From a virus, in the IMG/VR virus record IMGVR_UViG_3300036795_000039, positions 1-64,000 of that record: a DNA stretch of 64,000 nt. The stretch is one strand, 5' to 3'. Below the pieces are notes generated by a model. It made no database searches, was not told the origin of the DNA, and worked only from the letters and a program-made list of their open reading frames with translations. Numbering within the stretch: position 1 is the stretch's first letter; each line of letters begins with the position of its first letter. Shown here piece after piece: positions 1 to 64,000 of the stretch. The position numbers and the translations under genes are program-made.

Positions 1-315
1 AGGCGATTCTGCTGGATACGGATTGTGGGGATTTGCGCTGGGAGGGGCGCGGCGAAAGACTCAGGCCACCCCGTGCTGGCGCTGAGCGGCCCGCTGAGCC
101 ACTTTCGGCACGTCAGAGGGTCGCGGTGCCTGAGCCCCATTGTCAACGCGGGAGAAGGGCACGCCAATCCGGCCCGGTTTGCCCGTGAGCCACGCCGAGG
201 ACCGGCGCAATGCCGTTTGTAGCCGGACGGCGCGGTATTATGGTGTGGCACAACGTGTTTGGATGGCAAGCGAATTATGAATAGCCATGGCGCACAACGC
301 AATTGGAGGATGAGC
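1..315. other. Left-end region without a convincing gene
   Basis: About 300 bases before the first well-placed start codon. One short open frame (25-222) exists, but it has no ribosome binding site, an implausible composition and no overlap with a neighbour. It could hold the physical left end of the genome or an upstream promoter, but I see no repeat or clear promoter that proves either. Confidence 0.4.
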
Positions 316-567
316 ATGACTACACCCAACGGAAATCCAACCGGCGCAAACCCTGCGCGCCCCAAGGGCTTTCAGTCCGGCGAGGCAGCCGTGCAGGCCA
401 ACCCCACTGGTGGCGGCATGTTCACCGGAGGCGGCGAGGCCAAGGTGATCGGCTCAAACCAGGACAAGAGCGCCACGGGAGCCGCCGACGCATCGAGCGG
501 GATGGCGACACAGAAGAAGGGCCAAGCGAATAACCCTGGGGCGACAACGTTTACCGCCGACGACTGA
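316..567 (+). CDS. Small Gly/Ala-rich protein, paralog 1 of a tandem pair
   Basis: An 83-residue soluble protein of unknown function that begins MTTPNG. The ATG at 316 is chosen because TTGGAGGA lies about 7 bases upstream; an ATG at 310 overlaps that site. It shares MTTPNG, a GEA..QAN segment, a GGG.(F/Y)TG.GE segment and KV(I/V)G with the protein at 979-1242, so the two are duplicates. The middle is rich in Gly, Asn, Pro and Ala and looks disordered. Its stop overlaps the next start (TGATGA). The position ahead of the terminase fits a small virion or head-associated protein, but that is inference. Confidence 0.75.
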   Translation: MTTPNGNPTGANPARPKGFQSGEAAVQANPTGGGMFTGGGEAKVIGSNQDKSATGAADASSGMATQKKGQANNPGATTFTADD

Positions 568-893
568 TGACCGGCCCGAATCAGGACGACACCGACGACA
601 CCACCGTCGATCCGCAGGTCGGTATGCTGCTCGCCGAGATCTCAAGTGCGCTCAACGATTTGGGTGGCTCGTCGCCAACACCTGATCCGCGCATCGCCGT
701 GGCCGTGGAGACGCTGTCTAACGTCAACACCAACTGGCTGACCGACAATCCGCTTGCGGTGGGGTTTGCGGGCACGCTGGCCATGCAGATCAACGCACTA
801 CTGGCGTCCTATCCCACAGCGAATAGGCTTGCGGATGCGGTGGATTGCGCCGAGCAGCTAGCCGGTACATGGTCGGGCAACGACTACGTTTGA
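567..893 (+). CDS. Hypothetical protein between the paralog pair
   Basis: A 108-residue protein with an acidic N-terminus (DDTDDTT), then an Ala/Leu-rich, probably helical body. It is translationally coupled to the gene before it, because its ATG shares bases with the preceding TGA. No recognised domain, signal peptide or membrane segment. Its position between two paralogous small genes suggests a common transcription unit leading into the packaging genes. Confidence 0.65.
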   Translation: MTGPNQDDTDDTTVDPQVGMLLAEISSALNDLGGSSPTPDPRIAVAVETLSNVNTNWLTDNPLAVGFAGTLAMQINALLASYPTANRLADAVDCAEQLAGTWSGNDYV

Positions 894-978
894 AAACATG
901 GGGAACTGCAACAGATGAATATGGCGTACAAGGTGATTCGGGCCAACCCCCGATATCTCTAGGAAAGGAAAGCAGCAC

Positions 979-1242
979 ATGACAACTCCGAACGGAACCC
1001 CGAGCGTGGCGGCATCACCGCGTGATCTCAATGAGCAGATGCAGGCACCCGGCGAGGCCAACATGCAAGCCAACGCGTCAGGCGGCGGGCAGTACACCGG
1101 CTCCGGCGAACCGGCACCAAAGGTGGTCGGCCAGTACGGAACTGACGTGCACGGCCAGTACACCGAAGGCGACACGGTCGGCAACGATCAGTCCGAATTG
1201 AATCCAACCGCGCCGCGTGGCCCGCAACCGGACGTGCTGTGA
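979..1242 (+). CDS. Small Gly/Gln-rich protein, paralog 2 of a tandem pair
   Basis: An 87-residue protein that begins MTTPNG and repeats the block structure of the protein at 316-567 (GEA..QAN.SGGG.YTG.GE..KVVG). AGGAAAGGAAAG lies just upstream of the ATG. The C-terminal half is rich in Gly, Gln, Asp and Pro and is probably disordered. It overlaps the next gene by four bases. Function unknown; duplication with divergence is visible directly, and a structural role is only guessed from location. Confidence 0.75.
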   Translation: MTTPNGTPSVAASPRDLNEQMQAPGEANMQANASGGGQYTGSGEPAPKVVGQYGTDVHGQYTEGDTVGNDQSELNPTAPRGPQPDVL

Positions 1243-1619
1243 TCACCTGGACCATCACCCCGAACACGGAGCATCCCAAAGTGCCGGGGCAATTGTTCTG
1301 GGAAGTCAACGGCGAGAATCCCGACGAATCCGATGCACGCCAAGACATTCACGACCCGCGACACTTCCCGACACGACTTGCTGCAATCGAGTTTCTGATA
1401 GATCACCATATGAAGATGCGCGACACGCTACATGTCAGCGGCGATAAGACGGGTCGCAGCTTGCGTATCGGGCTTGTGAAGATAGGCGACAAGCTCGAAT
1501 ACGATGTTGGCACGCAACAGATTCCACACCCGGCGGATCTGATCGACTGGCTCGACGCGACACTCAAACCAGGCGACACGGTCGCATACCTGGTAGAGCC
1601 ACTGTCCCAAATGGGATAG
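1239..1619 (+). CDS. Hypothetical protein upstream of terminase
   Basis: A 126-residue protein from a GTG start that overlaps the previous stop (GTGA). It has mixed alpha/beta composition and no motif I recognise. Its last residues, EPLSQMG and the stop codon, are encoded by a copy of the genome-wide 20-bp palindrome. The same EPLSQMG peptide appears inside the unrelated protein near 61.2 kb, because the DNA site rather than the peptide is conserved. Confidence 0.65.
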   Translation: MITWTITPNTEHPKVPGQLFWEVNGENPDESDARQDIHDPRHFPTRLAAIEFLIDHHMKMRDTLHVSGDKTGRSLRIGLVKIGDKLEYDVGTQQIPHPADLIDWLDATLKPGDTVAYLVEPLSQMG

Positions 1620-1620
1620 T
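1601..1620 (+). promoter_or_regulatory. Palindromic operator-like site 1
   Basis: ACTGTCCCAAATGGGATAGT: two 9-base arms with one C/T substitution around an asymmetric AA centre. It supplies the stop codon of the 1239-1619 gene and lies just ahead of the terminase small-subunit gene. It is the first of nine copies in the window. Confidence 0.75.
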
Positions 1621-1677
1621 GTGGTGTGGCAACGGTATTCGCAACGGATACCTTCAACCCGAAAAGGGGGAGCCGCC

Positions 1678-2184
1678 ATGCCACCAGGACGACAGCCCAA
1701 AGATCCATCTGTACGTCAGAGGACTAACCGGGCCTCAACGCGGGCAATGCTCCGCGAACTGAAGCCTGACGAGATCGATATTCCACCGCTGCCGCCCAAT
1801 GTGCGGTACCGCGAGAATGAGTTCGGCCCCGACTGCCCCACAGAGTACGAGGTGCCGTGGTCATCCACAGCCCAGCGGTACTGGACGCGACTATGGTCAT
1901 CCCCTATGGCATCTGAGTTCCATCAGATGAGTGACATCGAAGGTCTGTATCGGCTGCTGGCGCTTGTGGAGCTGTTCTGGAAGAAGCCCAATGCAACACT
2001 AAACGGCGAGATCCGTTTATATGAGCAGCAATTCGGCCTCAACCCGCTGGCGCGGCGCAGACTGGAATGGCAGATCGTTGACACCGAGAAGGCCAAGGAC
2101 GCCGCCGAGGAACGCGCAGAACGTAGGGGAGCGGCCTCGCGGCCACCCGAAGACAACGGTGACGTAGACCCGCTGTCGGCGTAA
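1678..2184 (+). CDS. terS: Terminase small subunit
   Basis: A 168-residue protein placed directly before the large terminase. The N-terminus PPGRQPKDP..R.RTNR is the basic start usual for actinophage small terminases. A helical centre (around residues 60-120) and a charged helical C-terminus follow, consistent with DNA recognition and oligomerisation. The ATG at 1678 is preferred over an in-frame GTG at 1621 because AAAGGGGGAG lies 7-8 bases upstream. Family assignment is by pattern and position. Confidence 0.75.
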   Translation: MPPGRQPKDPSVRQRTNRASTRAMLRELKPDEIDIPPLPPNVRYRENEFGPDCPTEYEVPWSSTAQRYWTRLWSSPMASEFHQMSDIEGLYRLLALVELFWKKPNATLNGEIRLYEQQFGLNPLARRRLEWQIVDTEKAKDAAEERAERRGAASRPPEDNGDVDPLSA

Positions 2185-2189
2185 AGTTC

Positions 2190-3851
2190 ATGGCGGTGCT
2201 GCTGGTACCGAATGACGGTATCAAATATCCTCCCTCCCTTGGGTATGGGCTTGTCGACTACATCGAGAAGTACCTAGTCTTCGGGCCGGGATCTTTGCAG
2301 GGCGAGACGGCGAAGCTGGACCCCGAGAAGAAGAAACTGCTCATACAGGCGTACCGGATATATCCGCAGTTCGTTGCTGACTCCAAGACCGAGGAACACC
2401 CGCTGGCGGGTATGCGCAGGTACGACCGGGTCGCGTGGGAGCTGCGAAAAGGTAAGGCCAAGACCGAGTTTGCCGCGTGGGTCACGGCGTTGGAGCTGTC
2501 GAAGGACGCCAAGGTACGCTTCGATCATTGGGAGGACGGCTACCCGGTAGGCAGACCCGTTGTCGCACCGTTCATTCCGATGATGGCCGCGTCCGAGGAA
2601 CAGACGCAAGAGCTGGCTTACGGTGTGCTCAAATGGATTCTGGAACACAGCCCAGACATCAACTGGCAGTTCGATATCGGGCTTGAGCGAATCGTACGCC
2701 TGGGAGACGACGGCACCAACGACGGCGAAGCGATGGCCGTCTCCAACGCTCCTGCCACAAGAGACGGTGCCAGAACAACTTTCGAGCACTTCGACGAGCC
2801 TCACCGGCTACACATGGAATTGCAGCGCCAGGCCCACGAAACAATGATCCAGAACTTGTCCAAACGCCAAATTGAAGAACCTTGGGCGCTTTACACTTCC
2901 ACGGCGGGCGCATCCGGCCAGGGCAGCGTACAGGAGGACGTGCGCCACGAGGCCGAGAAGATCGACAAGGGAGAGCTGGATACCCCAAGGTTCTTCTTCT
3001 TCGGCAGATGGGCCGGGCAAGAACACGATTCGCTAGAGACACGAGAGCAGCGCATCGCCGCTATCGCGGATGCCACCGGCCCAATGGGGGAATGGGGCAA
3101 GGGCCAATTCGCCCGCATCGCAGACGATTACGATCGTGTGGGCGCAGATCGCGCCTACTGGGAGCGAGTGTGGCTGAACCGTTGGCGGCAGTCCGGCTCA
3201 GCGATGTTCGACGTGCGCAGGGTGAAAGTCATTCGGGCGGTGGAGATCCCGAAGGACGCACATATCGTGTCAGGCTTCGACGGCTCCCGGCGCAACGACT
3301 CCACGGCAATGGTCATCACCGATATCAAGACCGGCCATCAGCAGCTAGTGGGGATCTGGGAAAAGCCTGAGACACAAGACAATTGGGAGGTCGATGTCCA
3401 TGACGTCCATCAAACTCTGGCTGATGTGGTATTTAGGTGGGACATGTGGAAGCTGTTCGGCGACCCGCCGTACTGGACGGAGGAAATGGCAACGTGGGCA
3501 GCACTTTACCCAGACAGAATCGTTGAATTCTGGACGAATCAACAGAGACGTATGGCTTACGCCATCAGGGCCTATCTGGAAGCGTTAGACTCTGGTGCGT
3601 GTCGTATCGTCGGAAGTGAACGCCAAGTTGATACGATGTTGCGACACATGGGAAATGCGGGCAAAAAAGAACTGAATATCGTTGACGACCAAGGCAAGCC
3701 GTTGTACATCATGTGCCACATAGAAGGTAGGCTCGCTGACAAGTACGACGCAGCCATGGCGGGATGCTTGAGCTGGGCAGCATGTTTAGAGGCCCGACGC
3801 AAGAACGCGGAACCTACCCCTAAAAAGGGGATGCCGCGCCGAATTAGATGA
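2190..3851 (+). CDS. terL: Terminase large subunit
   Basis: A 553-residue DNA packaging motor that cuts and pumps DNA into the prohead. The N-terminal ATPase half contains the segment RYDRVAWELRKGKAKTEFAA, where the Walker-A-like loop is a deviant KGKAKTE rather than GKT/S. The C-terminal nuclease half begins around residue 360 with FDGSRRNDST, which supplies the first catalytic aspartate of an RNase H-like fold, and continues with later acidic positions. It follows the small subunit by five bases and precedes portal, the standard order. Confidence 0.9.
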   Translation: MAVLLVPNDGIKYPPSLGYGLVDYIEKYLVFGPGSLQGETAKLDPEKKKLLIQAYRIYPQFVADSKTEEHPLAGMRRYDRVAWELRKGKAKTEFAAWVTALELSKDAKVRFDHWEDGYPVGRPVVAPFIPMMAASEEQTQELAYGVLKWILEHSPDINWQFDIGLERIVRLGDDGTNDGEAMAVSNAPATRDGARTTFEHFDEPHRLHMELQRQAHETMIQNLSKRQIEEPWALYTSTAGASGQGSVQEDVRHEAEKIDKGELDTPRFFFFGRWAGQEHDSLETREQRIAAIADATGPMGEWGKGQFARIADDYDRVGADRAYWERVWLNRWRQSGSAMFDVRRVKVIRAVEIPKDAHIVSGFDGSRRNDSTAMVITDIKTGHQQLVGIWEKPETQDNWEVDVHDVHQTLADVVFRWDMWKLFGDPPYWTEEMATWAALYPDRIVEFWTNQQRRMAYAIRAYLEALDSGACRIVGSERQVDTMLRHMGNAGKKELNIVDDQGKPLYIMCHIEGRLADKYDAAMAGCLSWAACLEARRKNAEPTPKKGMPRRIR

Positions 3852-3864
3852 AAGGTATTGGCAC

Positions 3865-4074
3865 ATGCCAGAATTGACCGTAGAACAAACATCCATCCTT
3901 GGCAGCCTCAGTGGCATCGCCACCACCGTGGACGGCCTGCTCTCATCGGGCATCAGCGCGGCCGAGGTGGGCGAGAAGCTGCTGGCGTTCCTAAGTCCTT
4001 CTGCCGCAGCGTCTTTGCAGTCGCTGATCACGGTGCTTCAGGAGGTCGACAACCTCGTCAAAAAGGCAGAGTAG
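3865..4074 (+). CDS. Small helical protein between terminase and portal
   Basis: A 69-residue protein, almost entirely predicted helix with Leu/Ile/Val heptads and no Cys, signal peptide or membrane segment. GAAAGG lies about 10 bases before the ATG. A structural or chaperone-like role in head assembly would fit the location, but no family is recognised. Confidence 0.65.
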   Translation: MPELTVEQTSILGSLSGIATTVDGLLSSGISAAEVGEKLLAFLSPSAAASLQSLITVLQEVDNLVKKAE

Positions 4075-4082
4075 ACAACACA

Positions 4083-4110
4083 TAACGCGTTACGCGTAAC
4101 GCGTTACGCG
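4083..4110. repeat. Tandem 14-bp repeat forming a perfect 24-bp palindrome before portal
   Basis: Two exact copies of TAACGCGTTACGCG stand head to tail (4083-4096 and 4097-4110). Bases 4083-4106 are a perfect self-complement. The array ends immediately before the AGGAGG of the portal gene, so it could be an operator or an RNA hairpin that controls portal translation. Confidence 0.85.
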
Positions 4111-4122
4111 CAGGAGGATCAC

Positions 4123-5883
4123 ATGACAACTTTTGCTGACGGTCCTTCTGCGCCGTACGCGAGTTCCAACCCGAACGGTAACCAGATCCAGCCGGGGATG
4201 AACATCGGTATCAACCCGGCGCTGATGACACCCCGAGACTGGCTCAATGTCTTGACCCGGCGCGTCGACTTCGGTTGGGTCAGAATCGAATTGCTGCGAT
4301 CCTATGTGGACGGCAACGCCCCGCTGCCGGAGATGGGCAAGAACACCAAAGAGGCGTGGCAGAAGTTCCAGCGCGAAGCCCGCACCAACTGGGGTGCGCT
4401 GATCGTAGAGAGCGTCACGAATCGCCTTATCCCCAACGGCATTACGGTCGACGGCTCCAACGATTCCAAGCTGGCCAAGCAGGCGCAGGCCATCTGGAAA
4501 CGCAACCGGCTCAACAGCGTGTTCCGCGAATGGGTGCGCTACGGACTGACTTTCAGGCAGTCCTACCTCACCGTGTGGAAGGACGCGGACGACAAGGCTA
4601 TCATCACGGCGGATTCCCCTGAGTCCATGGGGGTTTCAGTAGACCCGTTACAGCCATGGAAGGTTCGCGCGGCGGTGCGCTGGTGGCGCGACCTGGACTT
4701 ACAGGAGGACCGCGCTCTGGTATGGGGCAACAACAGCAGCCAGTCATTCAAGCGAACCCTGTTGAGCCTCAACGCCCCAACGAACCCGCCGAACAACATG
4801 ATGTACTACCTGCCGGTGCGCTTATTGGGGGAGTGGGCCGATGCCGACACCGTCAACGACAGCGGCCAACCACCACCTGTAGTGGTGTACAACAACCCGA
4901 TCTTCTGCGGCGAATTCGAAACGCACATAGATCTAATCAACCGGATCAACCGCGAGATCCTAGAACGCTTGACCACCAGCGCAATTCAGGCTTTCCGCCA
5001 GCGGGCGATGAAAGGTGGATTGCCGGTAGTCGACGCGAAAGGCAACCAAATCGATTGGGGCGCAATCTTTGAGCCCGCCCCCGGCGCTATCTGGGATCTG
5101 CCCGAAGGCATCGACATTTGGGAAAGCCAGCCCACCGACATTCAGCCGATGCTCGCGGCATGCAAAGACGACATTCGACAACTGTCGGCCATGACCTCGA
5201 CACCATTCCCGGTTCTTATGCCGGACAACGCAAACCAGACAGCCGAGGGCGCGGACGCAGCCCGAGACGCACACATCTTCAAGTGCGGTGAGCGTCTGGC
5301 CGAAGCCAAGGCCGGGATCGAAGAAGCCCTGACACTGGCACTGAAAACCGAAGGCGCAGACCTGAGCCCAGACAAGGGCGGCGACTCCACACAAGACAAG
5401 CAGGTAGAGGTAATCTTCAAGCCCGTCGACCGTGTGACGATCGCGGAGATGTATGCCGCCGCGCAGGCAGCGTCTTCGGCTGGCGAGTCGTGGCCGTCGA
5501 TTGCGCGAAACATCCTGGGGTACAGCCCAGAACAGATCGCGCAGGACCAGCTCGATAAACTCAACGAGGCGATGCGGGCGGCGATGTTCGCGGGTAACCC
5601 GGCGGTCCCGCCGGAGCCGCCGACCGACGTCGGCGTGAGGTTCGGTCCTGTAAACCCGAATAGGGCAATACAATCCGCGATGGGTAAGCAGCTTGAGAAC
5701 CAGGCCAACCCGCAAGCCCCGTCGCAGTTCAACCCGTCACGCACACCACCTGGCGCTAACCCGGCTGCCACGGCGAAAGCCGCTGCCGCAAACAGCAATC
5801 CACGCCAGGCCACCAACGCCGGTAAGGCAGGCCAGAATACGCAAGGTATCGGAGCGAATAACCCGCCCGCGCGCCGGAGGTGA
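4123..5883 (+). CDS. Portal protein
   Basis: A 586-residue protein forming the ring through which DNA enters and leaves the head and to which the tail connectors dock. The early segment around residues 35-110 (TRRVDFGWVRIELLRSYVDG, then NWGALIVESV.NRL) is the usual start of mycobacteriophage portals. A long helical middle and a low-complexity Ala/Asn/Pro-rich C-terminus (about residue 520 onward) follow. GGAGG precedes the ATG, and the MuF gene follows as expected. Confidence 0.88.
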   Translation: MTTFADGPSAPYASSNPNGNQIQPGMNIGINPALMTPRDWLNVLTRRVDFGWVRIELLRSYVDGNAPLPEMGKNTKEAWQKFQREARTNWGALIVESVTNRLIPNGITVDGSNDSKLAKQAQAIWKRNRLNSVFREWVRYGLTFRQSYLTVWKDADDKAIITADSPESMGVSVDPLQPWKVRAAVRWWRDLDLQEDRALVWGNNSSQSFKRTLLSLNAPTNPPNNMMYYLPVRLLGEWADADTVNDSGQPPPVVVYNNPIFCGEFETHIDLINRINREILERLTTSAIQAFRQRAMKGGLPVVDAKGNQIDWGAIFEPAPGAIWDLPEGIDIWESQPTDIQPMLAACKDDIRQLSAMTSTPFPVLMPDNANQTAEGADAARDAHIFKCGERLAEAKAGIEEALTLALKTEGADLSPDKGGDSTQDKQVEVIFKPVDRVTIAEMYAAAQAASSAGESWPSIARNILGYSPEQIAQDQLDKLNEAMRAAMFAGNPAVPPEPPTDVGVRFGPVNPNRAIQSAMGKQLENQANPQAPSQFNPSRTPPGANPAATAKAAAANSNPRQATNAGKAGQNTQGIGANNPPARRR

Positions 5884-5886
5884 CCA

Positions 5887-6078
5887 ATGTTGTGGCTAGT
5901 GCTCGTCAACCAGGCGGTAATGATCGCAATCACTTCTGCCGCAACGGTTTTCGCATACAAAGCTGATCAGAATTCACGCTGGCTACAAGAAGTGATGGCA
6001 CCGTGGATGGCTCACATATCGAGCATCATAGATCCCAATTGGCCCAAACCGCCTGACCCACCGCCGATTACAGAATGA
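5887..6078 (+). CDS. Small protein with one membrane segment
   Basis: A 63-residue protein with a hydrophobic N-terminal segment (about residues 2-22), an amphipathic middle and a Pro-rich tail. It begins three bases after portal and overlaps the MuF start by four bases. No family recognised. A membrane-active peptide between portal and an ejected-type MuF protein could help DNA or protein entry, which is inference. Confidence 0.6.
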   Translation: MLWLVLVNQAVMIAITSAATVFAYKADQNSRWLQEVMAPWMAHISSIIDPNWPKPPDPPPITE

Positions 6079-9000
6079 CGCGACCCAGAACCGCCGGGGA
6101 TCTGCTGTCGCAGCGACCACATACCGACCTCGACGGCGACGACGAGAGCGACCAACTCAGCGATCCCGAATACAACGCGGGTCTGTTGCCCGAGCGCGGC
6201 GAGTACGACGAACCAGACGACGAAGGCGACGACGATAACGACGAATTACCCACTCTCGCAGAGATCCCCGATGAGCAGGAGCAGCGGGAGAGGAGCGAAG
6301 CCCCCGAGGAGGTCCGCGAGCAATTCAACGATCTCATGGAAGACGCCGAAGAAGGAGACTTCAAACTAACTGACTACCAACGGTATTGGCGTCGGCTACA
6401 AGGGATCGTCTTACACCACGTCAACAAGGATTGGCGGCTCGCCGGACCAACACGGGACGCGGCAGCCCACGTCGGAACCGTTGTGCAGTCCGGCCAGAAG
6501 GTCGGCAGCCACCTGACACAGCTATATGCACAAAGGCATTTGGGCATTGACTTCACCCCGTTCGATCCCGGCCCCGGCATCATTGAGCGTCCCGGCACCA
6601 ACAAGCTGATGGTGTACTCCCGGCCCATACGGGAGAGAAGCCTTGGCGCGCAACTGAGCAGGCTAGAGACGCTTGCCAATACAGATCTGCAACTCGCCAA
6701 AGTACGGACCCTGTATTCGGCTTTTAACGAAGACCAGACCGTCAACCGCGCGCCGATCAAAACATGGCGGCGCGTCACCACAAGCGAAAACCCCTGCGCC
6801 CTATGTGAAATCGCCGCCGATCAGGTGTACTTCTCCGATGACTTGATGGCCATTCACGACAACTGCATGTGCGACATAGAGCTGGCCGACGAATCCGATC
6901 TTGATGAACACAAGGCCCGCTACCACCACATCGGTTTCGTGCAAACACTTTTGGACATAGGAGAGCAGAAGAAAGACATCCAGACCCTGGCCGACGAGGA
7001 TGCTCCGGCAGAGGATTACCACAACCTCACCAAGATTGAGCAGCACGGAGAACTCGGCCCCGTGATCACCTGGGCTGGGCAGAAATTCACCGGGCCGGGG
7101 GAGTTACCCAACCCAATGCCCGTTCGGCCCACACCGACAGTCTCAGGGCCAGGACGGGGCCATGAGGCGCGGCTGGCAGAGAACCGTGCCAGGGTGGCGC
7201 AGTACCGGGCGCAGCAGTTCGGCCCCGGCGGGCGCGCAGAGCCGCGCTACCATCCAGAGCACGGCAAGGGCAGCAGCTACGTGCCAACGTCCTACGGGTT
7301 GCCACCGATCACGAAAACCGTTGGGCCTAAACCACCTAAGCCCAGGCCGATAGAGATGGGCCACGTTATAGCGACCATCGGCCCCGGCGGGCGTGTCAGT
7401 ATCGAGACAGCAGGCAAGGTAGCCGAGAAGGCTGGAATTGACTGGGGCACAGCATCGTTGGACGACATGCTCGACTACATGGCCCGCAAGCACTCAGGCG
7501 CGGTGCCGCGTGGCTCGTGGCGGCTAAGTCTGTGGACGTCAACGAAATACAACCGTGTTGCCAAGCGGCGCACCTTGCAGGCCATCGATGAGATGCTGAC
7601 TAAATATCCTGACGTGAAGTTCGACGGCGGATTCAAGATCGCCAAACTGGAAAACGGCGTAGTGGCTGAAACATCTTATCGCCCAAGGCTTAACGGCAGG
7701 ACGACGTTCATGACGTTCAACACCGATATCATGGAACGCACACCCGACGAACTGACGCAGGCATTCAGGGCTGCCGAAGACGCGGGTCTGTACTTCTCGG
7801 GCGCATCCGAAGATCCTTACCGCGCAATGGTTTACCACGAGTACGGCCATGTACTGGATGTGCGCGGCACCAACCAGGCACGCGAGCAGGCTTCACGGCT
7901 GATGATCGCTGAGTTTATGAAGTCTGGCCGTCCGATGACCAAGGAGGATCTTAGCGAGTGGATGGCCGAAAAGGACCGGCTCTCAGGCTATTCCATGCAG
8001 GACTTCGTCGTACCCGGCAGGATCTCGCCTCTCACCGGCAAGCCGGGCAGCCTGGCGCTTTCACCGGGCGAGTCCATTGCCCAGGCATTCGATGACGTAG
8101 AGCGCCGTGGCGAGCGAGCGTCCGACGTGTCCAGGGCGCTGCATGCCGAAGTTGTTGAGCGGGCGAAGATCCCATACCCAACAACACCGCTCACCCCCGG
8201 TTATTCGCGTGCCGCGTTGCAGGAAACAGCGGTCGAACGGCTCAAGAAGATGACGCAGCCGAAGATTCCGTGGACCGATGCGGACTTCGCCAAGGAAGAC
8301 AACTTCAACAAACGCAAAGACGAGACGGTTATCCTGAGCGACGAAGACCGTTCCCTCGCAAAGCAATTGGCCACCGATATTTACCGGAAGGCCAAAGGCG
8401 TGGAGGACGCGATCACCGCAGCCGCAGAGTCATCGGTGGGACACAACGGCGGCTACATGTCCGGTTTGGACTTCAGATTGAAGACCGGGCCGTCGCTGTA
8501 TCGCAAAATTCAGGCCGAGGCAATCGAGTATGCGCAAGGAAAGCCGGTCACCGAAAACGATCTGCGCACCGCCGCAGCAGACATCAAGGACGCCGTACGG
8601 TACACAGGCGTCGTGCCCGAGGAAGGCTATTGGGCGAAGGGCGACGACATTCGCAAGTCTTTGGAATCGTTGGGGGCCAAGAACATTAAAGACCCGGTTG
8701 GCATCCCGCTCAACGGTTACCGGGGCCGCAACATGTCATTCGAATACAAGGGTGTGGCTTTCGAGATGCAGGTTCACACTGAGCTGGGCGTGGCAATCAA
8801 AGACGAGGCGCACCACATCTACAACGAGTCAAGGGTTTTGAAGGAGGCCATCAAAAACCGTGGCGAAGACCCAAACAAAGATCCGGCGTACCTCAAGATG
8901 TTCAACGACATGCAGGCCAAGTGGGACACAATGCCCATGCTCAAAGGCACACCCGTCGTGCAGACCGAGAAGGACGCCAAATCCGGCGACCCGAACAAGG

Positions 9001-10571
9001 TGCTGTACATCGCGAAGGACACCAAATACCGGGGGCCGACAGTACCCGGCGGCGAAGCAGAACTGGGCAGCCTCGAAATGCTTGGACGAGAACGTGTTCC
9101 ATCAACACGCTTCGGATTGACCTGGACACCCGATAGCCCAGAAGCCAAGATCGTTGCGCCCGCACGGACTATGGACAAAGACGTGTGGGCCACATTGCCA
9201 GTACAGATGCTGCCGCACGGCACGAAGATCCTCGCCAACGAAGGCACCCTGAAGAAGAAGAGCATCGACAAAGTCGTCGGCGGCACAGAGCCTTTCAGGG
9301 AGGGCTACCACATCGAACTATTCCAAGACAAGAACGGCTTGCATGTCGTGGATGGCCACACCCGTGTGGCCATGTACTACGCACTGAACAAAGACATGCC
9401 GGTGAAGATCCTTACGCAGGATGACATCAACAGGTGGGCCAATGAGCCGGTGCATGAGGCGCTGAAAGCACCGCTTACCGGCTTGAGCGCCGATGACAAG
9501 GGCTGGGGTTCGGTTGCCCGCCGACTACCGGGAGGGGAGACGATCACACCAGTGTTCAAAGAAGGCAAGGGCGGCAAGAAAACACTGGATCTTGAGGGCA
9601 CCTGGGCTACGGTCAGCGACGAGACCCTGAAAGAGAACTGGCGCAAGGCATTACGGGACGCCGCGCCGTGGGCGCAGAAGGCCGGTGTCGACTGGTATCC
9701 CGGTGTCAACCGGCTTGCAAATAAACTGACCGACAAGTACGGCAAGCAGTTCGAGAAGCGTTGGGGCATAAAGCTAACACCGGATCTCACCGCAGCATTC
9801 TTCGCGGCGTACTCGGAGAACAATGGATGGGACGGCAACCTCGTCGGCGTGCGCAGGCTGCTCGACGGCACAGGCAACGAATACCTGGGTGTCCTAAAGG
9901 ATTTCAAGTACAGCGAAGCCAGCAACTACCGGGGTATCAAGGCTGGCAAGTACGGCACCAAGTACGTCATCCCGGCGAGTACGCCCAGCCCTGAGCGAAT
10001 CGCCAAGGCGCGAGCCAAGATTGAAGAGAATTACGCCAAGAAGGGCAAGGTGGCACCCAAGGACGCCACCGGCCTGTCAGAGTTTCAGATACCCGGCGAG
10101 ACCGGCTGGTATCGGCTGTATGACTTCCACGTCAACAAAGCCCTGCGGGCCGCGCAGAACCCGCGAGGCGGCATCGCAGATCTACGCGAAAACGACGCCA
10201 CCGCACCGAAGCCCGCCGACTTTGGGGCTAACATCGCAGGCGATTATGATAAGGCCACAGCCGACCGCTGGGTGGCCCGAATTATCCTGCACAGCGACGA
10301 CGGCGTATTCTCCGAATCCATGCGCGGCTACAGTAAGACCACGGGCGGCGTGCCGGATCGTATCGGGTACAAGCGCATGAGCAAGGCGTTGCAAGATGTG
10401 TCCAAGGAGCCGGAATTCGCGCACCTAAACGCGGCTGCGGTGCAGGCGATCCCATGGGTGCATGTGGTAGGTCCACTAGGGTCAATCGGTGAGATCGATG
10501 ACCTGTCAAGTTATGCTAGCGTTAAGGCTGAAACTTTGCGCAAGGCAGCAGAATTCGGGGATGTGGAGTGA
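6075..10571 (+). CDS. Giant MuF-like head protein with metalloprotease, RelA/SpoT-like and ParB-like modules
   Basis: A 1498-residue protein in the MuF position between portal and scaffold. Residues 10-85 are strongly acidic. About 110-270 is MuF-like, with C241xxC244 and H261..C264xC266. H588-E-x-x-H592, with E666 inside SPGES.AQAF, is a gluzincin metalloprotease signature. About 760-930 matches a (p)ppGpp-synthetase/toxSAS-type core: R801xK803xxxS807xYRK811, D839, GY882R, E897xQxHT902; there is no hydrolase domain. DGHTR at 1093-1097 resembles the ParB/sulfiredoxin fold. About 1150-1498 is unrecognised. MuF proteins are known carriers of toxin domains and some are packaged in heads. Activity in this protein is inferred. 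Confidence 0.85.
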   Translation: MTRPRTAGDLLSQRPHTDLDGDDESDQLSDPEYNAGLLPERGEYDEPDDEGDDDNDELPTLAEIPDEQEQRERSEAPEEVREQFNDLMEDAEEGDFKLTDYQRYWRRLQGIVLHHVNKDWRLAGPTRDAAAHVGTVVQSGQKVGSHLTQLYAQRHLGIDFTPFDPGPGIIERPGTNKLMVYSRPIRERSLGAQLSRLETLANTDLQLAKVRTLYSAFNEDQTVNRAPIKTWRRVTTSENPCALCEIAADQVYFSDDLMAIHDNCMCDIELADESDLDEHKARYHHIGFVQTLLDIGEQKKDIQTLADEDAPAEDYHNLTKIEQHGELGPVITWAGQKFTGPGELPNPMPVRPTPTVSGPGRGHEARLAENRARVAQYRAQQFGPGGRAEPRYHPEHGKGSSYVPTSYGLPPITKTVGPKPPKPRPIEMGHVIATIGPGGRVSIETAGKVAEKAGIDWGTASLDDMLDYMARKHSGAVPRGSWRLSLWTSTKYNRVAKRRTLQAIDEMLTKYPDVKFDGGFKIAKLENGVVAETSYRPRLNGRTTFMTFNTDIMERTPDELTQAFRAAEDAGLYFSGASEDPYRAMVYHEYGHVLDVRGTNQAREQASRLMIAEFMKSGRPMTKEDLSEWMAEKDRLSGYSMQDFVVPGRISPLTGKPGSLALSPGESIAQAFDDVERRGERASDVSRALHAEVVERAKIPYPTTPLTPGYSRAALQETAVERLKKMTQPKIPWTDADFAKEDNFNKRKDETVILSDEDRSLAKQLATDIYRKAKGVEDAITAAAESSVGHNGGYMSGLDFRLKTGPSLYRKIQAEAIEYAQGKPVTENDLRTAAADIKDAVRYTGVVPEEGYWAKGDDIRKSLESLGAKNIKDPVGIPLNGYRGRNMSFEYKGVAFEMQVHTELGVAIKDEAHHIYNESRVLKEAIKNRGEDPNKDPAYLKMFNDMQAKWDTMPMLKGTPVVQTEKDAKSGDPNKVLYIAKDTKYRGPTVPGGEAELGSLEMLGRERVPSTRFGLTWTPDSPEAKIVAPARTMDKDVWATLPVQMLPHGTKILANEGTLKKKSIDKVVGGTEPFREGYHIELFQDKNGLHVVDGHTRVAMYYALNKDMPVKILTQDDINRWANEPVHEALKAPLTGLSADDKGWGSVARRLPGGETITPVFKEGKGGKKTLDLEGTWATVSDETLKENWRKALRDAAPWAQKAGVDWYPGVNRLANKLTDKYGKQFEKRWGIKLTPDLTAAFFAAYSENNGWDGNLVGVRRLLDGTGNEYLGVLKDFKYSEASNYRGIKAGKYGTKYVIPASTPSPERIAKARAKIEENYAKKGKVAPKDATGLSEFQIPGETGWYRLYDFHVNKALRAAQNPRGGIADLRENDATAPKPADFGANIAGDYDKATADRWVARIILHSDDGVFSESMRGYSKTTGGVPDRIGYKRMSKALQDVSKEPEFAHLNAAAVQAIPWVHVVGPLGSIGEIDDLSSYASVKAETLRKAAEFGDVE

Positions 10572-10777
10572 CTGTACCAAATCCTGTGGACGACATGACA
10601 TTTCATGCCGACTTCGATGGGCATGCGGAGGAAGTATTCGACACGCTGCAATCCGCGATGGCGTGGGCCGAGGATCTTGGTGATGAGCAGACCGGGGATA
10701 TCAGCTTCCAGGGCGTCCCAATCATCGTGTACGCGAGAGGACGAATCAGTGCTCCTGAAACCACCTACCCGGCGTGA
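10568..10777 (+). CDS. Hypothetical small acidic protein
   Basis: A 69-residue protein from a GTG overlapping the MuF stop. It contains FHADFDGHAEEVFDTLQSAMAWAEDLG, an acidic helix-rich stretch, then a short beta-like C-terminus. Translational coupling to the MuF gene suggests a partner role, for example an immunity or chaperone protein for the MuF enzymatic domains. I recognise no family, and that role is speculation from position. Confidence 0.65.
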   Translation: MTVPNPVDDMTFHADFDGHAEEVFDTLQSAMAWAEDLGDEQTGDISFQGVPIIVYARGRISAPETTYPA

Positions 10778-11012
10778 CCTACAGAAGACCTTCGGACGCG
10801 TGCTCAACGACATCCTTGATGGCACAATCGATTCCGCGCCGGAGGGCAACGGGCTAGACGAACAGGTCAACGCCGCGCTCAACGACCTGGCCGAGAACAT
10901 GGACAAGCGCGCCATCAAAACACTCGCCGCATATGAGGCTTTCGGCAACCAACTCACCGGCTTGCACTCCGCGCAGGGGCAGGACGATATCCTCAAACTG
11001 CTTGGGCCATAA
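10749..11012 (+). CDS. Hypothetical helical protein
   Basis: An 87-residue, mostly helical protein from a GTG at 10749 with GAGAGGA about 8 bases upstream. It overlaps the end of the preceding gene by 29 bases in another frame. Charged heptads suggest self-association. With the preceding gene it sits between MuF and scaffold. Unknown function. Confidence 0.6.
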   Translation: MLLKPPTRRDLQKTFGRVLNDILDGTIDSAPEGNGLDEQVNAALNDLAENMDKRAIKTLAAYEAFGNQLTGLHSAQGQDDILKLLGP

Positions 11013-11017
11013 CGTTC

Positions 11018-11037
11018 ACTGTCCCAAATGGGATAGT
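11018..11037 (+). promoter_or_regulatory. Palindromic operator-like site 2
   Basis: ACTGTCCCAAATGGGATAGT, identical to site 1. It lies in the 141-base gap between the 10749-11012 gene and the scaffold gene, six bases after a stop codon. This is one of the few copies clear of coding sequence, so it is a good place to test for control of the capsid genes. Confidence 0.75.
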
Positions 11038-11153
11038 CCCCGGCGTGTCCTCCCGCCACACCCTGGCGTTATTGGTGTAATGTTTCTGGGCGAAGGGGTA
11101 ATCCCGTGCCCGCAACGGGTTCGGTTCACATGCGAAACGCTCAGGAAGACACC

Positions 11154-11906
11154 ATGACTGCACCCGATCATCCCACCCCGACTCCAAACAGCATGCCCGG
11201 CGCTGGGCAACAGCCGACACCGAATCCTCAATTGCAGGAGCCGGTTTCGACGAGCACACCGCCAAAGCAGCCGGAGCCGAAACCGACACCGACACCTCCC
11301 CAACAGGACACTCCGGCCAGCGAGCCCCCCGTAACGGGCACCCCGCCTCCCGGTTCTGCTGTCCCAGACGAGAACTGGCGTGACATCGCACGCAAGATGG
11401 AGGCCAGGGCCAAGGAGAATGCCGAAGCGGCCAAGAAGTGGGAAGAGCATCAAGCGGCGCAGCGCACCAAGGAGGAGAACGACGCCATCGCCATGGCCCA
11501 GTTACAGCTTGAGCGTGACGAGGCCATGGCCGAAGTGGTCCGCGAACGGATCGCACGCGAAACCGGTGTTCTCCCACAGTTTCTCGGTAGCGGTACTGAG
11601 GAACAGATGCGCGATGCCGCCAAGGCAGCCCTGGAATGGCGCGGCGTAGTCCCGCCCGAACCCCCCAGGCCGCAAACCGCTGCGGTCCCTGCTTCAACGG
11701 TCACCTCTGCTGACAAGATGGGTGCAGCCCCAAATGGCATACAGCAGTTGACAAAAGAGCAGTTCGTCGCTTTGCCGCCCAACGAGCGTATGGATGCGGT
11801 GCGTGCAGGCGCATGCACAAATCTGGGCATCGGCAAGCCGGTGCCACAGCGCCGTATGGGCAATCAGCTAGAGCTTGGCGCATCGATGGGTGCTGGCAAG
11901 CAATAA
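11154..11906 (+). CDS. Capsid scaffolding protein
   Basis: A 250-residue protein immediately before the major capsid gene. The N-terminal 70 residues are Pro/Thr-rich and disordered. Residues about 75-150 form a long charged coiled coil (KMEARAKENAEAAKKWEEHQ onward). The C-terminus is short and basic. This is the expected plan for a scaffold that directs prohead assembly and is then removed. The ATG at 11154 follows AGGAAG. No protease motif is seen in it. Confidence 0.78.
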   Translation: MTAPDHPTPTPNSMPGAGQQPTPNPQLQEPVSTSTPPKQPEPKPTPTPPQQDTPASEPPVTGTPPPGSAVPDENWRDIARKMEARAKENAEAAKKWEEHQAAQRTKEENDAIAMAQLQLERDEAMAEVVRERIARETGVLPQFLGSGTEEQMRDAAKAALEWRGVVPPEPPRPQTAAVPASTVTSADKMGAAPNGIQQLTKEQFVALPPNERMDAVRAGACTNLGIGKPVPQRRMGNQLELGASMGAGKQ

Positions 11907-11928
11907 CTTGCGAAAGGGGTGACGCCAC

Positions 11929-12783
11929 ATGGCCATCACCAATTTTATCCCCGAACTTTGGGCGGCAGCGCTGCTCGAAGTCTGGTGGAACGAAACGGTT
12001 TTCGCCGCTCTGGTGAACCGTGAATACGAGGGCATCGCCACTCGTGGCAACACCGTGAACATTACCGGCGTTGTCGTGCCCACCGTCACGGATTACGCTG
12101 CGGCAGGCCGGGTTACGAACGCCGAAGACATCACCGACACCGGAATTCAATTGGTTATTGACCAGGAGAAGTCGACGGACTTCTTCGTTGACGACATCGA
12201 CCGTGCGCAGGCTGCCGGTTCCCTGTCGGCCTACGCGGACGCGGCAGGCGTTGCGCTGGTTGAAGATTCGGACAAGTTCATCGCAGACCTGTTGATTTCC
12301 AACGGAACTCCGCTTGTCCCGACCGGCGTGACCGACACGCCCGGCCCCGGCACTCTGGGCAACCTGACGCCGGATGACGCATTCAACCTTGTGAAGGATG
12401 CGCGCAAGCAGATGAACAAAGCCGCTGTGCCATCAGCGAATCGGGCCTGCGTGATGAACGCGGAATTCGAGGGACTGTTGCTGTCGGCGGCATCCAAGCT
12501 GACAACCTTCTACCAGGTGGACGACACCGAGGGTCTGCGTAACGCGACCGTTGGCCAGCTACTCGGTATGCGAATGGTCACGAGCAACAACCTGCCCGCT
12601 ATCAACTCACCGCAGTTCGTGGCGTTCGCACCGCGCGCCGCCGCGTACGTGTCGCAAATCGATCAGGTCGAAGCGATGCGGGCACAGACCAAGTTCGCCG
12701 ACCGGATCAGGGCACTACATGTCTACGGCGGCAAGGTCGTTCGTCCCGTGGGTGTGGTGGTATATAACGGCGGCGGCAGCTAA
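11929..12783 (+). CDS. Major capsid protein
   Basis: A 284-residue protein with the start MAITNFIPELWAAALLE, typical of actinophage major capsid proteins. It then has the beta-rich, Gly/Thr-rich pattern of an HK97-type shell subunit and a C-terminal segment ending VGVVVYNGGGS. GAAAGGGGTG lies upstream of the ATG. It follows scaffold by 22 bases and precedes the head-tail connector genes. Fold assignment is by family resemblance. Confidence 0.87.
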   Translation: MAITNFIPELWAAALLEVWWNETVFAALVNREYEGIATRGNTVNITGVVVPTVTDYAAAGRVTNAEDITDTGIQLVIDQEKSTDFFVDDIDRAQAAGSLSAYADAAGVALVEDSDKFIADLLISNGTPLVPTGVTDTPGPGTLGNLTPDDAFNLVKDARKQMNKAAVPSANRACVMNAEFEGLLLSAASKLTTFYQVDDTEGLRNATVGQLLGMRMVTSNNLPAINSPQFVAFAPRAAAYVSQIDQVEAMRAQTKFADRIRALHVYGGKVVRPVGVVVYNGGGS

Positions 12784-12792
12784 CCAACCGGC

Positions 12793-13521
12793 ATGACAGA
12801 CCCGGCCCCGCTGGACATCCCAGACCTACCTGATTTCGTGCAGGGAGGTCCGCTAGCGTTGTGCTCGCTAGCGGATATCGCTGGGACTCTTGGCTTTCGA
12901 GACAGTTCGTTTTTGACGACTGATCAGATGGCCAGGATTCCCTACTTGCTGGCGAAGCTGTGCAGGTTGTTTCGGATCGAGGCGGGGCGCGAATTTACAC
13001 CGGGCGATACGACAGCGGACATGCTGACGTTGGCCGGGTACATCCAACTCCCAGATCCCTTGGGAGAGGGCGGGTCTGTTGAAGAGATACTGACTGCTGA
13101 TGGGAAGGTCATCGACCCGGCGAACTATTCGGTCAAGGCGGGCGACCGCGTATGGATCGAAGAGCCAACGCTGATCGGTCACGACCGACCTGGCTCCGGC
13201 ACGCGTTACACCGTTACGTACACACATAACGGCGAAGTGCCGTGGGACGTGCGGGCCACGATGGCGGCAGCCGTCGCAAGGTATCTCACCGTTGATCCCA
13301 ATTCCGCTGTGGCGCAGTCCACCTTCTTATCGGCTGAAGGGTACCACCAGCGGATTGCGGCATGGGTGGCCGACGTGGTCAGCCTGCACCCAGGCGATAT
13401 CGCCTTGGCGCGAGCGCACCGCCCCTACCGTGTGAACATCATCGTGCAGAAGATGCCCAGTTTCCTTGAGGGGCGCACCGATTGGTCGATGTGGACTTGG
13501 GGCGGTGTGACGATATGGTGA
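12793..13521 (+). CDS. Head-to-tail connector (adaptor)
   Basis: A 242-residue protein directly after the capsid gene. A helical N-terminal half contains the typical adaptor segment around residues 45-70 (LLAKLCRLFRIEAGREFTPG). A beta-rich insert (GDRVWIEEP, RYTVTYTHNG) and a final helical region follow. This is the usual gp6-like/adaptor position and size range in mycobacteriophages. It overlaps the next gene by seven bases. Confidence 0.75.
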   Translation: MTDPAPLDIPDLPDFVQGGPLALCSLADIAGTLGFRDSSFLTTDQMARIPYLLAKLCRLFRIEAGREFTPGDTTADMLTLAGYIQLPDPLGEGGSVEEILTADGKVIDPANYSVKAGDRVWIEEPTLIGHDRPGSGTRYTVTYTHNGEVPWDVRATMAAAVARYLTVDPNSAVAQSTFLSAEGYHQRIAAWVADVVSLHPGDIALARAHRPYRVNIIVQKMPSFLEGRTDWSMWTWGGVTIW

Positions 13522-13862
13522 CAGCGTCATTCCCGTCGAAGTTTCCAATCCAGTGGCGGACATGGCAGTCCGGCGGAAGAGACCCGCTGAACAATCCCAT
13601 CGACGCGTGGGGAGATCCCTTCCCCGTCATGGTCATTGGCTGGTCCAGTCGCCGCGTACTCTCGCGTGACGGCGAGCATGAGGTGGAAGACACCGACCAC
13701 CTCGACCTGATGGTTAACAATCAATTCTCTTGGGGCGTAAAGGATCACGTCATCATCCCTGGCCGTGGCGAGTACATGGTCGAGGGCATCAAAGATCCCG
13801 GCCACGGCTTCCACGGATGGCAGCCAGGCATCACCCTGTCCTTGCTACTCGGGGAGGGCTAA
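13515..13862 (+). CDS. Head-to-tail stopper
   Basis: A 115-residue beta-rich protein. The ATG at 13515 overlaps the preceding stop (ATGGTGA); a GTG at 13518 is an alternative. The pattern of short strands with DHVIIPGRGEYMVEGIKDPG resembles small head-closure (stopper) proteins, and it is the second gene after the adaptor, as expected. It shares one base with the next start. Confidence 0.68.
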   Translation: MVTASFPSKFPIQWRTWQSGGRDPLNNPIDAWGDPFPVMVIGWSSRRVLSRDGEHEVEDTDHLDLMVNNQFSWGVKDHVIIPGRGEYMVEGIKDPGHGFHGWQPGITLSLLLGEG

Positions 13863-14164
13863 TGCCATTCGAAAAGAACGAAAGTGGTTGGGACGCAGTC
13901 GTTAAGAAGGTTGTCGAAGAACGGTGTGTACCAATATGTCAGACCATCGCTGACGCGTGCAACGATGATTTAGAGAGGCGCGGGCACCCCACACACAAGA
14001 CATCCGACGAGCCGGGCTACATCGTGGGCATCGAGGGCGGAAAGCCATTGGAGCGTCACGACTATCGGTCAACGGTGATCACCAAGACCAATGAGGCCAT
14101 GGTGGACAACGCCCAAAACAACACGCTGATTTACAACCTACACAAGGGGGCGGTGTCGGAATGA
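13862..14164 (+). CDS. Small neck or tail-completion protein
   Basis: A 100-residue protein in the position of the tail-completion gene between stopper and tail terminator. The helical N-terminus (VVKKVVEERCVPICQTIADACNDD) resembles the HK97 gp10-type family. The ATG is preceded by GGGAGGG and overlaps the previous TAA by one base. Confidence 0.65.
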   Translation: MPFEKNESGWDAVVKKVVEERCVPICQTIADACNDDLERRGHPTHKTSDEPGYIVGIEGGKPLERHDYRSTVITKTNEAMVDNAQNNTLIYNLHKGAVSE

Positions 14165-14607
14165 CTGTTGCCCCAATCTATTTCCCGCTTGTAGTGCAAA
14201 AGTTGATCACCTATCTGAATACTGACTACCCGCAGTCAATGCTGACGGGTGTGCCGGACGCACTCGGTAACTCGCCGGTGCCGTGCGTTGTGGAGTCCGA
14301 GGTGCCAAATCCCAGGCCCCCCAGGCTCGTAACGCTGTTCACCGTTCCCGCAGGGCCTGGGCCGCAAAGTCCCATCCTGTCTACCCGTCGAATCATTTGC
14401 CAGATCTACGAGGCAAGCGAATTCGTGACGGGGAGCCTGGCCGAAACGGCGAGGGGACTGATCGTAGATTGCAAGTACCGCCAGCTAGGGATTAAGCAAG
14501 TCAAGGTGACTGGGGAACCGGCGAAGTTCCCCGAACCTGGCGAGCCATGGCGCTGGCAGTTCACGGCTGACGTGGTGGTTCGCGCCATCGCGGGGCCTTG
14601 GTCCTGA
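14161..14607 (+). CDS. Tail terminator protein
   Basis: A 148-residue alpha/beta protein coupled to the preceding gene by ATGA. The opening APIYFPLVVQKLITYL and the strand ending TRRIICQIYEAS are typical of actinophage tail terminators that cap the tail tube. It lies directly upstream of the major tail protein, as in other siphophages. Confidence 0.75.
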   Translation: MTVAPIYFPLVVQKLITYLNTDYPQSMLTGVPDALGNSPVPCVVESEVPNPRPPRLVTLFTVPAGPGPQSPILSTRRIICQIYEASEFVTGSLAETARGLIVDCKYRQLGIKQVKVTGEPAKFPEPGEPWRWQFTADVVVRAIAGPWS

Positions 14608-14623
14608 AAGGGAGTGTGCCACT

Positions 14624-15250
14624 ATGGCTCAAAACAACGCATTGATTTTTTCCGCCGATCCTGTTGTGGGCGGCGGACTTCGGGTCGCTCCTGTTGGGAC
14701 CGACCTGTCTTCGATCTCCGGCTTCAACGCATCCACCGACCTGACCGACTCGTCGTTCGACGTGTGGGTCGACTTGGGCAACATGGGCGATGAGGGGTTC
14801 ATGGAGAAGCTGGCCAAGAAGAACGACAAGAAGCGCAACTTTGGCGGCGATATCGTCAAGATCGTCCAGTCGGAGTTCGATGCCACACTGACTTTTACGT
14901 TCATGGAGTCGGTGAACGGCCTTGTGCTACAAGCGATCTTCGGCGAGGCCAACGTCTTCATCACCCCGGCCACGTCCAGTCACGGTACTCAGGTCATGGT
15001 CAACAAGAACGATTTGCGCGTGCCCGACCAGTCATGGCTGATCGACACCTACGACTCAGAAACGCAAGCGCGCTACCGCAACTGGGTGCCCGATGGCATG
15101 ATCTTCGACATCGGTGACATCAAGGTAGCGACGACCGACATCATCTCCTACAAGGTGACGCTGCAATGCTTCCAGACGGTGCTGGGAGACGGCAGCAAGG
15201 CAGCCATCCGTACCTACACCGACGACGGAATCCTCGTCACCGGAAGCTAA
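14624..15250 (+). CDS. Major tail protein
   Basis: A 208-residue beta-rich tube subunit. AAAGGGAG lies before the ATG. The N-terminal strands followed by the DVWVDLGNMGDEGF segment and a long beta domain fit the tail-tube fold, and it is followed by the frameshifted chaperone pair and the tape measure gene. No C-terminal Ig-like decoration domain is seen. Confidence 0.85.
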   Translation: MAQNNALIFSADPVVGGGLRVAPVGTDLSSISGFNASTDLTDSSFDVWVDLGNMGDEGFMEKLAKKNDKKRNFGGDIVKIVQSEFDATLTFTFMESVNGLVLQAIFGEANVFITPATSSHGTQVMVNKNDLRVPDQSWLIDTYDSETQARYRNWVPDGMIFDIGDIKVATTDIISYKVTLQCFQTVLGDGSKAAIRTYTDDGILVTGS

Positions 15251-15309
15251 TTCGGAACAGGGGGGGGTTTGGTCCCCGGTCAGCCAGACTCCCCCCGCTG
15301 CCAGACCGG

Positions 15310-15329
15310 ACTGTCCCAAAAGGGATAGT
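15310..15329 (+). promoter_or_regulatory. Palindromic operator-like site 3
   Basis: ACTGTCCCAAAAGGGATAGT in the 100-base gap between the major tail protein and the tail assembly chaperone. The preceding sequence (CCGGTCAG..CTGCCAGACCGG, with a run of G) is also rich in short complementary segments. The centre differs from sites 1 and 2 by one base, reducing the arms to eight bases. Confidence 0.72.
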
Positions 15330-15352
15330 GGCAACGAAAGGTGAGTACGACA

Positions 15353-15709
15353 ATGGAATTCGACGCACGGTCCAAGGAACCCGACAAGGTTGGCTTCGAC
15401 TGCAAGGTCATCATGCCGGACGGCGCAACAGTGGAACTAAAACTCCGCGACTTCGCTGTCATCCCCGGCAACGTGTCCATCGACAACATAGGTAGCGATG
15501 AAGGCCAACTATGGGGATCTTTTGCGTGGGGGCTGATCGAACCGAAGCACTGGCCGGAAGATTCGGAGAAGCCGCCGCTCAACGTGTTTCGTGAACTGCC
15601 GATGTATGTGACCATGAAGATACACCGCGAGTGGCAGAAAGCTGCGGGTGTGACCCTGGGGGAATCGCCCGCCTCAAAGCCCTCGCCGAAGAGCACGGAG
15701 AAGAGTTAG
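15353..15709 (+). CDS. Tail assembly chaperone, upstream (G-type) product
   Basis: A 118-residue protein that helps load tail tube subunits on the tape measure protein. The ATG at 15353 follows CGAAAGG; an in-frame GTG at 15341 sits too close to that site. Its C-terminal 35 residues overlap an open frame one base behind, and a slip sequence is present at 15658. Position between major tail protein and tape measure and the overlapping frames make the call. Confidence 0.78.
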   Translation: MEFDARSKEPDKVGFDCKVIMPDGATVELKLRDFAVIPGNVSIDNIGSDEGQLWGSFAWGLIEPKHWPEDSEKPPLNVFRELPMYVTMKIHREWQKAAGVTLGESPASKPSPKSTEKS

Positions 15710-16158
15710 AGGCCGATCTGCTTGCGGCACCAGGAAACCTACGGTTAAGGAACTGTCCTAGTGAGGATTTCAACTGGCGGGATCTCAAAGTCTTCGTCAA
15801 ATTCGTTGGAGTCCGAAGTCACCTGTACCGCAAGCTGTTTCCCGAATCTGCCGACTGGGATCTGTCAAATCAATTGCTGGCAAGCATCATTGACATCCAG
15901 CGCTGGTTCCAGTGGGTTCGCATGGGTGCCGATGACTCTGGCGTGCCACCGCCCGATCCCATTGAGCGCCCAGGTGTTTCGAAACGTAAGGCCGATCACC
16001 GACGCGGCAACGCTCCGCGCTCCGAGACGAACAGGGTACTCAAGATGCGGCTCACCGACGAAGAAGACCCGAACCGTAAAGCCAAGGTGCGCAAGATGTT
16101 CAGAGGCCCCAACACCGGACCTGTACGTGACATCAGAGGGATGAGCAAAGGGAAATGA
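15353..16158 (+). CDS. Tail assembly chaperone, frameshifted (GT-type) product
   Basis: Predicted -1 frameshift product: it reads the upstream gene to the run of G at 15658-15662, then continues in the frame GGIARLKALAEEHG to 16158, giving about 268 residues. The downstream frame is open from about 15631 and has no convincing start of its own near the overlap. It encodes a helical region, then a basic C-terminus rich in Arg/Lys. The fusion is the standard arrangement in long-tailed phages, but the shift itself is inferred. Confidence 0.72.
15658..15664 (+). promoter_or_regulatory. Candidate -1 ribosomal slip site
   Basis: GGGGGAA read as G GGG GAA in the upstream frame. The P-site GGG can re-pair after a slip of one base back; the A-site GAA would re-pair less well. 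It lies 45 bases before the upstream stop, at a point where both frames are open. Confidence 0.6.
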
Positions 16159-19100
16159 CACAGCCGACCGGAGAACATGCCACAGGCGTCGAACTTGCCG
16201 CTGGCTATGTCAAGGTCGATGTTCAAACCAATGAGGGCATCAAACGGCTCAACACCGAACTGGAAGCCACCGAGGCGCACGCCAAGGTTGTCGGCGAACA
16301 CGCCGGAGCCAACATTGTCACCGGCATCACTGCGGCGGGGGAGCCTGCGGCCAAAGGCTTTACGGACAAGCTACGTCAATTCGCGCAGGGCGGAACGAAG
16401 GATGCCGCCGCCGAGACGGCGTCGACGTTCGGCCAGACCTTCAAGGATGCGCTGCGCAACAGCCGTCTGGTGGAAGATTCGGACTGGCTGTTTAACGGCT
16501 TCAAAGAGAAGTCGGAACTGTATGGGGCAGAAGCCGCCTCGTCATTTCATGGCCGGTTCATTCAGCTACTCGCCGCCAACCGCATCGACGCGGGGCGCGA
16601 GGCCGAGGCCACCGGAGCCGAAGTAGCCGAAGGGCTCAAGAGAGGCACGAGTCGCGCGCTTGAAGCTGGCGGCGAAGGTTTATTCTCCGGCGAGGTATTC
16701 AAGAGAGCGTCCGAGGGCATCCAAGGGTTAGGCCGCAACGCTGGCGAAGCTGGCACAGAGGTAGGCGAAGCCAGCGAGAAACTGGCCGGAATGGGCGGTC
16801 TGCTAGCACCTTTCATGGACCCCGCCGTGATGGGCGCTGCGGCACCGCTGGCGCTGGCCGCTGGCTTCGGCGTGGTCATCGACAAGCTGTATGAGCTGGG
16901 CGAGAAGTGGGAAGAAGTCAACCACTCGCTGCAAATCCAAACGGGCGCAACAGGAGAACAGCTCAAGGGACTTGAGGAAAACGTCAAAGCCGTTGCGGGA
17001 CAAGTACCTTTGTCCATCCAGAAGGTCGGCTCGATAGTCGCAACCGCCAAAACGGCTTTTCAGGATACCGGGGACGGCATCACCCAGATATCCACCGAGA
17101 TCGGCAACCTCCAATCCATGGTCGGCGCAGTGGATCTCACCTCCCTCGGCAGGGGCTTCAGGGCATTCGGGATTGGCGGTGACGCGCAAGCCCAAGTCGA
17201 TGTAGTCAACCAGTTGTTCAAGGCGTATCAGGCAACACAGGTGCCGATCAACACACTGGTCGACGCAATGGCGCGGGCCGCGCCCATAGCCAAACAATTT
17301 CACCTGTCGATCGGTGAAACCGTTGCCGTGATGACCCAGTTCGACCAGGCCGGAATCGACCCCAGCAGAACCATGTTCTCATTGGCCAAGGCGGCACAAG
17401 AAGCCACAAAGGAACACAAGGACTTTTCTACCGTACTAAATGATGAGATCGAGCAGATACGCCACGCCGGTAGCGAGCAGGCCCAATTAGATGTTGCCGG
17501 AAAGTTCTTCGGCAAAACCTCCGGTCGCGGCGGCGCGGCGCCGATCGTGGCGGCGGTCAACGCCGGTCTGACACTAGATCCGGCGCTGCTGGCACAGATA
17601 GAACAAGCCGCCGGGCTGATCGATAAAACACGCCACGACACTGAGTCATGGGCCGACGTATGGACCATAACGAAGAACCGGATATCCGGTGCGCTGCAAC
17701 CGATTTCAGACCAGCTACGCGAGCATGTGCAGGCCGGGTTCGAGCACATCGCCGAATGGCTGGACGCGAACCAGGGCAAGATCGTTACGTTCGCGACCTC
17801 CGTTGTTAACGCTTTCGAGAAGATAGGCGAGGGCATCTCGGTCGCGTTCAACAAAGCGGTGCCCGTCGTCAAATCCATTATTGAGTATCTGCGACCAGGT
17901 ATCGATAACCTGATGCCGCATATCGAGAAGCTGGGCCAGGCGTTCGTGCCGCTGATCAAAGCGCTAGGCACCGACTTGCTGCCGATATTGAAAGTCGTTG
18001 GGGAGGCATTGGTTTGGGCGCTTGGGGAGGCTATCAAGTATGCGCCGCCCGTGGTCGATGCCCTGACGCACATCGTCAATGCTTTGACCGACACGTTCCA
18101 TTGGCTGCACGACAACCTGGGGCCGATATGGAACGAGGTCTTCGGCGATGCTAAGGCTATCATCGATCCGGTTGTCGGTGCGGTAGAAGCCGTTTGGCAT
18201 GCAGGCGAGAAGGTGGTCGACTACTTCGACGCCCACATTCTGCCGATCATCAAGAACGTCTTCGGTATCTGGCTCGACCTGATGAAACCCATCATCGCCA
18301 TCATCGGCGAAACAGTAAAGGCCGTAACAGGTTTGGGCGAATACATCGGGGACCACCTGGGGCCGATATTCAAGATTGCCGGTGGAATCATCCACGACAC
18401 CTTCGGGCCGCTGCTGGACGTCTTCAAGCAGATATGGGACGTTCTCAAGAAGATCGGCGAATACGTCGGCCACGATCTCACCAAAGCGTTCGATGACGTA
18501 GGCAAGGCTACCGCCAGTATCAAGAGTCTGATCGATATGGTTCCCGGCCTTGGGCATTCAGGCGGGGGACCGCCAGCGACGACGCACGGGCAGACCGGAC
18601 TGGCGCTTGGTGGCTACGGCGGCGGCGATATCGTCCCGGCGATGTTGGAGCCCGGCGAGCATGTGTGGACGAAGGAAGAAGTCGCGGCCTTGGGTGGTCA
18701 TGCAAACATGTATCGGCTGCGTGCCAAGATCCGTTTCGCCGGACTCCACGATCCTATGCCGATGATTCCCGGCTCCGGCAGTGACCCTGACATCACGAGT
18801 GGCGGTCCTATCGTTCGCGGACCTGGCGGCACATACCACCATGAGCACGGTGACATCATCGGAACACCTTGGGGTGTACCGATGTACGCGCAGGGCGGCG
18901 GCATGATTCACCCGGCTGGTCAAGAGCACCGCGAAAAGTCTTGGGTGATAGACAGATACAAGTTGAGTGAACCCGGCAAGACACATTTCCAGGGCGGCGG
19001 CGACGTAGGCCAATCATGGTGGAGCGCAATCAAATCCACGTTCGATCCCAACCCGATGAACTGGTTCAAAGACGACCCCGACAAAGAGCTACCGGGCGAC

Positions 19101-20942
19101 GATGCCAGTAGCGGCTCCGGTGGCTTCTGGGCCGACATACTGCGATCATTCGTAGGAAGCAAACAGATAGCGCCGGGCGCGGGCTTTGGCCATCCCTTAC
19201 GGATGCAGGGCGGCGGCGATGTGCATGACAACCTTGTAGTACCGTCGCTGAAAACCGCTAATCGTCCAGTGGCACCCCATTATGGTGCCGGTAATCGTGA
19301 CCCCCACGACCCTGTCGGCGCATTCTGGGACTGGTTGGCAAAGCATCCACCAGACTGGGGAGCACTCAACCCAGAGAGATGGCATTTCCAAGGCGGCGGC
19401 GAGGTCGGAGATCCTGGGCTGGCATCGGTGATAGCTCTACTGTCAGCCGAAAGTGGGCGCACCCCATACGCTTTCGGCGGCTACTCGCCGAGGGGCATCG
19501 ACTGCTCAGGGCTTGTCGCTGAAGCGGTGCAGGTCTATCTAGGTGAACAAGTCAACGTAGGTGCGCACCCGATGTCCACCGGCAACGAGGCGAGTTGGCT
19601 TGCCGCACACGGCTTTAAGCAGGGCATCGGGCCGGAGGGCAGTTTCCGTGTCGGCTTCTACAACGGCGGTCCCGGCGGTGGCCACACCGCGCTGACGCTG
19701 CCGGACGGCACGAACGCGGAGGCCGGGGGATCGGGCGGCGGTGTGCGCTTGGGCGGTGGCGCTGCCGGTGCTGGTAGCGCAGAGTTCTCCGACCATTGGT
19801 ATCTGCCGCCTAGGAGCGTTGTAGAGCCAGGAGGGTACGGGGGGACCGGGCCGGGCAGTTCGGGAGCCTACGGTGGCGCTGGGGGGGCAGAAGGGGCATC
19901 CTACGGCGGTGCCGGGGGCGGTGGTGGTACTGGGCCGACACCAGAGCAGGTCGCCGGAGTGGATAGCCGCGTATCCAACGCCAACGACAAACTCAACGTG
20001 CTCAACCAGAAGATCACCGAGGCACAACAGCACCTACAGGAGGTCGAAGCTAAGGCACCGAAGACAGCGAAAGGCGAACCGGGACATGAACGTGCCGTCG
20101 CCGCCGCGCAGGAACACCTGAAAGACCTTGAGGCACAACGGGATCAGGCGCAAGGAGACCTCGACTCAGTGACACAGGAGCGCGCCAGCCTAACCGGAGA
20201 CAACGATCCGAAAGCCCTTGTGTCAGCAAAGGACCGGATCACTGACGCCAACATTCGGCTCAATGATGCGCAGGCCAAACTCGACCGCGACCGCGCCGAT
20301 CCGAAGAAGAAGCCCTCCGAGATTATGCAGGATGAGAACAACGTAGCTAGAGCCAAAGAGCGAGTTGCCAAGGCAGAGCAGCACTTACAGGAGCTAGAGT
20401 CTAAGCCAGCCAAGCGGGGCAAAGGCGAGGGCGGCGGCAAGGATGCCGATTTTGTCTCGGCTATCGGGGATGCCGCAGGTAAGGGGCTGCTAGAGAACCT
20501 GCCGCAAGGATTCTCCGACCCAACCTCATGGGGCGGTGTGAAAAGTGCTGCGGCACTGATGAAATTCCTTGCCACCGCAGGCGGGCAACCTGGCAGTCCA
20601 CTGGGAATGCTTGCGGCGGCTCGGGGCACTCAGGGCGCAGCCGGACTCAGCCTGTTCGGCGACATACTCGGCGGCAAAGGCGGCGACGCAGGCAAAGACA
20701 TTGCTAGCCTTATCAATCCACAGGCGTACACGGCCAGCGGCGGTGGGCTTACTGCGTCGAATCCCACACTGCCGCCGGACATGAAGACAGCGGGCGGCGG
20801 CAATACGGCCAACGTCAACAACACGCAGAACATCACCAACAATGGTGTCGATCCAGCGAAAGCGACCGTGGAGCAGACTGCGGCTCTGCATCGCGGGATA
20901 CGTTCTGATGTAGGGCTAGCAAGATATGCGACGACACCATGA
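16155..20942 (+). CDS. Tape measure protein with C-terminal NlpC/P60-like peptidase
   Basis: A 1595-residue tail-length ruler. Residues 1-200 are helical; about 195-250 is a hydrophobic Ala/Gly-rich segment (membrane-like); about 540-790 is a repetitive helical region rich in LGPI/IKYAPPV motifs. Four GGG[DE]V-type segments fall between about 945 and 1090. DC1117SGLVAEAV with H1177 matches an NlpC/P60-type cysteine peptidase, useful for local peptidoglycan opening. A Gly-rich linker and a coiled coil (about 1280-1425) follow. By the usual ~0.15 nm per residue the tail would be near 200-240 nm. Confidence 0.9.
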   Translation: MTQPTGEHATGVELAAGYVKVDVQTNEGIKRLNTELEATEAHAKVVGEHAGANIVTGITAAGEPAAKGFTDKLRQFAQGGTKDAAAETASTFGQTFKDALRNSRLVEDSDWLFNGFKEKSELYGAEAASSFHGRFIQLLAANRIDAGREAEATGAEVAEGLKRGTSRALEAGGEGLFSGEVFKRASEGIQGLGRNAGEAGTEVGEASEKLAGMGGLLAPFMDPAVMGAAAPLALAAGFGVVIDKLYELGEKWEEVNHSLQIQTGATGEQLKGLEENVKAVAGQVPLSIQKVGSIVATAKTAFQDTGDGITQISTEIGNLQSMVGAVDLTSLGRGFRAFGIGGDAQAQVDVVNQLFKAYQATQVPINTLVDAMARAAPIAKQFHLSIGETVAVMTQFDQAGIDPSRTMFSLAKAAQEATKEHKDFSTVLNDEIEQIRHAGSEQAQLDVAGKFFGKTSGRGGAAPIVAAVNAGLTLDPALLAQIEQAAGLIDKTRHDTESWADVWTITKNRISGALQPISDQLREHVQAGFEHIAEWLDANQGKIVTFATSVVNAFEKIGEGISVAFNKAVPVVKSIIEYLRPGIDNLMPHIEKLGQAFVPLIKALGTDLLPILKVVGEALVWALGEAIKYAPPVVDALTHIVNALTDTFHWLHDNLGPIWNEVFGDAKAIIDPVVGAVEAVWHAGEKVVDYFDAHILPIIKNVFGIWLDLMKPIIAIIGETVKAVTGLGEYIGDHLGPIFKIAGGIIHDTFGPLLDVFKQIWDVLKKIGEYVGHDLTKAFDDVGKATASIKSLIDMVPGLGHSGGGPPATTHGQTGLALGGYGGGDIVPAMLEPGEHVWTKEEVAALGGHANMYRLRAKIRFAGLHDPMPMIPGSGSDPDITSGGPIVRGPGGTYHHEHGDIIGTPWGVPMYAQGGGMIHPAGQEHREKSWVIDRYKLSEPGKTHFQGGGDVGQSWWSAIKSTFDPNPMNWFKDDPDKELPGDDASSGSGGFWADILRSFVGSKQIAPGAGFGHPLRMQGGGDVHDNLVVPSLKTANRPVAPHYGAGNRDPHDPVGAFWDWLAKHPPDWGALNPERWHFQGGGEVGDPGLASVIALLSAESGRTPYAFGGYSPRGIDCSGLVAEAVQVYLGEQVNVGAHPMSTGNEASWLAAHGFKQGIGPEGSFRVGFYNGGPGGGHTALTLPDGTNAEAGGSGGGVRLGGGAAGAGSAEFSDHWYLPPRSVVEPGGYGGTGPGSSGAYGGAGGAEGASYGGAGGGGGTGPTPEQVAGVDSRVSNANDKLNVLNQKITEAQQHLQEVEAKAPKTAKGEPGHERAVAAAQEHLKDLEAQRDQAQGDLDSVTQERASLTGDNDPKALVSAKDRITDANIRLNDAQAKLDRDRADPKKKPSEIMQDENNVARAKERVAKAEQHLQELESKPAKRGKGEGGGKDADFVSAIGDAAGKGLLENLPQGFSDPTSWGGVKSAAALMKFLATAGGQPGSPLGMLAAARGTQGAAGLSLFGDILGGKGGDAGKDIASLINPQAYTASGGGLTASNPTLPPDMKTAGGGNTANVNNTQNITNNGVDPAKATVEQTAALHRGIRSDVGLARYATTP

Positions 20943-22303
20943 GCGAGATATTCGACGGGATATTCCAAGACATCACCGGCGTATTCGGCCAGGTGTTCAA
21001 TGCTGTTGGCTCCCTTGGTGCTTCGTTCATCAACCCGGCGGGCGAGGTCCCGGTCTACAACGTCGGAATCAGCACCGGCAGAACAGTGCCATCGATACCG
21101 GGGCAGGCGAACACACTGCCGAACGACGCTGCGGACGATATGCTGCCGTGGGAGGTCGGTCCACCCAACGGCGAAACAGACTTCTACCGCATAGACACAC
21201 GGTTGCAGGCGCTAGAGACGCGCATCATTTACATCGGCGTACCAGACCCACTGCTGGGCGGGCAGCGGCGCTGGTGGGAGCTGAACGGCAAATACGCTGG
21301 GGCGCAAGGACTTATGTGCGGCGAGCAATTCGCAGGTCTAATGCACTCACCGTTCGATTTGAAGATCGAATCAGGTGCCTACGAGATAGGCGGGACGTGG
21401 GAACGCACCGACTGGAACCCTAAGACCATGAGTATGGCGGCGATGGTCAACGCCACCATGGGGCCGAACGCAAACTCGTTTGCCTACCGGATGCTTGAGC
21501 AGGCGTGGTGGAACTCATGGGACACTGACAGCGACGGCTGGCTGGGCGTGTACACGAGAACCCACGGCTGGCGGTTCATTCCGGTGCGCCTGGCCAACAT
21601 GAGCAAAACGGCATTCGAGATCGATCCCGTGTCGCACAACAACTGCTTCATGGAATGGGACATGGATATCCTTGCCTTGTACCCGTTTTACGCGAAGCGG
21701 TCCATCACGCAGACATGGACAAACACATCGGCGACGTCCACTGTGTGGAATGAGATCATCGACACCATCGAGAGCGTCCTGGCCACGCTGATCGCTGATC
21801 TAGGTCCGCTGGCACAGGGATCAAGCCAGGTGCTGGCCAACGCTTTGCCGGGCAGACAGGTTGGCTCCCATACCTTTTCGATAGCCAACAGGGGAACATG
21901 GGGCGCTTACCCGAAGTACATCGTGTCGCCGCCGGGGATAGCGTGGATTCAGAACGGCTGGAACGCAGACGGCTCCCCGCAGATGCTCCAATTGCCTTTG
22001 CTCACACCGGAAGACGGCTACGTTCTGGTGGACACCGACCCCGACGCCCGCACTCTTACGTGTGTCACAGACCCGGTCGACCCGCTGTTCATGCAGATCC
22101 TACAAAACTCGTCGCTGCTGGAAATCCTTCTCGGGCCTGAGATTAACTCCACCAAGCCCATCTGGCAGCAGTTCAAATACAGCTTCACCGAGGCCGCGCT
22201 GATACCGCCGCAGACCGTAGCCAGCCTCACCGCGTGGCACTCCGACGAGTCCGGCACCGTGACATGCATCATGCCACAGCAGTACAAGATGGCCTGGGGG
22301 TGA
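20939..22303 (+). CDS. Minor tail protein (distal-tail type)
   Basis: A 454-residue protein, the first gene after the tape measure and overlapping it by four bases, which is the position of the distal tail protein. A Phe/Ile-rich N-terminus is followed by beta-rich, Trp-rich sequence (RRWWELNGKYAGAQG, WGAYPKYIVSPPGIAW) of the kind seen in tail hub proteins. No enzymatic motif seen. Confidence 0.78.
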   Translation: MSEIFDGIFQDITGVFGQVFNAVGSLGASFINPAGEVPVYNVGISTGRTVPSIPGQANTLPNDAADDMLPWEVGPPNGETDFYRIDTRLQALETRIIYIGVPDPLLGGQRRWWELNGKYAGAQGLMCGEQFAGLMHSPFDLKIESGAYEIGGTWERTDWNPKTMSMAAMVNATMGPNANSFAYRMLEQAWWNSWDTDSDGWLGVYTRTHGWRFIPVRLANMSKTAFEIDPVSHNNCFMEWDMDILALYPFYAKRSITQTWTNTSATSTVWNEIIDTIESVLATLIADLGPLAQGSSQVLANALPGRQVGSHTFSIANRGTWGAYPKYIVSPPGIAWIQNGWNADGSPQMLQLPLLTPEDGYVLVDTDPDARTLTCVTDPVDPLFMQILQNSSLLEILLGPEINSTKPIWQQFKYSFTEAALIPPQTVASLTAWHSDESGTVTCIMPQQYKMAWG

Positions 22304-22336
22304 ATTGGCAGAACGGTCGCGTGGTACTATGACGGA

Positions 22337-22837
22337 ATGCGAAAGGTTGTATTCCCAAGTCCCACAGTCGAAGAACGCTATTGGTCGCATGTTGACATGC
22401 GCGGCCCAGATGAATGCTGGCCCTGGACTGGCGCAAGAAGTAAAGGCTACGGCAAAATTTGGGTCGGCTACGATGCAGACGGTAAAATTATCATGCACCG
22501 TGCAACTCGCGTCGGGTGGAAACTCGTACACGGTCGCGAGCCCGGTGAGCGCCATGTCCGGCACACGTGCGATAACCCACCATGTCAGAATCCGAAACAC
22601 TGGATACTCGGAACACATCAGCGAAACATGGACGACATGGCAATACGTGGACGCGCCAAGTACGTTCGCGGGGAGCGGCACGGAAAGTCTAAACTCACTG
22701 AGCACCAAGTCCTTTCGATACGATCCATGTACACGGCGGGGTATCGGCAGGCTGACATCGCAAGGCACTACGGCGTCACACAGGCTAACATCGGCGAGAT
22801 CATTAAAGGGAAGACCTGGCAGCACCTATTGGGATGA
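22337..22837 (+). CDS. HNH homing-type endonuclease inserted in the tail operon
   Basis: A 166-residue protein. YWSHVDMRGPDECWPWTG at the N-terminus, HVRHTCDNPPCQNPKHWILGTHQRNMDDM (about 75-105) as an HNH core with Cys pairs, and a C-terminal helix-turn-helix (YRQADIARHYGVTQANIGEIIKG) typical of free-standing homing endonucleases. It separates two minor tail genes that are normally adjacent and is flanked by short gaps, so it is likely a selfish insertion. Confidence 0.85.
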   Translation: MRKVVFPSPTVEERYWSHVDMRGPDECWPWTGARSKGYGKIWVGYDADGKIIMHRATRVGWKLVHGREPGERHVRHTCDNPPCQNPKHWILGTHQRNMDDMAIRGRAKYVRGERHGKSKLTEHQVLSIRSMYTAGYRQADIARHYGVTQANIGEIIKGKTWQHLLG

Positions 22838-22843
22838 TGCCTA

Positions 22844-24661
22844 ATGCCAACCGGGCTGATGGGATTGGTGGACCGCTTCGGGCAGCAACTGTCCATGGTG
22901 AATACGTTGCAGCGCCAACAGGTTTCACTACCATCGCTCGTAGCCGACGACCCACAGTCCGCGTTCTTCTACTTATGGCAGCAGCGCAGCAACCTACTGG
23001 CGCAACGCTATCAGCGCCCGCTGCTACGGCTGTGGGACGAGAACCATGAGCTGATCGGAACCATCGGCAAGGAAAAGTCGGTGGTGGTCGAAGAGGTCAT
23101 GGCAGACTCCGGTGCCGGGACTTGCGTTGTGCGGGCAGACAATTGGCTGTCCAACTTCATCCTGTACGACAGGCGCGCAGAACAAGATTTGCACTTCACC
23201 CTAGATCCGCACCCAACCGACCGCTCGTGGCGCACACGGTGGGGCGGCAAGGTCACGACGGTCAACGCCAAGCGCGATTCGTCGGGCCTGCACACCATCG
23301 AGCTTGAAATGATTCACAACCGAGAACACTTGAAGCACTTGCTAATTGGTGCCAATCCGGTGTTCCCACCGGAAATACAAATTCCGAAAATGTACTTCCT
23401 GCCATGGAATTGCCGCACCGGCACGTTCATGACAATGTTCATTAACCTTGCGCGCCAGTTCTTCCCACTGCTGTCTATACCCGACAATATCGCCAACCCA
23501 TTCGGGTGGATCGGCGCTGACGATTCCATTGGTGGGCTTGACCCGATGCTGTGGCCGATACAGCCCCAATTCGTTGACCCTGCAACAGATCAGAGCCGCT
23601 TCGAGGTTATCGCCGCACGCTGGAATGACGCGCACACCGTGTTCGCGCCGACGCTGCTGGACGCTGGCTGCATCGTGCGCGCCTACACATTCATCGCTGG
23701 CGAGGACACAGAATCTCCACATCCAGAACTGGGGAACCTGCTCGGCAAAGTTGTTATGCCAGAGCGCAACTGCATCATCTTGGCGTGCGAGGACAAGTCG
23801 GGTGTCACAGGTCCGTCTGGCACCCTCGTGGATGGCTGGATCAATTTCATCGCCAGCACGGGCGACGACTTGATAACGGACACAATCATTCCTGATCCAA
23901 ACATGTTCCCTGACACTCAGGTGCCCAGCGGCATCGAGCCGATCATCGAAGAGTGGTTCGGTGTCGCACCGGCCACGCCGTGGATCATCTGGAAGGACGA
24001 CCAGCACAGCGGCATCATCGAGAGCACGAGATCACAGCACGGCTCAACCGCGAAAACCATTATGACAGGCGGTAAGTCACCCGGTTGGGTCAACGACCTC
24101 CAAACGTTCCTCATAAAATGGGGCCTCTCGCAGCTTCAGATCGCCTTCTCCGGCGGGTGGGGAGGTAACGTCGGCCCATCACCAATTGGCGCAGGACTCG
24201 ACGAAATCTACCAGGGCGAATTAGACGACACAGCTCTCGCGTATGAGCGCCAGAGCATCCTTGTGCGCGAATTGTATTGCGGCGACATGGGTTTCCTGGA
24301 ACATTGGGAAGCCGGTACAGGCACCGCGTACGTGGTGTCGGGCATACTATCGTTGCGCGATGGTAGCTGGAAGACCAGACCGTGGACGTCGTTTAAGGTC
24401 AATGTCCGCAACGGGCAACCCTACCTGCTGGATATCGACTATACGTTGGGTGATCGAATGGGATTCACTATGGCGCAAGCCCTTTATGTGGATCAGCTAT
24501 ATGGTTACAAGCGTTCCTACAGTCGTAGCGATGCCATGAAGATCGAGCTACAGATCGGCAGCGGCCAGCAGGAACAGGACCCGTTGTTCCAGGCGACGAA
24601 TTCGCTTGCGGCAGTGTGGAATATGTTCGGCATGTACATGGGATCGAGTCAGTTGTTCTGA
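22844..24661 (+). CDS. Minor tail protein (hub/baseplate type)
   Basis: A 605-residue protein of the large minor tail family that follows the distal tail protein in mycobacteriophages. It is beta-rich with a central domain (LEMIHNREHLKHLL about 155-170) and a long Trp/Phe-rich C-terminal half. No catalytic motif recognised. It starts after the HNH gene with a weak ribosome site, so translation may depend on read-in from upstream. Confidence 0.78.
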   Translation: MPTGLMGLVDRFGQQLSMVNTLQRQQVSLPSLVADDPQSAFFYLWQQRSNLLAQRYQRPLLRLWDENHELIGTIGKEKSVVVEEVMADSGAGTCVVRADNWLSNFILYDRRAEQDLHFTLDPHPTDRSWRTRWGGKVTTVNAKRDSSGLHTIELEMIHNREHLKHLLIGANPVFPPEIQIPKMYFLPWNCRTGTFMTMFINLARQFFPLLSIPDNIANPFGWIGADDSIGGLDPMLWPIQPQFVDPATDQSRFEVIAARWNDAHTVFAPTLLDAGCIVRAYTFIAGEDTESPHPELGNLLGKVVMPERNCIILACEDKSGVTGPSGTLVDGWINFIASTGDDLITDTIIPDPNMFPDTQVPSGIEPIIEEWFGVAPATPWIIWKDDQHSGIIESTRSQHGSTAKTIMTGGKSPGWVNDLQTFLIKWGLSQLQIAFSGGWGGNVGPSPIGAGLDEIYQGELDDTALAYERQSILVRELYCGDMGFLEHWEAGTGTAYVVSGILSLRDGSWKTRPWTSFKVNVRNGQPYLLDIDYTLGDRMGFTMAQALYVDQLYGYKRSYSRSDAMKIELQIGSGQQEQDPLFQATNSLAAVWNMFGMYMGSSQLF

Positions 24662-24674
24662 TGGAAGGGTGGTG

Positions 24675-24694
24675 ACTATCCCAAATGGGACAGT
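24675..24694 (+). promoter_or_regulatory. Palindromic operator-like site 4, spanning a start codon
   Basis: ACTATCCCAAATGGGACAGT. The ATG of the 24685-25236 gene is inside the palindrome (CCCAA-ATG-GG). A protein bound here, or the RNA hairpin, would directly cover the start codon. Confidence 0.78.
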
Positions 24695-25236
24695 CGGAAA
24701 ACGAAGGGCCGCAACAGCGTATTGACGCGCCGGAGTACACCGGCCTGCTTGACAAGCTGACTGGCGCGGTGCAGCGCGCCAAGCAGACCGTGTCCGGCAC
24801 GACGCCTGAGCAGCTTGAGATGACGGCGGCATTCACCACCATGCTCAGAGACTTGCGCTACCCCGTAGACAAAGAGGGCAACGTGATGAACGCTGACTTC
24901 TTCGCACCACTGGTGGCATACCATCTTGTGCGTTGTGGGTGGCGACCACACAGCGAGAAGCGAAAGATCAAGCCACGCAGGGTTCCCGGTAAAGGCATGG
25001 TGGCAGATGCCGTCGAATGGGTGGATATGAGCGAACCGGATGACCCGCTGCGTCACCTGGACACCATGAGTATGCGCGACGTCGCAGAGCTGCCGGAGGT
25101 ATGGAAGTATGAGGCGATCCGCCGTCTGGGTGGGCATGTGAAAAACGATCTGCCAGAACCACTTTCGGGATGGAAGGTCGACACCAACATCAACATCGCG
25201 GATATGCCACGCGAACCAGACGATTTATTTAGCTAG
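24685..25236 (+). CDS. Minor tail-associated protein
   Basis: A 183-residue protein, helical at the N-terminus (LLDKLTGAVQRAKQTVSG), then a conserved-looking block (RCGWRPHSEKRKIKPRRVPG, residues about 74-95). Its start codon lies within palindrome site 4. Proteins of this size and order lie between tail hub and tip genes in related phages. No enzymatic motif. Confidence 0.7.
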   Translation: MGQSENEGPQQRIDAPEYTGLLDKLTGAVQRAKQTVSGTTPEQLEMTAAFTTMLRDLRYPVDKEGNVMNADFFAPLVAYHLVRCGWRPHSEKRKIKPRRVPGKGMVADAVEWVDMSEPDDPLRHLDTMSMRDVAELPEVWKYEAIRRLGGHVKNDLPEPLSGWKVDTNINIADMPREPDDLFS

Positions 25237-25244
25237 GAGATGTT

Positions 25245-25412
25245 ATGGCAGGCAAGGCAACTCAGCAGAATACCCACCACCTGAAGAACGGGACACTGGT
25301 AACCGGAGGATTCCGGCTACTCGACGCGGACGGCAGAGTGATCAAAGAAGGACACCTGCCCACTTCACCGAGAGTGGAAGTGCCCATTGAGTATTCGGAG
25401 GTCTACCAGTGA
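25245..25412 (+). CDS. Small protein coupled to the tail tip gene
   Basis: A 55-residue protein (begins MAGKATQQNT, ends SEVYQ). TAGGAGATGTT lies before the ATG, and its TGA overlaps the GTG of the next gene (GTGA). It is beta-like in the centre (TLVTGGFRLLDADGRVI). No known family, but the coupling and coding pattern support it as a gene. Confidence 0.7.
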   Translation: MAGKATQQNTHHLKNGTLVTGGFRLLDADGRVIKEGHLPTSPRVEVPIEYSEVYQ

Positions 25413-26470
25413 GCCAGCCAGTCTACCTAGGAAGCACGCTTAACCGCACTCACTGGTGGGGTGTCGTAAGCGACATTGCCACACCGGCCCTGATGACGGC
25501 CACCATGGAGATCGTTGGCGAGGATGCCGCGATCACCCTTGACGCACTCAAGGGCGACAAAGGCGATCAGGGCGCACCAGCCGATATCGTCAAAATGCAA
25601 TATCAGGATGCCTTCACCGACGTGTCGCAGATCCCAGTGAGCACCCTAACCGATGAGCTGGCGGACATCGGAAAGGCTTGGTGGATCGGCAATATGGTCT
25701 ACGCGTGGTCCGGCACCACGCTACAGGCCAAGGCTATGGGTACCGCTGGCCCGCCCGGCCCTGTACCGAACGTGACGCCAGAGATCAACCTGCTCGATCC
25801 TGACGGCACCACCGCGAGTTCCATTGTCGTATCAGGAGATCCAGCCAACCCGACATGGCTATTCAACATGAAATGCCCGGCGGGACCGGCAGGCGCGAGC
25901 GGAACCATCTCAGGCGCAAGCGATTTGGACCTGACTAGTGGTGTTGAACTCGGCGAGGCCATCGTCTGGAACGGCACCAAGTGGCAGCCACAACAGGTCG
26001 GCACGATCTTCCCGCTGATCTATTCAATACCGCAGGGCGCGTTCCGTTCATTCTCCGGTATCGCGACCATTCAGAACATCGCGACCATCAGCTTGCCGCC
26101 ACAACCGTACCCATGGACGCCACTGGTCTTCGGCCACATCAAGGCACTTGGTCTTGAACTGGCCACTGACCCACTGACTTTAGGCGCGGCGGCATTCCTA
26201 GGCGCAGACGGTAACGCTGGCGGACAATTGATTGCGCGAGGCTTCGGCAACATCACCTCGTTCGCCAACTTCTCACCGCACTACAGCCAAGCGGGCGCGA
26301 CCATGACAGCCATGGTCCCCGGCAACGGAACCGCCGTAGTCCCGGCGAATCACACTGGCACTCAAGGAGATATCTACATCGACCTGTGGAACGACGGCGC
26401 ACTCGGCGCATACTCATTCAACAACAACAACGCGCAAGCCGTCATCATGGCTATGCCAGTGGTGGCGTGA
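25409..26470 (+). CDS. Minor tail protein with collagen-like motifs
   Basis: A 353-residue probable tail tip or fibre protein. Short Gly-x-y stretches at about residues 50-58 (GDKGDQGAP), 112-120 (GTAGPPGPV) and 155-165 (GPAGASGT) separate beta-rich domains, a common architecture of trimeric fibres. The C-terminal 150 residues are a beta-rich head domain. Start GTG overlaps the previous stop. Confidence 0.75.
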   Translation: MSQPVYLGSTLNRTHWWGVVSDIATPALMTATMEIVGEDAAITLDALKGDKGDQGAPADIVKMQYQDAFTDVSQIPVSTLTDELADIGKAWWIGNMVYAWSGTTLQAKAMGTAGPPGPVPNVTPEINLLDPDGTTASSIVVSGDPANPTWLFNMKCPAGPAGASGTISGASDLDLTSGVELGEAIVWNGTKWQPQQVGTIFPLIYSIPQGAFRSFSGIATIQNIATISLPPQPYPWTPLVFGHIKALGLELATDPLTLGAAAFLGADGNAGGQLIARGFGNITSFANFSPHYSQAGATMTAMVPGNGTAVVPANHTGTQGDIYIDLWNDGALGAYSFNNNNAQAVIMAMPVVA

Positions 26471-26480
26471 AAGTTAGCCT

Positions 26481-29400
26481 ATGCCAAACGCTTTCGACCT
26501 CTTCAACTACCAGGCGAACTTCGACCCAACAAAGGGCGGCACATTCGTCACGGTACAAGACGTCTTCGGTTCCTTCGGCGACGTCTTCCAGGAGATCATC
26601 AACCTACTGCCGGACCTAATCAAACTCCTTGAGGGCGTCACACCTTCGCAGGTTATCCAGTTGATAGAGACGGGCCTAGAAGCATTCATCAACCTGATCT
26701 TCCCGACAGACGGCTCCGAAAGCCCAATCCTCACAGCACTTATCGCCATCATCAACGACGCGCCGACCCTAGTCGTGCAGTTCGTCAGCTTCACCCTCCA
26801 ACTGATACCGGATATCCTTGATGCGCTCATCTCCCTGATCGGCAGCCCTGGCGGCGCGAGCATCATCGGCCAGCTTATTACAGTGGTCATATCGATCCTC
26901 CCCGGCATTCTCACGTCACTCATCAGCCTGATCACCGGCACTGGCGGGGGCGGCATCATCGGCCAACTCGTAAGTGTCGTGATTGCGATCCTCCCCCAAA
27001 TCCTCACTGCCGTAATCACTTTGATAGAAGACGCGCCAGCCATCGTCACACAGCTTGTCAGTGTCGTCACCACGATTCTGCCGGACGTGCTCACGGCCAT
27101 CATCTCCCTCATATCTGGCGGCGGCGGCGCAGGAATCATCACATCGCTAGTAAGTATTGTCATCAACATCCTCCCCCAAATCCTCACTGCCGTAATCGGT
27201 TTGCTCGCCACCGCGCCCAGTATCGTCACGCAGCTTGTTACTGTTGTCATGAACATTCTGCCGGATATCCTTACATCTCTTGGCAGTTCAATCGGCGGGC
27301 TCGGCGGTGCGGGTATCCTCGGCCAGTTGATTGGTATCGCGGCGACGATACTCACCGGCTCAGGCGGTCTGCTGGCGGGATTTACGAACTCCCCAATTCT
27401 CGCACAGCTCATCTCGGCTGCTGGCGGAAGCGGTTCATCGCTAACAGATTTCGGCAATCTGTTCGCCATAGCCATCGGTGACATAACCGGCTTAGCCACA
27501 GGGATTCTCGCGTGGCTCACGGGCGGCGGTGCACTCCCTGGCGCGACCACACTCGGCGCGTCTGGATTGACCGGCCTGGCAACAGGAATCGGGACATGGC
27601 TATTAAGCGGCGGCTCGTTACCGTCCGCTACCAGGGCTCTTATCAGCCAGGTACTTGACGGCAGCGCCAACCCGCTTACAGGGTACCTGTCGAACCTTAA
27701 TTCCGGCGGCATCATGCAGGGCACGGGGATCACTAGTATCTTTGGTGCTCCCACCACCGTTGTTACTGTTCATCCTCCGGTGTTCGATGCGGTCGGCGCG
27801 GGGGCCTCTGGATTTAATACCGGGGGAGGCTGGGCGCATACTCTTTCTGCCGACGCCACCGCCCTCGTCGTCGCCGTCAACTGGTTCGACTTCACTTCTA
27901 GCATGACGCCGCCCACCGTTTCGGTGGATGTGGGAAGTACTCCAATGACCCTGTTGGACACCGTTTATTCCTATGCCGCCCCTGGCTCACTCTTTGGTGG
28001 TATGTGTCTGTTCGGGCTGATGGCCCCACCGACCGGCGCTCAGACAATCACCGTCACATTCTCCGATGGCACCACAAACGGGGTGGGTAACTCCCTCTCC
28101 TACGCCGGGGTCACAAGCTTCGGCACGGCGGTAGACAACACCATCGGCAGCGCCACCACCCCAACACTTTCGGTGTCTTCTGGTGCGGATCAGATGGTGG
28201 CGCAGGCATTCGGTGGCTGGGTTTACGACCTCTCCGCTTACAACCAGACCCAGCGGTTTAACCAGCCATACGGTGCTGGCCTGTCCTTCATCATGGGGGA
28301 TGCGCCCGGTGCCACCACCGTGAACTTCACCGCCTCCCAAACAGCGACGATCTGGAGTGCCGCCGCTGTTCCATTGATCGGCACCTCCACAACCACTCCT
28401 AACAACACCAGTCTCGCTGCCGACTTGCAATCCCTTGTTACCATCTTTGCGCAGGCGTGGGGCGGTAGTACCGCCGTCAGATATTTAGCTGCCGACCTGA
28501 CCAATTTCGCGCAAGCGATACCGTACCCGTCTGTGCAGGGCTTACTTGGTTCGACCCAAATCGGTGGCACAGTCCAAAGTTTCGCGGACACCGTCGTGCA
28601 AGGGATTCAAAACAACACTCTCACCGGCAACTCCTTCGGCGTGCTCGGCGGTGCGCTCGGGGCCCTACGAGATTTCCTGGGCTACACAACAGTTGGTGCG
28701 CCAGCAGCCACTTCCGTTGCAGGAGTAGGCAATACAAATAATCAGTTCATCTCTCAGATGGCCGCCGCCAAGCCCACGGCCAGCGGTATCGACCAGACCA
28801 CCGACGCACCCTACAACATTGATGCCCTGTTCGCGGCGGGGCTTCCGACCAAAACCATCACCGACAAGGACGCCGGGGTTGCGTTCATCGGCACTGTTCA
28901 CGGCGGCGTCAAACAATCGGTGCGGTGGCTGGGTTTCCCCACCGGGGGAACGATGGCCAACATCAACGGATTCTTCATCCACATCTGGAAATACAACCCG
29001 CTGGTGTCCACGACCAAGCTAACGCCGGTTCACCAATCCGCTAACCTGGCTGGCAGTATCGGCACCGGCAGTAGCCCGGTATGGAATAGCTACAACCTGG
29101 CCACCCCGTTCACCTCATTGCAGAACGATCTCTATGTGGTGACGTTCTCTATTGTCGGTTCGGGAACCTACAACATCTGCGGCATAACAGGTTCCATTTC
29201 AACTGCCGGAATGCCGCAGGCACTCGGCGGCAAAGAATGGTATGGCCCTGACCAAACCGCCGAAGCGCACAACACGACCACCACACTGCTCACCGGAATA
29301 GGTAGTTTCCTATCTGCGACTCTAGCAATGGACAACGGCGGCGATAGTGGCGTCATCATTGCCTGCACAGCAGTAGGCACACAGGTCACGAACTTCACTG

Positions 29401-30614
29401 TCACCGTGGGAGCTAAGACAGCAACACTTCTGGGTTCTGTTGCACTGGGCGGTAATACGAGCAACTGGCTCGGATTATGGTATTGCCAAAGCACACCCGA
29501 CAGCCCGATAGGCACAGGGAACCAGACTGTCAAATTGACATGCAATGTGAATGTGACCGCAGGCGGTGGTTGGCACGGTGCAATAAATGCCGTAAACATT
29601 TGGGGCGCAGGCGATTGCACCGGAATCTTAACAGCCAGCGGCACTAATGCTAACTGCTCGCTGGCACTCAATGGTTTCGCTAACCAGGACTGGAACGACC
29701 AGATCTATTTCGCCGGTGCTTCTGATGCGACAACATGGTCAGGTTCGGGAACCACGGCATCACCTAACGGTGGGTTTCTGGTCACCGCCAGCGACGTTGG
29801 CGGTTCGGCACCGCTTGCGTTGGGGTTCAACGATATACGGTTCTTCCCAACCATTACCAACACTCGTACTACAGGCAACAGTGCATTGATCGCGGTTGGT
29901 GTACGAATCAATTCCACCGCCGCAGGTTTGCCCGTCCAAAAAGGATTGCCTTGGGTCAACACAGGATCACACGTCGGCACGTCAAACATCAGCTACGACA
30001 CCGCATCTCCGTGGATCGGACTATCCGGTGTCGCTGGCGCAACCACTTACAACCCCATCCTGATACCGTTCTACGGCTCGCAAACCATCACCAATCCAGC
30101 CGTAACCTACACGTGGGCAAACTATTTCGACTGCGTGGCCTGCGGAGGTGGCGCTGGCGGTGATGCGGGCGGATCATTCCAAGGATCGGTGGGTGGGGCA
30201 GCCGGGAGCTGGAACGGCGCAATAGGTACGAGAACGTTAATGGGCGTATCGAACATTACCGCAAGTATCGGTACCGGGGGGTTGGGCGGTGGTTCAATTT
30301 CTGCCGGGGGTGCTTCGGGTGGGGCCAGCACCCTAACCATCCCCGGTTGGGGACCCATAACCGGCGCAGGCGGTGTCGGGCACGGCTCGGCAGTCGTCGG
30401 CGCTCGTCCTGGCGCAAGCAATCCCGGCTACAACTTTACCAATCACTATGGTAGCAACGACTATTTCCCCGGCGGTGCGGGCGGAGCATCAGCGCAAGCA
30501 GGCGGTCAACAACCAGGCGGCGGCGGTGGTGGTGGTAACCCAGTATCGACCGGCTTCAATGAACTCGGTGGGCAAGGCGGCGCTGGCATCGCCTACATCT
30601 ATCTGTATCAGTAA
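26481..30614 (+). CDS. Large minor tail/adhesin protein with amphipathic repeats and Gly-rich C-terminus
   Basis: A 1377-residue protein. Residues about 50-290 are made of repeated hydrophobic units around ILP.ILTA.I.LI and QLVSVV, with a 60-residue period visible also in DNA. Residues about 430-1170 are beta-rich domains likely to decorate the tip. The last 170 residues are a Gly-rich domain (GGGAGG, GGGGGGG) ending AGIAYIYLYQ, like other glycine-rich phage tip proteins. Host binding at the tail tip is inferred from order and composition. Confidence 0.78.
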   Translation: MPNAFDLFNYQANFDPTKGGTFVTVQDVFGSFGDVFQEIINLLPDLIKLLEGVTPSQVIQLIETGLEAFINLIFPTDGSESPILTALIAIINDAPTLVVQFVSFTLQLIPDILDALISLIGSPGGASIIGQLITVVISILPGILTSLISLITGTGGGGIIGQLVSVVIAILPQILTAVITLIEDAPAIVTQLVSVVTTILPDVLTAIISLISGGGGAGIITSLVSIVINILPQILTAVIGLLATAPSIVTQLVTVVMNILPDILTSLGSSIGGLGGAGILGQLIGIAATILTGSGGLLAGFTNSPILAQLISAAGGSGSSLTDFGNLFAIAIGDITGLATGILAWLTGGGALPGATTLGASGLTGLATGIGTWLLSGGSLPSATRALISQVLDGSANPLTGYLSNLNSGGIMQGTGITSIFGAPTTVVTVHPPVFDAVGAGASGFNTGGGWAHTLSADATALVVAVNWFDFTSSMTPPTVSVDVGSTPMTLLDTVYSYAAPGSLFGGMCLFGLMAPPTGAQTITVTFSDGTTNGVGNSLSYAGVTSFGTAVDNTIGSATTPTLSVSSGADQMVAQAFGGWVYDLSAYNQTQRFNQPYGAGLSFIMGDAPGATTVNFTASQTATIWSAAAVPLIGTSTTTPNNTSLAADLQSLVTIFAQAWGGSTAVRYLAADLTNFAQAIPYPSVQGLLGSTQIGGTVQSFADTVVQGIQNNTLTGNSFGVLGGALGALRDFLGYTTVGAPAATSVAGVGNTNNQFISQMAAAKPTASGIDQTTDAPYNIDALFAAGLPTKTITDKDAGVAFIGTVHGGVKQSVRWLGFPTGGTMANINGFFIHIWKYNPLVSTTKLTPVHQSANLAGSIGTGSSPVWNSYNLATPFTSLQNDLYVVTFSIVGSGTYNICGITGSISTAGMPQALGGKEWYGPDQTAEAHNTTTTLLTGIGSFLSATLAMDNGGDSGVIIACTAVGTQVTNFTVTVGAKTATLLGSVALGGNTSNWLGLWYCQSTPDSPIGTGNQTVKLTCNVNVTAGGGWHGAINAVNIWGAGDCTGILTASGTNANCSLALNGFANQDWNDQIYFAGASDATTWSGSGTTASPNGGFLVTASDVGGSAPLALGFNDIRFFPTITNTRTTGNSALIAVGVRINSTAAGLPVQKGLPWVNTGSHVGTSNISYDTASPWIGLSGVAGATTYNPILIPFYGSQTITNPAVTYTWANYFDCVACGGGAGGDAGGSFQGSVGGAAGSWNGAIGTRTLMGVSNITASIGTGGLGGGSISAGGASGGASTLTIPGWGPITGAGGVGHGSAVVGARPGASNPGYNFTNHYGSNDYFPGGAGGASAQAGGQQPGGGGGGGNPVSTGFNELGGQGGAGIAYIYLYQ
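26988..27197 (+). repeat. Internal 180-bp-period repeat in the tail adhesin gene
   Basis: An identical 30-base segment beginning ATCCTCCCCCAAATCC occurs at 26988-27017 and 27168-27197, exactly 180 bases (60 codons) apart, inside a longer stretch of diverged repeats. It encodes the ILPQILTAVI unit. It indicates recent internal duplication or conversion in the repeat domain. Confidence 0.85.
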
Positions 30615-30628
30615 GGGAGACAACAACT

Positions 30629-30847
30629 ATGGCAAAAATAGGTAACTTTGAAGATCATCACTTCGTCGGGCAGAACCCGCGTTATGATCGTCCGATCCAG
30701 CCCAACGAGATTTGCGGCGTGGAAATGCGAACCGCCACCAAAGCCGTAGAGGGATACGACATGTGGGCGCAGTGCGGCCACACGCTTTCCGAACACCCGA
30801 GAGGAGCACTTCATGGCCGTGCACAAGCTGACGCCCAAAACGGCTGA
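30629..30847 (+). CDS. Small Cys/His-containing protein
   Basis: A 72-residue protein. C29 and the later CGHTLSEH segment could form a small metal site (EICGVEMR, QCGHTLSEH), but the spacing is not a standard finger. AAGGGAG lies ahead of the ATG. It overlaps the next gene by 35 bases. Function unknown. Confidence 0.65.
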   Translation: MAKIGNFEDHHFVGQNPRYDRPIQPNEICGVEMRTATKAVEGYDMWAQCGHTLSEHPRGALHGRAQADAQNG

Positions 30848-31265
30848 CCCATATACGGGGATGCAAAACTCGTACCTAGCATGGCATTTCGTTGACGAGG
30901 AGGCGCTGGACGTTTTTGCGGCCATGAAATGGCTTCAGTTCTACACGGGTTGGACATATCACCTGTCAGCAGATCTCAATGACCCACTGGCGCAACAGGT
31001 TGTGTTGACCAGGCAGATCTACGTCGACCAGCCGATGGTCACAGTGGTTGTGAAGAATACGCAGTGGTTCACGTTCGACAATGGGATGGTGAACGCTCTT
31101 GACGACGCCTTTGTCACCGCCAACTATGATGCCGAAGATTACACGCTGCCGCCGAATCCCCCACCGCCGCAACAGACTAATGTGATCAACAATATCCCCG
31201 ACCCGAACATCCCCGCACCGACAATGGTTGGCGGCGCGCAACCCGTACCATTCCCGACACAGTAA
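30813..31265 (+). CDS. Hypothetical tail-region protein
   Basis: A 150-residue protein with a well-ordered, aromatic-rich N-terminal two thirds (FTFDNGMVNALDDAF) and a Pro/Asn-rich C-terminal third (NPPPPQQTNVINNIPDPNIPAP), probably disordered. Start supported by GAGAGGAG upstream. Likely a minor virion component by location only. Confidence 0.65.
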   Translation: MAVHKLTPKTADPYTGMQNSYLAWHFVDEEALDVFAAMKWLQFYTGWTYHLSADLNDPLAQQVVLTRQIYVDQPMVTVVVKNTQWFTFDNGMVNALDDAFVTANYDAEDYTLPPNPPPPQQTNVINNIPDPNIPAPTMVGGAQPVPFPTQ

Positions 31266-31287
31266 CCGGCAGGAGGATCATAAGACC

Positions 31288-31980
31288 ATGGCAGTCTTGT
31301 CGATGGAACGTATCAGCTCGCAAAGCCTTGCGGGACTACAGATCTCGTTGGACAACGGGCAGGCTATCGAAAGCCTGAACGATGCGCTGACGACCGCACC
31401 GGCACCGGCCAACCAGTGGACGACAGACACGGAGACGGGCGTCCAATACACGGGCGGTATGCAGGTTACCTTCAGTTATCCTGGTATCCCCGATCAGGTT
31501 GGTTTGATTGATGATTGGATTCTCGTCACTGACGCATCCTATGATGCCGGGACGAATGTCTGGACGTTAGCGGGCAGCAGCACCATCACCGTGTACGGTG
31601 TCAACGCCGGGTTGATAGGAACCGTAACGGATTTCGTGAACACGTTCACCGGGGATACGCCGATCGTGTGGAGCGCCACGTCAGAGGCCCCGATCGCGTC
31701 GGCGGCGGGCGGCGGCACTGCCACGCTGCTGTTCGATCCGCCTGTCTCACCGGATGGGCCATTCAGTTACACAGTCGAATTCGATGACACGACCACGAGT
31801 ACCACTGGTGCTGCAACACTTTCGGGTGCTCCGGTGATCCTGGGGAACGGTCAGGTGCGTCTCACGGTCACCGGCCTAACCGTTGGTGACGACGTCGAAT
31901 TCACTGTCACAGTCACCAGCACCACCTTTACAAGCACGAACGCCGTTGCGCTCGTATCGAATTCAATCACTGTCACGTAG
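31288..31980 (+). CDS. Ig-like virion surface protein
   Basis: A 230-residue protein, beta-rich throughout. Residues about 145-230 look like an Ig/fibronectin-type domain (GPFSYTVEFDDTTTST, RLTVTGLTVGDDVEFTVTVTST). Such domains commonly decorate phage tails and bind cell-surface glycans weakly. AGGAGG lies before the ATG at 31288, which is preferred over an upstream in-frame start that overlaps the previous gene by 38 bases. Confidence 0.7.
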   Translation: MAVLSMERISSQSLAGLQISLDNGQAIESLNDALTTAPAPANQWTTDTETGVQYTGGMQVTFSYPGIPDQVGLIDDWILVTDASYDAGTNVWTLAGSSTITVYGVNAGLIGTVTDFVNTFTGDTPIVWSATSEAPIASAAGGGTATLLFDPPVSPDGPFSYTVEFDDTTTSTTGAATLSGAPVILGNGQVRLTVTGLTVGDDVEFTVTVTSTTFTSTNAVALVSNSITVT

Positions 31981-31991
31981 AAGGGAATCGA

Positions 31992-32849
31992 ATGACTAGA
32001 ACTGCCGGTAGGTTTGGGCTTCGACCAACGCCACTGGGCCACAAGTGGGCGATGCCGATGGCCAATTACGTTGACATCAAATCACTCCCACCGATCCCGG
32101 CGGGCGCATTCGGGCACACAGATAAGGTACAGGGTCCATGGGGGATGTTAAAGAACGACGTGCTCGGGTGCTGTGTGGTGTCCGGCGCGGAGCACGAGAC
32201 GATGTTGTGGACCGCCGAGGCGACAGCCGGAACGCGTTTGAGCCAAGCAGTTTTCGATGACTACCGCACCGTCAAGAACTATGAACTGCTCGGCAACTAC
32301 ACTCCCGGCCTGACCGACACAGACAACGGCTGCGATATGCTGCACGCCGCAGAGCTGCGCATCCGTAGAGGTATCACCGACGCGGACGGCAAGAACCACA
32401 AGATCGGTGTGGCGCTCCAATTAGAGTGCGGCCCAGGCTATCTGAATATGGATCAGTTCTGGTATGCCGCCTACCTGTTCGACGGAACAGGTCTGGGTAT
32501 CGGCGTCACAGCGCAGATGCAGCAAGACTTCGCCGATGGGGTGCCTTGGGACGCAACGAGTTTCAACCCAGACCAGGTTGTCGGTGGGCACTACGTTCCG
32601 GCGGTGGCCCGCGAGGTCGCCACCCTGCACGGCACCAGCGCGCTTGAGGCCGACGTGATCAGTTGGGGCGAGAAACAGTCCATCACCGTCGCCGGTCTTC
32701 AGGTCATCACCAACACGGTCCTGGTGTATGCCACGCCCGAAAAGCTAGCTAGCGGAAAGGATTTGGAGGGTCTGGGATGGAGCGACATGAGAGCGGATAT
32801 CAAGAAGCTGTCCCGTATAGGAGCCCTTCGGGGGATTCACAGGCTCTAA
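31992..32849 (+). CDS. Papain-like cysteine peptidase-type protein
   Basis: A 285-residue protein. LGC60C61VVSGAEHE resembles the Cys-containing helix start of papain-like proteins, and GGH200YVPAVARE resembles the downstream His strand. A 140-residue spacing is compatible with that fold. It follows tail fibre genes and precedes HNH and lysin genes. It could act on cell-wall peptides, on a virion protein, or be inactive. The double Cys and overall fold are the evidence; activity is inference. Confidence 0.55.
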   Translation: MTRTAGRFGLRPTPLGHKWAMPMANYVDIKSLPPIPAGAFGHTDKVQGPWGMLKNDVLGCCVVSGAEHETMLWTAEATAGTRLSQAVFDDYRTVKNYELLGNYTPGLTDTDNGCDMLHAAELRIRRGITDADGKNHKIGVALQLECGPGYLNMDQFWYAAYLFDGTGLGIGVTAQMQQDFADGVPWDATSFNPDQVVGGHYVPAVAREVATLHGTSALEADVISWGEKQSITVAGLQVITNTVLVYATPEKLASGKDLEGLGWSDMRADIKKLSRIGALRGIHRL

Positions 32850-33334
32850 TACCGGAGAGGCTGTACGCGCCGCCGGGGCTGACCACTCCGGCGCACACAC
32901 AACAGGTCACGCACCACTACACGCTGCTGTACCCACCGCACCCGGCGCGCAAAGACGACCCGCACTATGTGGACTTCTCGGCGTTCCGGCGGCGCACACG
33001 GGAGACGGCGCGCTGCGCAATCGGGTTGCACCGCAAGGACTTCAGCGAATGCAGCGATCCCAGCAAGTGGCCGGTAGGGCTTGAGTTACACCACCACGCA
33101 ATCGAATTCAGCCTGCAACAAGGCATCGACCTTGCATGGTTGGAGGCCGATTACCCTGGCGTGTCGGACCCGAATACCATTGGGGCATGGGTAGAATCAG
33201 CGGACAACCTTCAATGGCTGTGCGAACGCCATCATCGCGGTCTCGACGGCGTACACGTTCTCTCGGCTAGCGACTATGAAGCGATAAAGTATGTTCGTAA
33301 TTTGGTAGACTCATCACATGAGATGCAAGGTTGA
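32777..33334 (+). CDS. HNH-like protein 2
   Basis: A 185-residue protein. [20 protein letters not shown] (about 95-115) and [17 protein letters not shown] (about 143-160) form an HNH/His-Cys-type core often seen in mycobacteriophages. GGAGGG lies upstream of the ATG, but the gene overlaps the preceding one by 73 bases in another frame. Nuclease activity probable, role unknown. Confidence 0.7.
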
Positions 33335-33818
33335 GGGATGCGAAAAACGAACCAATGCAAAGGGATTGTGTCACGGGCACTACCGGCGATGGCGGCTGTA
33401 TGGAGATCCTTTAGCAGGCCACGACAGATATCAGCCGAAGTTCTGCGAGGTGGGCGGTTGTTCGAATCGTATGGAGGGGCACGGGTATTGCGTGAAGCAT
33501 TTGCGCCGCTGGCATCTGTACGGCGACCCACTTATTCGCATGCGGGCCGAAAATGGTTCAGGCACCATCAATCCCGATGGTTATCGGGAGATTTTCCGCG
33601 ACGGAAAGCAGGTTTTAGAGCACCGCTGGGTAATGGCGCAGGCGCTTGGCCGTTCGTTACTACCGGACGAGGTGGTACATCACCGAAACGGCAATCGTGC
33701 CGACAACAGAATCGAGAACTTGGAACTATGGGTACGTTCCCACCCTGCGGGACAACGAGTTTCGGAGGTGGTCGAATGGGCGCGAGAAATGCTGGCTCGC
33801 TACGACGAGGCGGCGTGA
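33318..33818 (+). CDS. HNH endonuclease with duplicated Cys/His motif
   Basis: A 166-residue protein. Two consecutive copies of a C-x4-C-x8-C-x2-H block ending RRW.LYGDPL (residues 3-33 and 43-73) precede a standard HNH_3-type core ([31 protein letters not shown], about 100-130). The duplicated zinc-binding arms probably recognise DNA. It overlaps the HNH-like gene before it and ends five bases before Lysin A, so it may be a homing gene next to an essential target. Confidence 0.85.
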
Positions 33819-33822
33819 TCGC

Positions 33823-35472
33823 ATGACTGGCACCGTCAGTATTGACAACGTTAACTTCATGTGGCAGACGGTCATCATGCCACGCCAGGGCGACATCTAT
33901 GTCTTTGGCGGTTCGTTAAATCCGAACGCGGTGCAGATGGGAACTGATTGCAGCGGAGCGGTTTCCGAGGTGGATGAGGCGGTTCTGTTTGGGGCGCAGA
34001 TGAGTTGGATGCGCCAGTTCTGGACGGGGACCTTTGCCGGAGCGAATCCCGGCGACAGGGGTCCATTCCAGAATGTGTCCTGTACGTCAGAGTGGGTGTG
34101 TATCGCCGGTCCTGGTGACGCGCCAGCCGGTGCCGTCATGGTGGTCGCGGTCCTACAAGATCCCGACCCGTCGTCGGCGCACATGGTGTGTCAGGTGCTG
34201 GACCCCGATAACGTTACTGGGTTCGGTGGTCCCGGCAAGTATGTGGGTATCGAGTCCGGCGGTCAGTTCGAAGACCCGAACGGTAACTCCACGTTGCACA
34301 TTGGGCCTATCGCCACCAGCATCTACGATCGTGAATTCAACCAGTGGTTCTACCTCGACCGCACGGTAGTCAGCCAGCCGGTGCTGACACCGTTGGAGGA
34401 GAACGCTCTAACTATCCTGAATGTCGGCGTGTCCAAAGGCATTGCACCGATAGGTATCCAGATGTCTTATGCATGCGTGTATGACGAGTCCAACTTCCTG
34501 ATGTATGCGAACGCGAAAGTTGAAGAGTCCTTCAACTATCCGCATGACGCGGTCGGCAGCGACGGCTATTCGTGCGGCCCGTTCCAGCAGCAGTACACCG
34601 AAGGCTGGGGAAGCGTTGCGTGCGAGATGGATTGGGCGTGCTCGGCGGGCCTGTTCTTCGATGCGCTGGCCCGCACTGACTACAACAACTCGGCGAATTC
34701 GCCGGGGTGGCGCATCCAGCAAGTACAGCGGTCGGCTACAGTGGACGGCTCAAACTATGACGCACAGTGGAGTAGGGCTGTGTCGCTTTACAATACGGTG
34801 ATCAACGCGCAAGCGGAAGGGTTCCTCATGTCACTATCCGATCAACAGCAGGCCGACCTGTACACCTGGTTAGGTGACATCCACGGCGGGCTGTTCAACT
34901 CGATCCAAAGCCAATCTCCCTTCAGGGCTTTAGGTGAGGGCGCGATTTGGCAGCAACACCAGATGCCTATCAACGACGACGGGTTCATTCATCCACAGTA
35001 CGTGGCTTGGGCTGCGTCCGTGGGAGATTCGGGCAGCCTTGCGGTGCTGGAATCGTTGGCCACCGCATCGCCCACCACATGGCCCGACAGGGCGGCAGAC
35101 ATCGCGCTGGCGCAGCAAGTGCTGGCGGCGGTGCAGGGCGGTGCTGTGATCCCGCCGCCGGTCGTAACGCCAACGCCGAACGTAGTTACGCCGGACGTCG
35201 TCACGCCACAGCCGGTTACGCCGGTCATCAGCCCGTCAGGCATCAATATCAGCCCGGCGCAACTGATTACGTGGGCCAACGACGCGGTAACTATCATCGG
35301 GACATTGGGCACTTGGGCTACGTCCATTCACAGCATCCTGGGTCAGTTCTTGCCCGGCGCGTCCGGTGTTGTGGTGCCCTCAATGCTGGCCGCTGCCACC
35401 ACCGTTTCGGCGGGCCACACCGTACACCGTCGCCACCAGGCCGAGAAGGCGCTAGCTAAGTCGGGCACATAG
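33823..35472 (+). CDS. lysA: Lysin A (endolysin)
   Basis: A 549-residue multidomain peptidoglycan hydrolase. The N-terminal peptidase-like domain has TDC43SGAV. The central glycoside-hydrolase-like domain is of the mycobacteriophage type, with YDE222SNF and G252PFQQQ after PHDAVG. A third helical segment starts near MSLSDQQQADLY. A Pro/Thr/Val linker (about 444-470) leads to a hydrophobic C-terminal region. The ATG at 33823 follows the HNH stop closely. Its stop shares a base with the next gene. It cuts the cell wall for lysis. Confidence 0.88.
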   Translation: MTGTVSIDNVNFMWQTVIMPRQGDIYVFGGSLNPNAVQMGTDCSGAVSEVDEAVLFGAQMSWMRQFWTGTFAGANPGDRGPFQNVSCTSEWVCIAGPGDAPAGAVMVVAVLQDPDPSSAHMVCQVLDPDNVTGFGGPGKYVGIESGGQFEDPNGNSTLHIGPIATSIYDREFNQWFYLDRTVVSQPVLTPLEENALTILNVGVSKGIAPIGIQMSYACVYDESNFLMYANAKVEESFNYPHDAVGSDGYSCGPFQQQYTEGWGSVACEMDWACSAGLFFDALARTDYNNSANSPGWRIQQVQRSATVDGSNYDAQWSRAVSLYNTVINAQAEGFLMSLSDQQQADLYTWLGDIHGGLFNSIQSQSPFRALGEGAIWQQHQMPINDDGFIHPQYVAWAASVGDSGSLAVLESLATASPTTWPDRAADIALAQQVLAAVQGGAVIPPPVVTPTPNVVTPDVVTPQPVTPVISPSGINISPAQLITWANDAVTIIGTLGTWATSIHSILGQFLPGASGVVVPSMLAAATTVSAGHTVHRRHQAEKALAKSGT

Positions 35473-36392
35473 TGCCGTTCCTCACACACCTTAACGAGCG
35501 GGAATTCAAAGCAGCGGAACGCATTACGGCGTGGCTGCTAACCCTACTCGGGTACACCGTCGCGATGGGAATGGGAGTGGATTCGTCGGGCTGGCACGAC
35601 CCGGTGTTCCAGGTGGTCAGCCATGTGCCGTGGACCCCGTACTCGTGGGCGGCTGTGCTGGCCGCATCCACAGTGGTGTTCAACATCGGCTATGTGCTCG
35701 GGTTCGAAAACCATTGGCGCGGAAGGTTAATCATCCTCGGCGCATCGCTGTGCGCGGCCTGGTGGATAGGACTGGCCGCATGTATGGCCCGCATGGTGTA
35801 CCAAATGCCAACGCGCATAACGATTATGTGGCCGGTGGTGACGTTCTTCATCGCGTGCATATATCTGTCGCGGGTGGTTGTGTACTCGGACCTGTTCACC
35901 GGGGAGCGGTGGAACACCAATCCGTATCAAGCCTGGGCCACAACGTTTCTCATGTCGGCGTCTTTGTCACAAGTCATTATAGGTATCGCCCCGGTATCCA
36001 TCCTCACTGAGATCGAGCGCCCGGCAGCGCTGAGCGTGGGCAGCGCGAATCTCTTTGGCGCAGTGGTGGTTATGTTCGGCCTGCACCTCAAGGATAAAGA
36101 GCAAGGGCTGATGTATGAGCTGGCGGGCGCATTCTCACTGGTGCTCACACTGGGCTGGTATTGCACGGAGGTGCTACGCCAATCACCTTTGTCTGGAACA
36201 ACTTTGGGCTTCGCTATGCCGGAGGCATTCGTGCTCGCCACACTACACAGGGGCATTCAGATCATCACACTCAAAGGCGCGCGGTGGTATGGCCGAGAAC
36301 GGCTGGAACGAAAGATGATTCATGCACTCAACCCGACCGCCACAGTGACACCACTGGTGCCGGAGGTTGAGCCGGAAGCCAACGGCGCGTAA
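35472..36392 (+). CDS. Polytopic membrane protein, holin candidate
   Basis: A 306-residue protein with about seven hydrophobic segments (near residues 15-35, 55-77, 85-108, 115-137, 155-175, 190-208, 215-235) and a charged C-terminal tail. It starts at a GTG overlapping the Lysin A stop. Adjacent placement suggests a role in lysis timing or membrane disruption, but it is much larger than usual holins and could have another membrane role. Confidence 0.65.
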   Translation: MPFLTHLNEREFKAAERITAWLLTLLGYTVAMGMGVDSSGWHDPVFQVVSHVPWTPYSWAAVLAASTVVFNIGYVLGFENHWRGRLIILGASLCAAWWIGLAACMARMVYQMPTRITIMWPVVTFFIACIYLSRVVVYSDLFTGERWNTNPYQAWATTFLMSASLSQVIIGIAPVSILTEIERPAALSVGSANLFGAVVVMFGLHLKDKEQGLMYELAGAFSLVLTLGWYCTEVLRQSPLSGTTLGFAMPEAFVLATLHRGIQIITLKGARWYGRERLERKMIHALNPTATVTPLVPEVEPEANGA

Positions 36393-43081: not shown

Positions 43082-43837
43082 ATGAGCAGTTCACGAACAC
43101 TAAACGTGTTCAGCCTTAACGGGTACATGGGCAATATGTGGTTTGGCCCGCAAGCCGAAGTCGCACAACACCTTTCAGCCCTAGGGCTGGCGTACTGGCA
43201 GCCCATCGGCTACGACAGCGGCGCGTTCCCGTTATCGACGGGCGTCTCGTCGGGCCTCGCCGAACTGCGCCGCCAGCGCAGCCTGCACCCCGGCCCATTT
43301 ATGATCACCGCGTGGTCAGAGGGCGCATGCATCGCCACCGAATACCTCAAGACCGACACGTCCAGTGATCTGCGCGGCGGTGTGTTCTACGGCAACCCAT
43401 ACAGGGCTGCGGGGCAATGGAGCCCAAGCGGGAACGCTTTGGGCGCGGTGCGTGATCCTGGCGGTGCTGGCGTCGGCGGACCCCAAAAGAACTGGCGCAC
43501 ACCAGATAGCATCCACCACTACTGCCACGGGCCGAACCAGCCCAGCTACGACGGCCTACCCGGTATCGATCAATACACCTGTTGCAGCACAGGCACAGAC
43601 GGAGATATCGCGCGGATCTTCTACAACTTCGTGTTCACCCAATGGACGGGCGCATTCACCGAGATCCTTACCGTCGCAGAGGAATTGGCAACGAACGCGG
43701 GCGTCACCCTCTTTGCGGCTATCGAGACAGCCATCGAGTGGATCAGGTTCTTCGCCGGACAGTGTGTCCCACATACGGACTACACGTCATATGCCGGTCA
43801 GCAGTATCTCGCGAACCTCGCGCACTCCCTACCGTAG
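43082..43837 (+). CDS. lysB: Lysin B (mycolyl-arabinogalactan esterase)
   Basis: A 251-residue serine esterase that detaches mycolic acids from arabinogalactan at lysis. Nucleophile S79 lies in ITAWSEGAC, where the usual GxSxG has Ala for the first Gly. PH231TDY matches the catalytic-His HxDY segment, and GDIARIF resembles the region near the catalytic Asp. Normal length for the family. AGGAGG precedes the ATG. It is unusual that Lysin B lies 7.6 kb from Lysin A, across the leftward block. Confidence 0.82.
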   Translation: MSSSRTLNVFSLNGYMGNMWFGPQAEVAQHLSALGLAYWQPIGYDSGAFPLSTGVSSGLAELRRQRSLHPGPFMITAWSEGACIATEYLKTDTSSDLRGGVFYGNPYRAAGQWSPSGNALGAVRDPGGAGVGGPQKNWRTPDSIHHYCHGPNQPSYDGLPGIDQYTCCSTGTDGDIARIFYNFVFTQWTGAFTEILTVAEELATNAGVTLFAAIETAIEWIRFFAGQCVPHTDYTSYAGQQYLANLAHSLP

Positions 43838-43891
43838 AGAATGCTGTACGCCAGTTATCACGAAACCCGTTGTGCCCGTTGACCAGGGATG

Positions 43892-43920
43892 TTGACAATG
43901 TCAGAGGGTGCGCGTACAAA
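43892..43920 (+). promoter_or_regulatory. Sigma70/SigA-type promoter
   Basis: TTGACA (43892-43897), a 17-base spacer, then TACAAA (43915-43920), 57 bases upstream of the HTH gene start at 43978. It is the best match to a housekeeping promoter that I see in the window, and it lies in a 140-base gap after Lysin B, so it probably begins the right-arm early transcript. Confidence 0.72.
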
Positions 43921-43977
43921 TATGGGAGTCCCGCAAATCGGCGGGCAATAACTCATCGAGAGAAGGGCACGATCATC

Positions 43978-44823
43978 GTGGCAGGACGAATCCCCACCAA
44001 GGGGGCACCAGGGCCAAAGACTGTTACTCCCAAGAAGACAGCAGCGCCCAAGAAGACAGCAGCGCCGAGCAAGGCAGTCGCCGTGGTGGACAAAGACAAG
44101 TTGGACACCGACGTCACCAAGGCCAGAGCTACTCAGCTCACCAAGCGCATCAAGGACTCTCACGTCAACACCTGGAAGCTGTTGGCCGAAGCAGCCAAGG
44201 GCCGCGCGTGGAAAGCGTTGGGGTACAAGAACTGGAACGAGTGGCGGGACAAGGAATTCTCGGATCTGCCGATCCTTCCCCGCGACAAGCGCAAAGAGGC
44301 CGTGGCCAGCCTCGCCAAAGATGGCCTATCGGTTCGTGCCATCTCGGACATCACCGGGGCAAGTAAGTCTCAGGTGGATCGCGACCGCGCCGCAGCACTG
44401 GGGTTGTCGCAGCCCACTGTCCCAAATGGGACAGTGAAGAAGGACGACAACGTGATCGACATCCCCGCGAGCGACATCACCGAAGTCCCCGACGGCGGCG
44501 GCGGCGAAAGTGGCGAGGGCGCAAGCGATCCTGAGCCAACGCCCACCATCGGGCGCGATGGCCGCGTAACCGACACCACCAACATCGGCAAGACACCAAC
44601 CGTGATCAACGTGGTATCGGTAGCACGCACCATCGCCAACGAGCTGGCCAACGTGCGCATACGTCTCGACTCACTGTTTGCCCGCGAAGACTACGAGGAG
44701 AACAAGGTCGACGTTCAAGGCACGCTGGAAACAGCAGTAGGCGACATCATTGACACGCTGGTGGAAGAATTCGCCGACCTAATCTCGGAGCGTATGCCGG
44801 AGCCGGAACCGGCAGGGGCATAA
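43978..44823 (+). CDS. Helix-turn-helix DNA-binding protein
   Basis: A 281-residue protein. Lys/Pro/Ala-rich basic N-terminus with a duplicated TAAPKK unit. The WKLLAEAAKGRAWKALGYKNWNEW segment (about 60-85) is followed by an HTH, LSVRAISDITGASKSQVDRD (about 119-138). An acidic linker and a helical C-terminus follow. The GTG start at 43978 follows GAGAGAAGGG. The gene contains palindrome site 6 just after the HTH. It is a leading candidate for the protein that binds the palindromes, which is inference. Confidence 0.78.
   Translation: MAGRIPTKGAPGPKTVTPKKTAAPKKTAAPSKAVAVVDKDKLDTDVTKARATQLTKRIKDSHVNTWKLLAEAAKGRAWKALGYKNWNEWRDKEFSDLPILPRDKRKEAVASLAKDGLSVRAISDITGASKSQVDRDRAAALGLSQPTVPNGTVKKDDNVIDIPASDITEVPDGGGGESGEGASDPEPTPTIGRDGRVTDTTNIGKTPTVINVVSVARTIANELANVRIRLDSLFAREDYEENKVDVQGTLETAVGDIIDTLVEEFADLISERMPEPEPAGA
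44416..44435 (+). promoter_or_regulatory. Palindromic operator-like site 6
   Basis: ACTGTCCCAAATGGGACAGT: a complete 9-base-arm palindrome, inside the HTH gene where it encodes TVPNGTV. Autoregulation of that gene is possible. Confidence 0.75.
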
Positions 44824-44832
44824 CATGATTCA

Positions 44833-44885
44833 GCCCCGGCGGCGAGCAATGTCAAGGTTTAGAGAGGAAACCAAACCGCCGGGGC
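44833..44885 (+). promoter_or_regulatory. 10-bp stem with AGAGAGGAAACC in its loop
   Basis: GCCCCGGCGG (44833-44842) pairs perfectly with CCGCCGGGGC (44876-44885). The 33-base loop holds AGAGAGGAAACC (44860-44871), the purine-rich element that elsewhere stands before start codons. A 10-codon open frame (44893-44925, MFRSRTRRTI) follows and ends just before the next gene. Confidence 0.65.
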
Positions 44886-44931
44886 CGAACACATGTTCCG
44901 CAGCAGGACGCGCCGAACAATCTAAGGATAC

Positions 44932-45477
44932 ATGGTGAAACAGAATCTAGCCAATAGGCTTGCCGCAGGGGGCTTTTGGGCACTACAGATCGGTTGGCTC
45001 AGCGTCGAGGTAGCCGACCATCTCAAGTCCGAGGGCACCACAGTTCCGATCGGAAGCGGTTCTCCTACAGAGGTTTTGACGGTCTGCACACTGGGTGCGT
45101 TCGAGCATTTCGTCAATGTCCATATGGACGACATGCGGATGAACGTCAAGGTGAAATTCGAGGAGCCGTCGCCGAAGCTGTACGACAAATACTGCCAGGA
45201 GATAACCCGTGAGCAGTGGGCGAAGCTACACCAGCATCCCACGTACGATCGGATCGCGCTGTGGCACAGCGATTCTGAGCATAGGCACGTATCCACGATA
45301 TGGACCGGCCTAGACGAGAACCACTGCGAGCCGCCGCATATCTTCGAGACAATGGTGGTCCACGTCCACGGCCAGAACCAGGGACACATTGCCAGAGTGT
45401 TCAAGACACGCAACCTCGCGGAGGCCCGCGCCGCGCACCACGAAGCCGTCGCTCTAGTCAAGGCAGGGCGTCTATAA
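44932..45477 (+). CDS. Hypothetical protein
   Basis: A 181-residue alpha/beta protein (ATG 44932 or GTG 44935, after AAGGA). It has a His-rich second half (HVHGQNQGHIARVF, AHHEAV) but no recognisable metal motif. It sits between the HTH gene and the conserved gene at 45522, behind the stem described at 44833. No family identified. Confidence 0.65.
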   Translation: MVKQNLANRLAAGGFWALQIGWLSVEVADHLKSEGTTVPIGSGSPTEVLTVCTLGAFEHFVNVHMDDMRMNVKVKFEEPSPKLYDKYCQEITREQWAKLHQHPTYDRIALWHSDSEHRHVSTIWTGLDENHCEPPHIFETMVVHVHGQNQGHIARVFKTRNLAEARAAHHEAVALVKAGRL

Positions 45478-45480
45478 AAA

Positions 45481-45514
45481 CAGCAACCAAATCGGTTGCG
45501 CAAGAGAGGAAACC
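45481..45514 (+). promoter_or_regulatory. Rightward copy of leader box B and purine-rich site
   Basis: CAGCAACCAAATCGGTTGCG followed by AGAGAGGAAACC, seven bases before the ATG at 45522. The only clear rightward copy of the leader element otherwise found in the leftward operon; box A and the variable hairpin are absent. Confidence 0.8.
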
Positions 45515-45521
45515 GAAAGAA

Positions 45522-46166
45522 ATGTCAACCACCTCAATGATGCAGATCGACGAGCTAGACGCGGAAACCCTGCGGATACCCGTCATCGGCACCAGTCCAC
45601 TTATCACCCACAACTGGTCAGAGAAGGCCAAGCGGATGATGCTGGAAAAGCAACAGGGACGTAAGAACCCGAAGGAAAACCGCGACCCGCAGGCCGAATT
45701 CGAGTCATCGAAGTACCGGATCTATGTGCCAAAAGCAAAGGGCGGTAAGCCCGTTGAAGCCTGCGGCGTGCCCGTCGTGGCATTCAAGTCGGCCACTACG
45801 TCAGCGGCCCGCTTCTACGACAAGTCCGTTTCCATGGTGTCGCTACGACAGTTCATGTTCTTCAAGGGCGTCGTAACCAAAGCCGACGCGCAAGAGCTGT
45901 TCCAGATCGTCGGGGAACCGGAGATGCGCGAGGACATGGTCACCGTTGGCATCAGCGGAACCGACTTGCGTTACCGCGCATGCTTTTACGAGTGGTCAAC
46001 CACCCTGCAAATCACCTACGTCAAAAGCTGCATCTCTCAGGGCAGCGTGTTGTCGTTGGTCGACGCGGGCGGCTTCGGTGTCGGTGTCGGGGAGTGGCGT
46101 CCAGAGAAAAACGGCCAGATGGGCTGCTACACCATCGACCGCAGTCGCGATATCGAGGTGCTGTAA
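45522..46166 (+). CDS. Conserved phage protein upstream of recombination genes
   Basis: A 214-residue protein. The opening IPVIGTSPLITHNWSEKAKR followed by KQQGRKNPKENRDPQAEFE is a pattern I associate with a widespread phage family of unknown function, often near recombination genes. Beta-rich C-terminal half. Start at 45522 after leader box B and AGAGAGGAAACC; the upstream open frame is non-coding. Confidence 0.7.
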   Translation: MSTTSMMQIDELDAETLRIPVIGTSPLITHNWSEKAKRMMLEKQQGRKNPKENRDPQAEFESSKYRIYVPKAKGGKPVEACGVPVVAFKSATTSAARFYDKSVSMVSLRQFMFFKGVVTKADAQELFQIVGEPEMREDMVTVGISGTDLRYRACFYEWSTTLQITYVKSCISQGSVLSLVDAGGFGVGVGEWRPEKNGQMGCYTIDRSRDIEVL

Positions 46167-46601
46167 ATGGCTTCTGTGCGTGAGGAATTGCGCCGCATCT
46201 ATACATCACAAGGGGGTGAGCTAACACCACAGGCTGTGGTGGATGCGGCGCGTCGGAAGAACTCACCTTTGAATTCCTACTTCGAGTGGGATGATCGCGT
46301 GGCTGGTGAGGCGTATCGAATCGTGCAGGCGCAGGACTTGATTCGTCGTCAGTTCAAGGTTTATGCGCGAGACAAGCGTGGCCCCAAGCACGTTCGCGAG
46401 TATGTCAGCGTCTACCAGGCCGGGGGTTCCGACACGGGCGCATACAGGCTCACTGAAGAGGTTGTGGTCGACCCTATTTCGGAGGCTATCCTGCTTCGAG
46501 AATTTCAGCGTGACATTGATAACTTGAAGCGGCGCTACGGTCACTTTAAGGAATTCGGTCGGCTCGTGAGAGAGGCGTTGGGAGAGGAGGATTCAGCGTA
46601 A
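46167..46601 (+). CDS. Conserved hypothetical protein paired with the preceding gene
   Basis: A 144-residue protein starting at the base after the previous stop. LTPQAVVDAARRKNSPLNSYFEWDDRVAGEAYR (about 20-53) is a recurrent phage motif, found with neighbours like the preceding gene. Helical C-terminus. Probably acts with that neighbour, in DNA metabolism by location. Confidence 0.7.
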   Translation: MASVREELRRIYTSQGGELTPQAVVDAARRKNSPLNSYFEWDDRVAGEAYRIVQAQDLIRRQFKVYARDKRGPKHVREYVSVYQAGGSDTGAYRLTEEVVVDPISEAILLREFQRDIDNLKRRYGHFKEFGRLVREALGEEDSA

Positions 46602-46604
46602 ACA

Positions 46605-46979
46605 TGGCAGGCGTGGCAGGCATGGCTAGGTTGGGTCCGGCAAGGCTCGGCTCGGCATGGCCCGGCAGGCGCGGCACGGCGTGGCACGGTATGGCCTGGC
46701 GCGGCAGGCATGGCTCGGCGCGGCCCGGCTTGGTGTGGTTGGGTATGGCAACGCTTGGCTGGGCAGGGCAGGCGTGGCGAGGCAAGGCGAGGCACGGCAG
46801 GGCGCGGCAGGGCAGGCGTGGCAAGGCCTGGCGGGGTTCGGCTTGGCTGGGTCCGGCATGGCCGGGTCCGGCATGGCCAGGCACGGCAGGCTCGGCGCGG
46901 CTAGGCACGGCTCGGCAAGGTGTGGGCATGGCGCTCGGCTTGGCTCGGTGTGGCATGGCTTGGTTTGGCAGGCAAGGAT
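46605..46979. repeat. Degenerate period-5 GGC-rich satellite
   Basis: About 375 bases in which GGC (or a close variant) recurs every five bases, with the other two positions varying among A, T, C and G. Because five is not a multiple of three, all frames on both strands stay largely open and read as Gly/Ala/Arg/Trp or Pro/His/Ala repeats. There are strand biases: G-rich on the plus strand, C-rich on the minus. It begins four bases after a stop codon and ends before a ribosome binding site. Confidence 0.9.
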
Positions 46980-46992
46980 AAGGGAGTGGGAT

Positions 46993-47130
46993 GTGTTGTT
47001 ACGGATAGGATCTCGTTACACCCTGGCGCAGGCGTGGCGAATCTTCAAGCGCGCCAGACAATTCGCAAATTTACGAGAAGACAGGGAGATCGAGCTGTGG
47101 CTAGTGGCAATACGTCGAGTGCGACCGTAG
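46993..47130 (+). CDS. Small basic helical protein
   Basis: A 45-residue protein from a GTG at 46993, preceded by AGGGAG. The pattern YTLAQAWRIFKRARQF..LREDRE.ELWL.AIRR is familiar from very small mycobacteriophage proteins. It overlaps the next gene by 34 bases. Unknown function. Confidence 0.62.
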   Translation: MLLRIGSRYTLAQAWRIFKRARQFANLREDREIELWLVAIRRVRP

Positions 47131-47456
47131 ACGACGTGATCTGCGGGGCAAAGGAATTGATTGTCCGGTACGGCTGGCAGCGCGGCGCGTGGCCACCGTT
47201 TGGACCTGCACCACGTTGCCTGCGGGCCGCGCTGTACACGGCGGCAGGAAATCTGGATTGCCTTGCCACACGGACGCATACCGACGCGTTGCGGCGCGTC
47301 TCTGGGGCAATCTATAAGCCCGGCAGCGTCGGCGGCATCACCGACTGGGAATTCCGTAAGGACACCAACCGGGACGTCGTTATCTCTGTGCTACAGAAGG
47401 CAATTGAGCTAGGGCCAACCGAGCCTGAGATACGCGGCGAACTGTGGCCAGTCTGA
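47097..47456 (+). CDS. DUF6197-like protein
   Basis: A 119-residue protein from a GTG at 47097 after AGGGAG. The helix AKELIVRYGWQRGAW, then CLRAALYTAAG and the closing WEFRKDTNRDVVISVLQKAIE resemble DUF6197, a family of unknown function in actinobacteria and their phages. Family match is moderate. Confidence 0.6.
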   Translation: MASGNTSSATVDDVICGAKELIVRYGWQRGAWPPFGPAPRCLRAALYTAAGNLDCLATRTHTDALRRVSGAIYKPGSVGGITDWEFRKDTNRDVVISVLQKAIELGPTEPEIRGELWPV

Positions 47457-47842
47457 TGGACAAGCTGCACTATAAGGGTGATTGCCGAAAGTTCGTGCCT
47501 AACAGGATCGTTGGGCCGGACACCTGGGGCGCATGGTACATCCCCGTCACGGCGCACTACTTCAACGGGATCACCACGATCTTTTACAAGCCGGTCCCGC
47601 CCGACAAGCTACCACCACAGTGTGTCGAAATGTCGAAACAGGTTGTGGCGCAACAGCAACAAGGAAAGGTGCAACAATGGCCGCGAGACGGAAGCGGACC
47701 CTCACCAGAGCCGAGGTCGCAGCCGCAATCGCTGCAATACCAAATCTTGCGGCGCAGCGCCGGGAAGACGGGCGCGTCCAAAGGTTCAGGGCTCACGAAA
47801 TCGCAACGCGAGTTGCTGAAGCGTTTCAAGAAGCGGGGATAG
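47456..47842 (+). CDS. Hypothetical protein overlapping a second gene
   Basis: A 128-residue protein whose ATG overlaps the previous stop (TGATG). The first 60 residues (MDKLHYKGDCRKFVPNRIVG) look like a normal domain with aromatic strands. The C-terminal 55 residues are encoded in the same bases as the 47677-47856 gene in another frame. That tail is Gln/Ser/Pro-rich, so it may be a late extension. The gene boundary is uncertain. Confidence 0.55.
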   Translation: MDKLHYKGDCRKFVPNRIVGPDTWGAWYIPVTAHYFNGITTIFYKPVPPDKLPPQCVEMSKQVVAQQQQGKVQQWPRDGSGPSPEPRSQPQSLQYQILRRSAGKTGASKGSGLTKSQRELLKRFKKRG

Positions 47843-47856
47843 AGGTGAGGCAATGA
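47677..47856 (+). CDS. Small basic DNA-binding-like protein
   Basis: A 59-residue protein. AAGGAAAGG precedes the ATG. The sequence ARRKRTLTRAEVAAAIAAIP, ending FQEAGIEVRQ, is a basic N-terminus and helical body compatible with nucleic-acid binding. It lies inside the preceding gene's 3' end in another frame and overlaps the next start (ATGA). Confidence 0.62.
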   Translation: MAARRKRTLTRAEVAAAIAAIPNLAAQRREDGRVQRFRAHEIATRVAEAFQEAGIEVRQ

Positions 47857-48518
47857 GCGACGAAGCACGCAGGGCCGCAGGGATTCTCACACAATGTAAA
47901 TGGTTGCGTGACAGCATCAGCAAGTGGGAGGCGCAGGCCAAGGAAATCCTGGCCCGCGAGCTGACCGGCGGCGAGCGCACCAAGGCGGTCGCGGCGGATG
48001 GCACTGAGATCGGTTCTGTCACAAGGGCAGAGGGCGCACGTTCGATGCAGATCGACAACGAGGCCGGGTTTCTGGCGTGGGTGAAGCAACGCTATCCCAC
48101 GGAGGTAGAAGAAACAGTGCGTCCGGCGTTCGTCAAGCTGTGCGCCGAGAAGGTGAAGCTGCTAGGCGGTTTGCCGGATGCGAATGGTGAACTGTGCCCG
48201 CATGTTTCAATGGTGCGCGCCGACCCGAAGACCAGCGTGTCACCGCTATCTAATGACGACCGCGCGCTGATCGAGGCGCTGTTTAGGCAACACACTTGGG
48301 AGAACCTGACAACCATGGTTATGTCGGATAATCCCGCGCTTCCGCCTGCGCCACAACAGGATTGCTCGCTGGGTGATGCCGTCACTGTCCCAAAAGGGAC
48401 AGTCGAACCCGAACCCGGCACTGAGCCTGAGCCGTTCATTGAAGAGGGACCGCCAAACTGGGCTGAGTCCAACACGTTTGAGACTTCTGACGCTGTACAC
48501 CAGCGGCGGATGAGATAA
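47853..48518 (+). CDS. Hypothetical protein of the recombination operon
   Basis: A 221-residue protein: a helical N-terminal 60 residues (WLRDSISKWEAQAKEILARE), a middle alpha/beta domain (about 60-120), and an acidic Pro-rich C-terminus. Palindrome site 7 is inside the tail, encoding TVPKGTV. Translationally coupled to the preceding gene. It lies before the wHTH and ERF genes, so a role with the annealing protein is possible. Confidence 0.65.
   Translation: MSDEARRAAGILTQCKWLRDSISKWEAQAKEILARELTGGERTKAVAADGTEIGSVTRAEGARSMQIDNEAGFLAWVKQRYPTEVEETVRPAFVKLCAEKVKLLGGLPDANGELCPHVSMVRADPKTSVSPLSNDDRALIEALFRQHTWENLTTMVMSDNPALPPAPQQDCSLGDAVTVPKGTVEPEPGTEPEPFIEEGPPNWAESNTFETSDAVHQRRMR
48384..48403 (+). 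promoter_or_regulatory. Palindromic operator-like site 7
   Basis: ACTGTCCCAAAAGGGACAGT inside the 47853-48518 gene; it shares the AAAA centre of sites 3 and 5 but has both outer arms exact. Confidence 0.75.
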
Positions 48519-48539
48519 ATCCCTAGAGAGGAAACCGAA

Positions 48540-48878
48540 GTGAAGATCACCATTAAGCAGGACGGCGATATCTGCATGGAAACCAACGGTGCCACACCGG
48601 CAGAGATAGCCGGAGTGATACTGAGCGTGCAGCGTGAGCTACGTAAGACCGATTTGACAAAGCTGGCCGAGGACCGGCCAGTTGATTTGAGCGATATGCA
48701 GGGCGCGACGTATGACTGGATGATCGCGCACGACAAGGATCAGGGCATTCACATATCCAGTATCGCAAGAGCGTTCAGCATCTCGAATGGTGCTGCGGGA
48801 CAACGCTGCTACCAACTAGTCAAGGACGGCTTCGCAACCAAGATCTGCAACGGTCGGTACCGCGCGGTGACGCAATGA
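48540..48878 (+). CDS. Winged-helix DNA-binding protein
   Basis: A 112-residue protein. Residues about 55-110 read as a winged helix (TYDWMIAHDKDQGIHISSIARAFSIS, then a recognition helix and the wing FATKICNGRYRAV). The GTG start follows AGAGAGGAAACCGA, the same purine-rich element as in the leftward operon. Likely a transcription regulator; a second candidate palindrome binder. Confidence 0.68.
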   Translation: MKITIKQDGDICMETNGATPAEIAGVILSVQRELRKTDLTKLAEDRPVDLSDMQGATYDWMIAHDKDQGIHISSIARAFSISNGAAGQRCYQLVKDGFATKICNGRYRAVTQ

Positions 48879-49867
48879 CTGAGCCCGTTAAGAAACCACC
48901 GGCCAAGCGGGCACCCCGACGTGCCAAGCCGAAACCGGAGGTAGCGGTGACACCGACACCGGATTCGGAAACCGTTGGGGACAATCGGACCACTATTTCC
49001 GGTTCCGGCGTTGGGCCGATGCTGGTAACCCAAGGACCACCACAGGAGAAGATATATTTGACTGTTCACGAATTGTGGTCCCGTGTAATGGAATCCGTTC
49101 GCTCTGTGGCCAAGGGTGACTTCAATGAGGATCAGGGCTTCAAGTTTCGAGGTGTTGATTCGGTGGTTGACCAGGTCGGCCCGGCGTTGCGCACTTTTGG
49201 CGTACATATCAGGCCCCGGCGAATCCTTGAGCACCACGCTACGGAGTACACCACCAAGCGCGGCTCGCGCATGGTTAACCGTGTGGTTCGTGTGGAGTGG
49301 GAAGTCACTGGACCGCAAGGTGATTCGTTTCTTGGCGAGTCGATGGGTGAGGCAGCCGACGCCGGGGACAAGTCCTTGACCAAGGCGCAGTCTGTGGCGT
49401 ACAGGGTGTATCTGCTTCAGGCGCTTAGCATTCCGACCGGCGAACGCGATGCCGACGCTGACGCTCACGAGCGTGACACGCCAGCGGCCAGCGAGGGCCA
49501 TTACTGGGATCAGCAGCAGGAGCAGCAATACAGCCGCCAGCGGCCATCTGGGGGCCAGGACGCGGCACGCCAAGCCCAAGCCGGGGAGGACAACCAGGCG
49601 GCACAAGTGGACAACGAGGATGCCCGCAAGGAAATGTGGCGTGTCGCAAAAGGATTGGGCTGGGAATGGGGCAAGCTCGCGGCCAGGTTCAAAGCCGATC
49701 ACGGCACCGAATCCAACAGGGCACTACCCGCCGTCATCAACGCCTTCACTAACACGTTGATTAGTGAGGCAGAGGCCGAGGAGGATAAAGCTAAGGCGAC
49801 GGCGGCAGAAGTGTTGGGGGCCAAGGAAGTTGCACCCGACGAGGCGCAGCCTGGCGGTGTGCTCTGA
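48875..49867 (+). CDS. erf: ERF-family single-strand annealing protein
   Basis: A 330-residue recombinase that anneals complementary single strands. The ERF core spans about 65-190: FRGVDSVVDQVGPALRTFGVHI, then VNRVVRVEWEVT, SMGEAADAGDKSLTKAQSVAYR and ALSIPTGERDAD. The basic Lys/Pro-rich N-terminus and a Gln-rich linker (about 210-240) flank it. An extra C-terminal helical domain follows. Coupled to both neighbours. No matching exonuclease gene is evident next to it. Confidence 0.85.
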   Translation: MTEPVKKPPAKRAPRRAKPKPEVAVTPTPDSETVGDNRTTISGSGVGPMLVTQGPPQEKIYLTVHELWSRVMESVRSVAKGDFNEDQGFKFRGVDSVVDQVGPALRTFGVHIRPRRILEHHATEYTTKRGSRMVNRVVRVEWEVTGPQGDSFLGESMGEAADAGDKSLTKAQSVAYRVYLLQALSIPTGERDADADAHERDTPAASEGHYWDQQQEQQYSRQRPSGGQDAARQAQAGEDNQAAQVDNEDARKEMWRVAKGLGWEWGKLAARFKADHGTESNRALPAVINAFTNTLISEAEAEEDKAKATAAEVLGAKEVAPDEAQPGGVL

Positions 49868-50937
49868 TGGGCAGCGACGTTCAGGTCACCGAGACTGGGC
49901 TAATCCTGCCGGACAACATGACGTTTGAAGACTGGGCAGAGTATGGCCAACGGCTGCAACGCATGTCGCGAGCTGTCATGTGGTGGTTAGGTGACTGGTG
50001 GCGCTTCGGTGTGCGGACATACGGCACGAGCGAAGCCAAAGCGGCACTTACCAGATACTCATATCAGACATGTATGAACGCCGGGAGCGTGGCGCGACAG
50101 TTTGAATTCTCCCGACGTCGGGAGAATGTGCGCTGGGAAGAGCACAAAGTGCTGTGTTCCAGAGTGTTAAGTGATGAAGACCAGGACCGTTTACTAGACG
50201 AGTGGGAGGTTACTCAACCGACGACGGCGGCGGCACGGACTCAGGCTAGCAAGCTAAAACGCGCGTACAGGCTGGACGCACGCGAACCTAGTGAAATACC
50301 AGGGGAGTGCGCGACGATTTCCCTTGCCTCGTATGAGGATTGGCTGCCGAGCCAACCTCATTGCGACCTGTTACTAACCGATCCGCCGTACTCTACTGAC
50401 ATGGATGATATCGAATCCTTCGCAAACCGTTGGCTGCCAATGGCATTGAATAAGGTAGCCCCGACTGGCCGCGCATATGTATGCATCGGAGCATACCCAG
50501 ATGAGCTGCGTACCTATCTGAGTGTGCCTGTCCCACAGCACCTTACGCTGGCTAACGTGTTGGTGTGGACATACCGAAACACCATAGGGCCTTCGCCGGA
50601 TTATGATTACAAACTCAACTGGCAGGCCATCCTGTACTACCGTGGACAGGATGCGTTGAAGCTGCGTTGCCCAGACATGGTGGAACAGTTCACCGTTCAA
50701 GACATCAACGCACCGGATGGACGGCGCGGCGACCGCTGGCACGCATGGCAGAAACCCGATGAGCTAGGCTCACGATTCGTTCGGCACGCAACACAATTGG
50801 GCGACCTAGTGCTAGACCCGTTCGCGGGCACCGGGACTTTTCTGCTCGCTGCGGCAGCGTTGGGGCGCAAGGCATTTGGCTGCGAAATCAGTGAAGCGAA
50901 TCTGGATATCGCAGTAGAGCGAGGATGCCAGCTATGA
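49867..50937 (+). CDS. DNA methyltransferase (class beta, N4/N6 type)
   Basis: A 356-residue enzyme. LLLTD172PPY (motif IV) precedes VLD317PFAGTGTFLLAA (motif I), the order that defines class beta amino-methyltransferases. The first 150 residues are a helical DNA-binding region with RRRENVRWEEH. It probably modifies adenine or cytosine amino groups, protecting phage DNA from restriction or altering gene control. No cognate restriction enzyme is clearly recognisable, although the next gene is a candidate nuclease. Confidence 0.85.
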   Translation: MGSDVQVTETGLILPDNMTFEDWAEYGQRLQRMSRAVMWWLGDWWRFGVRTYGTSEAKAALTRYSYQTCMNAGSVARQFEFSRRRENVRWEEHKVLCSRVLSDEDQDRLLDEWEVTQPTTAAARTQASKLKRAYRLDAREPSEIPGECATISLASYEDWLPSQPHCDLLLTDPPYSTDMDDIESFANRWLPMALNKVAPTGRAYVCIGAYPDELRTYLSVPVPQHLTLANVLVWTYRNTIGPSPDYDYKLNWQAILYYRGQDALKLRCPDMVEQFTVQDINAPDGRRGDRWHAWQKPDELGSRFVRHATQLGDLVLDPFAGTGTFLLAAAALGRKAFGCEISEANLDIAVERGCQL

Positions 50938-51446
50938 GTAACGATTGGCAAGCTGATATGAGTGAGTCATCGAGGTACTTCTGCGATCTTGTGTGGCCGG
51001 TTATCAGGGCAGCGGTCGGCGGCGGCGATATGGTGCCAGTCGAGTCTGTGCAATCGACCGAATTCACGCGCACACTCGACATCGTTGCAGGGATCGATGC
51101 CTGGATAGTGCAGGGGCATCATATCTTTGGAATCGCCTCGCGGATTCAATATGACACTTCATGGGAGACGTTTACCATCCGTATGTCTCGGCCAAATAAT
51201 TCTGTTGTGGAGTACCAGAAACGCCGTGACCAAATCGCTACGCCTGGTTCACTTTTCCCACGGTGGACAGTTCAAGCGTACGTCGACCGCAGCGGGCCGA
51301 AGCTGTTAGCGGCGGGCGCTGTCCTCACTGAGCATGTTATTCAAGCTGTCACAGACCAGATCGGATACATGCAGATGACCTACAACGCGGAGTTCTGGGT
51401 TGTGCCTTGGGATAAGTTGGGCGACAAAGTATGGCGGACACCATGA
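50934..51446 (+). CDS. Hypothetical protein, possible PD-(D/E)xK-type nuclease
   Basis: A 170-residue protein overlapping the methyltransferase stop. DIVAGIDAWIVQGHHIFGIASRIQY (about 45-70) places two acidic residues and an R-I-Q in a strand-loop-strand reminiscent of PD-(D/E)xK nucleases, and FTIR follows. The C-terminus ends FWVVPWDKLGDK. The match is weak. Its position next to a methyltransferase fits restriction-like or structure-specific cleavage. Confidence 0.5.
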   Translation: MSNDWQADMSESSRYFCDLVWPVIRAAVGGGDMVPVESVQSTEFTRTLDIVAGIDAWIVQGHHIFGIASRIQYDTSWETFTIRMSRPNNSVVEYQKRRDQIATPGSLFPRWTVQAYVDRSGPKLLAAGAVLTEHVIQAVTDQIGYMQMTYNAEFWVVPWDKLGDKVWRTP

Positions 51447-51832
51447 ACTACCCGCGTTACAACAATCTGGATATCACGCCGACACAGGTGGCGCTCGAAT
51501 TGCTGGGCCTGTCAAGGCAATTGGCCGAAGCCGTCGCGGACCTTGACGATATCGAGCAGGCAGTCGTGAACGCCGACGAGGCATATGTGCTAGCTGACGC
51601 CGAGGCACACATGCGCTGCCGTAGCGAGGACGACCTTCCGGCAGCGGATATGCGAAAGGCGTGGTGTGACAAGAGAACAACGGGAGAACGGTTGGCACGC
51701 GAGTCGGCTAGGGCTATTGTGCGTGCCCGCAAGCTGCGGATAGATACTCTGAAGACGCGTGTCACAATCGGCCAAACAGTGTGCAACGCACTACAATCCG
51801 AGCTGGACCTACAGAGAGTGCGAAGTCGATGA
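51443..51832 (+). CDS. Coiled-coil protein of the recombination operon
   Basis: A 129-residue, nearly all helical protein with Ala/Arg/Glu heptads (LDDIEQAVVNADEAYVLADA onward). The ATG at 51443 overlaps the preceding stop; an upstream ATG at 51431 is possible. Probably oligomeric, perhaps a partner of the annealing or nuclease proteins. No family identified. Confidence 0.65.
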   Translation: MNYPRYNNLDITPTQVALELLGLSRQLAEAVADLDDIEQAVVNADEAYVLADAEAHMRCRSEDDLPAADMRKAWCDKRTTGERLARESARAIVRARKLRIDTLKTRVTIGQTVCNALQSELDLQRVRSR

Positions 51833-52029
51833 AAGGGCAGCTATTGGTAGCCAGTGATCTCACGGGCTGGGGCCGGTGCCCGCGATGCGGACGCGTCCTG
51901 TACATAACGCGCGGGAAGGTGCCGAATCATCGCACACCGCCGCTCAAGCCACCGATCCGTAGAGGTGTGCGCGGCTCTACGCCGTTGACTGGCCGCGACC
52001 AGCCATGGTGTAGCGGGATGTCTAAATGA
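51829..52029 (+). CDS. Small zinc-finger-type protein
   Basis: A 66-residue protein. CPRC at residues 17-20 and a single later Cys near the C-terminus give an incomplete zinc ribbon. Basic and Pro-rich second half (PPLKPPIRRGVRG). ATGA overlap at both ends. Function unknown. Confidence 0.6.
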   Translation: MKGQLLVASDLTGWGRCPRCGRVLYITRGKVPNHRTPPLKPPIRRGVRGSTPLTGRDQPWCSGMSK

Positions 52030-52409
52030 CGATACGTCAGGCTCAGCGCGCCAAGCTGGGCGAGCGCGCGCAGCGCATGTGTGAGATATGCGGGCACCCA
52101 GGCAACAACGCGCATCACCGTAAGCCGCTTAGCCAGGGTGGCACCGACGCCCTGTCAAACCTGTTGCTGCTGTGCGGGTCTGGCACGACGGGTTGTCACG
52201 GCTATGTGACGGCACCCGTCAGGAACAGTTGGCTGTGGCCGATCAAGCCGAAGAGCACCGGATGGGTGTGTTGGCGCAGCGACAATCCGGCCACTGTGCC
52301 AGTGAAGTATCGGGGCCATTGGGCGCGTTTGGATGACGCGGGCCATGTTCACTTACTGCTACCGAGAGAGGTTCGAAATGAGTTGGGTCACTTGTCAATT
52401 GGCGGCTAG
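52026..52409 (+). CDS. HNH endonuclease 4
   Basis: A 127-residue protein. CEICGHPGNNAHHRKPLSQGGTDALSNLLLLCG followed by GCHGYV is a complete HNH motif with a Cys pair. It matches mycobacteriophage HNH proteins. The C-terminal part (GHWARLDDAGHVHLL) is beta-like. It overlaps the next gene by 32 bases. Confidence 0.85.
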   Translation: MTIRQAQRAKLGERAQRMCEICGHPGNNAHHRKPLSQGGTDALSNLLLLCGSGTTGCHGYVTAPVRNSWLWPIKPKSTGWVCWRSDNPATVPVKYRGHWARLDDAGHVHLLLPREVRNELGHLSIGG

Positions 52410-52563
52410 TGGCGTGGAGCGTGCGGTTAACACTGACCTGGTGTTATGGGCGGACGACAAACGCGCGACGACGGTGTTGACTATGGTTGGGGGACAACAG
52501 TTCTCAATTCTTGGCGGGCTACAGGAGTGGTTGAACGAAGTTGAGTTAGCGGCGAAGCCATGA
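52378..52563 (+). CDS. Small hypothetical protein
   Basis: A 61-residue protein. Start at 52378 follows GAGAGAGG. Mixed alpha/beta, no Cys motif. Its stop overlaps the next start (ATGA). Unknown. Confidence 0.6.
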   Translation: MSWVTCQLAASGVERAVNTDLVLWADDKRATTVLTMVGGQQFSILGGLQEWLNEVELAAKP

Positions 52564-52754
52564 AGTACCCCAAAGAGATTGGGCCGCAGTCACAGACCGA
52601 AGCGCTGGCCGTCTTGTTCACACTACTGGGCAACGCGTACAACCTACTCGCCCAATACGAGGCCGACGAGCGTGGTGGTCGCGACGAGCGGATACGGAAG
52701 AACATTATGAACACGGACAAGCCTTCGACGAAGGGAGAGTTCTATGATTCGTAA
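52560..52754 (+). CDS. Small helical protein
   Basis: A 64-residue protein, helical from about residue 10 to 50 (TEALAVLFTLLGNAYNLLAQYEADERGG), with a charged C-terminus. ATGA-coupled to the preceding gene and overlaps the next by 11 bases. Unknown. Confidence 0.6.
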   Translation: MKYPKEIGPQSQTEALAVLFTLLGNAYNLLAQYEADERGGRDERIRKNIMNTDKPSTKGEFYDS

Positions 52755-52953
52755 CTTGCTTGTGCGCGTCCTGTACACCGTGGGCGAGACGTGTTTCCTT
52801 GTGGCAGACCAGCTTTCACCGGCCACTGACGAAGTGTGGCGCGACCGGCGCTGGAAGCAATACCTACGCCAACAGGCCCGCCTCGATAGCTATGCCACGT
52901 CGCATCATTGCGACCCAAACCAATGCGGTTGGCCGGGGCTATACCGTGGGTAG
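52744..52953 (+). CDS. Small protein with N-terminal hydrophobic helix
   Basis: A 69-residue protein with AAGGGAGAG before the ATG. The first 22 residues are weakly hydrophobic (LLVRVLYTVGETCFLVAD), followed by a basic helix and a C-terminal HHCDPNQCGW, a possible metal site. Unknown function. Confidence 0.55.
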   Translation: MIRNLLVRVLYTVGETCFLVADQLSPATDEVWRDRRWKQYLRQQARLDSYATSHHCDPNQCGWPGLYRG

Positions 52954-53257
52954 AGCCAAATATCCGAACAACTGGCCACGCATCGAGCGAAACATCAAGC
53001 TACGGGCCGACTTTCGTTGCGAATGCGGCACCGGATACGACTGCGGCTCAAACACACACCTAAGCCGATGCCCGAGCATTGATGGCCAGCGGTATGCACA
53101 CAACAAACGCCTGATCAAATTGCGTGTGGTGCAGATTCGGCGCGGCGAAGATTGGCGACCGCATAATCTTGTGGCACTGTGCCTTCCATGCTACGTGCTG
53201 TGGGCCAAAGAGGAAGAGGCTGAGATTCAACGCGAGCTGGGACCGGCGCTGTGGTAG
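52946..53257 (+). CDS. Degenerate HNH-type protein
   Basis: A 103-residue protein from a GTG at 52946. The opening YPNNWPRIERNIKLRADFRCECGTG and the later PHNLVALCLPCYVLW match the frame of actinophage HNH proteins. The positions usually filled by the catalytic H(D)H and the CH pair read RVVQIRR and CY, so key His residues are missing. Likely a decayed or re-purposed HNH protein. Confidence 0.6.
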   Translation: MGRAKYPNNWPRIERNIKLRADFRCECGTGYDCGSNTHLSRCPSIDGQRYAHNKRLIKLRVVQIRRGEDWRPHNLVALCLPCYVLWAKEEEAEIQRELGPALW

Positions 53258-53562
53258 TCGACCTCGCGCTGCCGCGTGGCGTAGTTCTGGTGTTAGGCAA
53301 CGGAACTCGTGTACCTGTCGACCTTAAGCACATCGCCAATCATCCAAGCTATGGCCGAATCTTCAAGGTGCTTATCGAGGCGGACATGGTAAAGCTGATG
53401 CCGATGATCCACGCTGTCGACGCCGACCGATGGCCACCTGGTTGCACGCTACAATTCCCAAGATTGGACGGCACACTATCTGACGAGTGGTTACAGCGTG
53501 TGCTGAATAATTCGCGAATCCTGCGGCGCGGTAGGACATCTGGGATCGAGTACACCAAGTGA
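53251..53562 (+). CDS. Hypothetical protein
   Basis: A 103-residue protein whose GTG start overlaps the preceding gene. A beta-rich start (LALPRGVVLVLGNGTRVPVDL) is followed by helices. No family recognised; overlap with neighbours and codon pattern support it. Confidence 0.6.
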   Translation: MVVDLALPRGVVLVLGNGTRVPVDLKHIANHPSYGRIFKVLIEADMVKLMPMIHAVDADRWPPGCTLQFPRLDGTLSDEWLQRVLNNSRILRRGRTSGIEYTK

Positions 53563-54047
53563 TCTCTTCCCAGTTACCCGGCGGTGGATCGGCGGCTGGC
53601 AGAGTAGGCCCGAAGCATCAGACCAAACTCGCGCTACCCGTATGGTTTTCACGGGGAGGCGTCGTCGGCGTGCTTTCGCACCAGGGCGGGGAACTCGTGC
53701 AGGCACCGTCTAGCTGGTGCCCAGGTCTGCCTTTACCACCGGCCTGCACGATCTGGGATCGACTTGACACACACCATCTAAAGGCTGTTGCTCACGCTTG
53801 CGAGGCGCGGACTGGATTTGATAGGCTGTCCAGTAACAGCTTTGGCCTGGGGTGGTTAAGTTGTTACGGACGGTCTTCTTCGGGGGGCCGTCCGTTTTTT
53901 GTTGGAAGTTACCACCGTAGCACACACGAAAACGGCTGTGCAACAATGGGTTTGCATAGGGTGAAAAGTAGGTGTACTTTGGACGTTGTCAATTGCGCTG
54001 GTAGAGAGGACCATTCAGTTGAAGTGCTTAACCATTACGGTCGATGA
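53559..54047 (+). CDS. Uncertain open frame running through a terminator
   Basis: An open frame of 162 codons whose GTG overlaps the previous stop (GTGA), a normal start arrangement here. However, it reads through the strong terminator at 53866 and over the start region of the next gene, and its composition is weakly coding (Ser/Gly/Pro-rich). Either the true gene ends before 53860 by some error, or this is a non-coding trailer. The stretch otherwise holds nothing I recognise. Confidence 0.3.
   Translation: MISSQLPGGGSAAGRVGPKHQTKLALPVWFSRGGVVGVLSHQGGELVQAPSSWCPGLPLPPACTIWDRLDTHHLKAVAHACEARTGFDRLSSNSFGLGWLSCYGRSSSGGRPFFVGSYHRSTHENGCATMGLHRVKSRCTLDVVNCAGREDHSVEVLNHYGR
53866..53901 (+). terminator. 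Rho-independent terminator
   Basis: ACGGACGG (53866-53873) pairs exactly with CCGTCCGT (53888-53895), around a loop with TTCTTCGGGGGG, and is followed by six T. It ends the rightward recombination/HNH operon and separates it from the small-gene group starting at 54.0 kb. Confidence 0.9.
53952..53980 (+). promoter_or_regulatory. Weak candidate promoter
   Basis: TTGCAT (53952-53957), 17 bases, TACTTT (53975-53980), after the terminator and 39 bases before the TTG start at 54019. Only half of each box matches consensus; context rather than sequence supports it. Confidence 0.35.
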
Positions 54048-54288
54048 CCGCGAACTATTTAGCGGCGAGGTCGCCGAGCTACAGTGGACCGAAACTGCGG
54101 ACTCTGTAGGTGTCACAGCACGTTTCACTCCGGCCCCGTCGATTATGGATTCTCTCAAGCAGTTTGGTGCGGCAGCGCAGCAGAAGAAACAACAGGCCGA
54201 GCCACCGCCGCCACTGTCCCAAACGGGACAGTCACCAGCGGAGCCGCCACACTTGGTACCGCCTCTCGACACAGTGGACGGCGAATAG
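54019..54288 (+). CDS. Small protein containing palindrome site 8
   Basis: An 89-residue protein from a probable TTG at 54019, ten bases after AGAGAGG. Beta-rich residues 1-40 (KCLTITVDDRELF), then a Gln/Pro-rich tail that encodes palindrome site 8 (PLSQTGQS). First gene after the terminator. Function unknown; an upstream TTG at 53986 is possible. Confidence 0.58.
   Translation: MKCLTITVDDRELFSGEVAELQWTETADSVGVTARFTPAPSIMDSLKQFGAAAQQKKQQAEPPPPLSQTGQSPAEPPHLVPPLDTVDGE
54213..54232 (+). promoter_or_regulatory. Palindromic operator-like site 8
   Basis: ACTGTCCCAAACGGGACAGT inside the gene at 54019-54288. The central base differs from the others (C in place of T), and the outer eight-base arms are exact. 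Confidence 0.75.
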
Positions 54289-54576
54289 GTGACTGGCGAT
54301 TTCCGCACCCATCAGTGTTACCGATGCGGTAACTTCTGGTGCTCTAACAGTGGCCCAAAGTGCTTTGTTACCAACACCTTTTGCCCAACATGCATACCGT
54401 CTGTGACACACAGGCTAGCCGACGACCGCGCCACCATGGCCCCACCGATGTATGTAGAGCAGCGTCGGCGACCAATGGTGAGCGCCGCCAACGAGGCCAG
54501 GGGAATCCGTTCTGCGCGCGCACATTTCGTCAGCGAAGAACGGCTTTCGATTCGGCTGAAGCGGAGGGCATCGTGA
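54289..54576 (+). CDS. Cys-rich zinc-binding protein
   Basis: A 95-residue protein from a GTG adjoining the previous stop. CYRCGNFWC and CPTC with intervening Cys (PKCF) at residues about 10-36 make a probable zinc-binding module; the rest is a basic helical tail (ANEARGIRSARAHF). Possibly nucleic-acid binding. Confidence 0.68.
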   Translation: MTGDFRTHQCYRCGNFWCSNSGPKCFVTNTFCPTCIPSVTHRLADDRATMAPPMYVEQRRRPMVSAANEARGIRSARAHFVSEERLSIRLKRRAS

Positions 54577-54992
54577 ACATCGCAACCAACATCAAGGTCG
54601 GCGAGTATGAGATGAACACGCCGGGGCTCATAGCGTGCGACCACTGTGGGATAGTCGCTGTGGACACACCGGCTTTCGGCTGGAAGCGGTGGCAGGAGAA
54701 CGGCGAGCTACTGCACCACTGCCCGGCGGCGGTGCAGTACAACGAATGGGTGGCGGGCGGTCTGGTTCACATGAAGGCACCGGACGAGGCTGTGCAGTAC
54801 CAGTATTGGCCGTTGCCAAATGTGTTCTACCTGGTGAACGCTGAAATGGGCTTCGAGGCAGGGCCTTTCGTCGGCCACGGTGAGGCCATGAATGCGTTGG
54901 ATCTGATTAACGGCGATCTCCGTTCCGGCACAGCGGTATTGAGTGACGGCGAATATCACGCAAGCAAGATATGGCACGTCAATGGTCGCTAA
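54573..54992 (+). CDS. Hypothetical protein with Cys/His motif
   Basis: A 139-residue protein from a GTGA overlap. CDHCG at about residues 18-22 and HHC near 49-51 could share one zinc. The remainder is alpha/beta with many aromatics (YQYWPLPNVFYLVNAEMGFE). No family identified. Confidence 0.65.
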   Translation: MNIATNIKVGEYEMNTPGLIACDHCGIVAVDTPAFGWKRWQENGELLHHCPAAVQYNEWVAGGLVHMKAPDEAVQYQYWPLPNVFYLVNAEMGFEAGPFVGHGEAMNALDLINGDLRSGTAVLSDGEYHASKIWHVNGR

Positions 54993-55071
54993 CGTACTGA
55001 TCTGTCTTGGCGTCATCGCGGGATTGAAGATCGCGAAATACGTGTGGTCAATCATCTGGGAATGGGCATGA
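54982..55071 (+). CDS. 29-residue membrane peptide
   Basis: Residues 2-23 are a hydrophobic helix (VANVLICLGVIAGLKIAKYV). Its start lies inside the previous gene and its stop overlaps the next start (ATGA), so it fits the operon's coupling rule. Role unknown; a membrane-targeted toxin-like or accessory peptide is possible. Confidence 0.6.
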   Translation: MVANVLICLGVIAGLKIAKYVWSIIWEWA

Positions 55072-55388
55072 CTGAGTCGCCGCCGGATCTTGATTACGAG
55101 CCGACGCCGGACCCGTCCGAGCCAGAGCCAGGGTTCACTGAGCACGGCTACCGTGTGCTGGATGGTTTCCCGACGTCGGGTATCGACCGCGACCGCCCTT
55201 ACCAGGATCTTGGTGGATTAGTAAGGCCGGACGCGTATTTCGGTGCCCGCGAATTCGACTGTCCCACATGCAAAGCCGAAGTTGGCGACAAGTGCCAGGT
55301 GTGGGTGGGTCGTCTGAGCCGTACCGTGCCGCGAAAGATGCCGTGTATAGCCAGGATTCGTAAAGCCAAAGACGCGGGCCTGATATGA
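55068..55388 (+). CDS. Zinc-finger-type protein
   Basis: A 106-residue protein with an acidic Pro-rich N-terminus, then FDCPTCKAEVGDKCQVWVGRLSR (about 64-85) with a later PC. The CPxC..G.KC pattern is common in small mycobacterial and phage zinc proteins whose role is unknown. Confidence 0.68.
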   Translation: MTESPPDLDYEPTPDPSEPEPGFTEHGYRVLDGFPTSGIDRDRPYQDLGGLVRPDAYFGAREFDCPTCKAEVGDKCQVWVGRLSRTVPRKMPCIARIRKAKDAGLI

Positions 55389-55672
55389 AACCATTCACCG
55401 AACTCAGTTTAGAGAAGTGGCGGGTTACCCGAATGCTTGTGCCGAGGGCTGTGGCGGCGCGTGGTGTGCCTGACTGGCACCGACCATCCGCCACCGTAAG
55501 CGTGGCCGTGTGGGCTGTTTGGCCCCCGCATTGGGGGTTGGAAGGTAGTCCGCTGCTGATATTTCCGATGTGGCGCATGGCGTTTCGTGCTGCGTTCGAC
55601 CGTGCCCAGTTCTCTGTATCGCCAACACCGCCCGATGCAACCCTGGAAGAGAGATTCTATGGCAAAGCATGA
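55385..55672 (+). CDS. Hypothetical Trp-rich protein
   Basis: A 95-residue protein, ATGA-coupled. Rich in Trp and Pro (VWAVWPPHWGLEG), with beta-like content and a helical C-terminus. It contains the GGAAGAGAG that serves the next gene. No family identified. Confidence 0.62.
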   Translation: MKPFTELSLEKWRVTRMLVPRAVAARGVPDWHRPSATVSVAVWAVWPPHWGLEGSPLLIFPMWRMAFRAAFDRAQFSVSPTPPDATLEERFYGKA

Positions 55673-56060
55673 GAATCCGCAGCAGCCGCCCCAAATCTAT
55701 TACCCGCCAGGGCATCCCAAGCACACTGACGGCAAGCAACCAGACGCAGCCGCCACCGTAGCCGAAGAAGATCTCGGCGACGTCATCCGCGCCATCGAAG
55801 GCTTGGCCGCTGAGCTGTCCGAAGAATTCTTCACGGTGCCAGACATAGCCGAGGATAGCGGGCGTGTCGACGCTGAAAAGTTCGACGCTGCAACACGTTT
55901 GGCGTTTGTCTCATGCGGTAACGCACTGGACTACGCCATTCGGTTGGTGCGCGAGAAGGGTCGGGCTCTGCGAATCAAGAAGCTACGAAAGGAGTTATCC
56001 GAAGAGATGCGAGCCGCCGGATTAACAGGTGATCCAACAGACGGCGAGCCTACTATCTGA
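55659..56060 (+). CDS. Acidic helical protein
   Basis: A 133-residue protein. Start at 55659 preceded by GGAAGAGAG. A disordered Gln/Pro-rich first 35 residues are followed by helical acidic and then basic segments (RIKKLRKELSEEMRAAGL). Last gene before the 134-base gap leading to the late-like group. Confidence 0.65.
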   Translation: MAKHENPQQPPQIYYPPGHPKHTDGKQPDAAATVAEEDLGDVIRAIEGLAAELSEEFFTVPDIAEDSGRVDAEKFDAATRLAFVSCGNALDYAIRLVREKGRALRIKKLRKELSEEMRAAGLTGDPTDGEPTI

Positions 56061-56193
56061 GAAAGGGCCGATGGATTAGGATGACATGATGTGCCGAAAG
56101 CGTCTGCCACCAGCGGACCACTCACGAATGCACTACGCACTCAAGCGTTTACATCGATTAGTAGTTATCAACACCACGAAAGGTAGTATCGAA

Positions 56194-56409
56194 ATGTCAA
56201 ATCCGACACCGGATATGCGCTCGATTGACCAGAACGACATCAACGCGTGGGCGGAGAATGTGAACGCCGCCGTCACCGCGTTGCAGACCATTATTGCCAA
56301 CGGCAATCTCACAGCAGCCGACGAGTCGCTGATGAACACCGCTATTGGCACTCTCGACGGGGTGGCCGGTACCGTGACGCCGCCTGTTACGCCGCCTGCC
56401 GGTCAGTAA
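56194..56409 (+). CDS. Small protein before the SGNH virion protein
   Basis: A 71-residue protein with CGAAAGG ahead of the ATG. Helical residues about 15-50 (NAWAENVNAAVTALQTIIANG), then a TPPVTPP tail. The next gene starts three bases after its stop. Possibly a small virion component. Confidence 0.65.
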   Translation: MSNPTPDMRSIDQNDINAWAENVNAAVTALQTIIANGNLTAADESLMNTAIGTLDGVAGTVTPPVTPPAGQ

Positions 56410-56412
56410 TCA

Positions 56413-58554
56413 GTGAGCACGCCAATTGGGCTGCCGCAGTTCACTGTCCAGCAGTACATGGAAGAAGGCCAGACACCGGGCAGTAATGTGTCCGGTGATC
56501 CGGTCACTGTCGCGCCGCTGAATATCTTGGTGACGTTCACACCAAGCCAGGCCGAGATCCAGGTTACTGAGGCCACACCCATTCCGTTCACGGTGTACCT
56601 CGATCCCGTTGTGGCGCGGGTGGATACGGACGGCTACCTCAAGGGGATCAACAGCGAGCCCGTGTATTACGACGACGCTGGCACGATTTATCAAGTGCCA
56701 CAACTGAGTTCAGCGGGCCTGCCGGTCACTCCGGTGTACGCCGGGGCCGACACGCCAGCGTACTGGATTGACGCCGACGGCAACGAGGTTCCCAACCCGC
56801 CAGGTCTCGCGGTGTGGGGTGTGCGGCTGGTGTCGAACAGTTCCCTTCTCGCACTTGCCAATCCGCTCATGTACCGGGTGAACTACTCGCGCGGCGATGT
56901 GGTGATACACAGCTTCACGTTCGCCGCACCATCGACAGATGTCACCGTCGACCTCAGCACCGTCGAACGGCTAGGACCAGCCCCGGCATCGGTCACGTCG
57001 ATAGCCGACATCACACCACTTGGCATCGAGATTGTTACCGCACCCGACGTGGAGTCTGTCGCCAACCTGCTGGGCTACAACCCACCCAAGCAAGTATCAA
57101 TCGGTGACCAGGGACATGGAATAGCAGCGCAGGGCAACGCCACCTCAACCGTGGGTACGGGCGAAATGATGTTCGTGGTGGGTCCGAAATCCTCTGGCAT
57201 CTCCGCGTTGTTCGAACACTGGTACACCGACGCCGGATCAGGGGCCGACACCGACCCGGCTGGGCCAATCAGCTTCAATGCGTCTGTGCGGGTTGTCAGT
57301 TCGAGCAACCCAGGCACCCTGATAAACACGATTCACCGGATAACGTTCAACGGGCGCACCACCGCGACACTGGACCCCGGCGGCAAGGTTATCTCCGATC
57401 CGTTGGGTATCACTGTCGCTCAAGGCGATGAGGTCGCCGTCCGTACGTTCTTGGCGTCGGGCACCGCGTACGCGCCTAGGGAGACATGGGGAACCAGCGG
57501 CGGGCCTGGCGGGTTCACTGCCACAACGGATTTGACGGCACCGGGCAGCGCCGCTATCCCGGTATCCGGTGGGATCTATTACGGGCCAGCCGCATTAATG
57601 GGATTCCCCGAAGGTGCAGCAGATGCCTTGTCCTGCTTAATTATTGGCGACTCGATATCGTCCAGCGGTGCCGACACAGCCGTCTTCACGATTCCCCACC
57701 TTGGGGAAGGCGGGTTCGGGATACGGGCACTCACCGGCCAGGGCGGGCTTCTCAACGTGGCGGTGCCCGGTGATTCCGCGACCGGCTTCCAGAGCAGCGA
57801 CTTTGACTTCCACCGGCTAGCCAACGCCGCGTACTGCAATGTCGCGCTAATCGGCTACGGCTCAAACGATTTCATTGAAGGCACCACCGCAGCCCAGCTT
57901 GAGGCCATCCACCTGAATGAGGCAAACGAGTTGCGGCGGCTGGGCATTCGTAGAGTTTTCATCCTCACCGTCTGTCCTCGCGTGACTACCACAGATGGCT
58001 GTGGAACCCTAACAGGTCAAACACCCATGTCAGGCGAAGCGCAACGCGTGCTATACAACACCTGGGCCAGGGGCCGGTGCCCCATTGACCCAAGCACCAA
58101 AGCGCCTGTGGCAGTTGGCACTTCGGGCGCACTGTTGGCGGGCGACTTCGGGCATCCCCTCACCGGGTTCTTCGACGTGGCATCCAAAGTCGAGTCGGGC
58201 CTGAATTCCGGTAAATGGTTACCAGCCCTGCGAACCGCGCATGGCTCAATCACTTCCGGCGACAATGCCGTCACGTCCTCAGACGCCAACTTTTCTGGGG
58301 CTATTCAAGAGAATGGCGGCGACCTTGGGTCTGGCATGGTACTCATGGGCGGTGGGGCGAGCGGAGCGCCACTGTCGGGGCCAGCGGTGCTTGTCACACC
58401 ACCCACGACGGCGTACCTACTTCTGTTGGCCAGCACCACAGTAACCAACGCGACCCTTTACATTGGCACAGTGACAGCGGAGGGCGTCCACCCGAACGGC
58501 AGGGGCGTTGTCCTGATGGCTTCGGCAATCGACCTGGCCAAATTGGCAGGCTAG
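56413..58554 (+). CDS. Virion-type protein with SGNH/GDSL hydrolase domain
   Basis: A 713-residue protein. Residues 1-190 resemble minor tail modules (DGYLKGINSEPVYYDDAG), and about 230-400 is a beta-rich domain. The esterase domain begins IIGD413S414ISSSG (block I), has IGYGSN485D486 (block III) and ends VTAEGVH693PNGRG (block V, with Glu instead of the usual Asp three residues before His). About 200 residues lie between blocks III and V, longer than usual. It would remove ester groups from envelope glycans or lipids. The GTG start lies four bases after the preceding gene. Confidence 0.78.
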   Translation: MSTPIGLPQFTVQQYMEEGQTPGSNVSGDPVTVAPLNILVTFTPSQAEIQVTEATPIPFTVYLDPVVARVDTDGYLKGINSEPVYYDDAGTIYQVPQLSSAGLPVTPVYAGADTPAYWIDADGNEVPNPPGLAVWGVRLVSNSSLLALANPLMYRVNYSRGDVVIHSFTFAAPSTDVTVDLSTVERLGPAPASVTSIADITPLGIEIVTAPDVESVANLLGYNPPKQVSIGDQGHGIAAQGNATSTVGTGEMMFVVGPKSSGISALFEHWYTDAGSGADTDPAGPISFNASVRVVSSSNPGTLINTIHRITFNGRTTATLDPGGKVISDPLGITVAQGDEVAVRTFLASGTAYAPRETWGTSGGPGGFTATTDLTAPGSAAIPVSGGIYYGPAALMGFPEGAADALSCLIIGDSISSSGADTAVFTIPHLGEGGFGIRALTGQGGLLNVAVPGDSATGFQSSDFDFHRLANAAYCNVALIGYGSNDFIEGTTAAQLEAIHLNEANELRRLGIRRVFILTVCPRVTTTDGCGTLTGQTPMSGEAQRVLYNTWARGRCPIDPSTKAPVAVGTSGALLAGDFGHPLTGFFDVASKVESGLNSGKWLPALRTAHGSITSGDNAVTSSDANFSGAIQENGGDLGSGMVLMGGGASGAPLSGPAVLVTPPTTAYLLLLASTTVTNATLYIGTVTAEGVHPNGRGVVLMASAIDLAKLAG

Positions 58555-58559
58555 ACAAC

Positions 58560-59141
58560 ATGATTGACTTGACTGTTGCCATGTGTAGCATCGACACACG
58601 CTACCGTACGTTCGCGCTGCGAATGCAGGACATGCTGTGGGGCCAGCACCAACGCCTGCCGCTGGCCGACCGCCAGCGGGTAGAGATCCTGATCCTGTCC
58701 GACAACAAGGTGATGACCATTGGGACCAAACGTAATTGGCTGGTGCAGATGGCGCAGGGCCGCTACGTGCAGTTCGTAGACGACGACGACAGACTGGCCG
58801 ACGACGCATTAAAACGGGTGCTGGCCTGCACCGCATACGACTGTGACGTGATTTGCTTCCCGGCCATGGTGTCACTAGGCGGCGGGCCTGCGCGAATATG
58901 CCATTACAGCAAGAACTTTGGACACGACCACAACACGGCGACCTGCTATCAACGGCTGCCCAACCATATCTGCGCCACCAAGCGCGAGATCATGCTTGAC
59001 ACCCCGTTCCTGAATATCTGTATGGGAGAAGATGCCGACTATGCGCGGCGGCTAGCACCCAAACTGAAGACCGAATGCACGCTCGAAAAGCCTTTGTACT
59101 TCTACGATTACGATCCGAGGACCAGTGAATGTAGACGTTGA
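58560..59141 (+). CDS. Glycosyltransferase 1 (GT-A type)
   Basis: A 193-residue enzyme. A nucleotide-sugar-binding start (IDLTVAMCSIDTRYRTF) is followed by TKRNWLVQMAQGRYVQFVDDDDRLADDAL (about 52-80), whose DDDD supplies the DxD metal site of GT2-type transferases. GEDADYARRL matches the ED motif region later. Short for the family. Five bases after the SGNH gene; overlaps the next gene by 17 bases. Confidence 0.8.
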   Translation: MIDLTVAMCSIDTRYRTFALRMQDMLWGQHQRLPLADRQRVEILILSDNKVMTIGTKRNWLVQMAQGRYVQFVDDDDRLADDALKRVLACTAYDCDVICFPAMVSLGGGPARICHYSKNFGHDHNTATCYQRLPNHICATKREIMLDTPFLNICMGEDADYARRLAPKLKTECTLEKPLYFYDYDPRTSECRR

Positions 59142-59835
59142 CTTGGTGATAATGTCCAAGGCCACCAATAACTCGCTGGCGACCATGACGCAGCGCGCCG
59201 TCAACACCGCCAAGTATGCAGCGCTACCCCGTGTCGTCAATGTGATTGTGATGGAACAGGCCAACGCCGAATACAGCAATGCCACAACGGTTTTGAGCCC
59301 AGGCGTATTCAACTACAATGCGTTCGCCAACCATGGCGCGAAACTTGGGCAGGCACCGTACATCGTTATCGCTAATAACGATCTGGAGTTTCGCGACGGC
59401 TGGCTGGACCGGATGCTCGCGGCGAACTGGCCAGTGACGTCGCCGGTAAGCCCCGGCTATCACCGGCACCACAACGTGATGGGCAACGAGATCGGCCAAC
59501 AGGTAGGAAGGCACTTGGCCGGTTGGTGTTACATGCTCACCCGTGAGCTGTGGTCTGAGCTGGGCGGGCTCGATGATACATATCCGTTTTGGTGTGCCGA
59601 TAACGCCGTGATGAAACAGTTGCAGGACAAGGGGATTCACCCAATGCTGGTGGCGGGCGCGACGGTGCATCACAAGGTGTCGGCCACGCTGATGCGCGAA
59701 TCCCGTGACGTACAGGACGAATTGACGTGGGGGCTGGTGCATCAATACAACCTCGACACCAATGCCAACATCTTCGCCAGAGACTATCGTTATGATGCGT
59801 GGAAGCGCCGCAACAGAATTCAGGAAACACCATGA
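59125..59835 (+). CDS. Glycosyltransferase 2 (GT2-like)
   Basis: A 236-residue enzyme from a GTG at 59125. PYIVIANNDLEFRDGWLDRML (about 72-92) is the NND/DxD-type strand, and LAGWCYMLTRELWSELGGLDDTYPFWCADN (about 132-160) is the acceptor-side GT2 block. Coupled to both neighbours; acts on an unknown phage or host glycan. Confidence 0.8.
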   Translation: MNVDVDLVIMSKATNNSLATMTQRAVNTAKYAALPRVVNVIVMEQANAEYSNATTVLSPGVFNYNAFANHGAKLGQAPYIVIANNDLEFRDGWLDRMLAANWPVTSPVSPGYHRHHNVMGNEIGQQVGRHLAGWCYMLTRELWSELGGLDDTYPFWCADNAVMKQLQDKGIHPMLVAGATVHHKVSATLMRESRDVQDELTWGLVHQYNLDTNANIFARDYRYDAWKRRNRIQETP

Positions 59836-60476
59836 GCGACATAGTGATTGGGGTGGTAGCCGACACGCGCCGTGATCAGCAGGCGTGGGCGCTGTATGAC
59901 ACGGTCGACGCCAAGGTGATTAGCTTCGACTCCGGCACCATAGGCGCAACCAAGAACCACATCAGGGTATGGACGAAACTTCTTCAGCACGGCGGCAATT
60001 GGGCTGTGGTACTTGAGGATGACGCGGTGCCGGTGGACGGGTTCACCGATCAGTTAGTCGGCGCGCTCGCTGACCCACCAGCCAACATTGTCGGCCTGTA
60101 TCTGGGCAAGGGCTATCCGAAAGCGTGGCAGCGTTTCGTCAAGAAGGCCACTTCAAGTGAGACGGCGAATTATGTTATGTCGAGCCATCTTCTGCACGGC
60201 GTGGGAACGGCGATCCGCATGCACCTTGTCGAGGACATGCTGCGCTGCATCAAGCGCATCACGCCAGTCGATTGGCCGATGGATGAGCAGATCACACGGT
60301 GGGCGCGGCTACGTGGCGAACGGGTGTGCTACACGCTGCCGAGCCTTGTCGATCATGCTGATGGCCCAACGCTTTTGGTTCATCCCGACAGTGAGGGTCG
60401 CGCCGCTCCGCGCGTGGCCTACCGCACCGGCAGGCGTCCCGTGTGGGATAAGACGAAAGTTGTTGGTATGCCATGA
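59832..60476 (+). CDS. Glycosyltransferase 3 (GT25-like)
   Basis: A 214-residue enzyme. IGATKNHIRVWTKLL and WAVVLEDDAVPVDGF (about 58-72, with the EDD metal site) match the GT25 style of transferase. HGVGTAIRMHLVEDML and WPMDEQIT follow at the positions of the acceptor loop. Starts by ATGA overlap and ends by ATGA overlap with a membrane peptide. Confidence 0.78.
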   Translation: MSDIVIGVVADTRRDQQAWALYDTVDAKVISFDSGTIGATKNHIRVWTKLLQHGGNWAVVLEDDAVPVDGFTDQLVGALADPPANIVGLYLGKGYPKAWQRFVKKATSSETANYVMSSHLLHGVGTAIRMHLVEDMLRCIKRITPVDWPMDEQITRWARLRGERVCYTLPSLVDHADGPTLLVHPDSEGRAAPRVAYRTGRRPVWDKTKVVGMP

Positions 60477-60559
60477 CACCCGCACAGATCGCACTCATCG
60501 TATTCATTAGCCTCGTACTGGTTGGTTTTACGCGACACGGCTGGTTGACAGGGCTCTAA
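60473..60559 (+). CDS. 28-residue membrane peptide after the glycosyltransferases
   Basis: Residues 3-20 are hydrophobic (PAQIALIVFISLVLVGF), followed by a short basic tail. ATGA overlap with glycosyltransferase 3 indicates coupled translation. It might anchor the enzymes to the membrane, which is inferred only from linkage. Confidence 0.62.
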   Translation: MTPAQIALIVFISLVLVGFTRHGWLTGL

Positions 60560-60583
60560 CAAAACAAGAAAGGAAATACCGAA

Positions 60584-60835
60584 ATGGCAAGTAACAGAAC
60601 AGCATCGGGCTCACCTACTGCGGCGGCGCGCAAGTCGTCCGGCGGCGGCAAGGGCATGAAGCCGGGCAGCTTCCCCGTCGAAGACAAAGGCATGGCCGAT
60701 AGTGCCATTAACCTGCGTGGGCACGCGCCAAGCCCAGACGCGGTGCTAGACAAGGTATCTCGATACGCTTCCAAGACCGGCGACGAGGGCTTGAAGAACC
60801 GCGTTGCAGCCGCACGCAAGAAGGACCGGAGTTGA
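60584..60835 (+). CDS. Small basic protein, DUF6582-like
   Basis: An 83-residue protein. AGAAAGGAAATACC precedes the ATG. The first 30 residues are Gly/Ser/Lys-rich and disordered; PGSFPVEDKGMADSAI followed by a basic helix resembles the small DUF6582-type module of actinophages. The match is tentative. Confidence 0.6.
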   Translation: MASNRTASGSPTAAARKSSGGGKGMKPGSFPVEDKGMADSAINLRGHAPSPDAVLDKVSRYASKTGDEGLKNRVAAARKKDRS

Positions 60836-61068
60836 CGAATGATTTCGTGCCTACGCACGTCATTGACCTCGATTGCCCGCACGGTTGCGGCGCAGTGCTG
60901 CACATCCCTGCTATTGAGTCTGCTTCGGAATACCACACTTTCGGCAACGCTCAAGTCGCGCTTAAGGGGATTCAGATTCAATCCCCGACGATCTGGGCGC
61001 AAGTCGCAGCCCACAGCCGGGTCTGTCCCATGGTTCCCCTTGGCGAGGAATGGCGCGCTAGTCTTTGA
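60832..61068 (+). CDS. Small Cys/His protein
   Basis: A 78-residue protein from a TTG overlapping the previous TGA. CPHGC (about 15-19) and HSRVC (about 61-65) could bind zinc. Mixed alpha/beta. Start codon not certain; unknown function. Confidence 0.58.
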   Translation: MTNDFVPTHVIDLDCPHGCGAVLHIPAIESASEYHTFGNAQVALKGIQIQSPTIWAQVAAHSRVCPMVPLGEEWRASL

Positions 61069-61336
61069 CCGGGACCGCAGTGGAATCCGAAACGGTGATG
61101 GCTCAATCGATTTCGATAAGCTGTTCGGCTACATCCGCAATGATGAGATGGTCGACACCGTGATCGCACTGCCTACCGGATACGTCAGTTACATCGACGG
61201 CCACAACGTGCTGCGTACTGAGCCACTGTCCCAAATGGGACAGTCGGATGCACCACTGGCCAAGGTGATTGACATGCATAAACGGATCGCGGACAAGGTG
61301 ACTGGCATCAACAAACGAATCGCTGGTGAAATATGA
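61040..61336 (+). CDS. Hypothetical protein with palindrome site 9; start uncertain
   Basis: An open frame with good coding pattern from about 61070 (RNGDGSIDFDKLFGYIRNDEM) to 61336, about 88-98 residues. It has no ATG or GTG with a proper ribosome site near the 5' end: TTG at 61040 and ATG at 61148 are the alternatives. The palindrome site 9 encodes EPLSQMGQS in its middle. Helical C-terminus. Confidence 0.5.
   Translation: MARNGALVFDRDRSGIRNGDGSIDFDKLFGYIRNDEMVDTVIALPTGYVSYIDGHNVLRTEPLSQMGQSDAPLAKVIDMHKRIADKVTGINKRIAGEI
61225..61244 (+). promoter_or_regulatory. Palindromic operator-like site 9
   Basis: ACTGTCCCAAATGGGACAGT, identical to site 6, inside the 61040-61336 gene. Last copy before the right edge. 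Confidence 0.75.
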
Positions 61337-61393
61337 CCGTATTGCGCGTGTCGGATCTAGCCGAAAGTCGGGCCGGTATGCCACAATTAGCTC

Positions 61394-61636
61394 ATGTGGA
61401 GGGCAGTCCCTGGCTACGAGGGCAGCTACGAGGCGAACCGCGAACTGTGGGCGGTGCGCTCACTCGACCGCATCATCGTGGACAGGAACGGCAAGTACCG
61501 CCGTCTACGAGGCCGGTTACTTGCTGGCGTCAACCGCAACGAATTCCAAGTCATCCTGTCCCGCAACGGGATTCAGGAGTTGTTCACGCTCAACGAAATT
61601 ATCGAGCGCACGTTCGGGGCACAGATCCCCGCGTAG
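61394..61636 (+). CDS. NUMOD4-only protein (homing endonuclease remnant)
   Basis: An 80-residue protein. WRAVPGYEGSYEANRELWAVRSLDR onward, then RGRLLAGVNRNEF and LNEIIERTFGAQ match the DNA-binding NUMOD4 module that normally precedes an HNH nuclease. The nuclease part is absent. It overlaps an out-of-frame open frame from 61333. A decayed or solitary homing module is the likely reading. Confidence 0.78.
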   Translation: MWRAVPGYEGSYEANRELWAVRSLDRIIVDRNGKYRRLRGRLLAGVNRNEFQVILSRNGIQELFTLNEIIERTFGAQIPA

Positions 61637-61652
61637 AGAAGGGGATACTCTG

Positions 61653-61844
61653 ATGTTTGTTGTAGGAACTGTCCAACGTGTTGTCGACCCAAAGGACTCC
61701 TCGAAATTCGACCTGGTCTGGCCCGTCATGTTGGAGGACGAGACCCAGGGGTTCGTCGGCGGCACCGTAGGCACATACAGCGATCGCGATTCTGCGGGCA
61801 AGGTCGCGGACGCACTCAACAAAGTCTTGGCAGCCAACACGTAA
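61653..61844 (+). CDS. Small alpha/beta protein
   Basis: A 63-residue protein, AGAAGGGG before the ATG. VVGTVQRVVDPKDSSKFDLVWPV (about 3-25) is followed by a helix (AGKVADALNKVLAANT). Compact, no motif recognised. Confidence 0.62.
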   Translation: MFVVGTVQRVVDPKDSSKFDLVWPVMLEDETQGFVGGTVGTYSDRDSAGKVADALNKVLAANT

Positions 61845-61877
61845 GGCCCGCAATGGAATACGTGAAACGACACCAAT

Positions 61878-62285
61878 ATGACTCCCCGCGCGCCGAAGTT
61901 CTGCGCAGATCCAATGTGCGGGGAATTAGTGCCCGCAGGGCAGCGCTATTGCGCGACCCACGACTCGGGGCGCTGGTCTACGGGCAAGAGCATCCCCAAA
62001 TCGCGATCCGCCGACGCCAGATGGAAGAAAACAAGAAGAAGAATTCTCAATCGCGACTCGCACCGCTGCCGAATCCGCTTCGTGGGTATATGCATTGGGC
62101 TCGCAAGCGAGGTAAACCACAGAATTCCGGTATCTCAAGGCGGCACGGATCACGATTCGAATCTGGAGGCCGCGTGTCGGCCATGTCACCTGGCGTTGAC
62201 CGCAGACCAGGGGCACGAGGCGGCGGGACATAAGGTGGCAGGCCGAATCCGTTACATACCAGGAGAACTCAGGGGGTTGCCCTGA
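61878..62285 (+). CDS. HNH endonuclease 7 (right-end type)
   Basis: A 135-residue protein. A Cys/His N-terminal knuckle (FCADPMCGELVPAGQRYCATH) and an HNH core CRIRFVGICIGLASEVNHRIPVSQGGTDHDSNLEAACRPCH (about 69-108). HNH proteins of this kind lie next to the genome end in many actinophages and help terminase cut, consistent with a nearby right end. No Shine-Dalgarno is evident before the ATG. Confidence 0.82.
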   Translation: MTPRAPKFCADPMCGELVPAGQRYCATHDSGRWSTGKSIPKSRSADARWKKTRRRILNRDSHRCRIRFVGICIGLASEVNHRIPVSQGGTDHDSNLEAACRPCHLALTADQGHEAAGHKVAGRIRYIPGELRGLP

Positions 62286-62557
62286 TGCCGAATCGTCATG
62301 TACCACACAGCCACGTTTCCCCGCCGCCGAAGACGCACAAGCCGTGTCACCATTGCCGCAAACCCGTGCTACTGCAACACGTTCGGCCTAAACATGAATG
62401 CACTGAGCACTGCCATACGGACGGCATCGAGCACGACTACCGCATGGAGCAGATGCCGCCGCTGACAAGGTATTTCGACGACGCGTTCAATGAGATGTGC
62501 TACGACTGTGCTATAAAGCCAGCGCACAAGCGCAAAAGGCATGTGGCGCATGGGTGA
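62285..62557 (+). CDS. His/Cys-rich metal-binding protein
   Basis: A 90-residue protein with CHHC and CTEHCH, then CYDC: at least three pairs likely to bind zinc. ATG overlaps the previous TGA. Basic, possibly nucleic-acid binding. No family identified. Confidence 0.68.
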   Translation: MPNRHVPHSHVSPPPKTHKPCHHCRKPVLLQHVRPKHECTEHCHTDGIEHDYRMEQMPPLTRYFDDAFNEMCYDCAIKPAHKRKRHVAHG

Positions 62558-63170
62558 GGGGTGGGATATCTATTCGTGGCCGGTGTTCCGTTTCCCGACC
62601 TCGCGGCGGCGGCGCAAGTGGGCATCGCGTTGTATCCGGCAGAACATGTTTCGCTTCGCCAGTAGACCGGATACGACGCGTAGAGTGTTGGTGCTCATGC
62701 TGTTTGGTTGGATGCTAGCCGCTGCAACAACTTACGGCATAGCACACGCCGAGGTCGACGGCAGCGTGCCCGGCCCCGGCTTGTGCTCATATCCCGGTGT
62801 TGGCTCATCCGGCATGGATTTCGGTGTGTACCACTATGTTTGCGACTTCCCAATCGAGATCAACGGTAGCCATTGGCATTGCGAATACGGCGGTGCTGCC
62901 GGTAACGGGCTCGTGGGCGTTAGCATCGCACCGTTCGGCGTAGGGCTCAATGCTGCTGTCAGCTCGAATGTTGGTGTGCTGGAAGGCAGTTGTTCATGGC
63001 GTTGCCCTGATAACAACTTGGCTGCCGCACCAAACCCACCGTTGGCGTGGCAAAACGGCCAGGCAATGACGGCGAGGTGCAAAGACGTTGCGCCAGCACC
63101 AGTTCCGGCATGGTTGGCGCAACCACCCGGTCCACCGAATCCGCTTGCACCACAAGGCGAGTCACCGTGA
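62550..63170 (+). CDS. Secreted mycobacterial-type protein
   Basis: A 206-residue protein. A long basic N-terminal region with WPVFRFPTSRRRRKW is followed by a hydrophobic segment ending LAAATTYGIAHAEVDG (about 47-68), a possible signal sequence after an extended n-region. The mature part has paired Cys (GLCSY, YVCDFPIEINGSHWHCEYGG, GSCSWRC) and a Pro-rich end. The DFPIEINGSHWHCE style is familiar from small exported mycobacterial proteins. Export is inferred. Confidence 0.62.
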   Translation: MGEGWDIYSWPVFRFPTSRRRRKWASRCIRQNMFRFASRPDTTRRVLVLMLFGWMLAAATTYGIAHAEVDGSVPGPGLCSYPGVGSSGMDFGVYHYVCDFPIEINGSHWHCEYGGAAGNGLVGVSIAPFGVGLNAAVSSNVGVLEGSCSWRCPDNNLAAAPNPPLAWQNGQAMTARCKDVAPAPVPAWLAQPPGPPNPLAPQGESP

Positions 63171-63430
63171 ATTACTTGGATTTGTTTATGCCGCCGGAGA
63201 TTGGGAAGGGAAGTGTTGTGGAGGTCAACGATATACGGCACAGGTTCACATACCACGCGCCGGACCCGGCGAAAGCCGCTAAACACCAGAGCATTCGGCA
63301 GGCGTGCATGAACCTCGCGCACAACCTTAACGATCTGCTGCCGGACGGACGTGAAAAGTCGTTGGCCATAACACATTTAGAAGAAGTGTGTATGTGGGCC
63401 AACGCGTCACTTGCACGATCACCCGAATGA
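63167..63430 (+). CDS. Acb2/Tad1-like protein (candidate anti-CBASS/anti-Thoeris)
   Basis: An 87-residue protein from a GTGA overlap. HRFTYHAPDPAKAAKHQSIRQACMNLAH (about 22-50) and PDGREKSLAITHLEEVCMWANASLAR (about 58-84) match the helical hairpin domain (DUF7681) shared by Acb2 and Tad1, which sequester cyclic-nucleotide or ADPR-type alarm signals of CBASS and Thoeris defence. The assignment is from the pattern; ligand and function in this phage are not shown. Confidence 0.68.
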   Translation: MNYLDLFMPPEIGKGSVVEVNDIRHRFTYHAPDPAKAAKHQSIRQACMNLAHNLNDLLPDGREKSLAITHLEEVCMWANASLARSPE

Positions 63431-63441
63431 AAGGTACTGCC

Positions 63442-63630
63442 ATGATTGTCATTGGAATCATTCTGCTGTTGCTCGCGTATCTGCTACCCGATGTGGTGGC
63501 TGTACCGCCGGGCATCGAGCACGTCCTGTCGGTGTTGGGTTGGGTCGCTATCGTGGTCGGCCTGATCTTGCTGGTGTTCGGTCATCTTCGCGGTGGACCC
63601 GTGGTCGGCACTCGTCGCTACTGGTGGTAA
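63442..63630 (+). CDS. Small two-span membrane protein, DUF6131-like
   Basis: A 62-residue protein beginning MIVIGIILLLLAYLLPD, then a second hydrophobic segment and a basic end GTRRYWW. This is the layout of DUF6131, a family of small mycobacterial membrane proteins. GAAAGG precedes the ATG. Confidence 0.72.
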   Translation: MIVIGIILLLLAYLLPDVVAVPPGIEHVLSVLGWVAIVVGLILLVFGHLRGGPVVGTRRYWW

Positions 63631-63643
63631 GAGGCGTGGTCCC

Positions 63644-63838
63644 ATGCAGCACGAGACACCAAATACATTGCAGCCCTTGGCATGCAAACCTGGTTGCTAC
63701 CTATCGGGAGGAACGGCACCGGCAGGAAGTTGCGTGGGAGGGCATGACTGGCGGGCACGCTGGGGATGCAAAGCATCTGCGGGCGCAGGGTCACAGGCTG
63801 ATCACGTTCGGCGATTGGTTGAGGGCGTCGCGCCGTGA
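63644..63838 (+). CDS. Small Cys/Gly-rich protein
   Basis: A 64-residue protein. CKPGC, a later CVGGHDW and WGCK could form metal or disulphide sites. Its TGA overlaps the GTG of the last gene (GTGA). Start at 63644 follows AAGAGG. Tentative but consistent with operon spacing. Confidence 0.5.
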   Translation: MQHETPNTLQPLACKPGCYLSGGTAPAGSCVGGHDWRARWGCKASAGAGSQADHVRRLVEGVAP

Positions 63839-64000
63839 ACGCCATTCTCATCGCTAGTGTGATCGCCGCGATTATTGGCCTGTCCACTGGGTATTGGATC
63901 GGCTACAGAGATGGGCTATATTGCTGTCACAGTTGGGCGAGACGGTACATGCAGGAAATGAAACGGCACCAGCCACAACACCATTCATTGAGGAGGAGTT
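63835..64000 (+). CDS. Partial small membrane protein at the right edge
   Basis: Open through the end of the window (at least 55 residues). Begins MNAILIASVIAAIIGLSTG, a hydrophobic helix, then YWIGYRDGLYCCH and a basic His-rich tail. GTG overlaps the previous stop. The C-terminus and true length lie outside the window. Confidence 0.55.
   Translation, partial: MNAILIASVIAAIIGLSTGYWIGYRDGLYCCHSWARRYMQEMKRHQPQHHSLRRS

What the first reader, a model, noticed from the sequence alone, without database searches (positions are those of the whole stretch)
46605..46979. 375-bp degenerate period-5 satellite between early genes
GGC recurs every five bases for some 75 units with free drift at the other two positions, yet phase is maintained. 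All frames remain open on both strands by arithmetic rather than coding. Drift with kept period argues for selection on spacing or strand composition (G-rich plus, C-rich minus), not recent slippage. It could be a replication origin, a transcriptional pause or R-loop zone, a protein array, or a non-coding RNA. No origin or replication gene is otherwise visible.
Basis: partly seen in the sequence, partly recalled or inferred. Interest (0 to 1): 0.85.

Follow-up and report, generated by a model that had tools for sequence, protein, structure and literature searches.

The report
Phage VIPR guide-RNA array aimed at integrases
The strange five-base repeat is not junk or a gene but a row of gapped guide RNAs belonging to a VIPR system, a recently described CRISPR-like weapon of phages, and at least one guide appears to spell out a conserved part of the integrase genes of rival mycobacterial phages.

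Summary
The repeat is real: 75 GGC-NN units at 46610-46980. The third base is GGY, and the NN bases are hypervariable. Such arrays occur in at least 120 viral stretches, most of them beside one protein family. Here that gene is 45522-46166; its family profile matches the solved 'SUSP1 Vipr protein' (PDB 36pp) at E=1e-37. This is therefore a VIPR system (bioRxiv 2026.04.26.720920, PMC13142463): a RAMP-type Vipr protein plus vrRNAs whose NN dinucleotides pair with DNA, skipping one target base per repeat. Decoded by that rule, module M7 (46889-46934) spells A-M-T-L-D-V-Y-A-D, the tyrosine-integrase C-terminal motif. It hits 14 of 150 Mycobacteriales genomes at <=1 mismatch, against 0 for reversed, skip-2 and unrelated-guide patterns. 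M5 matches serine integrases of Mycobacterium abscessus prophages exactly. The other guides have no target found; the phage itself is not targeted. In cluster F mycobacteriophages GGC stays fixed while NN diverges and whole modules come and go. Coding, origin and satellite readings are disfavoured. Expression and function are untested.

The parts
45522..46166 (+). vipr gene (214 aa, PHROG_4652), RAMP-type RNA-binding protein
   Evidence: Profile of 73 relatives hits PDB 36pp 'SUSP1 Vipr protein' E=1e-37; the single sequence hits it at E=0.0023; PHROG_4652 E=3.9e-38. The start codon is inferred.
46167..46601 (+). second gene of the cassette, candidate vipr-accessory protein (vap), PHROG_15946, 144 aa
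   Evidence: Family found in 42 ORFs of the loci examined, next to vipr and array; no Pfam match. Identity with the published vap1-6 could not be checked.
46606..46975 (+). vrRNA array: GGY-NN units, divided by 4-base GGCA units into modules
   Evidence: Unit parse; class statistics; sequence
46619..46663 (+). module M2, 9 NN: AT TA TG CC AA TC TC AT CC
   Evidence: 8-dinucleotide scan of viral contigs gave only chance-like hits that do not extend
46668..46702 (+). module M3, 7 NN: GC AC GT AC AT CT GC
   Evidence: scan with flanking A gave six scattered hits without a credible common target
46707..46766 (+). module M4, 12 NN: AT TC GC CC TT GT TG AT AA TT TG AG
   Evidence: no target found
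46771..46810 (+). module M5, 8 NN: GT GA AA GA AC AG GC AG; decoded V-D/E-N/K-D/E-T-S/R-A-S/R, exact in serine integrases 'YVDNDTSAS' of M. abscessus prophages
   Evidence: none in 150-298 Mycobacteriales species genomes
46815..46884 (+). module M6, 14 NN: GT AA CT GG TC TT TG CC AT CG CC AT CA AC
   Evidence: no target found
46889..46934 (+). module M7, 9 NN (one extra G at 46924): TC GC TA AC TC AA GT AT GC; reverse-complement codons A-M-T-L-D-V-Y-A-D of tyrosine integrases
   Evidence: 14 of 150 Mycobacteriales genomes at <=1 mismatch, 2 exact, 11 of 12 fetched sites in integrase ORFs; controls 0 of 150
46937..46966 (+). last module M7b, 6 NN: TT TC GT AT TT TT
   Evidence: not searched
46604..46981 (+). 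ORF of 125 aa, judged spurious (stops are rare in GGCNN by arithmetic)
   Evidence: TAG stops fall at random over frames across 64 arrays, and related arrays differ by 5-bp indels

Best explanation
The array and the two genes before it form a VIPR system. Inferred from the paper: the array is transcribed and gives short vrRNAs, each about one GGCA-bounded module; Vipr subunits coat the RNA, each holding a GGY and exposing the NN pair; the complex binds double-stranded DNA wherever the NN pairs match at three-base steps, skipping one base, and represses transcription. Shown here by computation: the protein family, the GGY/NN code, the modular order, and a codon-phased match of one guide (M7) to tyrosine-integrase genes and of another (M5) to serine-integrase genes of mycobacterial prophages. 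Inferred here: that binding silences those integrases and so hampers lysogeny or maintenance of rival phages.
For: Vipr homology, E=1e-37. The GGC pattern alone retrieved 120 viral stretches, and 81 of these also hold the Vipr family, 26 both protein families, with the array beside it on the same strand in nearly all (counted, leaving out eight loci fetched otherwise). GGY rather than GGC (T 12%) was seen before the paper was found. GGCA spacing: gaps of 8-13 units seen 196 times against about 67 expected. Cluster F phages: GGC changes 3/138 against NN changes 46/88 (Florinda vs Saal), 1/150 against 18/97 (Donkeykong), and a whole module missing in ByChance. M7 integrase match with controls; in shuffles of the window's own units 1 of 20,000 reached the score of the mechanical parse. 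M5 match in M. abscessus prophages, the host group of the nearest structural-gene relatives. No self-target. Published mechanism: PMC13142463.
Against: No RNA data. Four of the seven modules were searched without a target and one was not searched. M3, M5 and M7b are shorter than the 9-16 repeats reported. No structured 3' tail was recognised in the window (no Rfam match), whereas SUSP1 vrRNAs have one. The M7 reading spans an irregular unit (extra G at 46924) and its motif was recognised after the scan. M5 is absent from 150 Mycobacteriales genomes.
Confidence: 0.93

Rival explanations
1. The array encodes a translated low-complexity protein (G-x-A-W/R-x repeats), as annotated in some phages (Donkeykong gp48, Pipp gp43).
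For: ORF 46604-46981 is open from ATG to stop; some relatives are annotated so.
Against: Across 64 arrays with at least one TAG, a TAG-free frame is no commoner than chance (52 observed, 51.1 expected); close relatives differ by 5-bp indels; Saal, SwagPigglett and Brocalys have no annotated gene there.
Confidence: 0.03
2. A replication origin or other cis-acting DNA element (pause, R-loop or G-rich zone) of the early region.
For: It lies in an early operon near an ERF annealing protein; the G-rich strand is the coding strand.
Against: It travels with vipr into unrelated contexts, for example between tail-chaperone and tape-measure genes in Gordonia phages Ecliptus and ODay; such roles do not need C/T at position 3, GGCA phasing, hypervariable NN or decoded targets.
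Confidence: 0.02
3. An old microsatellite that drifts neutrally.
For: Tandem repetition; simple GGCAC/GGCGC satellites exist in high-GC bacterial genomes.
Against: GGC is nearly unchanged while NN changes freely between close relatives; GGCA spacing is non-random; conserved protein partner.
Confidence: 0.01
4. It is a VIPR array, but the integrase matches are coincidence and the true targets are unknown satellites or phages.
For: Only two of seven modules give matches; scans of viral contigs for M2, M3, M4 and M6 gave chance-like hits.
Against: M7: 14 of 150 genomes against 0 for three controls, and 11 of 12 fetched sites are the same codons of one gene family; shuffles of the window's units seldom reach it.
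Confidence: 0.25

Closest known systems
VIPR systems (Viral Interference Programmable Repeat), Escherichia phage SUSP1 and Pseudomonas fulva prophage, PMC13142463
   Same: RAMP-type Vipr protein, GGY/NN tandem repeats in intergenic RNA, adjacent small accessory gene, phage location, one-base skip with the skip at codon wobble positions, predicted targets in competing phages or prophages.
   Different: Here the guides form one continuous array divided only by 4-base GGCA units, with no recognised structured tail between them; several modules have 6-8 repeats rather than 9-16; predicted targets are integrase genes; the host group is actinobacterial. The published type could not be assigned (supplement not readable here).
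Class 1 CRISPR-Cas (Cas7-type RAMP backbone on crRNA)
   Same: RAMP-family protein, modular guide array, module gain and loss.
   Different: Contiguous spacers, long repeats, many cas genes; none of these here.
Tweety gp54 tandem tetrapeptide repeats (PMC2884959)
   Same: Variable tandem repeat in a cluster F mycobacteriophage.
   Different: A 12-bp coding repeat in a translated protein; unrelated.

Membership tests
VIPR system | Vipr protein of the RAMP lineage | tested here: met
   Family profile to PDB 36pp SUSP1 Vipr E=1e-37; single sequence E=0.0023.
VIPR system | vrRNA of alternating GGY and hypervariable NN | tested here: met
   At DNA level:
VIPR system | 9-16 repeats per vrRNA | tested here: inconclusive
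   M2 9, M4 12, M6 14, M7 9; but M3 7, M5 8, M7b 6. RNA ends unknown.
VIPR system | Structured invariable 3' tail on the vrRNA | tested here: inconclusive
   No Rfam match in window 45400-47900. Cluster F arrays end in a conserved GGCTGG-GCAA-CCAGCC inverted repeat; no tail seen between modules here.
VIPR system | Adjacent vap gene | tested here: inconclusive
   PHROG_15946 gene beside vipr in the window and in 26 of 120 pattern-fetched loci; not comparable with published vap1-6.
VIPR system | DNA recognition with a one-base skip | tested here: met
   By computation only: M7 skip-1 14/150 genomes, skip-2 0/150, reversed 0/150. No binding assay.
VIPR system | vrRNA expressed and bound by Vipr | not testable with these tools
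   Needs RNA sequencing and pull-down.
CRISPR-Cas | Long repeats with contiguous spacers and cas genes | tested here: not met
   Units are five bases; no PADLOC match of weight for either protein.

The most novel reading that the evidence does not exclude
A tail-less 'poly-guide' form of VIPR: one transcript carries six or seven gapped guides separated only by GGCA marks, where the RNA is cut or the Vipr coat restarts, and the guide set is aimed at conserved motifs of both tyrosine and serine integrases, so that wobble-blind guides disable lysogeny of many rival phages at once. Guides are gained and lost as whole modules, as in cluster F phages, implying an unknown way of acquiring them.
Probability: 0.4. 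Interest if true: 0.85.

Novelty: new member of a known kind. Interest (0 to 1): 0.72.

Why it matters
VIPR was described only in 2026 and proposed as an ancestor of CRISPR. This locus adds an actinophage example with its own guide set. It shows that such arrays are common and often mis-annotated as genes. It gives a rule (GGCA every ~50 nt) for cutting arrays into guides, and it supplies decodable targets: conserved integrase codons of rival phages. It makes testable how phages choose targets and how gapped guides are acquired.

Tried and rejected
Coding test by frame-specific stop avoidance: no signal. Literature search for GGCNN, pentanucleotide or Tweety-type repeats: nothing relevant. tblastn of the 125-aa ORF: no match, probably because of the low-complexity filter. 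Local search of 473 guides against 2.1 Mb of fetched DNA with skip 0-3: no excess over unit-shuffled guides. Half-module scans of M4 and M6 in viral contigs: hits do not extend; 3-mismatch searches in 150 genomes: none. M2 and M3 scans: no credible target. UmaThurman module 2 looked integrase-like by eye but gave 0 of 150. Before the PDB hit I considered TRAP-like rings, annealing-protein footprints, G-quadruplexes, primase sites and diversity-generating retroelements; all were dropped once the Vipr gene was identified. Rfam: no match.

Full report
Observation. The window is part of a 67,416-base virus record. At 46604-46981 there are 62 GGC in 378 bases, 42 of 61 spacings being exactly five. 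A simple parser (GGC units stepped by 5, with 4 or 6 allowed at a cost) gives 75 units at 46610-46980, score 155, while shuffled sequence of 40 loci gives no array at the threshold.

A class, not a curiosity. Among these and four other sources, 81 arrays scored 60 or more. Over them the first three positions are G 92%, G 90%, C 84% with T 12% (so GGY), and the last two are close to uniform. Amber stops, the only stops the pattern allows easily, fall at random over the three frames (52 arrays with a TAG-free frame, 51.1 expected). The array is therefore not under coding constraint as a class.

Superstructure. The four-base units are mostly GGCA and recur every 8-13 pentamers (196 such gaps against about 67 expected by random placement). 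In the window this gives modules M2-M7b. Some relatives use variant marks: GGCG-TTC in L015, GGCA-GTT in L089. In L091 a ~40-base repeat also punctuates the array.

Partner proteins. Iterative profile searches showed that the gene two places upstream (family A, 45522-46166) is present in most loci fetched by the DNA pattern alone, and the gene at 46167-46601 (family B) in 42 ORFs. Leaving out the eight loci fetched otherwise, 81 of 120 hold A and 26 hold both. A lies next to the array, or one gene away when B lies between, on the same strand in nearly all. A is PHROG_4652 and B is PHROG_15946, both of unknown function, without Pfam, NCBIfam or PADLOC assignments worth using. In Gordonia phages Ecliptus and ODay the A-array-B set sits with HTH genes between tail-chaperone and tape-measure genes, so it moves as a cassette.

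Identification. A profile of 73 A proteins hits one solved structure, PDB 36pp 'SUSP1 Vipr protein', at E=1e-37 over the whole domain. The window protein alone hits it at E=0.0023, aligning through the C-terminal GVGEWRP region. The paper describing it (PMC13142463) reports VIPR: a RAMP-type Vipr protein, an accessory gene, and vrRNAs of alternating GGY and NN, where the NN pairs read double-stranded DNA with one skipped base per step, the skip usually at codon wobble positions, mostly against rival phages. The sequence statistics above were obtained before this paper was found. They agree with it, including the pyrimidine at position 3.

Evolution of the array. In cluster F mycobacteriophages with near-identical upstream flanks, Florinda differs from Saal at 3 of 138 GGC positions but 46 of 88 NN positions, and Donkeykong at 1 of 150 against 18 of 97. 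ByChance lacks one whole module. SwagPigglett and BobaPhett have one extra pentamer. The last module is kept in all, the first in most, while inner ones are replaced. This is strong evidence that GGC is scaffold and NN is content.

Targets. M7 (46889-46934; one extra G at 46924) decodes to TCnGCnTAnACnTCnAAnGTnATnGC, the complement of A-M-T-L-D-V-Y-A-D. An unbiased scan of viral contigs with its first seven pairs plus the GGCA base gave 111 stretches, many from one unrelated phage family, but including actinobacterial-type integrases. In 150 Mycobacteriales genomes the 18-base pattern has 14 matches at up to one mismatch, two of them exact. Of the 12 fetched, 11 are the 'AMTLDVYADL' motif of tyrosine integrases. 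The reversed pattern, the same guide with two skipped bases, and an unrelated guide from phage UmaThurman each gave none in the same 150 genomes. Shuffling the window's own units reached the mechanically parsed score (16 of 18) once in 20,000, and no other of 114 arrays came near. The motif was recognised after the scan, so this is strong but not pre-registered evidence.

M5 (46771-46810) decodes to V-D/E-N/K-D/E-T-S/R-A-S/R. Its 16 bases, and the flanking A of each neighbouring GGCA, match serine integrases 'YVDNDTSASKGRRP' in phase. One of those contigs (L301) is 93-97% identical to M. abscessus prophages prophi86-1 and prophiT49-2. The window's terminase and portal genes are also closest to M. 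abscessus prophages. Against this, M5 has no exact match in 150 Mycobacteriales species genomes, and scans of this length give about 10-20 chance hits. I rate M5 moderate. M2, M3, M4 and M6 have no credible target. The phage's own genome has no match above chance level and no integrase-like motif by a simple pattern search.

Mechanism and limits. Shown by computation: protein family, code, modules, hypervariability, integrase matches. Taken from the paper: RNA-protein complex, DNA binding, transcriptional repression. Inferred here: one module is roughly one guide, GGCA marks the boundary, and silencing integrases hinders rival lysogeny. Not tested: expression, RNA ends, tail, role of family B, VIPR type.

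Verdict. A new member of a very recently described kind, with decodable guides. Interest is high for the field because the targets can be tested directly.

Noticed in passing
L122:5911-6297, L121:6616-6885, L252:881-1045: Published phage records annotate VIPR arrays as hypothetical proteins (Donkeykong gp48, Pipp gp43, BobaPhett gp51), while Saal, SwagPigglett and Brocalys leave them unannotated: likely mis-annotation.
   Followed up: partly
L157:2426-4000 (Aureimonas ureilytica genome): A bacterial genome contig carries Vipr, family B and a 68-unit array with GGCA spacing, in an alphaproteobacterium.
   Followed up: partly
L091:1956-3546: A 325-unit array in which a ~40-base direct repeat (GCACGGGAGCAGCAGCATCCGGCG-YAAAGGGATGGAC) recurs every few modules; no Rfam match. 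Could be a tail or processing element.
   Followed up: no
L122, L123, L251-L257, 3' end of arrays: Cluster F arrays end in a conserved inverted repeat GGCTGG-GCAA-CCAGCC, a possible vrRNA tail hairpin or terminator; not seen in the window.
   Followed up: no
L015:1981-2353 and L089:3673-3987: Module marks differ between phages: GGCG-TTC in L015 and GGCA-GTT in L089 instead of GGCA-GGC.
   Followed up: no
window 48875-50937: ERF-type single-strand annealing protein followed by an N6/N4 DNA methyltransferase, downstream of the cassette.
   Followed up: no

What the first reader, a model, noticed from the sequence alone, without database searches (positions are those of the whole stretch)
56413..60559. 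SGNH-esterase virion protein linked to three glycosyltransferases and a membrane peptide
An SGNH hydrolase in a fibre-like protein is followed, with overlapping starts, by three different GT-A enzymes and a 28-residue membrane peptide. The group could trim host envelope esters and glycosylate virion proteins (which can hide phages from antibodies or tune binding) or alter host glycans to block superinfection. It sits at 56-60 kb, far from the structural genes.
Basis: partly seen in the sequence, partly recalled or inferred. Interest (0 to 1): 0.72.

Follow-up and report, generated by a model that had tools for sequence, protein, structure and literature searches.

The report
Capsid-sugar genes beside tail esterase
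This uncultured phage, a distant relative of phages that infect mycobacteria and Gordonia, carries a known three-enzyme set that most likely attaches sugars to its own capsid and tail-tube proteins, and next to it the gene of a sugar-trimming tail fibre that is probably an accidental neighbour.

Summary
In detail: 56413-60559 encodes an SGNH esterase with a tail-fibre-type N-terminus, three glycosyltransferases (GT1-GT3) and a 28-aa hydrophobic ORF, tightly packed (5-nt gap, then 17-, 4- and 4-nt overlaps). The GT trio resembles the three-GT operon of mycobacteriophage Che8 (gp108-110; GT1 40%, GT3 44% identical; no Che8 match for GT2). Che8 gp110 and its cluster-O counterpart Corndog gp38 are reported as essential for capsid glycosylation (PMC12363180). 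The window's capsid protein is 58% identical to Che8's. No GT has a membrane segment, no flippase or DNA-hypermodification gene was found, and GT2 models as a GT-A enzyme. Virion O-glycosylation is the best reading.

New support: glycans are reported at the C-termini of capsid and tail tube, and these are the only 2 of 82 called window proteins ending in Gly/Ala-Ser. A C-terminal Ser on these two proteins tracks GT presence across sampled phages (capsid 11/13 vs 0/10; tail tube 13/14 vs 0/9), with exceptions.

The esterase-GT linkage is not conserved: no relative has them side by side, and esterase relatives mostly sit among structural genes. GT1/GT2 splitting is already described in cluster J. 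Overall: a new member of a known kind.

The parts
56194..56409 (+). 71-aa ORF (ends ..TPPVTPPAGQ), first gene of the tight cluster; contains a 'QNDINAWAENVNAAV' stretch resembling the N-termini of phage tail-fibre proteins
   Evidence: Gene call; 3 nt from the esterase start; no significant PHROG or Pfam match to the longer ORF. The tail-fibre resemblance is by eye, inference only.
56413..58554 (+). SGNH/GDSL esterase with a tail-fibre-type N-terminal region (713 aa). Motifs GDS414, GSND (N485), H693; the usual catalytic Asp of DxxH is Glu690 here
   Evidence: PHROG esterase and tail-protein matches; alignments of relatives; solved SGNH hydrolase 9kr0; relatives annotated as minor tail protein or esterase. 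AlphaFold model failed (pLDDT 30).
58560..59141 (+). GT1, GT2-superfamily glycosyltransferase (193 aa); invariant DDDD and ED motifs
   Evidence: Pfam Glycos_transf_2 24.7 bits, over cut-off; phrog_8858; 13-sequence alignment; 40% identical to Che8 gp108 N-terminal part.
59125..59835 (+). GT2, GT-A glycosyltransferase (236 aa); NND and GG(L/F)D motifs; fused to GT1 in most relatives, separate here
   Evidence: phrog_22332; alignment; fusion status; AlphaFold pLDDT 92, Foldseek top hits ppGalNAc-transferases and RmlT.
59832..60476 (+). GT3, phrog_854 glucosyltransferase family (214 aa), invariant DDA motif; counterpart of Che8 gp110
   Evidence: Pfam Glyco_tranf_2_3 27.7 bits, over cut-off; phrog_854; 704 phage records hold a relative; alignment.
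60473..60559 (+). 28-aa hydrophobic ORF overlapping GT3 by ATGA; possible membrane peptide
   Evidence: Sequence; hydropathy 2.87 over 15 residues; no convincing family match. Coding status unproven.
11929..12783 (+). Major capsid protein (284 aa, ends ..VVVYNGGGS): predicted acceptor of the glycan
   Evidence: phrog_267; 58% identical to Che8-type capsid over residues 1-264; C-terminus.
14624..15250 (+). Major tail (tube) protein (208 aa, ends ..GILVTGS): predicted acceptor of the glycan
   Evidence: phrog_117; C-terminus and alignment.

Best explanation
GT1-GT2-GT3 is a virion protein O-glycosylation cassette of the Che8 type. The enzymes act in the cytoplasm on newly made capsid and tail-tube subunits. 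Probably one of them attaches the first sugar to the exposed C-terminal Ser (..Gly-Ser-COOH) and the others extend the glycan; which enzyme does which step is not known. The result is a sugar-coated head and tail. The upstream SGNH protein is a tail fibre or receptor-binding enzyme that likely removes acyl groups from a surface glycan during adsorption. It shares the transcription unit but not the pathway. Shown here: gene content, homology, motifs, the GT2 fold model and the C-termini. Inferred: activity, sugar, acceptor residue, order of steps and function of the esterase.
For: Che8 carries three consecutive GT genes, gp108-110, near its right end; GT1 matches the gp108 N-terminal part and GT3 matches gp110. 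PMC12363180 reports Che8 gp110 and Corndog gp38 as the essential GTs for capsid glycosylation; cluster-O phage Dylan has an O-methyltransferase plus three GTs, the last of them a GT3 relative, between portal and protease. The window's capsid protein is 58% identical to the Che8-type capsid. Glycans are reported at the C-termini of capsid and tail tube (PMC12619734). Only capsid and tail-tube proteins of 82 called window proteins end in [GA]S (1 in 3321 by chance). A C-terminal Ser on these proteins tracks GTs: capsid 11/13 with GT vs 0/10 without; tail tube 13/14 vs 0/9. Catalytic motifs are conserved. GT2 resembles polypeptide GalNAc-transferases in fold. GT1-3 have no TM segment.
Against: GT2 had no tblastn match in the Che8 stretch that holds gp108-110, so the match to Che8 is two genes plus order. 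The C-terminal-Ser association is on phages picked by hand, with shared ancestry among some. Failures: LittleE capsid and the cluster-C1 myovirus Sauce (its tube assignment is a guess). HK97's capsid ends SSGS, with no described glycan to my knowledge. Gaia has the tags but no GT2-family enzyme, only a below-cut-off Stealth-like ORF. Window conclusions are from an uncultured record.
Confidence: 0.77

Rival explanations
1. The GTs modify host surface glycans during infection or lysogeny (seroconversion-like, superinfection exclusion).
For: The GT3 family also occurs in Escherichia, Klebsiella and Serratia phage records, where host-glycan targets are possible; GT3 has a weak GT25/LPS-type Pfam match; phage GTs that change serotype are known.
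Against: No TM segment in GT1-3, no flippase or polyprenol-GT partner found in the annotated genes; the nearest well-studied relatives modify virion proteins.
Confidence: 0.1
2. Esterase and GTs form one pathway: the SGNH domain edits (deacylates) the virion glycan, or the GTs glycosylate the fibre itself.
For: Packed genes in one apparent transcription unit; SGNH domains act on acylated sugars in other systems.
Against: None of 10 GT-bearing IMG/VR records has an esterase relative and none of 3 esterase-bearing ones has GT1 or GT3 (records may be partial). In Rabbitrun both occur but about 55 kb apart. Esterase relatives lie next to major tail, minor tail or terminase genes. The fibre ends ..KLAG, not Ser.
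Confidence: 0.12
3. The GTs decorate modified bases of phage DNA.
For: One PHROG side hit of GT1 is a beta-glucosyl-HMC glucosyltransferase, E 0.06.
Against: No base-hypermodification enzyme among the annotated genes, only a DNA methyltransferase-like ORF; the strong matches are to other GT families.
Confidence: 0.02

Closest known systems
Mycobacteriophage Che8 gp108-gp109-gp110 virion glycosylation genes (cluster F; Freeman et al. 2023 as cited in PMC12363180 and PMC12619734)
   Same: Three consecutive GT genes; GT1 40% identical to gp108 N-terminal part, GT3 44% to gp110; capsid protein 58% identical; capsid and tail tube both end in -GS
   Different: gp108 is longer and gp109 is not a recognisable GT2 relative; no esterase adjacent in Che8; glycan not shown for the window phage
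Omega gp16 / LittleE gp15 and gp17 (cluster J, PMC3706429)
   Same: GT1 and GT2 correspond to the two catalytic domains of one protein, fused in Omega and split in LittleE, compared there with E. coli chondroitin synthase
   Different: In LittleE a kinase gene lies between the halves; in the window the halves overlap by 17 nt
Gordonia phages Sixama gp91-92 and GodonK gp81-82
   Same: GT1-GT2 followed directly by GT3; capsid and tail tube end in -GS
   Different: GT1-GT2 fused; cassette sits among the structural genes, with no esterase beside it
SGNH-domain tail fibres and receptor-binding proteins (Klebsiella prophages, PMC13123978; E. coli phage G7C gp63.1 as cited there)
   Same: SGNH hydrolase domain in a phage fibre protein, shown to be an active esterase in those cases
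   Different: Different phage group and substrate; here Glu replaces the catalytic Asp and activity is untested

Membership tests
Che8-type virion glycosylation cassette | Homologue of Che8 gp110 / Corndog gp38 GT (phrog_854) with intact DD motif | tested here: met
   phrog_854 E 1e-65; 44% identity to gp110; invariant DDA
Che8-type virion glycosylation cassette | Accompanying GT genes in an operon | tested here: met
   GT1 and GT2 directly upstream with 17- and 4-nt overlaps
Che8-type virion glycosylation cassette | All three GTs orthologous to Che8 gp108, gp109, gp110 (not required in Corndog-type relatives, so not taken as defining for the kind) | tested here: not met
   GT1 and GT3 matched; no tblastn match of GT2 in the Che8 stretch with gp108-110. 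GT2's relatives are in Gordonia and cluster J phages
Che8-type virion glycosylation cassette | C-terminal glycan acceptor on capsid and tail tube | tested here: inconclusive
   Ser C-termini present on both; modification itself not testable in silico
Che8-type virion glycosylation cassette | Glycan on virions, lost in GT mutants | not testable with these tools
   Needs mass spectrometry
SGNH/GDSL hydrolase | Block I GDS nucleophile, block III GxND, block V DxxH | tested here: met
   GDS414, GSND and H693 present; D of DxxH is E690, a conservative change
Phage tail fibre / receptor-binding protein | Tail-type N-terminus and relatives inside tail modules | tested here: met
   phrog_11690 tail protein; relatives annotated minor tail protein or lying by major or minor tail genes
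Gtr-type host serotype-conversion cassette | Membrane GT with flippase (GtrA) and polyprenol-GT (GtrB) | tested here: not met
   No TM in GT1-3; no flippase found

The most novel reading that the evidence does not exclude
A C-terminal Ser, usually Gly-Ser, is a portable acceptor tag: actinobacteriophages with unrelated capsid folds and different GT sets (possibly also Stealth-like transferases, as in Gaia) have independently placed it on exactly the capsid and tail-tube proteins, so a phage's glycosylation state could be predicted from the last residues of these two proteins.
Probability: 0.45. Interest if true: 0.6.

Novelty: new member of a known kind. Interest (0 to 1): 0.42.

Why it matters
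Phage virion glycosylation has been shown in only a few phages and affects how antibodies see them. The window extends it to an uncultured phage and suggests a simple sequence rule (a C-terminal Ser on capsid and tail tube) that makes the set of glycosylated phages predictable and testable. Freeman et al. 2023 could not be read here, so whether they already state that rule is unknown.

Tried and rejected
AlphaFold of the 713-aa esterase failed with a 4-sequence alignment (pLDDT 30) and was not used. GT3 as a single sequence found no relatives in IMG/VR. MCP family phrog_283 found nothing in the IMG/VR GT records. Host-glycan modification and DNA glucosylation were considered and rejected (see rivals). 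A programmed frameshift joining GT1 and GT2 was considered: the frames differ, but a GTG start with 17-nt overlap explains it, separate genes also occur in L014 and LittleE, and the linker found in fused relatives is missing. A sequencing error is unlikely for the same reason. mEp390 (E. coli, GT3 relative, capsid and tail ending SGS) was not counted as support because HK97's capsid also ends SSGS. Corndog and BPs could not be fetched by accession, and Myrna was not obtained (range over the limit). Freeman et al. 2023 is not held; statements about it come from papers that cite it.

Full report
What is there. The window is part of a 67,416-base IMG/VR virus record, about 59% GC, no tRNA. Gene calls and PHROG searches show a siphovirus-type genome: terL 2190-3851, portal 4123-5883, a 1498-aa head protease/morphogenesis protein, scaffold, major capsid protein 11929-12783, major tail protein 14624-15250, tape measure 16155-20942, minor tail genes to about 33 kb, lysin genes, then small and DNA-metabolism genes. 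Six ORFs follow each other with spacings of 3, 5, -17, -4 and -4 nt: a 71-aa ORF, the esterase, GT1, GT2, GT3 and a 28-aa hydrophobic ORF. A terminator-like site lies upstream at 53866-53895, though such sites are no more frequent here than in shuffles.

The esterase. PHROG gives a tail-protein match in the N-terminal part and an L1-like esterase match in the rest. Pfam alone is weak for the window protein (E 0.05), but three of four family members match GDSL models, best E about 1e-6, and a family profile matches solved SGNH hydrolase 9kr0 at E 1.5e-13. GDS414, N485 and H693 are invariant among relatives; the Asp of DxxH is Glu in the window. Relatives lie beside the major tail gene (Bibwit, Rabbitrun), in the tail module before the lysins (L023), among tail/head-connector genes (L024) or upstream of terminase after fibre-like genes (L008). 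It is therefore most likely a virion fibre enzyme. SGNH fibres are active esterases in other phages (PMC13123978). No relative was found next to these GTs: three esterase records lack GT1 and GT3, and ten GT records lack the esterase; Rabbitrun has both, far apart.

The glycosyltransferases. GT1, GT2 and GT3 have strong PHROG matches, conserved catalytic motifs and no TM segment. In Gordonia phages and most IMG/VR relatives GT1 and GT2 are one protein; they are separate in the window, in L014 and in LittleE. [quoted passage not shown] GT2 was modelled with pLDDT 92, and its best structural matches are polypeptide GalNAc-transferases and RmlT, at only 11-15% identity, which supports the GT-A fold but not a sugar or an acceptor. 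GT3 has relatives in 704 phage records, mostly mycobacteriophages, among them Che8 gp110, reported with Corndog gp38 as essential for capsid glycosylation (PMC12363180). Che8 has three GT genes in a row.

The likely substrate. The window's capsid protein is 58% identical to the Che8-type capsid. Glycans are reported at the C-termini of capsid and tail tube (PMC12619734). In the window the capsid ends NGGGS and the tail tube VTGS; no other of 82 called proteins ends in Gly-Ser or Ala-Ser. I compared other phages, with GT presence tested by the GT3 alignment and Pfam PF00535. With GT: window, Che8, phiGD23-1, Fryberger, Sixama, GodonK, Yvonnetastic, prophiGD91-2, Rabbitrun, Dylan and Poise all have a capsid ending in Ser, while LittleE and Sauce do not. 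For the tail tube, 13 of 14 end in Ser (including IMG/VR records G005 and G007; the exception is Sauce, whose tube is a guess). Without GT: LilSpotty, Bibwit, Dubu, AGM4, Yakult, Tolls, TM4, D29, Giles and Bxb1 have none (capsid 0/10); tail tube 0/9, including G002. Fisher p is 7e-5 and 1e-5, but the phages are a hand-picked and partly related sample, so these values are only indicative. Dubu and AGM4 are informative because they have the same capsid family without GT and without Ser. Gaia has both tags but no GT2-family enzyme; it has a Stealth_CR2-like ORF below the curated cut-off. It is left out of the counts above; counted as GT-negative it raises p to 6e-4 and 7e-5. HK97's capsid ends SSGS, so the ending alone does not prove glycosylation.

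Conclusion. The best reading is a Che8-type virion glycosylation cassette with capsid and tail tube as acceptors, next to an unrelated tail-fibre esterase gene. The kind is known; the member, its split GT1-GT2 and its esterase neighbour are new in detail. The C-terminal-Ser rule is the most useful product. It is a correlation, and may already be known from Freeman et al. 2023, which could not be read here.

Noticed in passing
window 11929-12783 and 14624-15250: Capsid and tail-tube proteins are the only called proteins ending in [GA]S; the feature tracks GT presence across phages.
   Followed up: yes
L050:43767-44540 (Gaia 84236-85009): Stealth_CR2-like ORF beside a methyltransferase gene in a phage with Gly-Ser capsid and tail tube but no GT2-family enzyme; Yvonnetastic also has such a match (W18:76626-76862).
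   Followed up: partly
window 56413-58554, residue 690: The catalytic Asp of the SGNH DxxH motif is Glu in the window, Asp in relatives.
   Followed up: partly
window 6075-10571: A single 1498-aa protein combines matches to head maturation protease, head morphogenesis and other families.
   Followed up: no
window 37929-41107, minus strand: Minus-strand block within a mostly plus-strand genome, with a 384-aa HNH endonuclease-family protein and a 347-aa ATPase.
   Followed up: no
L053 (E. coli phage mEp390) 3979-5136 and 6680-7150: A lambdoid phage with an HK97-like capsid carries a GT3 relative (38.7-39.3 kb), and its capsid and tail protein both end in SGS; HK97's capsid ends the same way.
   Followed up: partly
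window 54982-55071 and 63442-63630: Other short hydrophobic ORFs (29 and 62 aa) like the 28-aa one after GT3.
   Followed up: no
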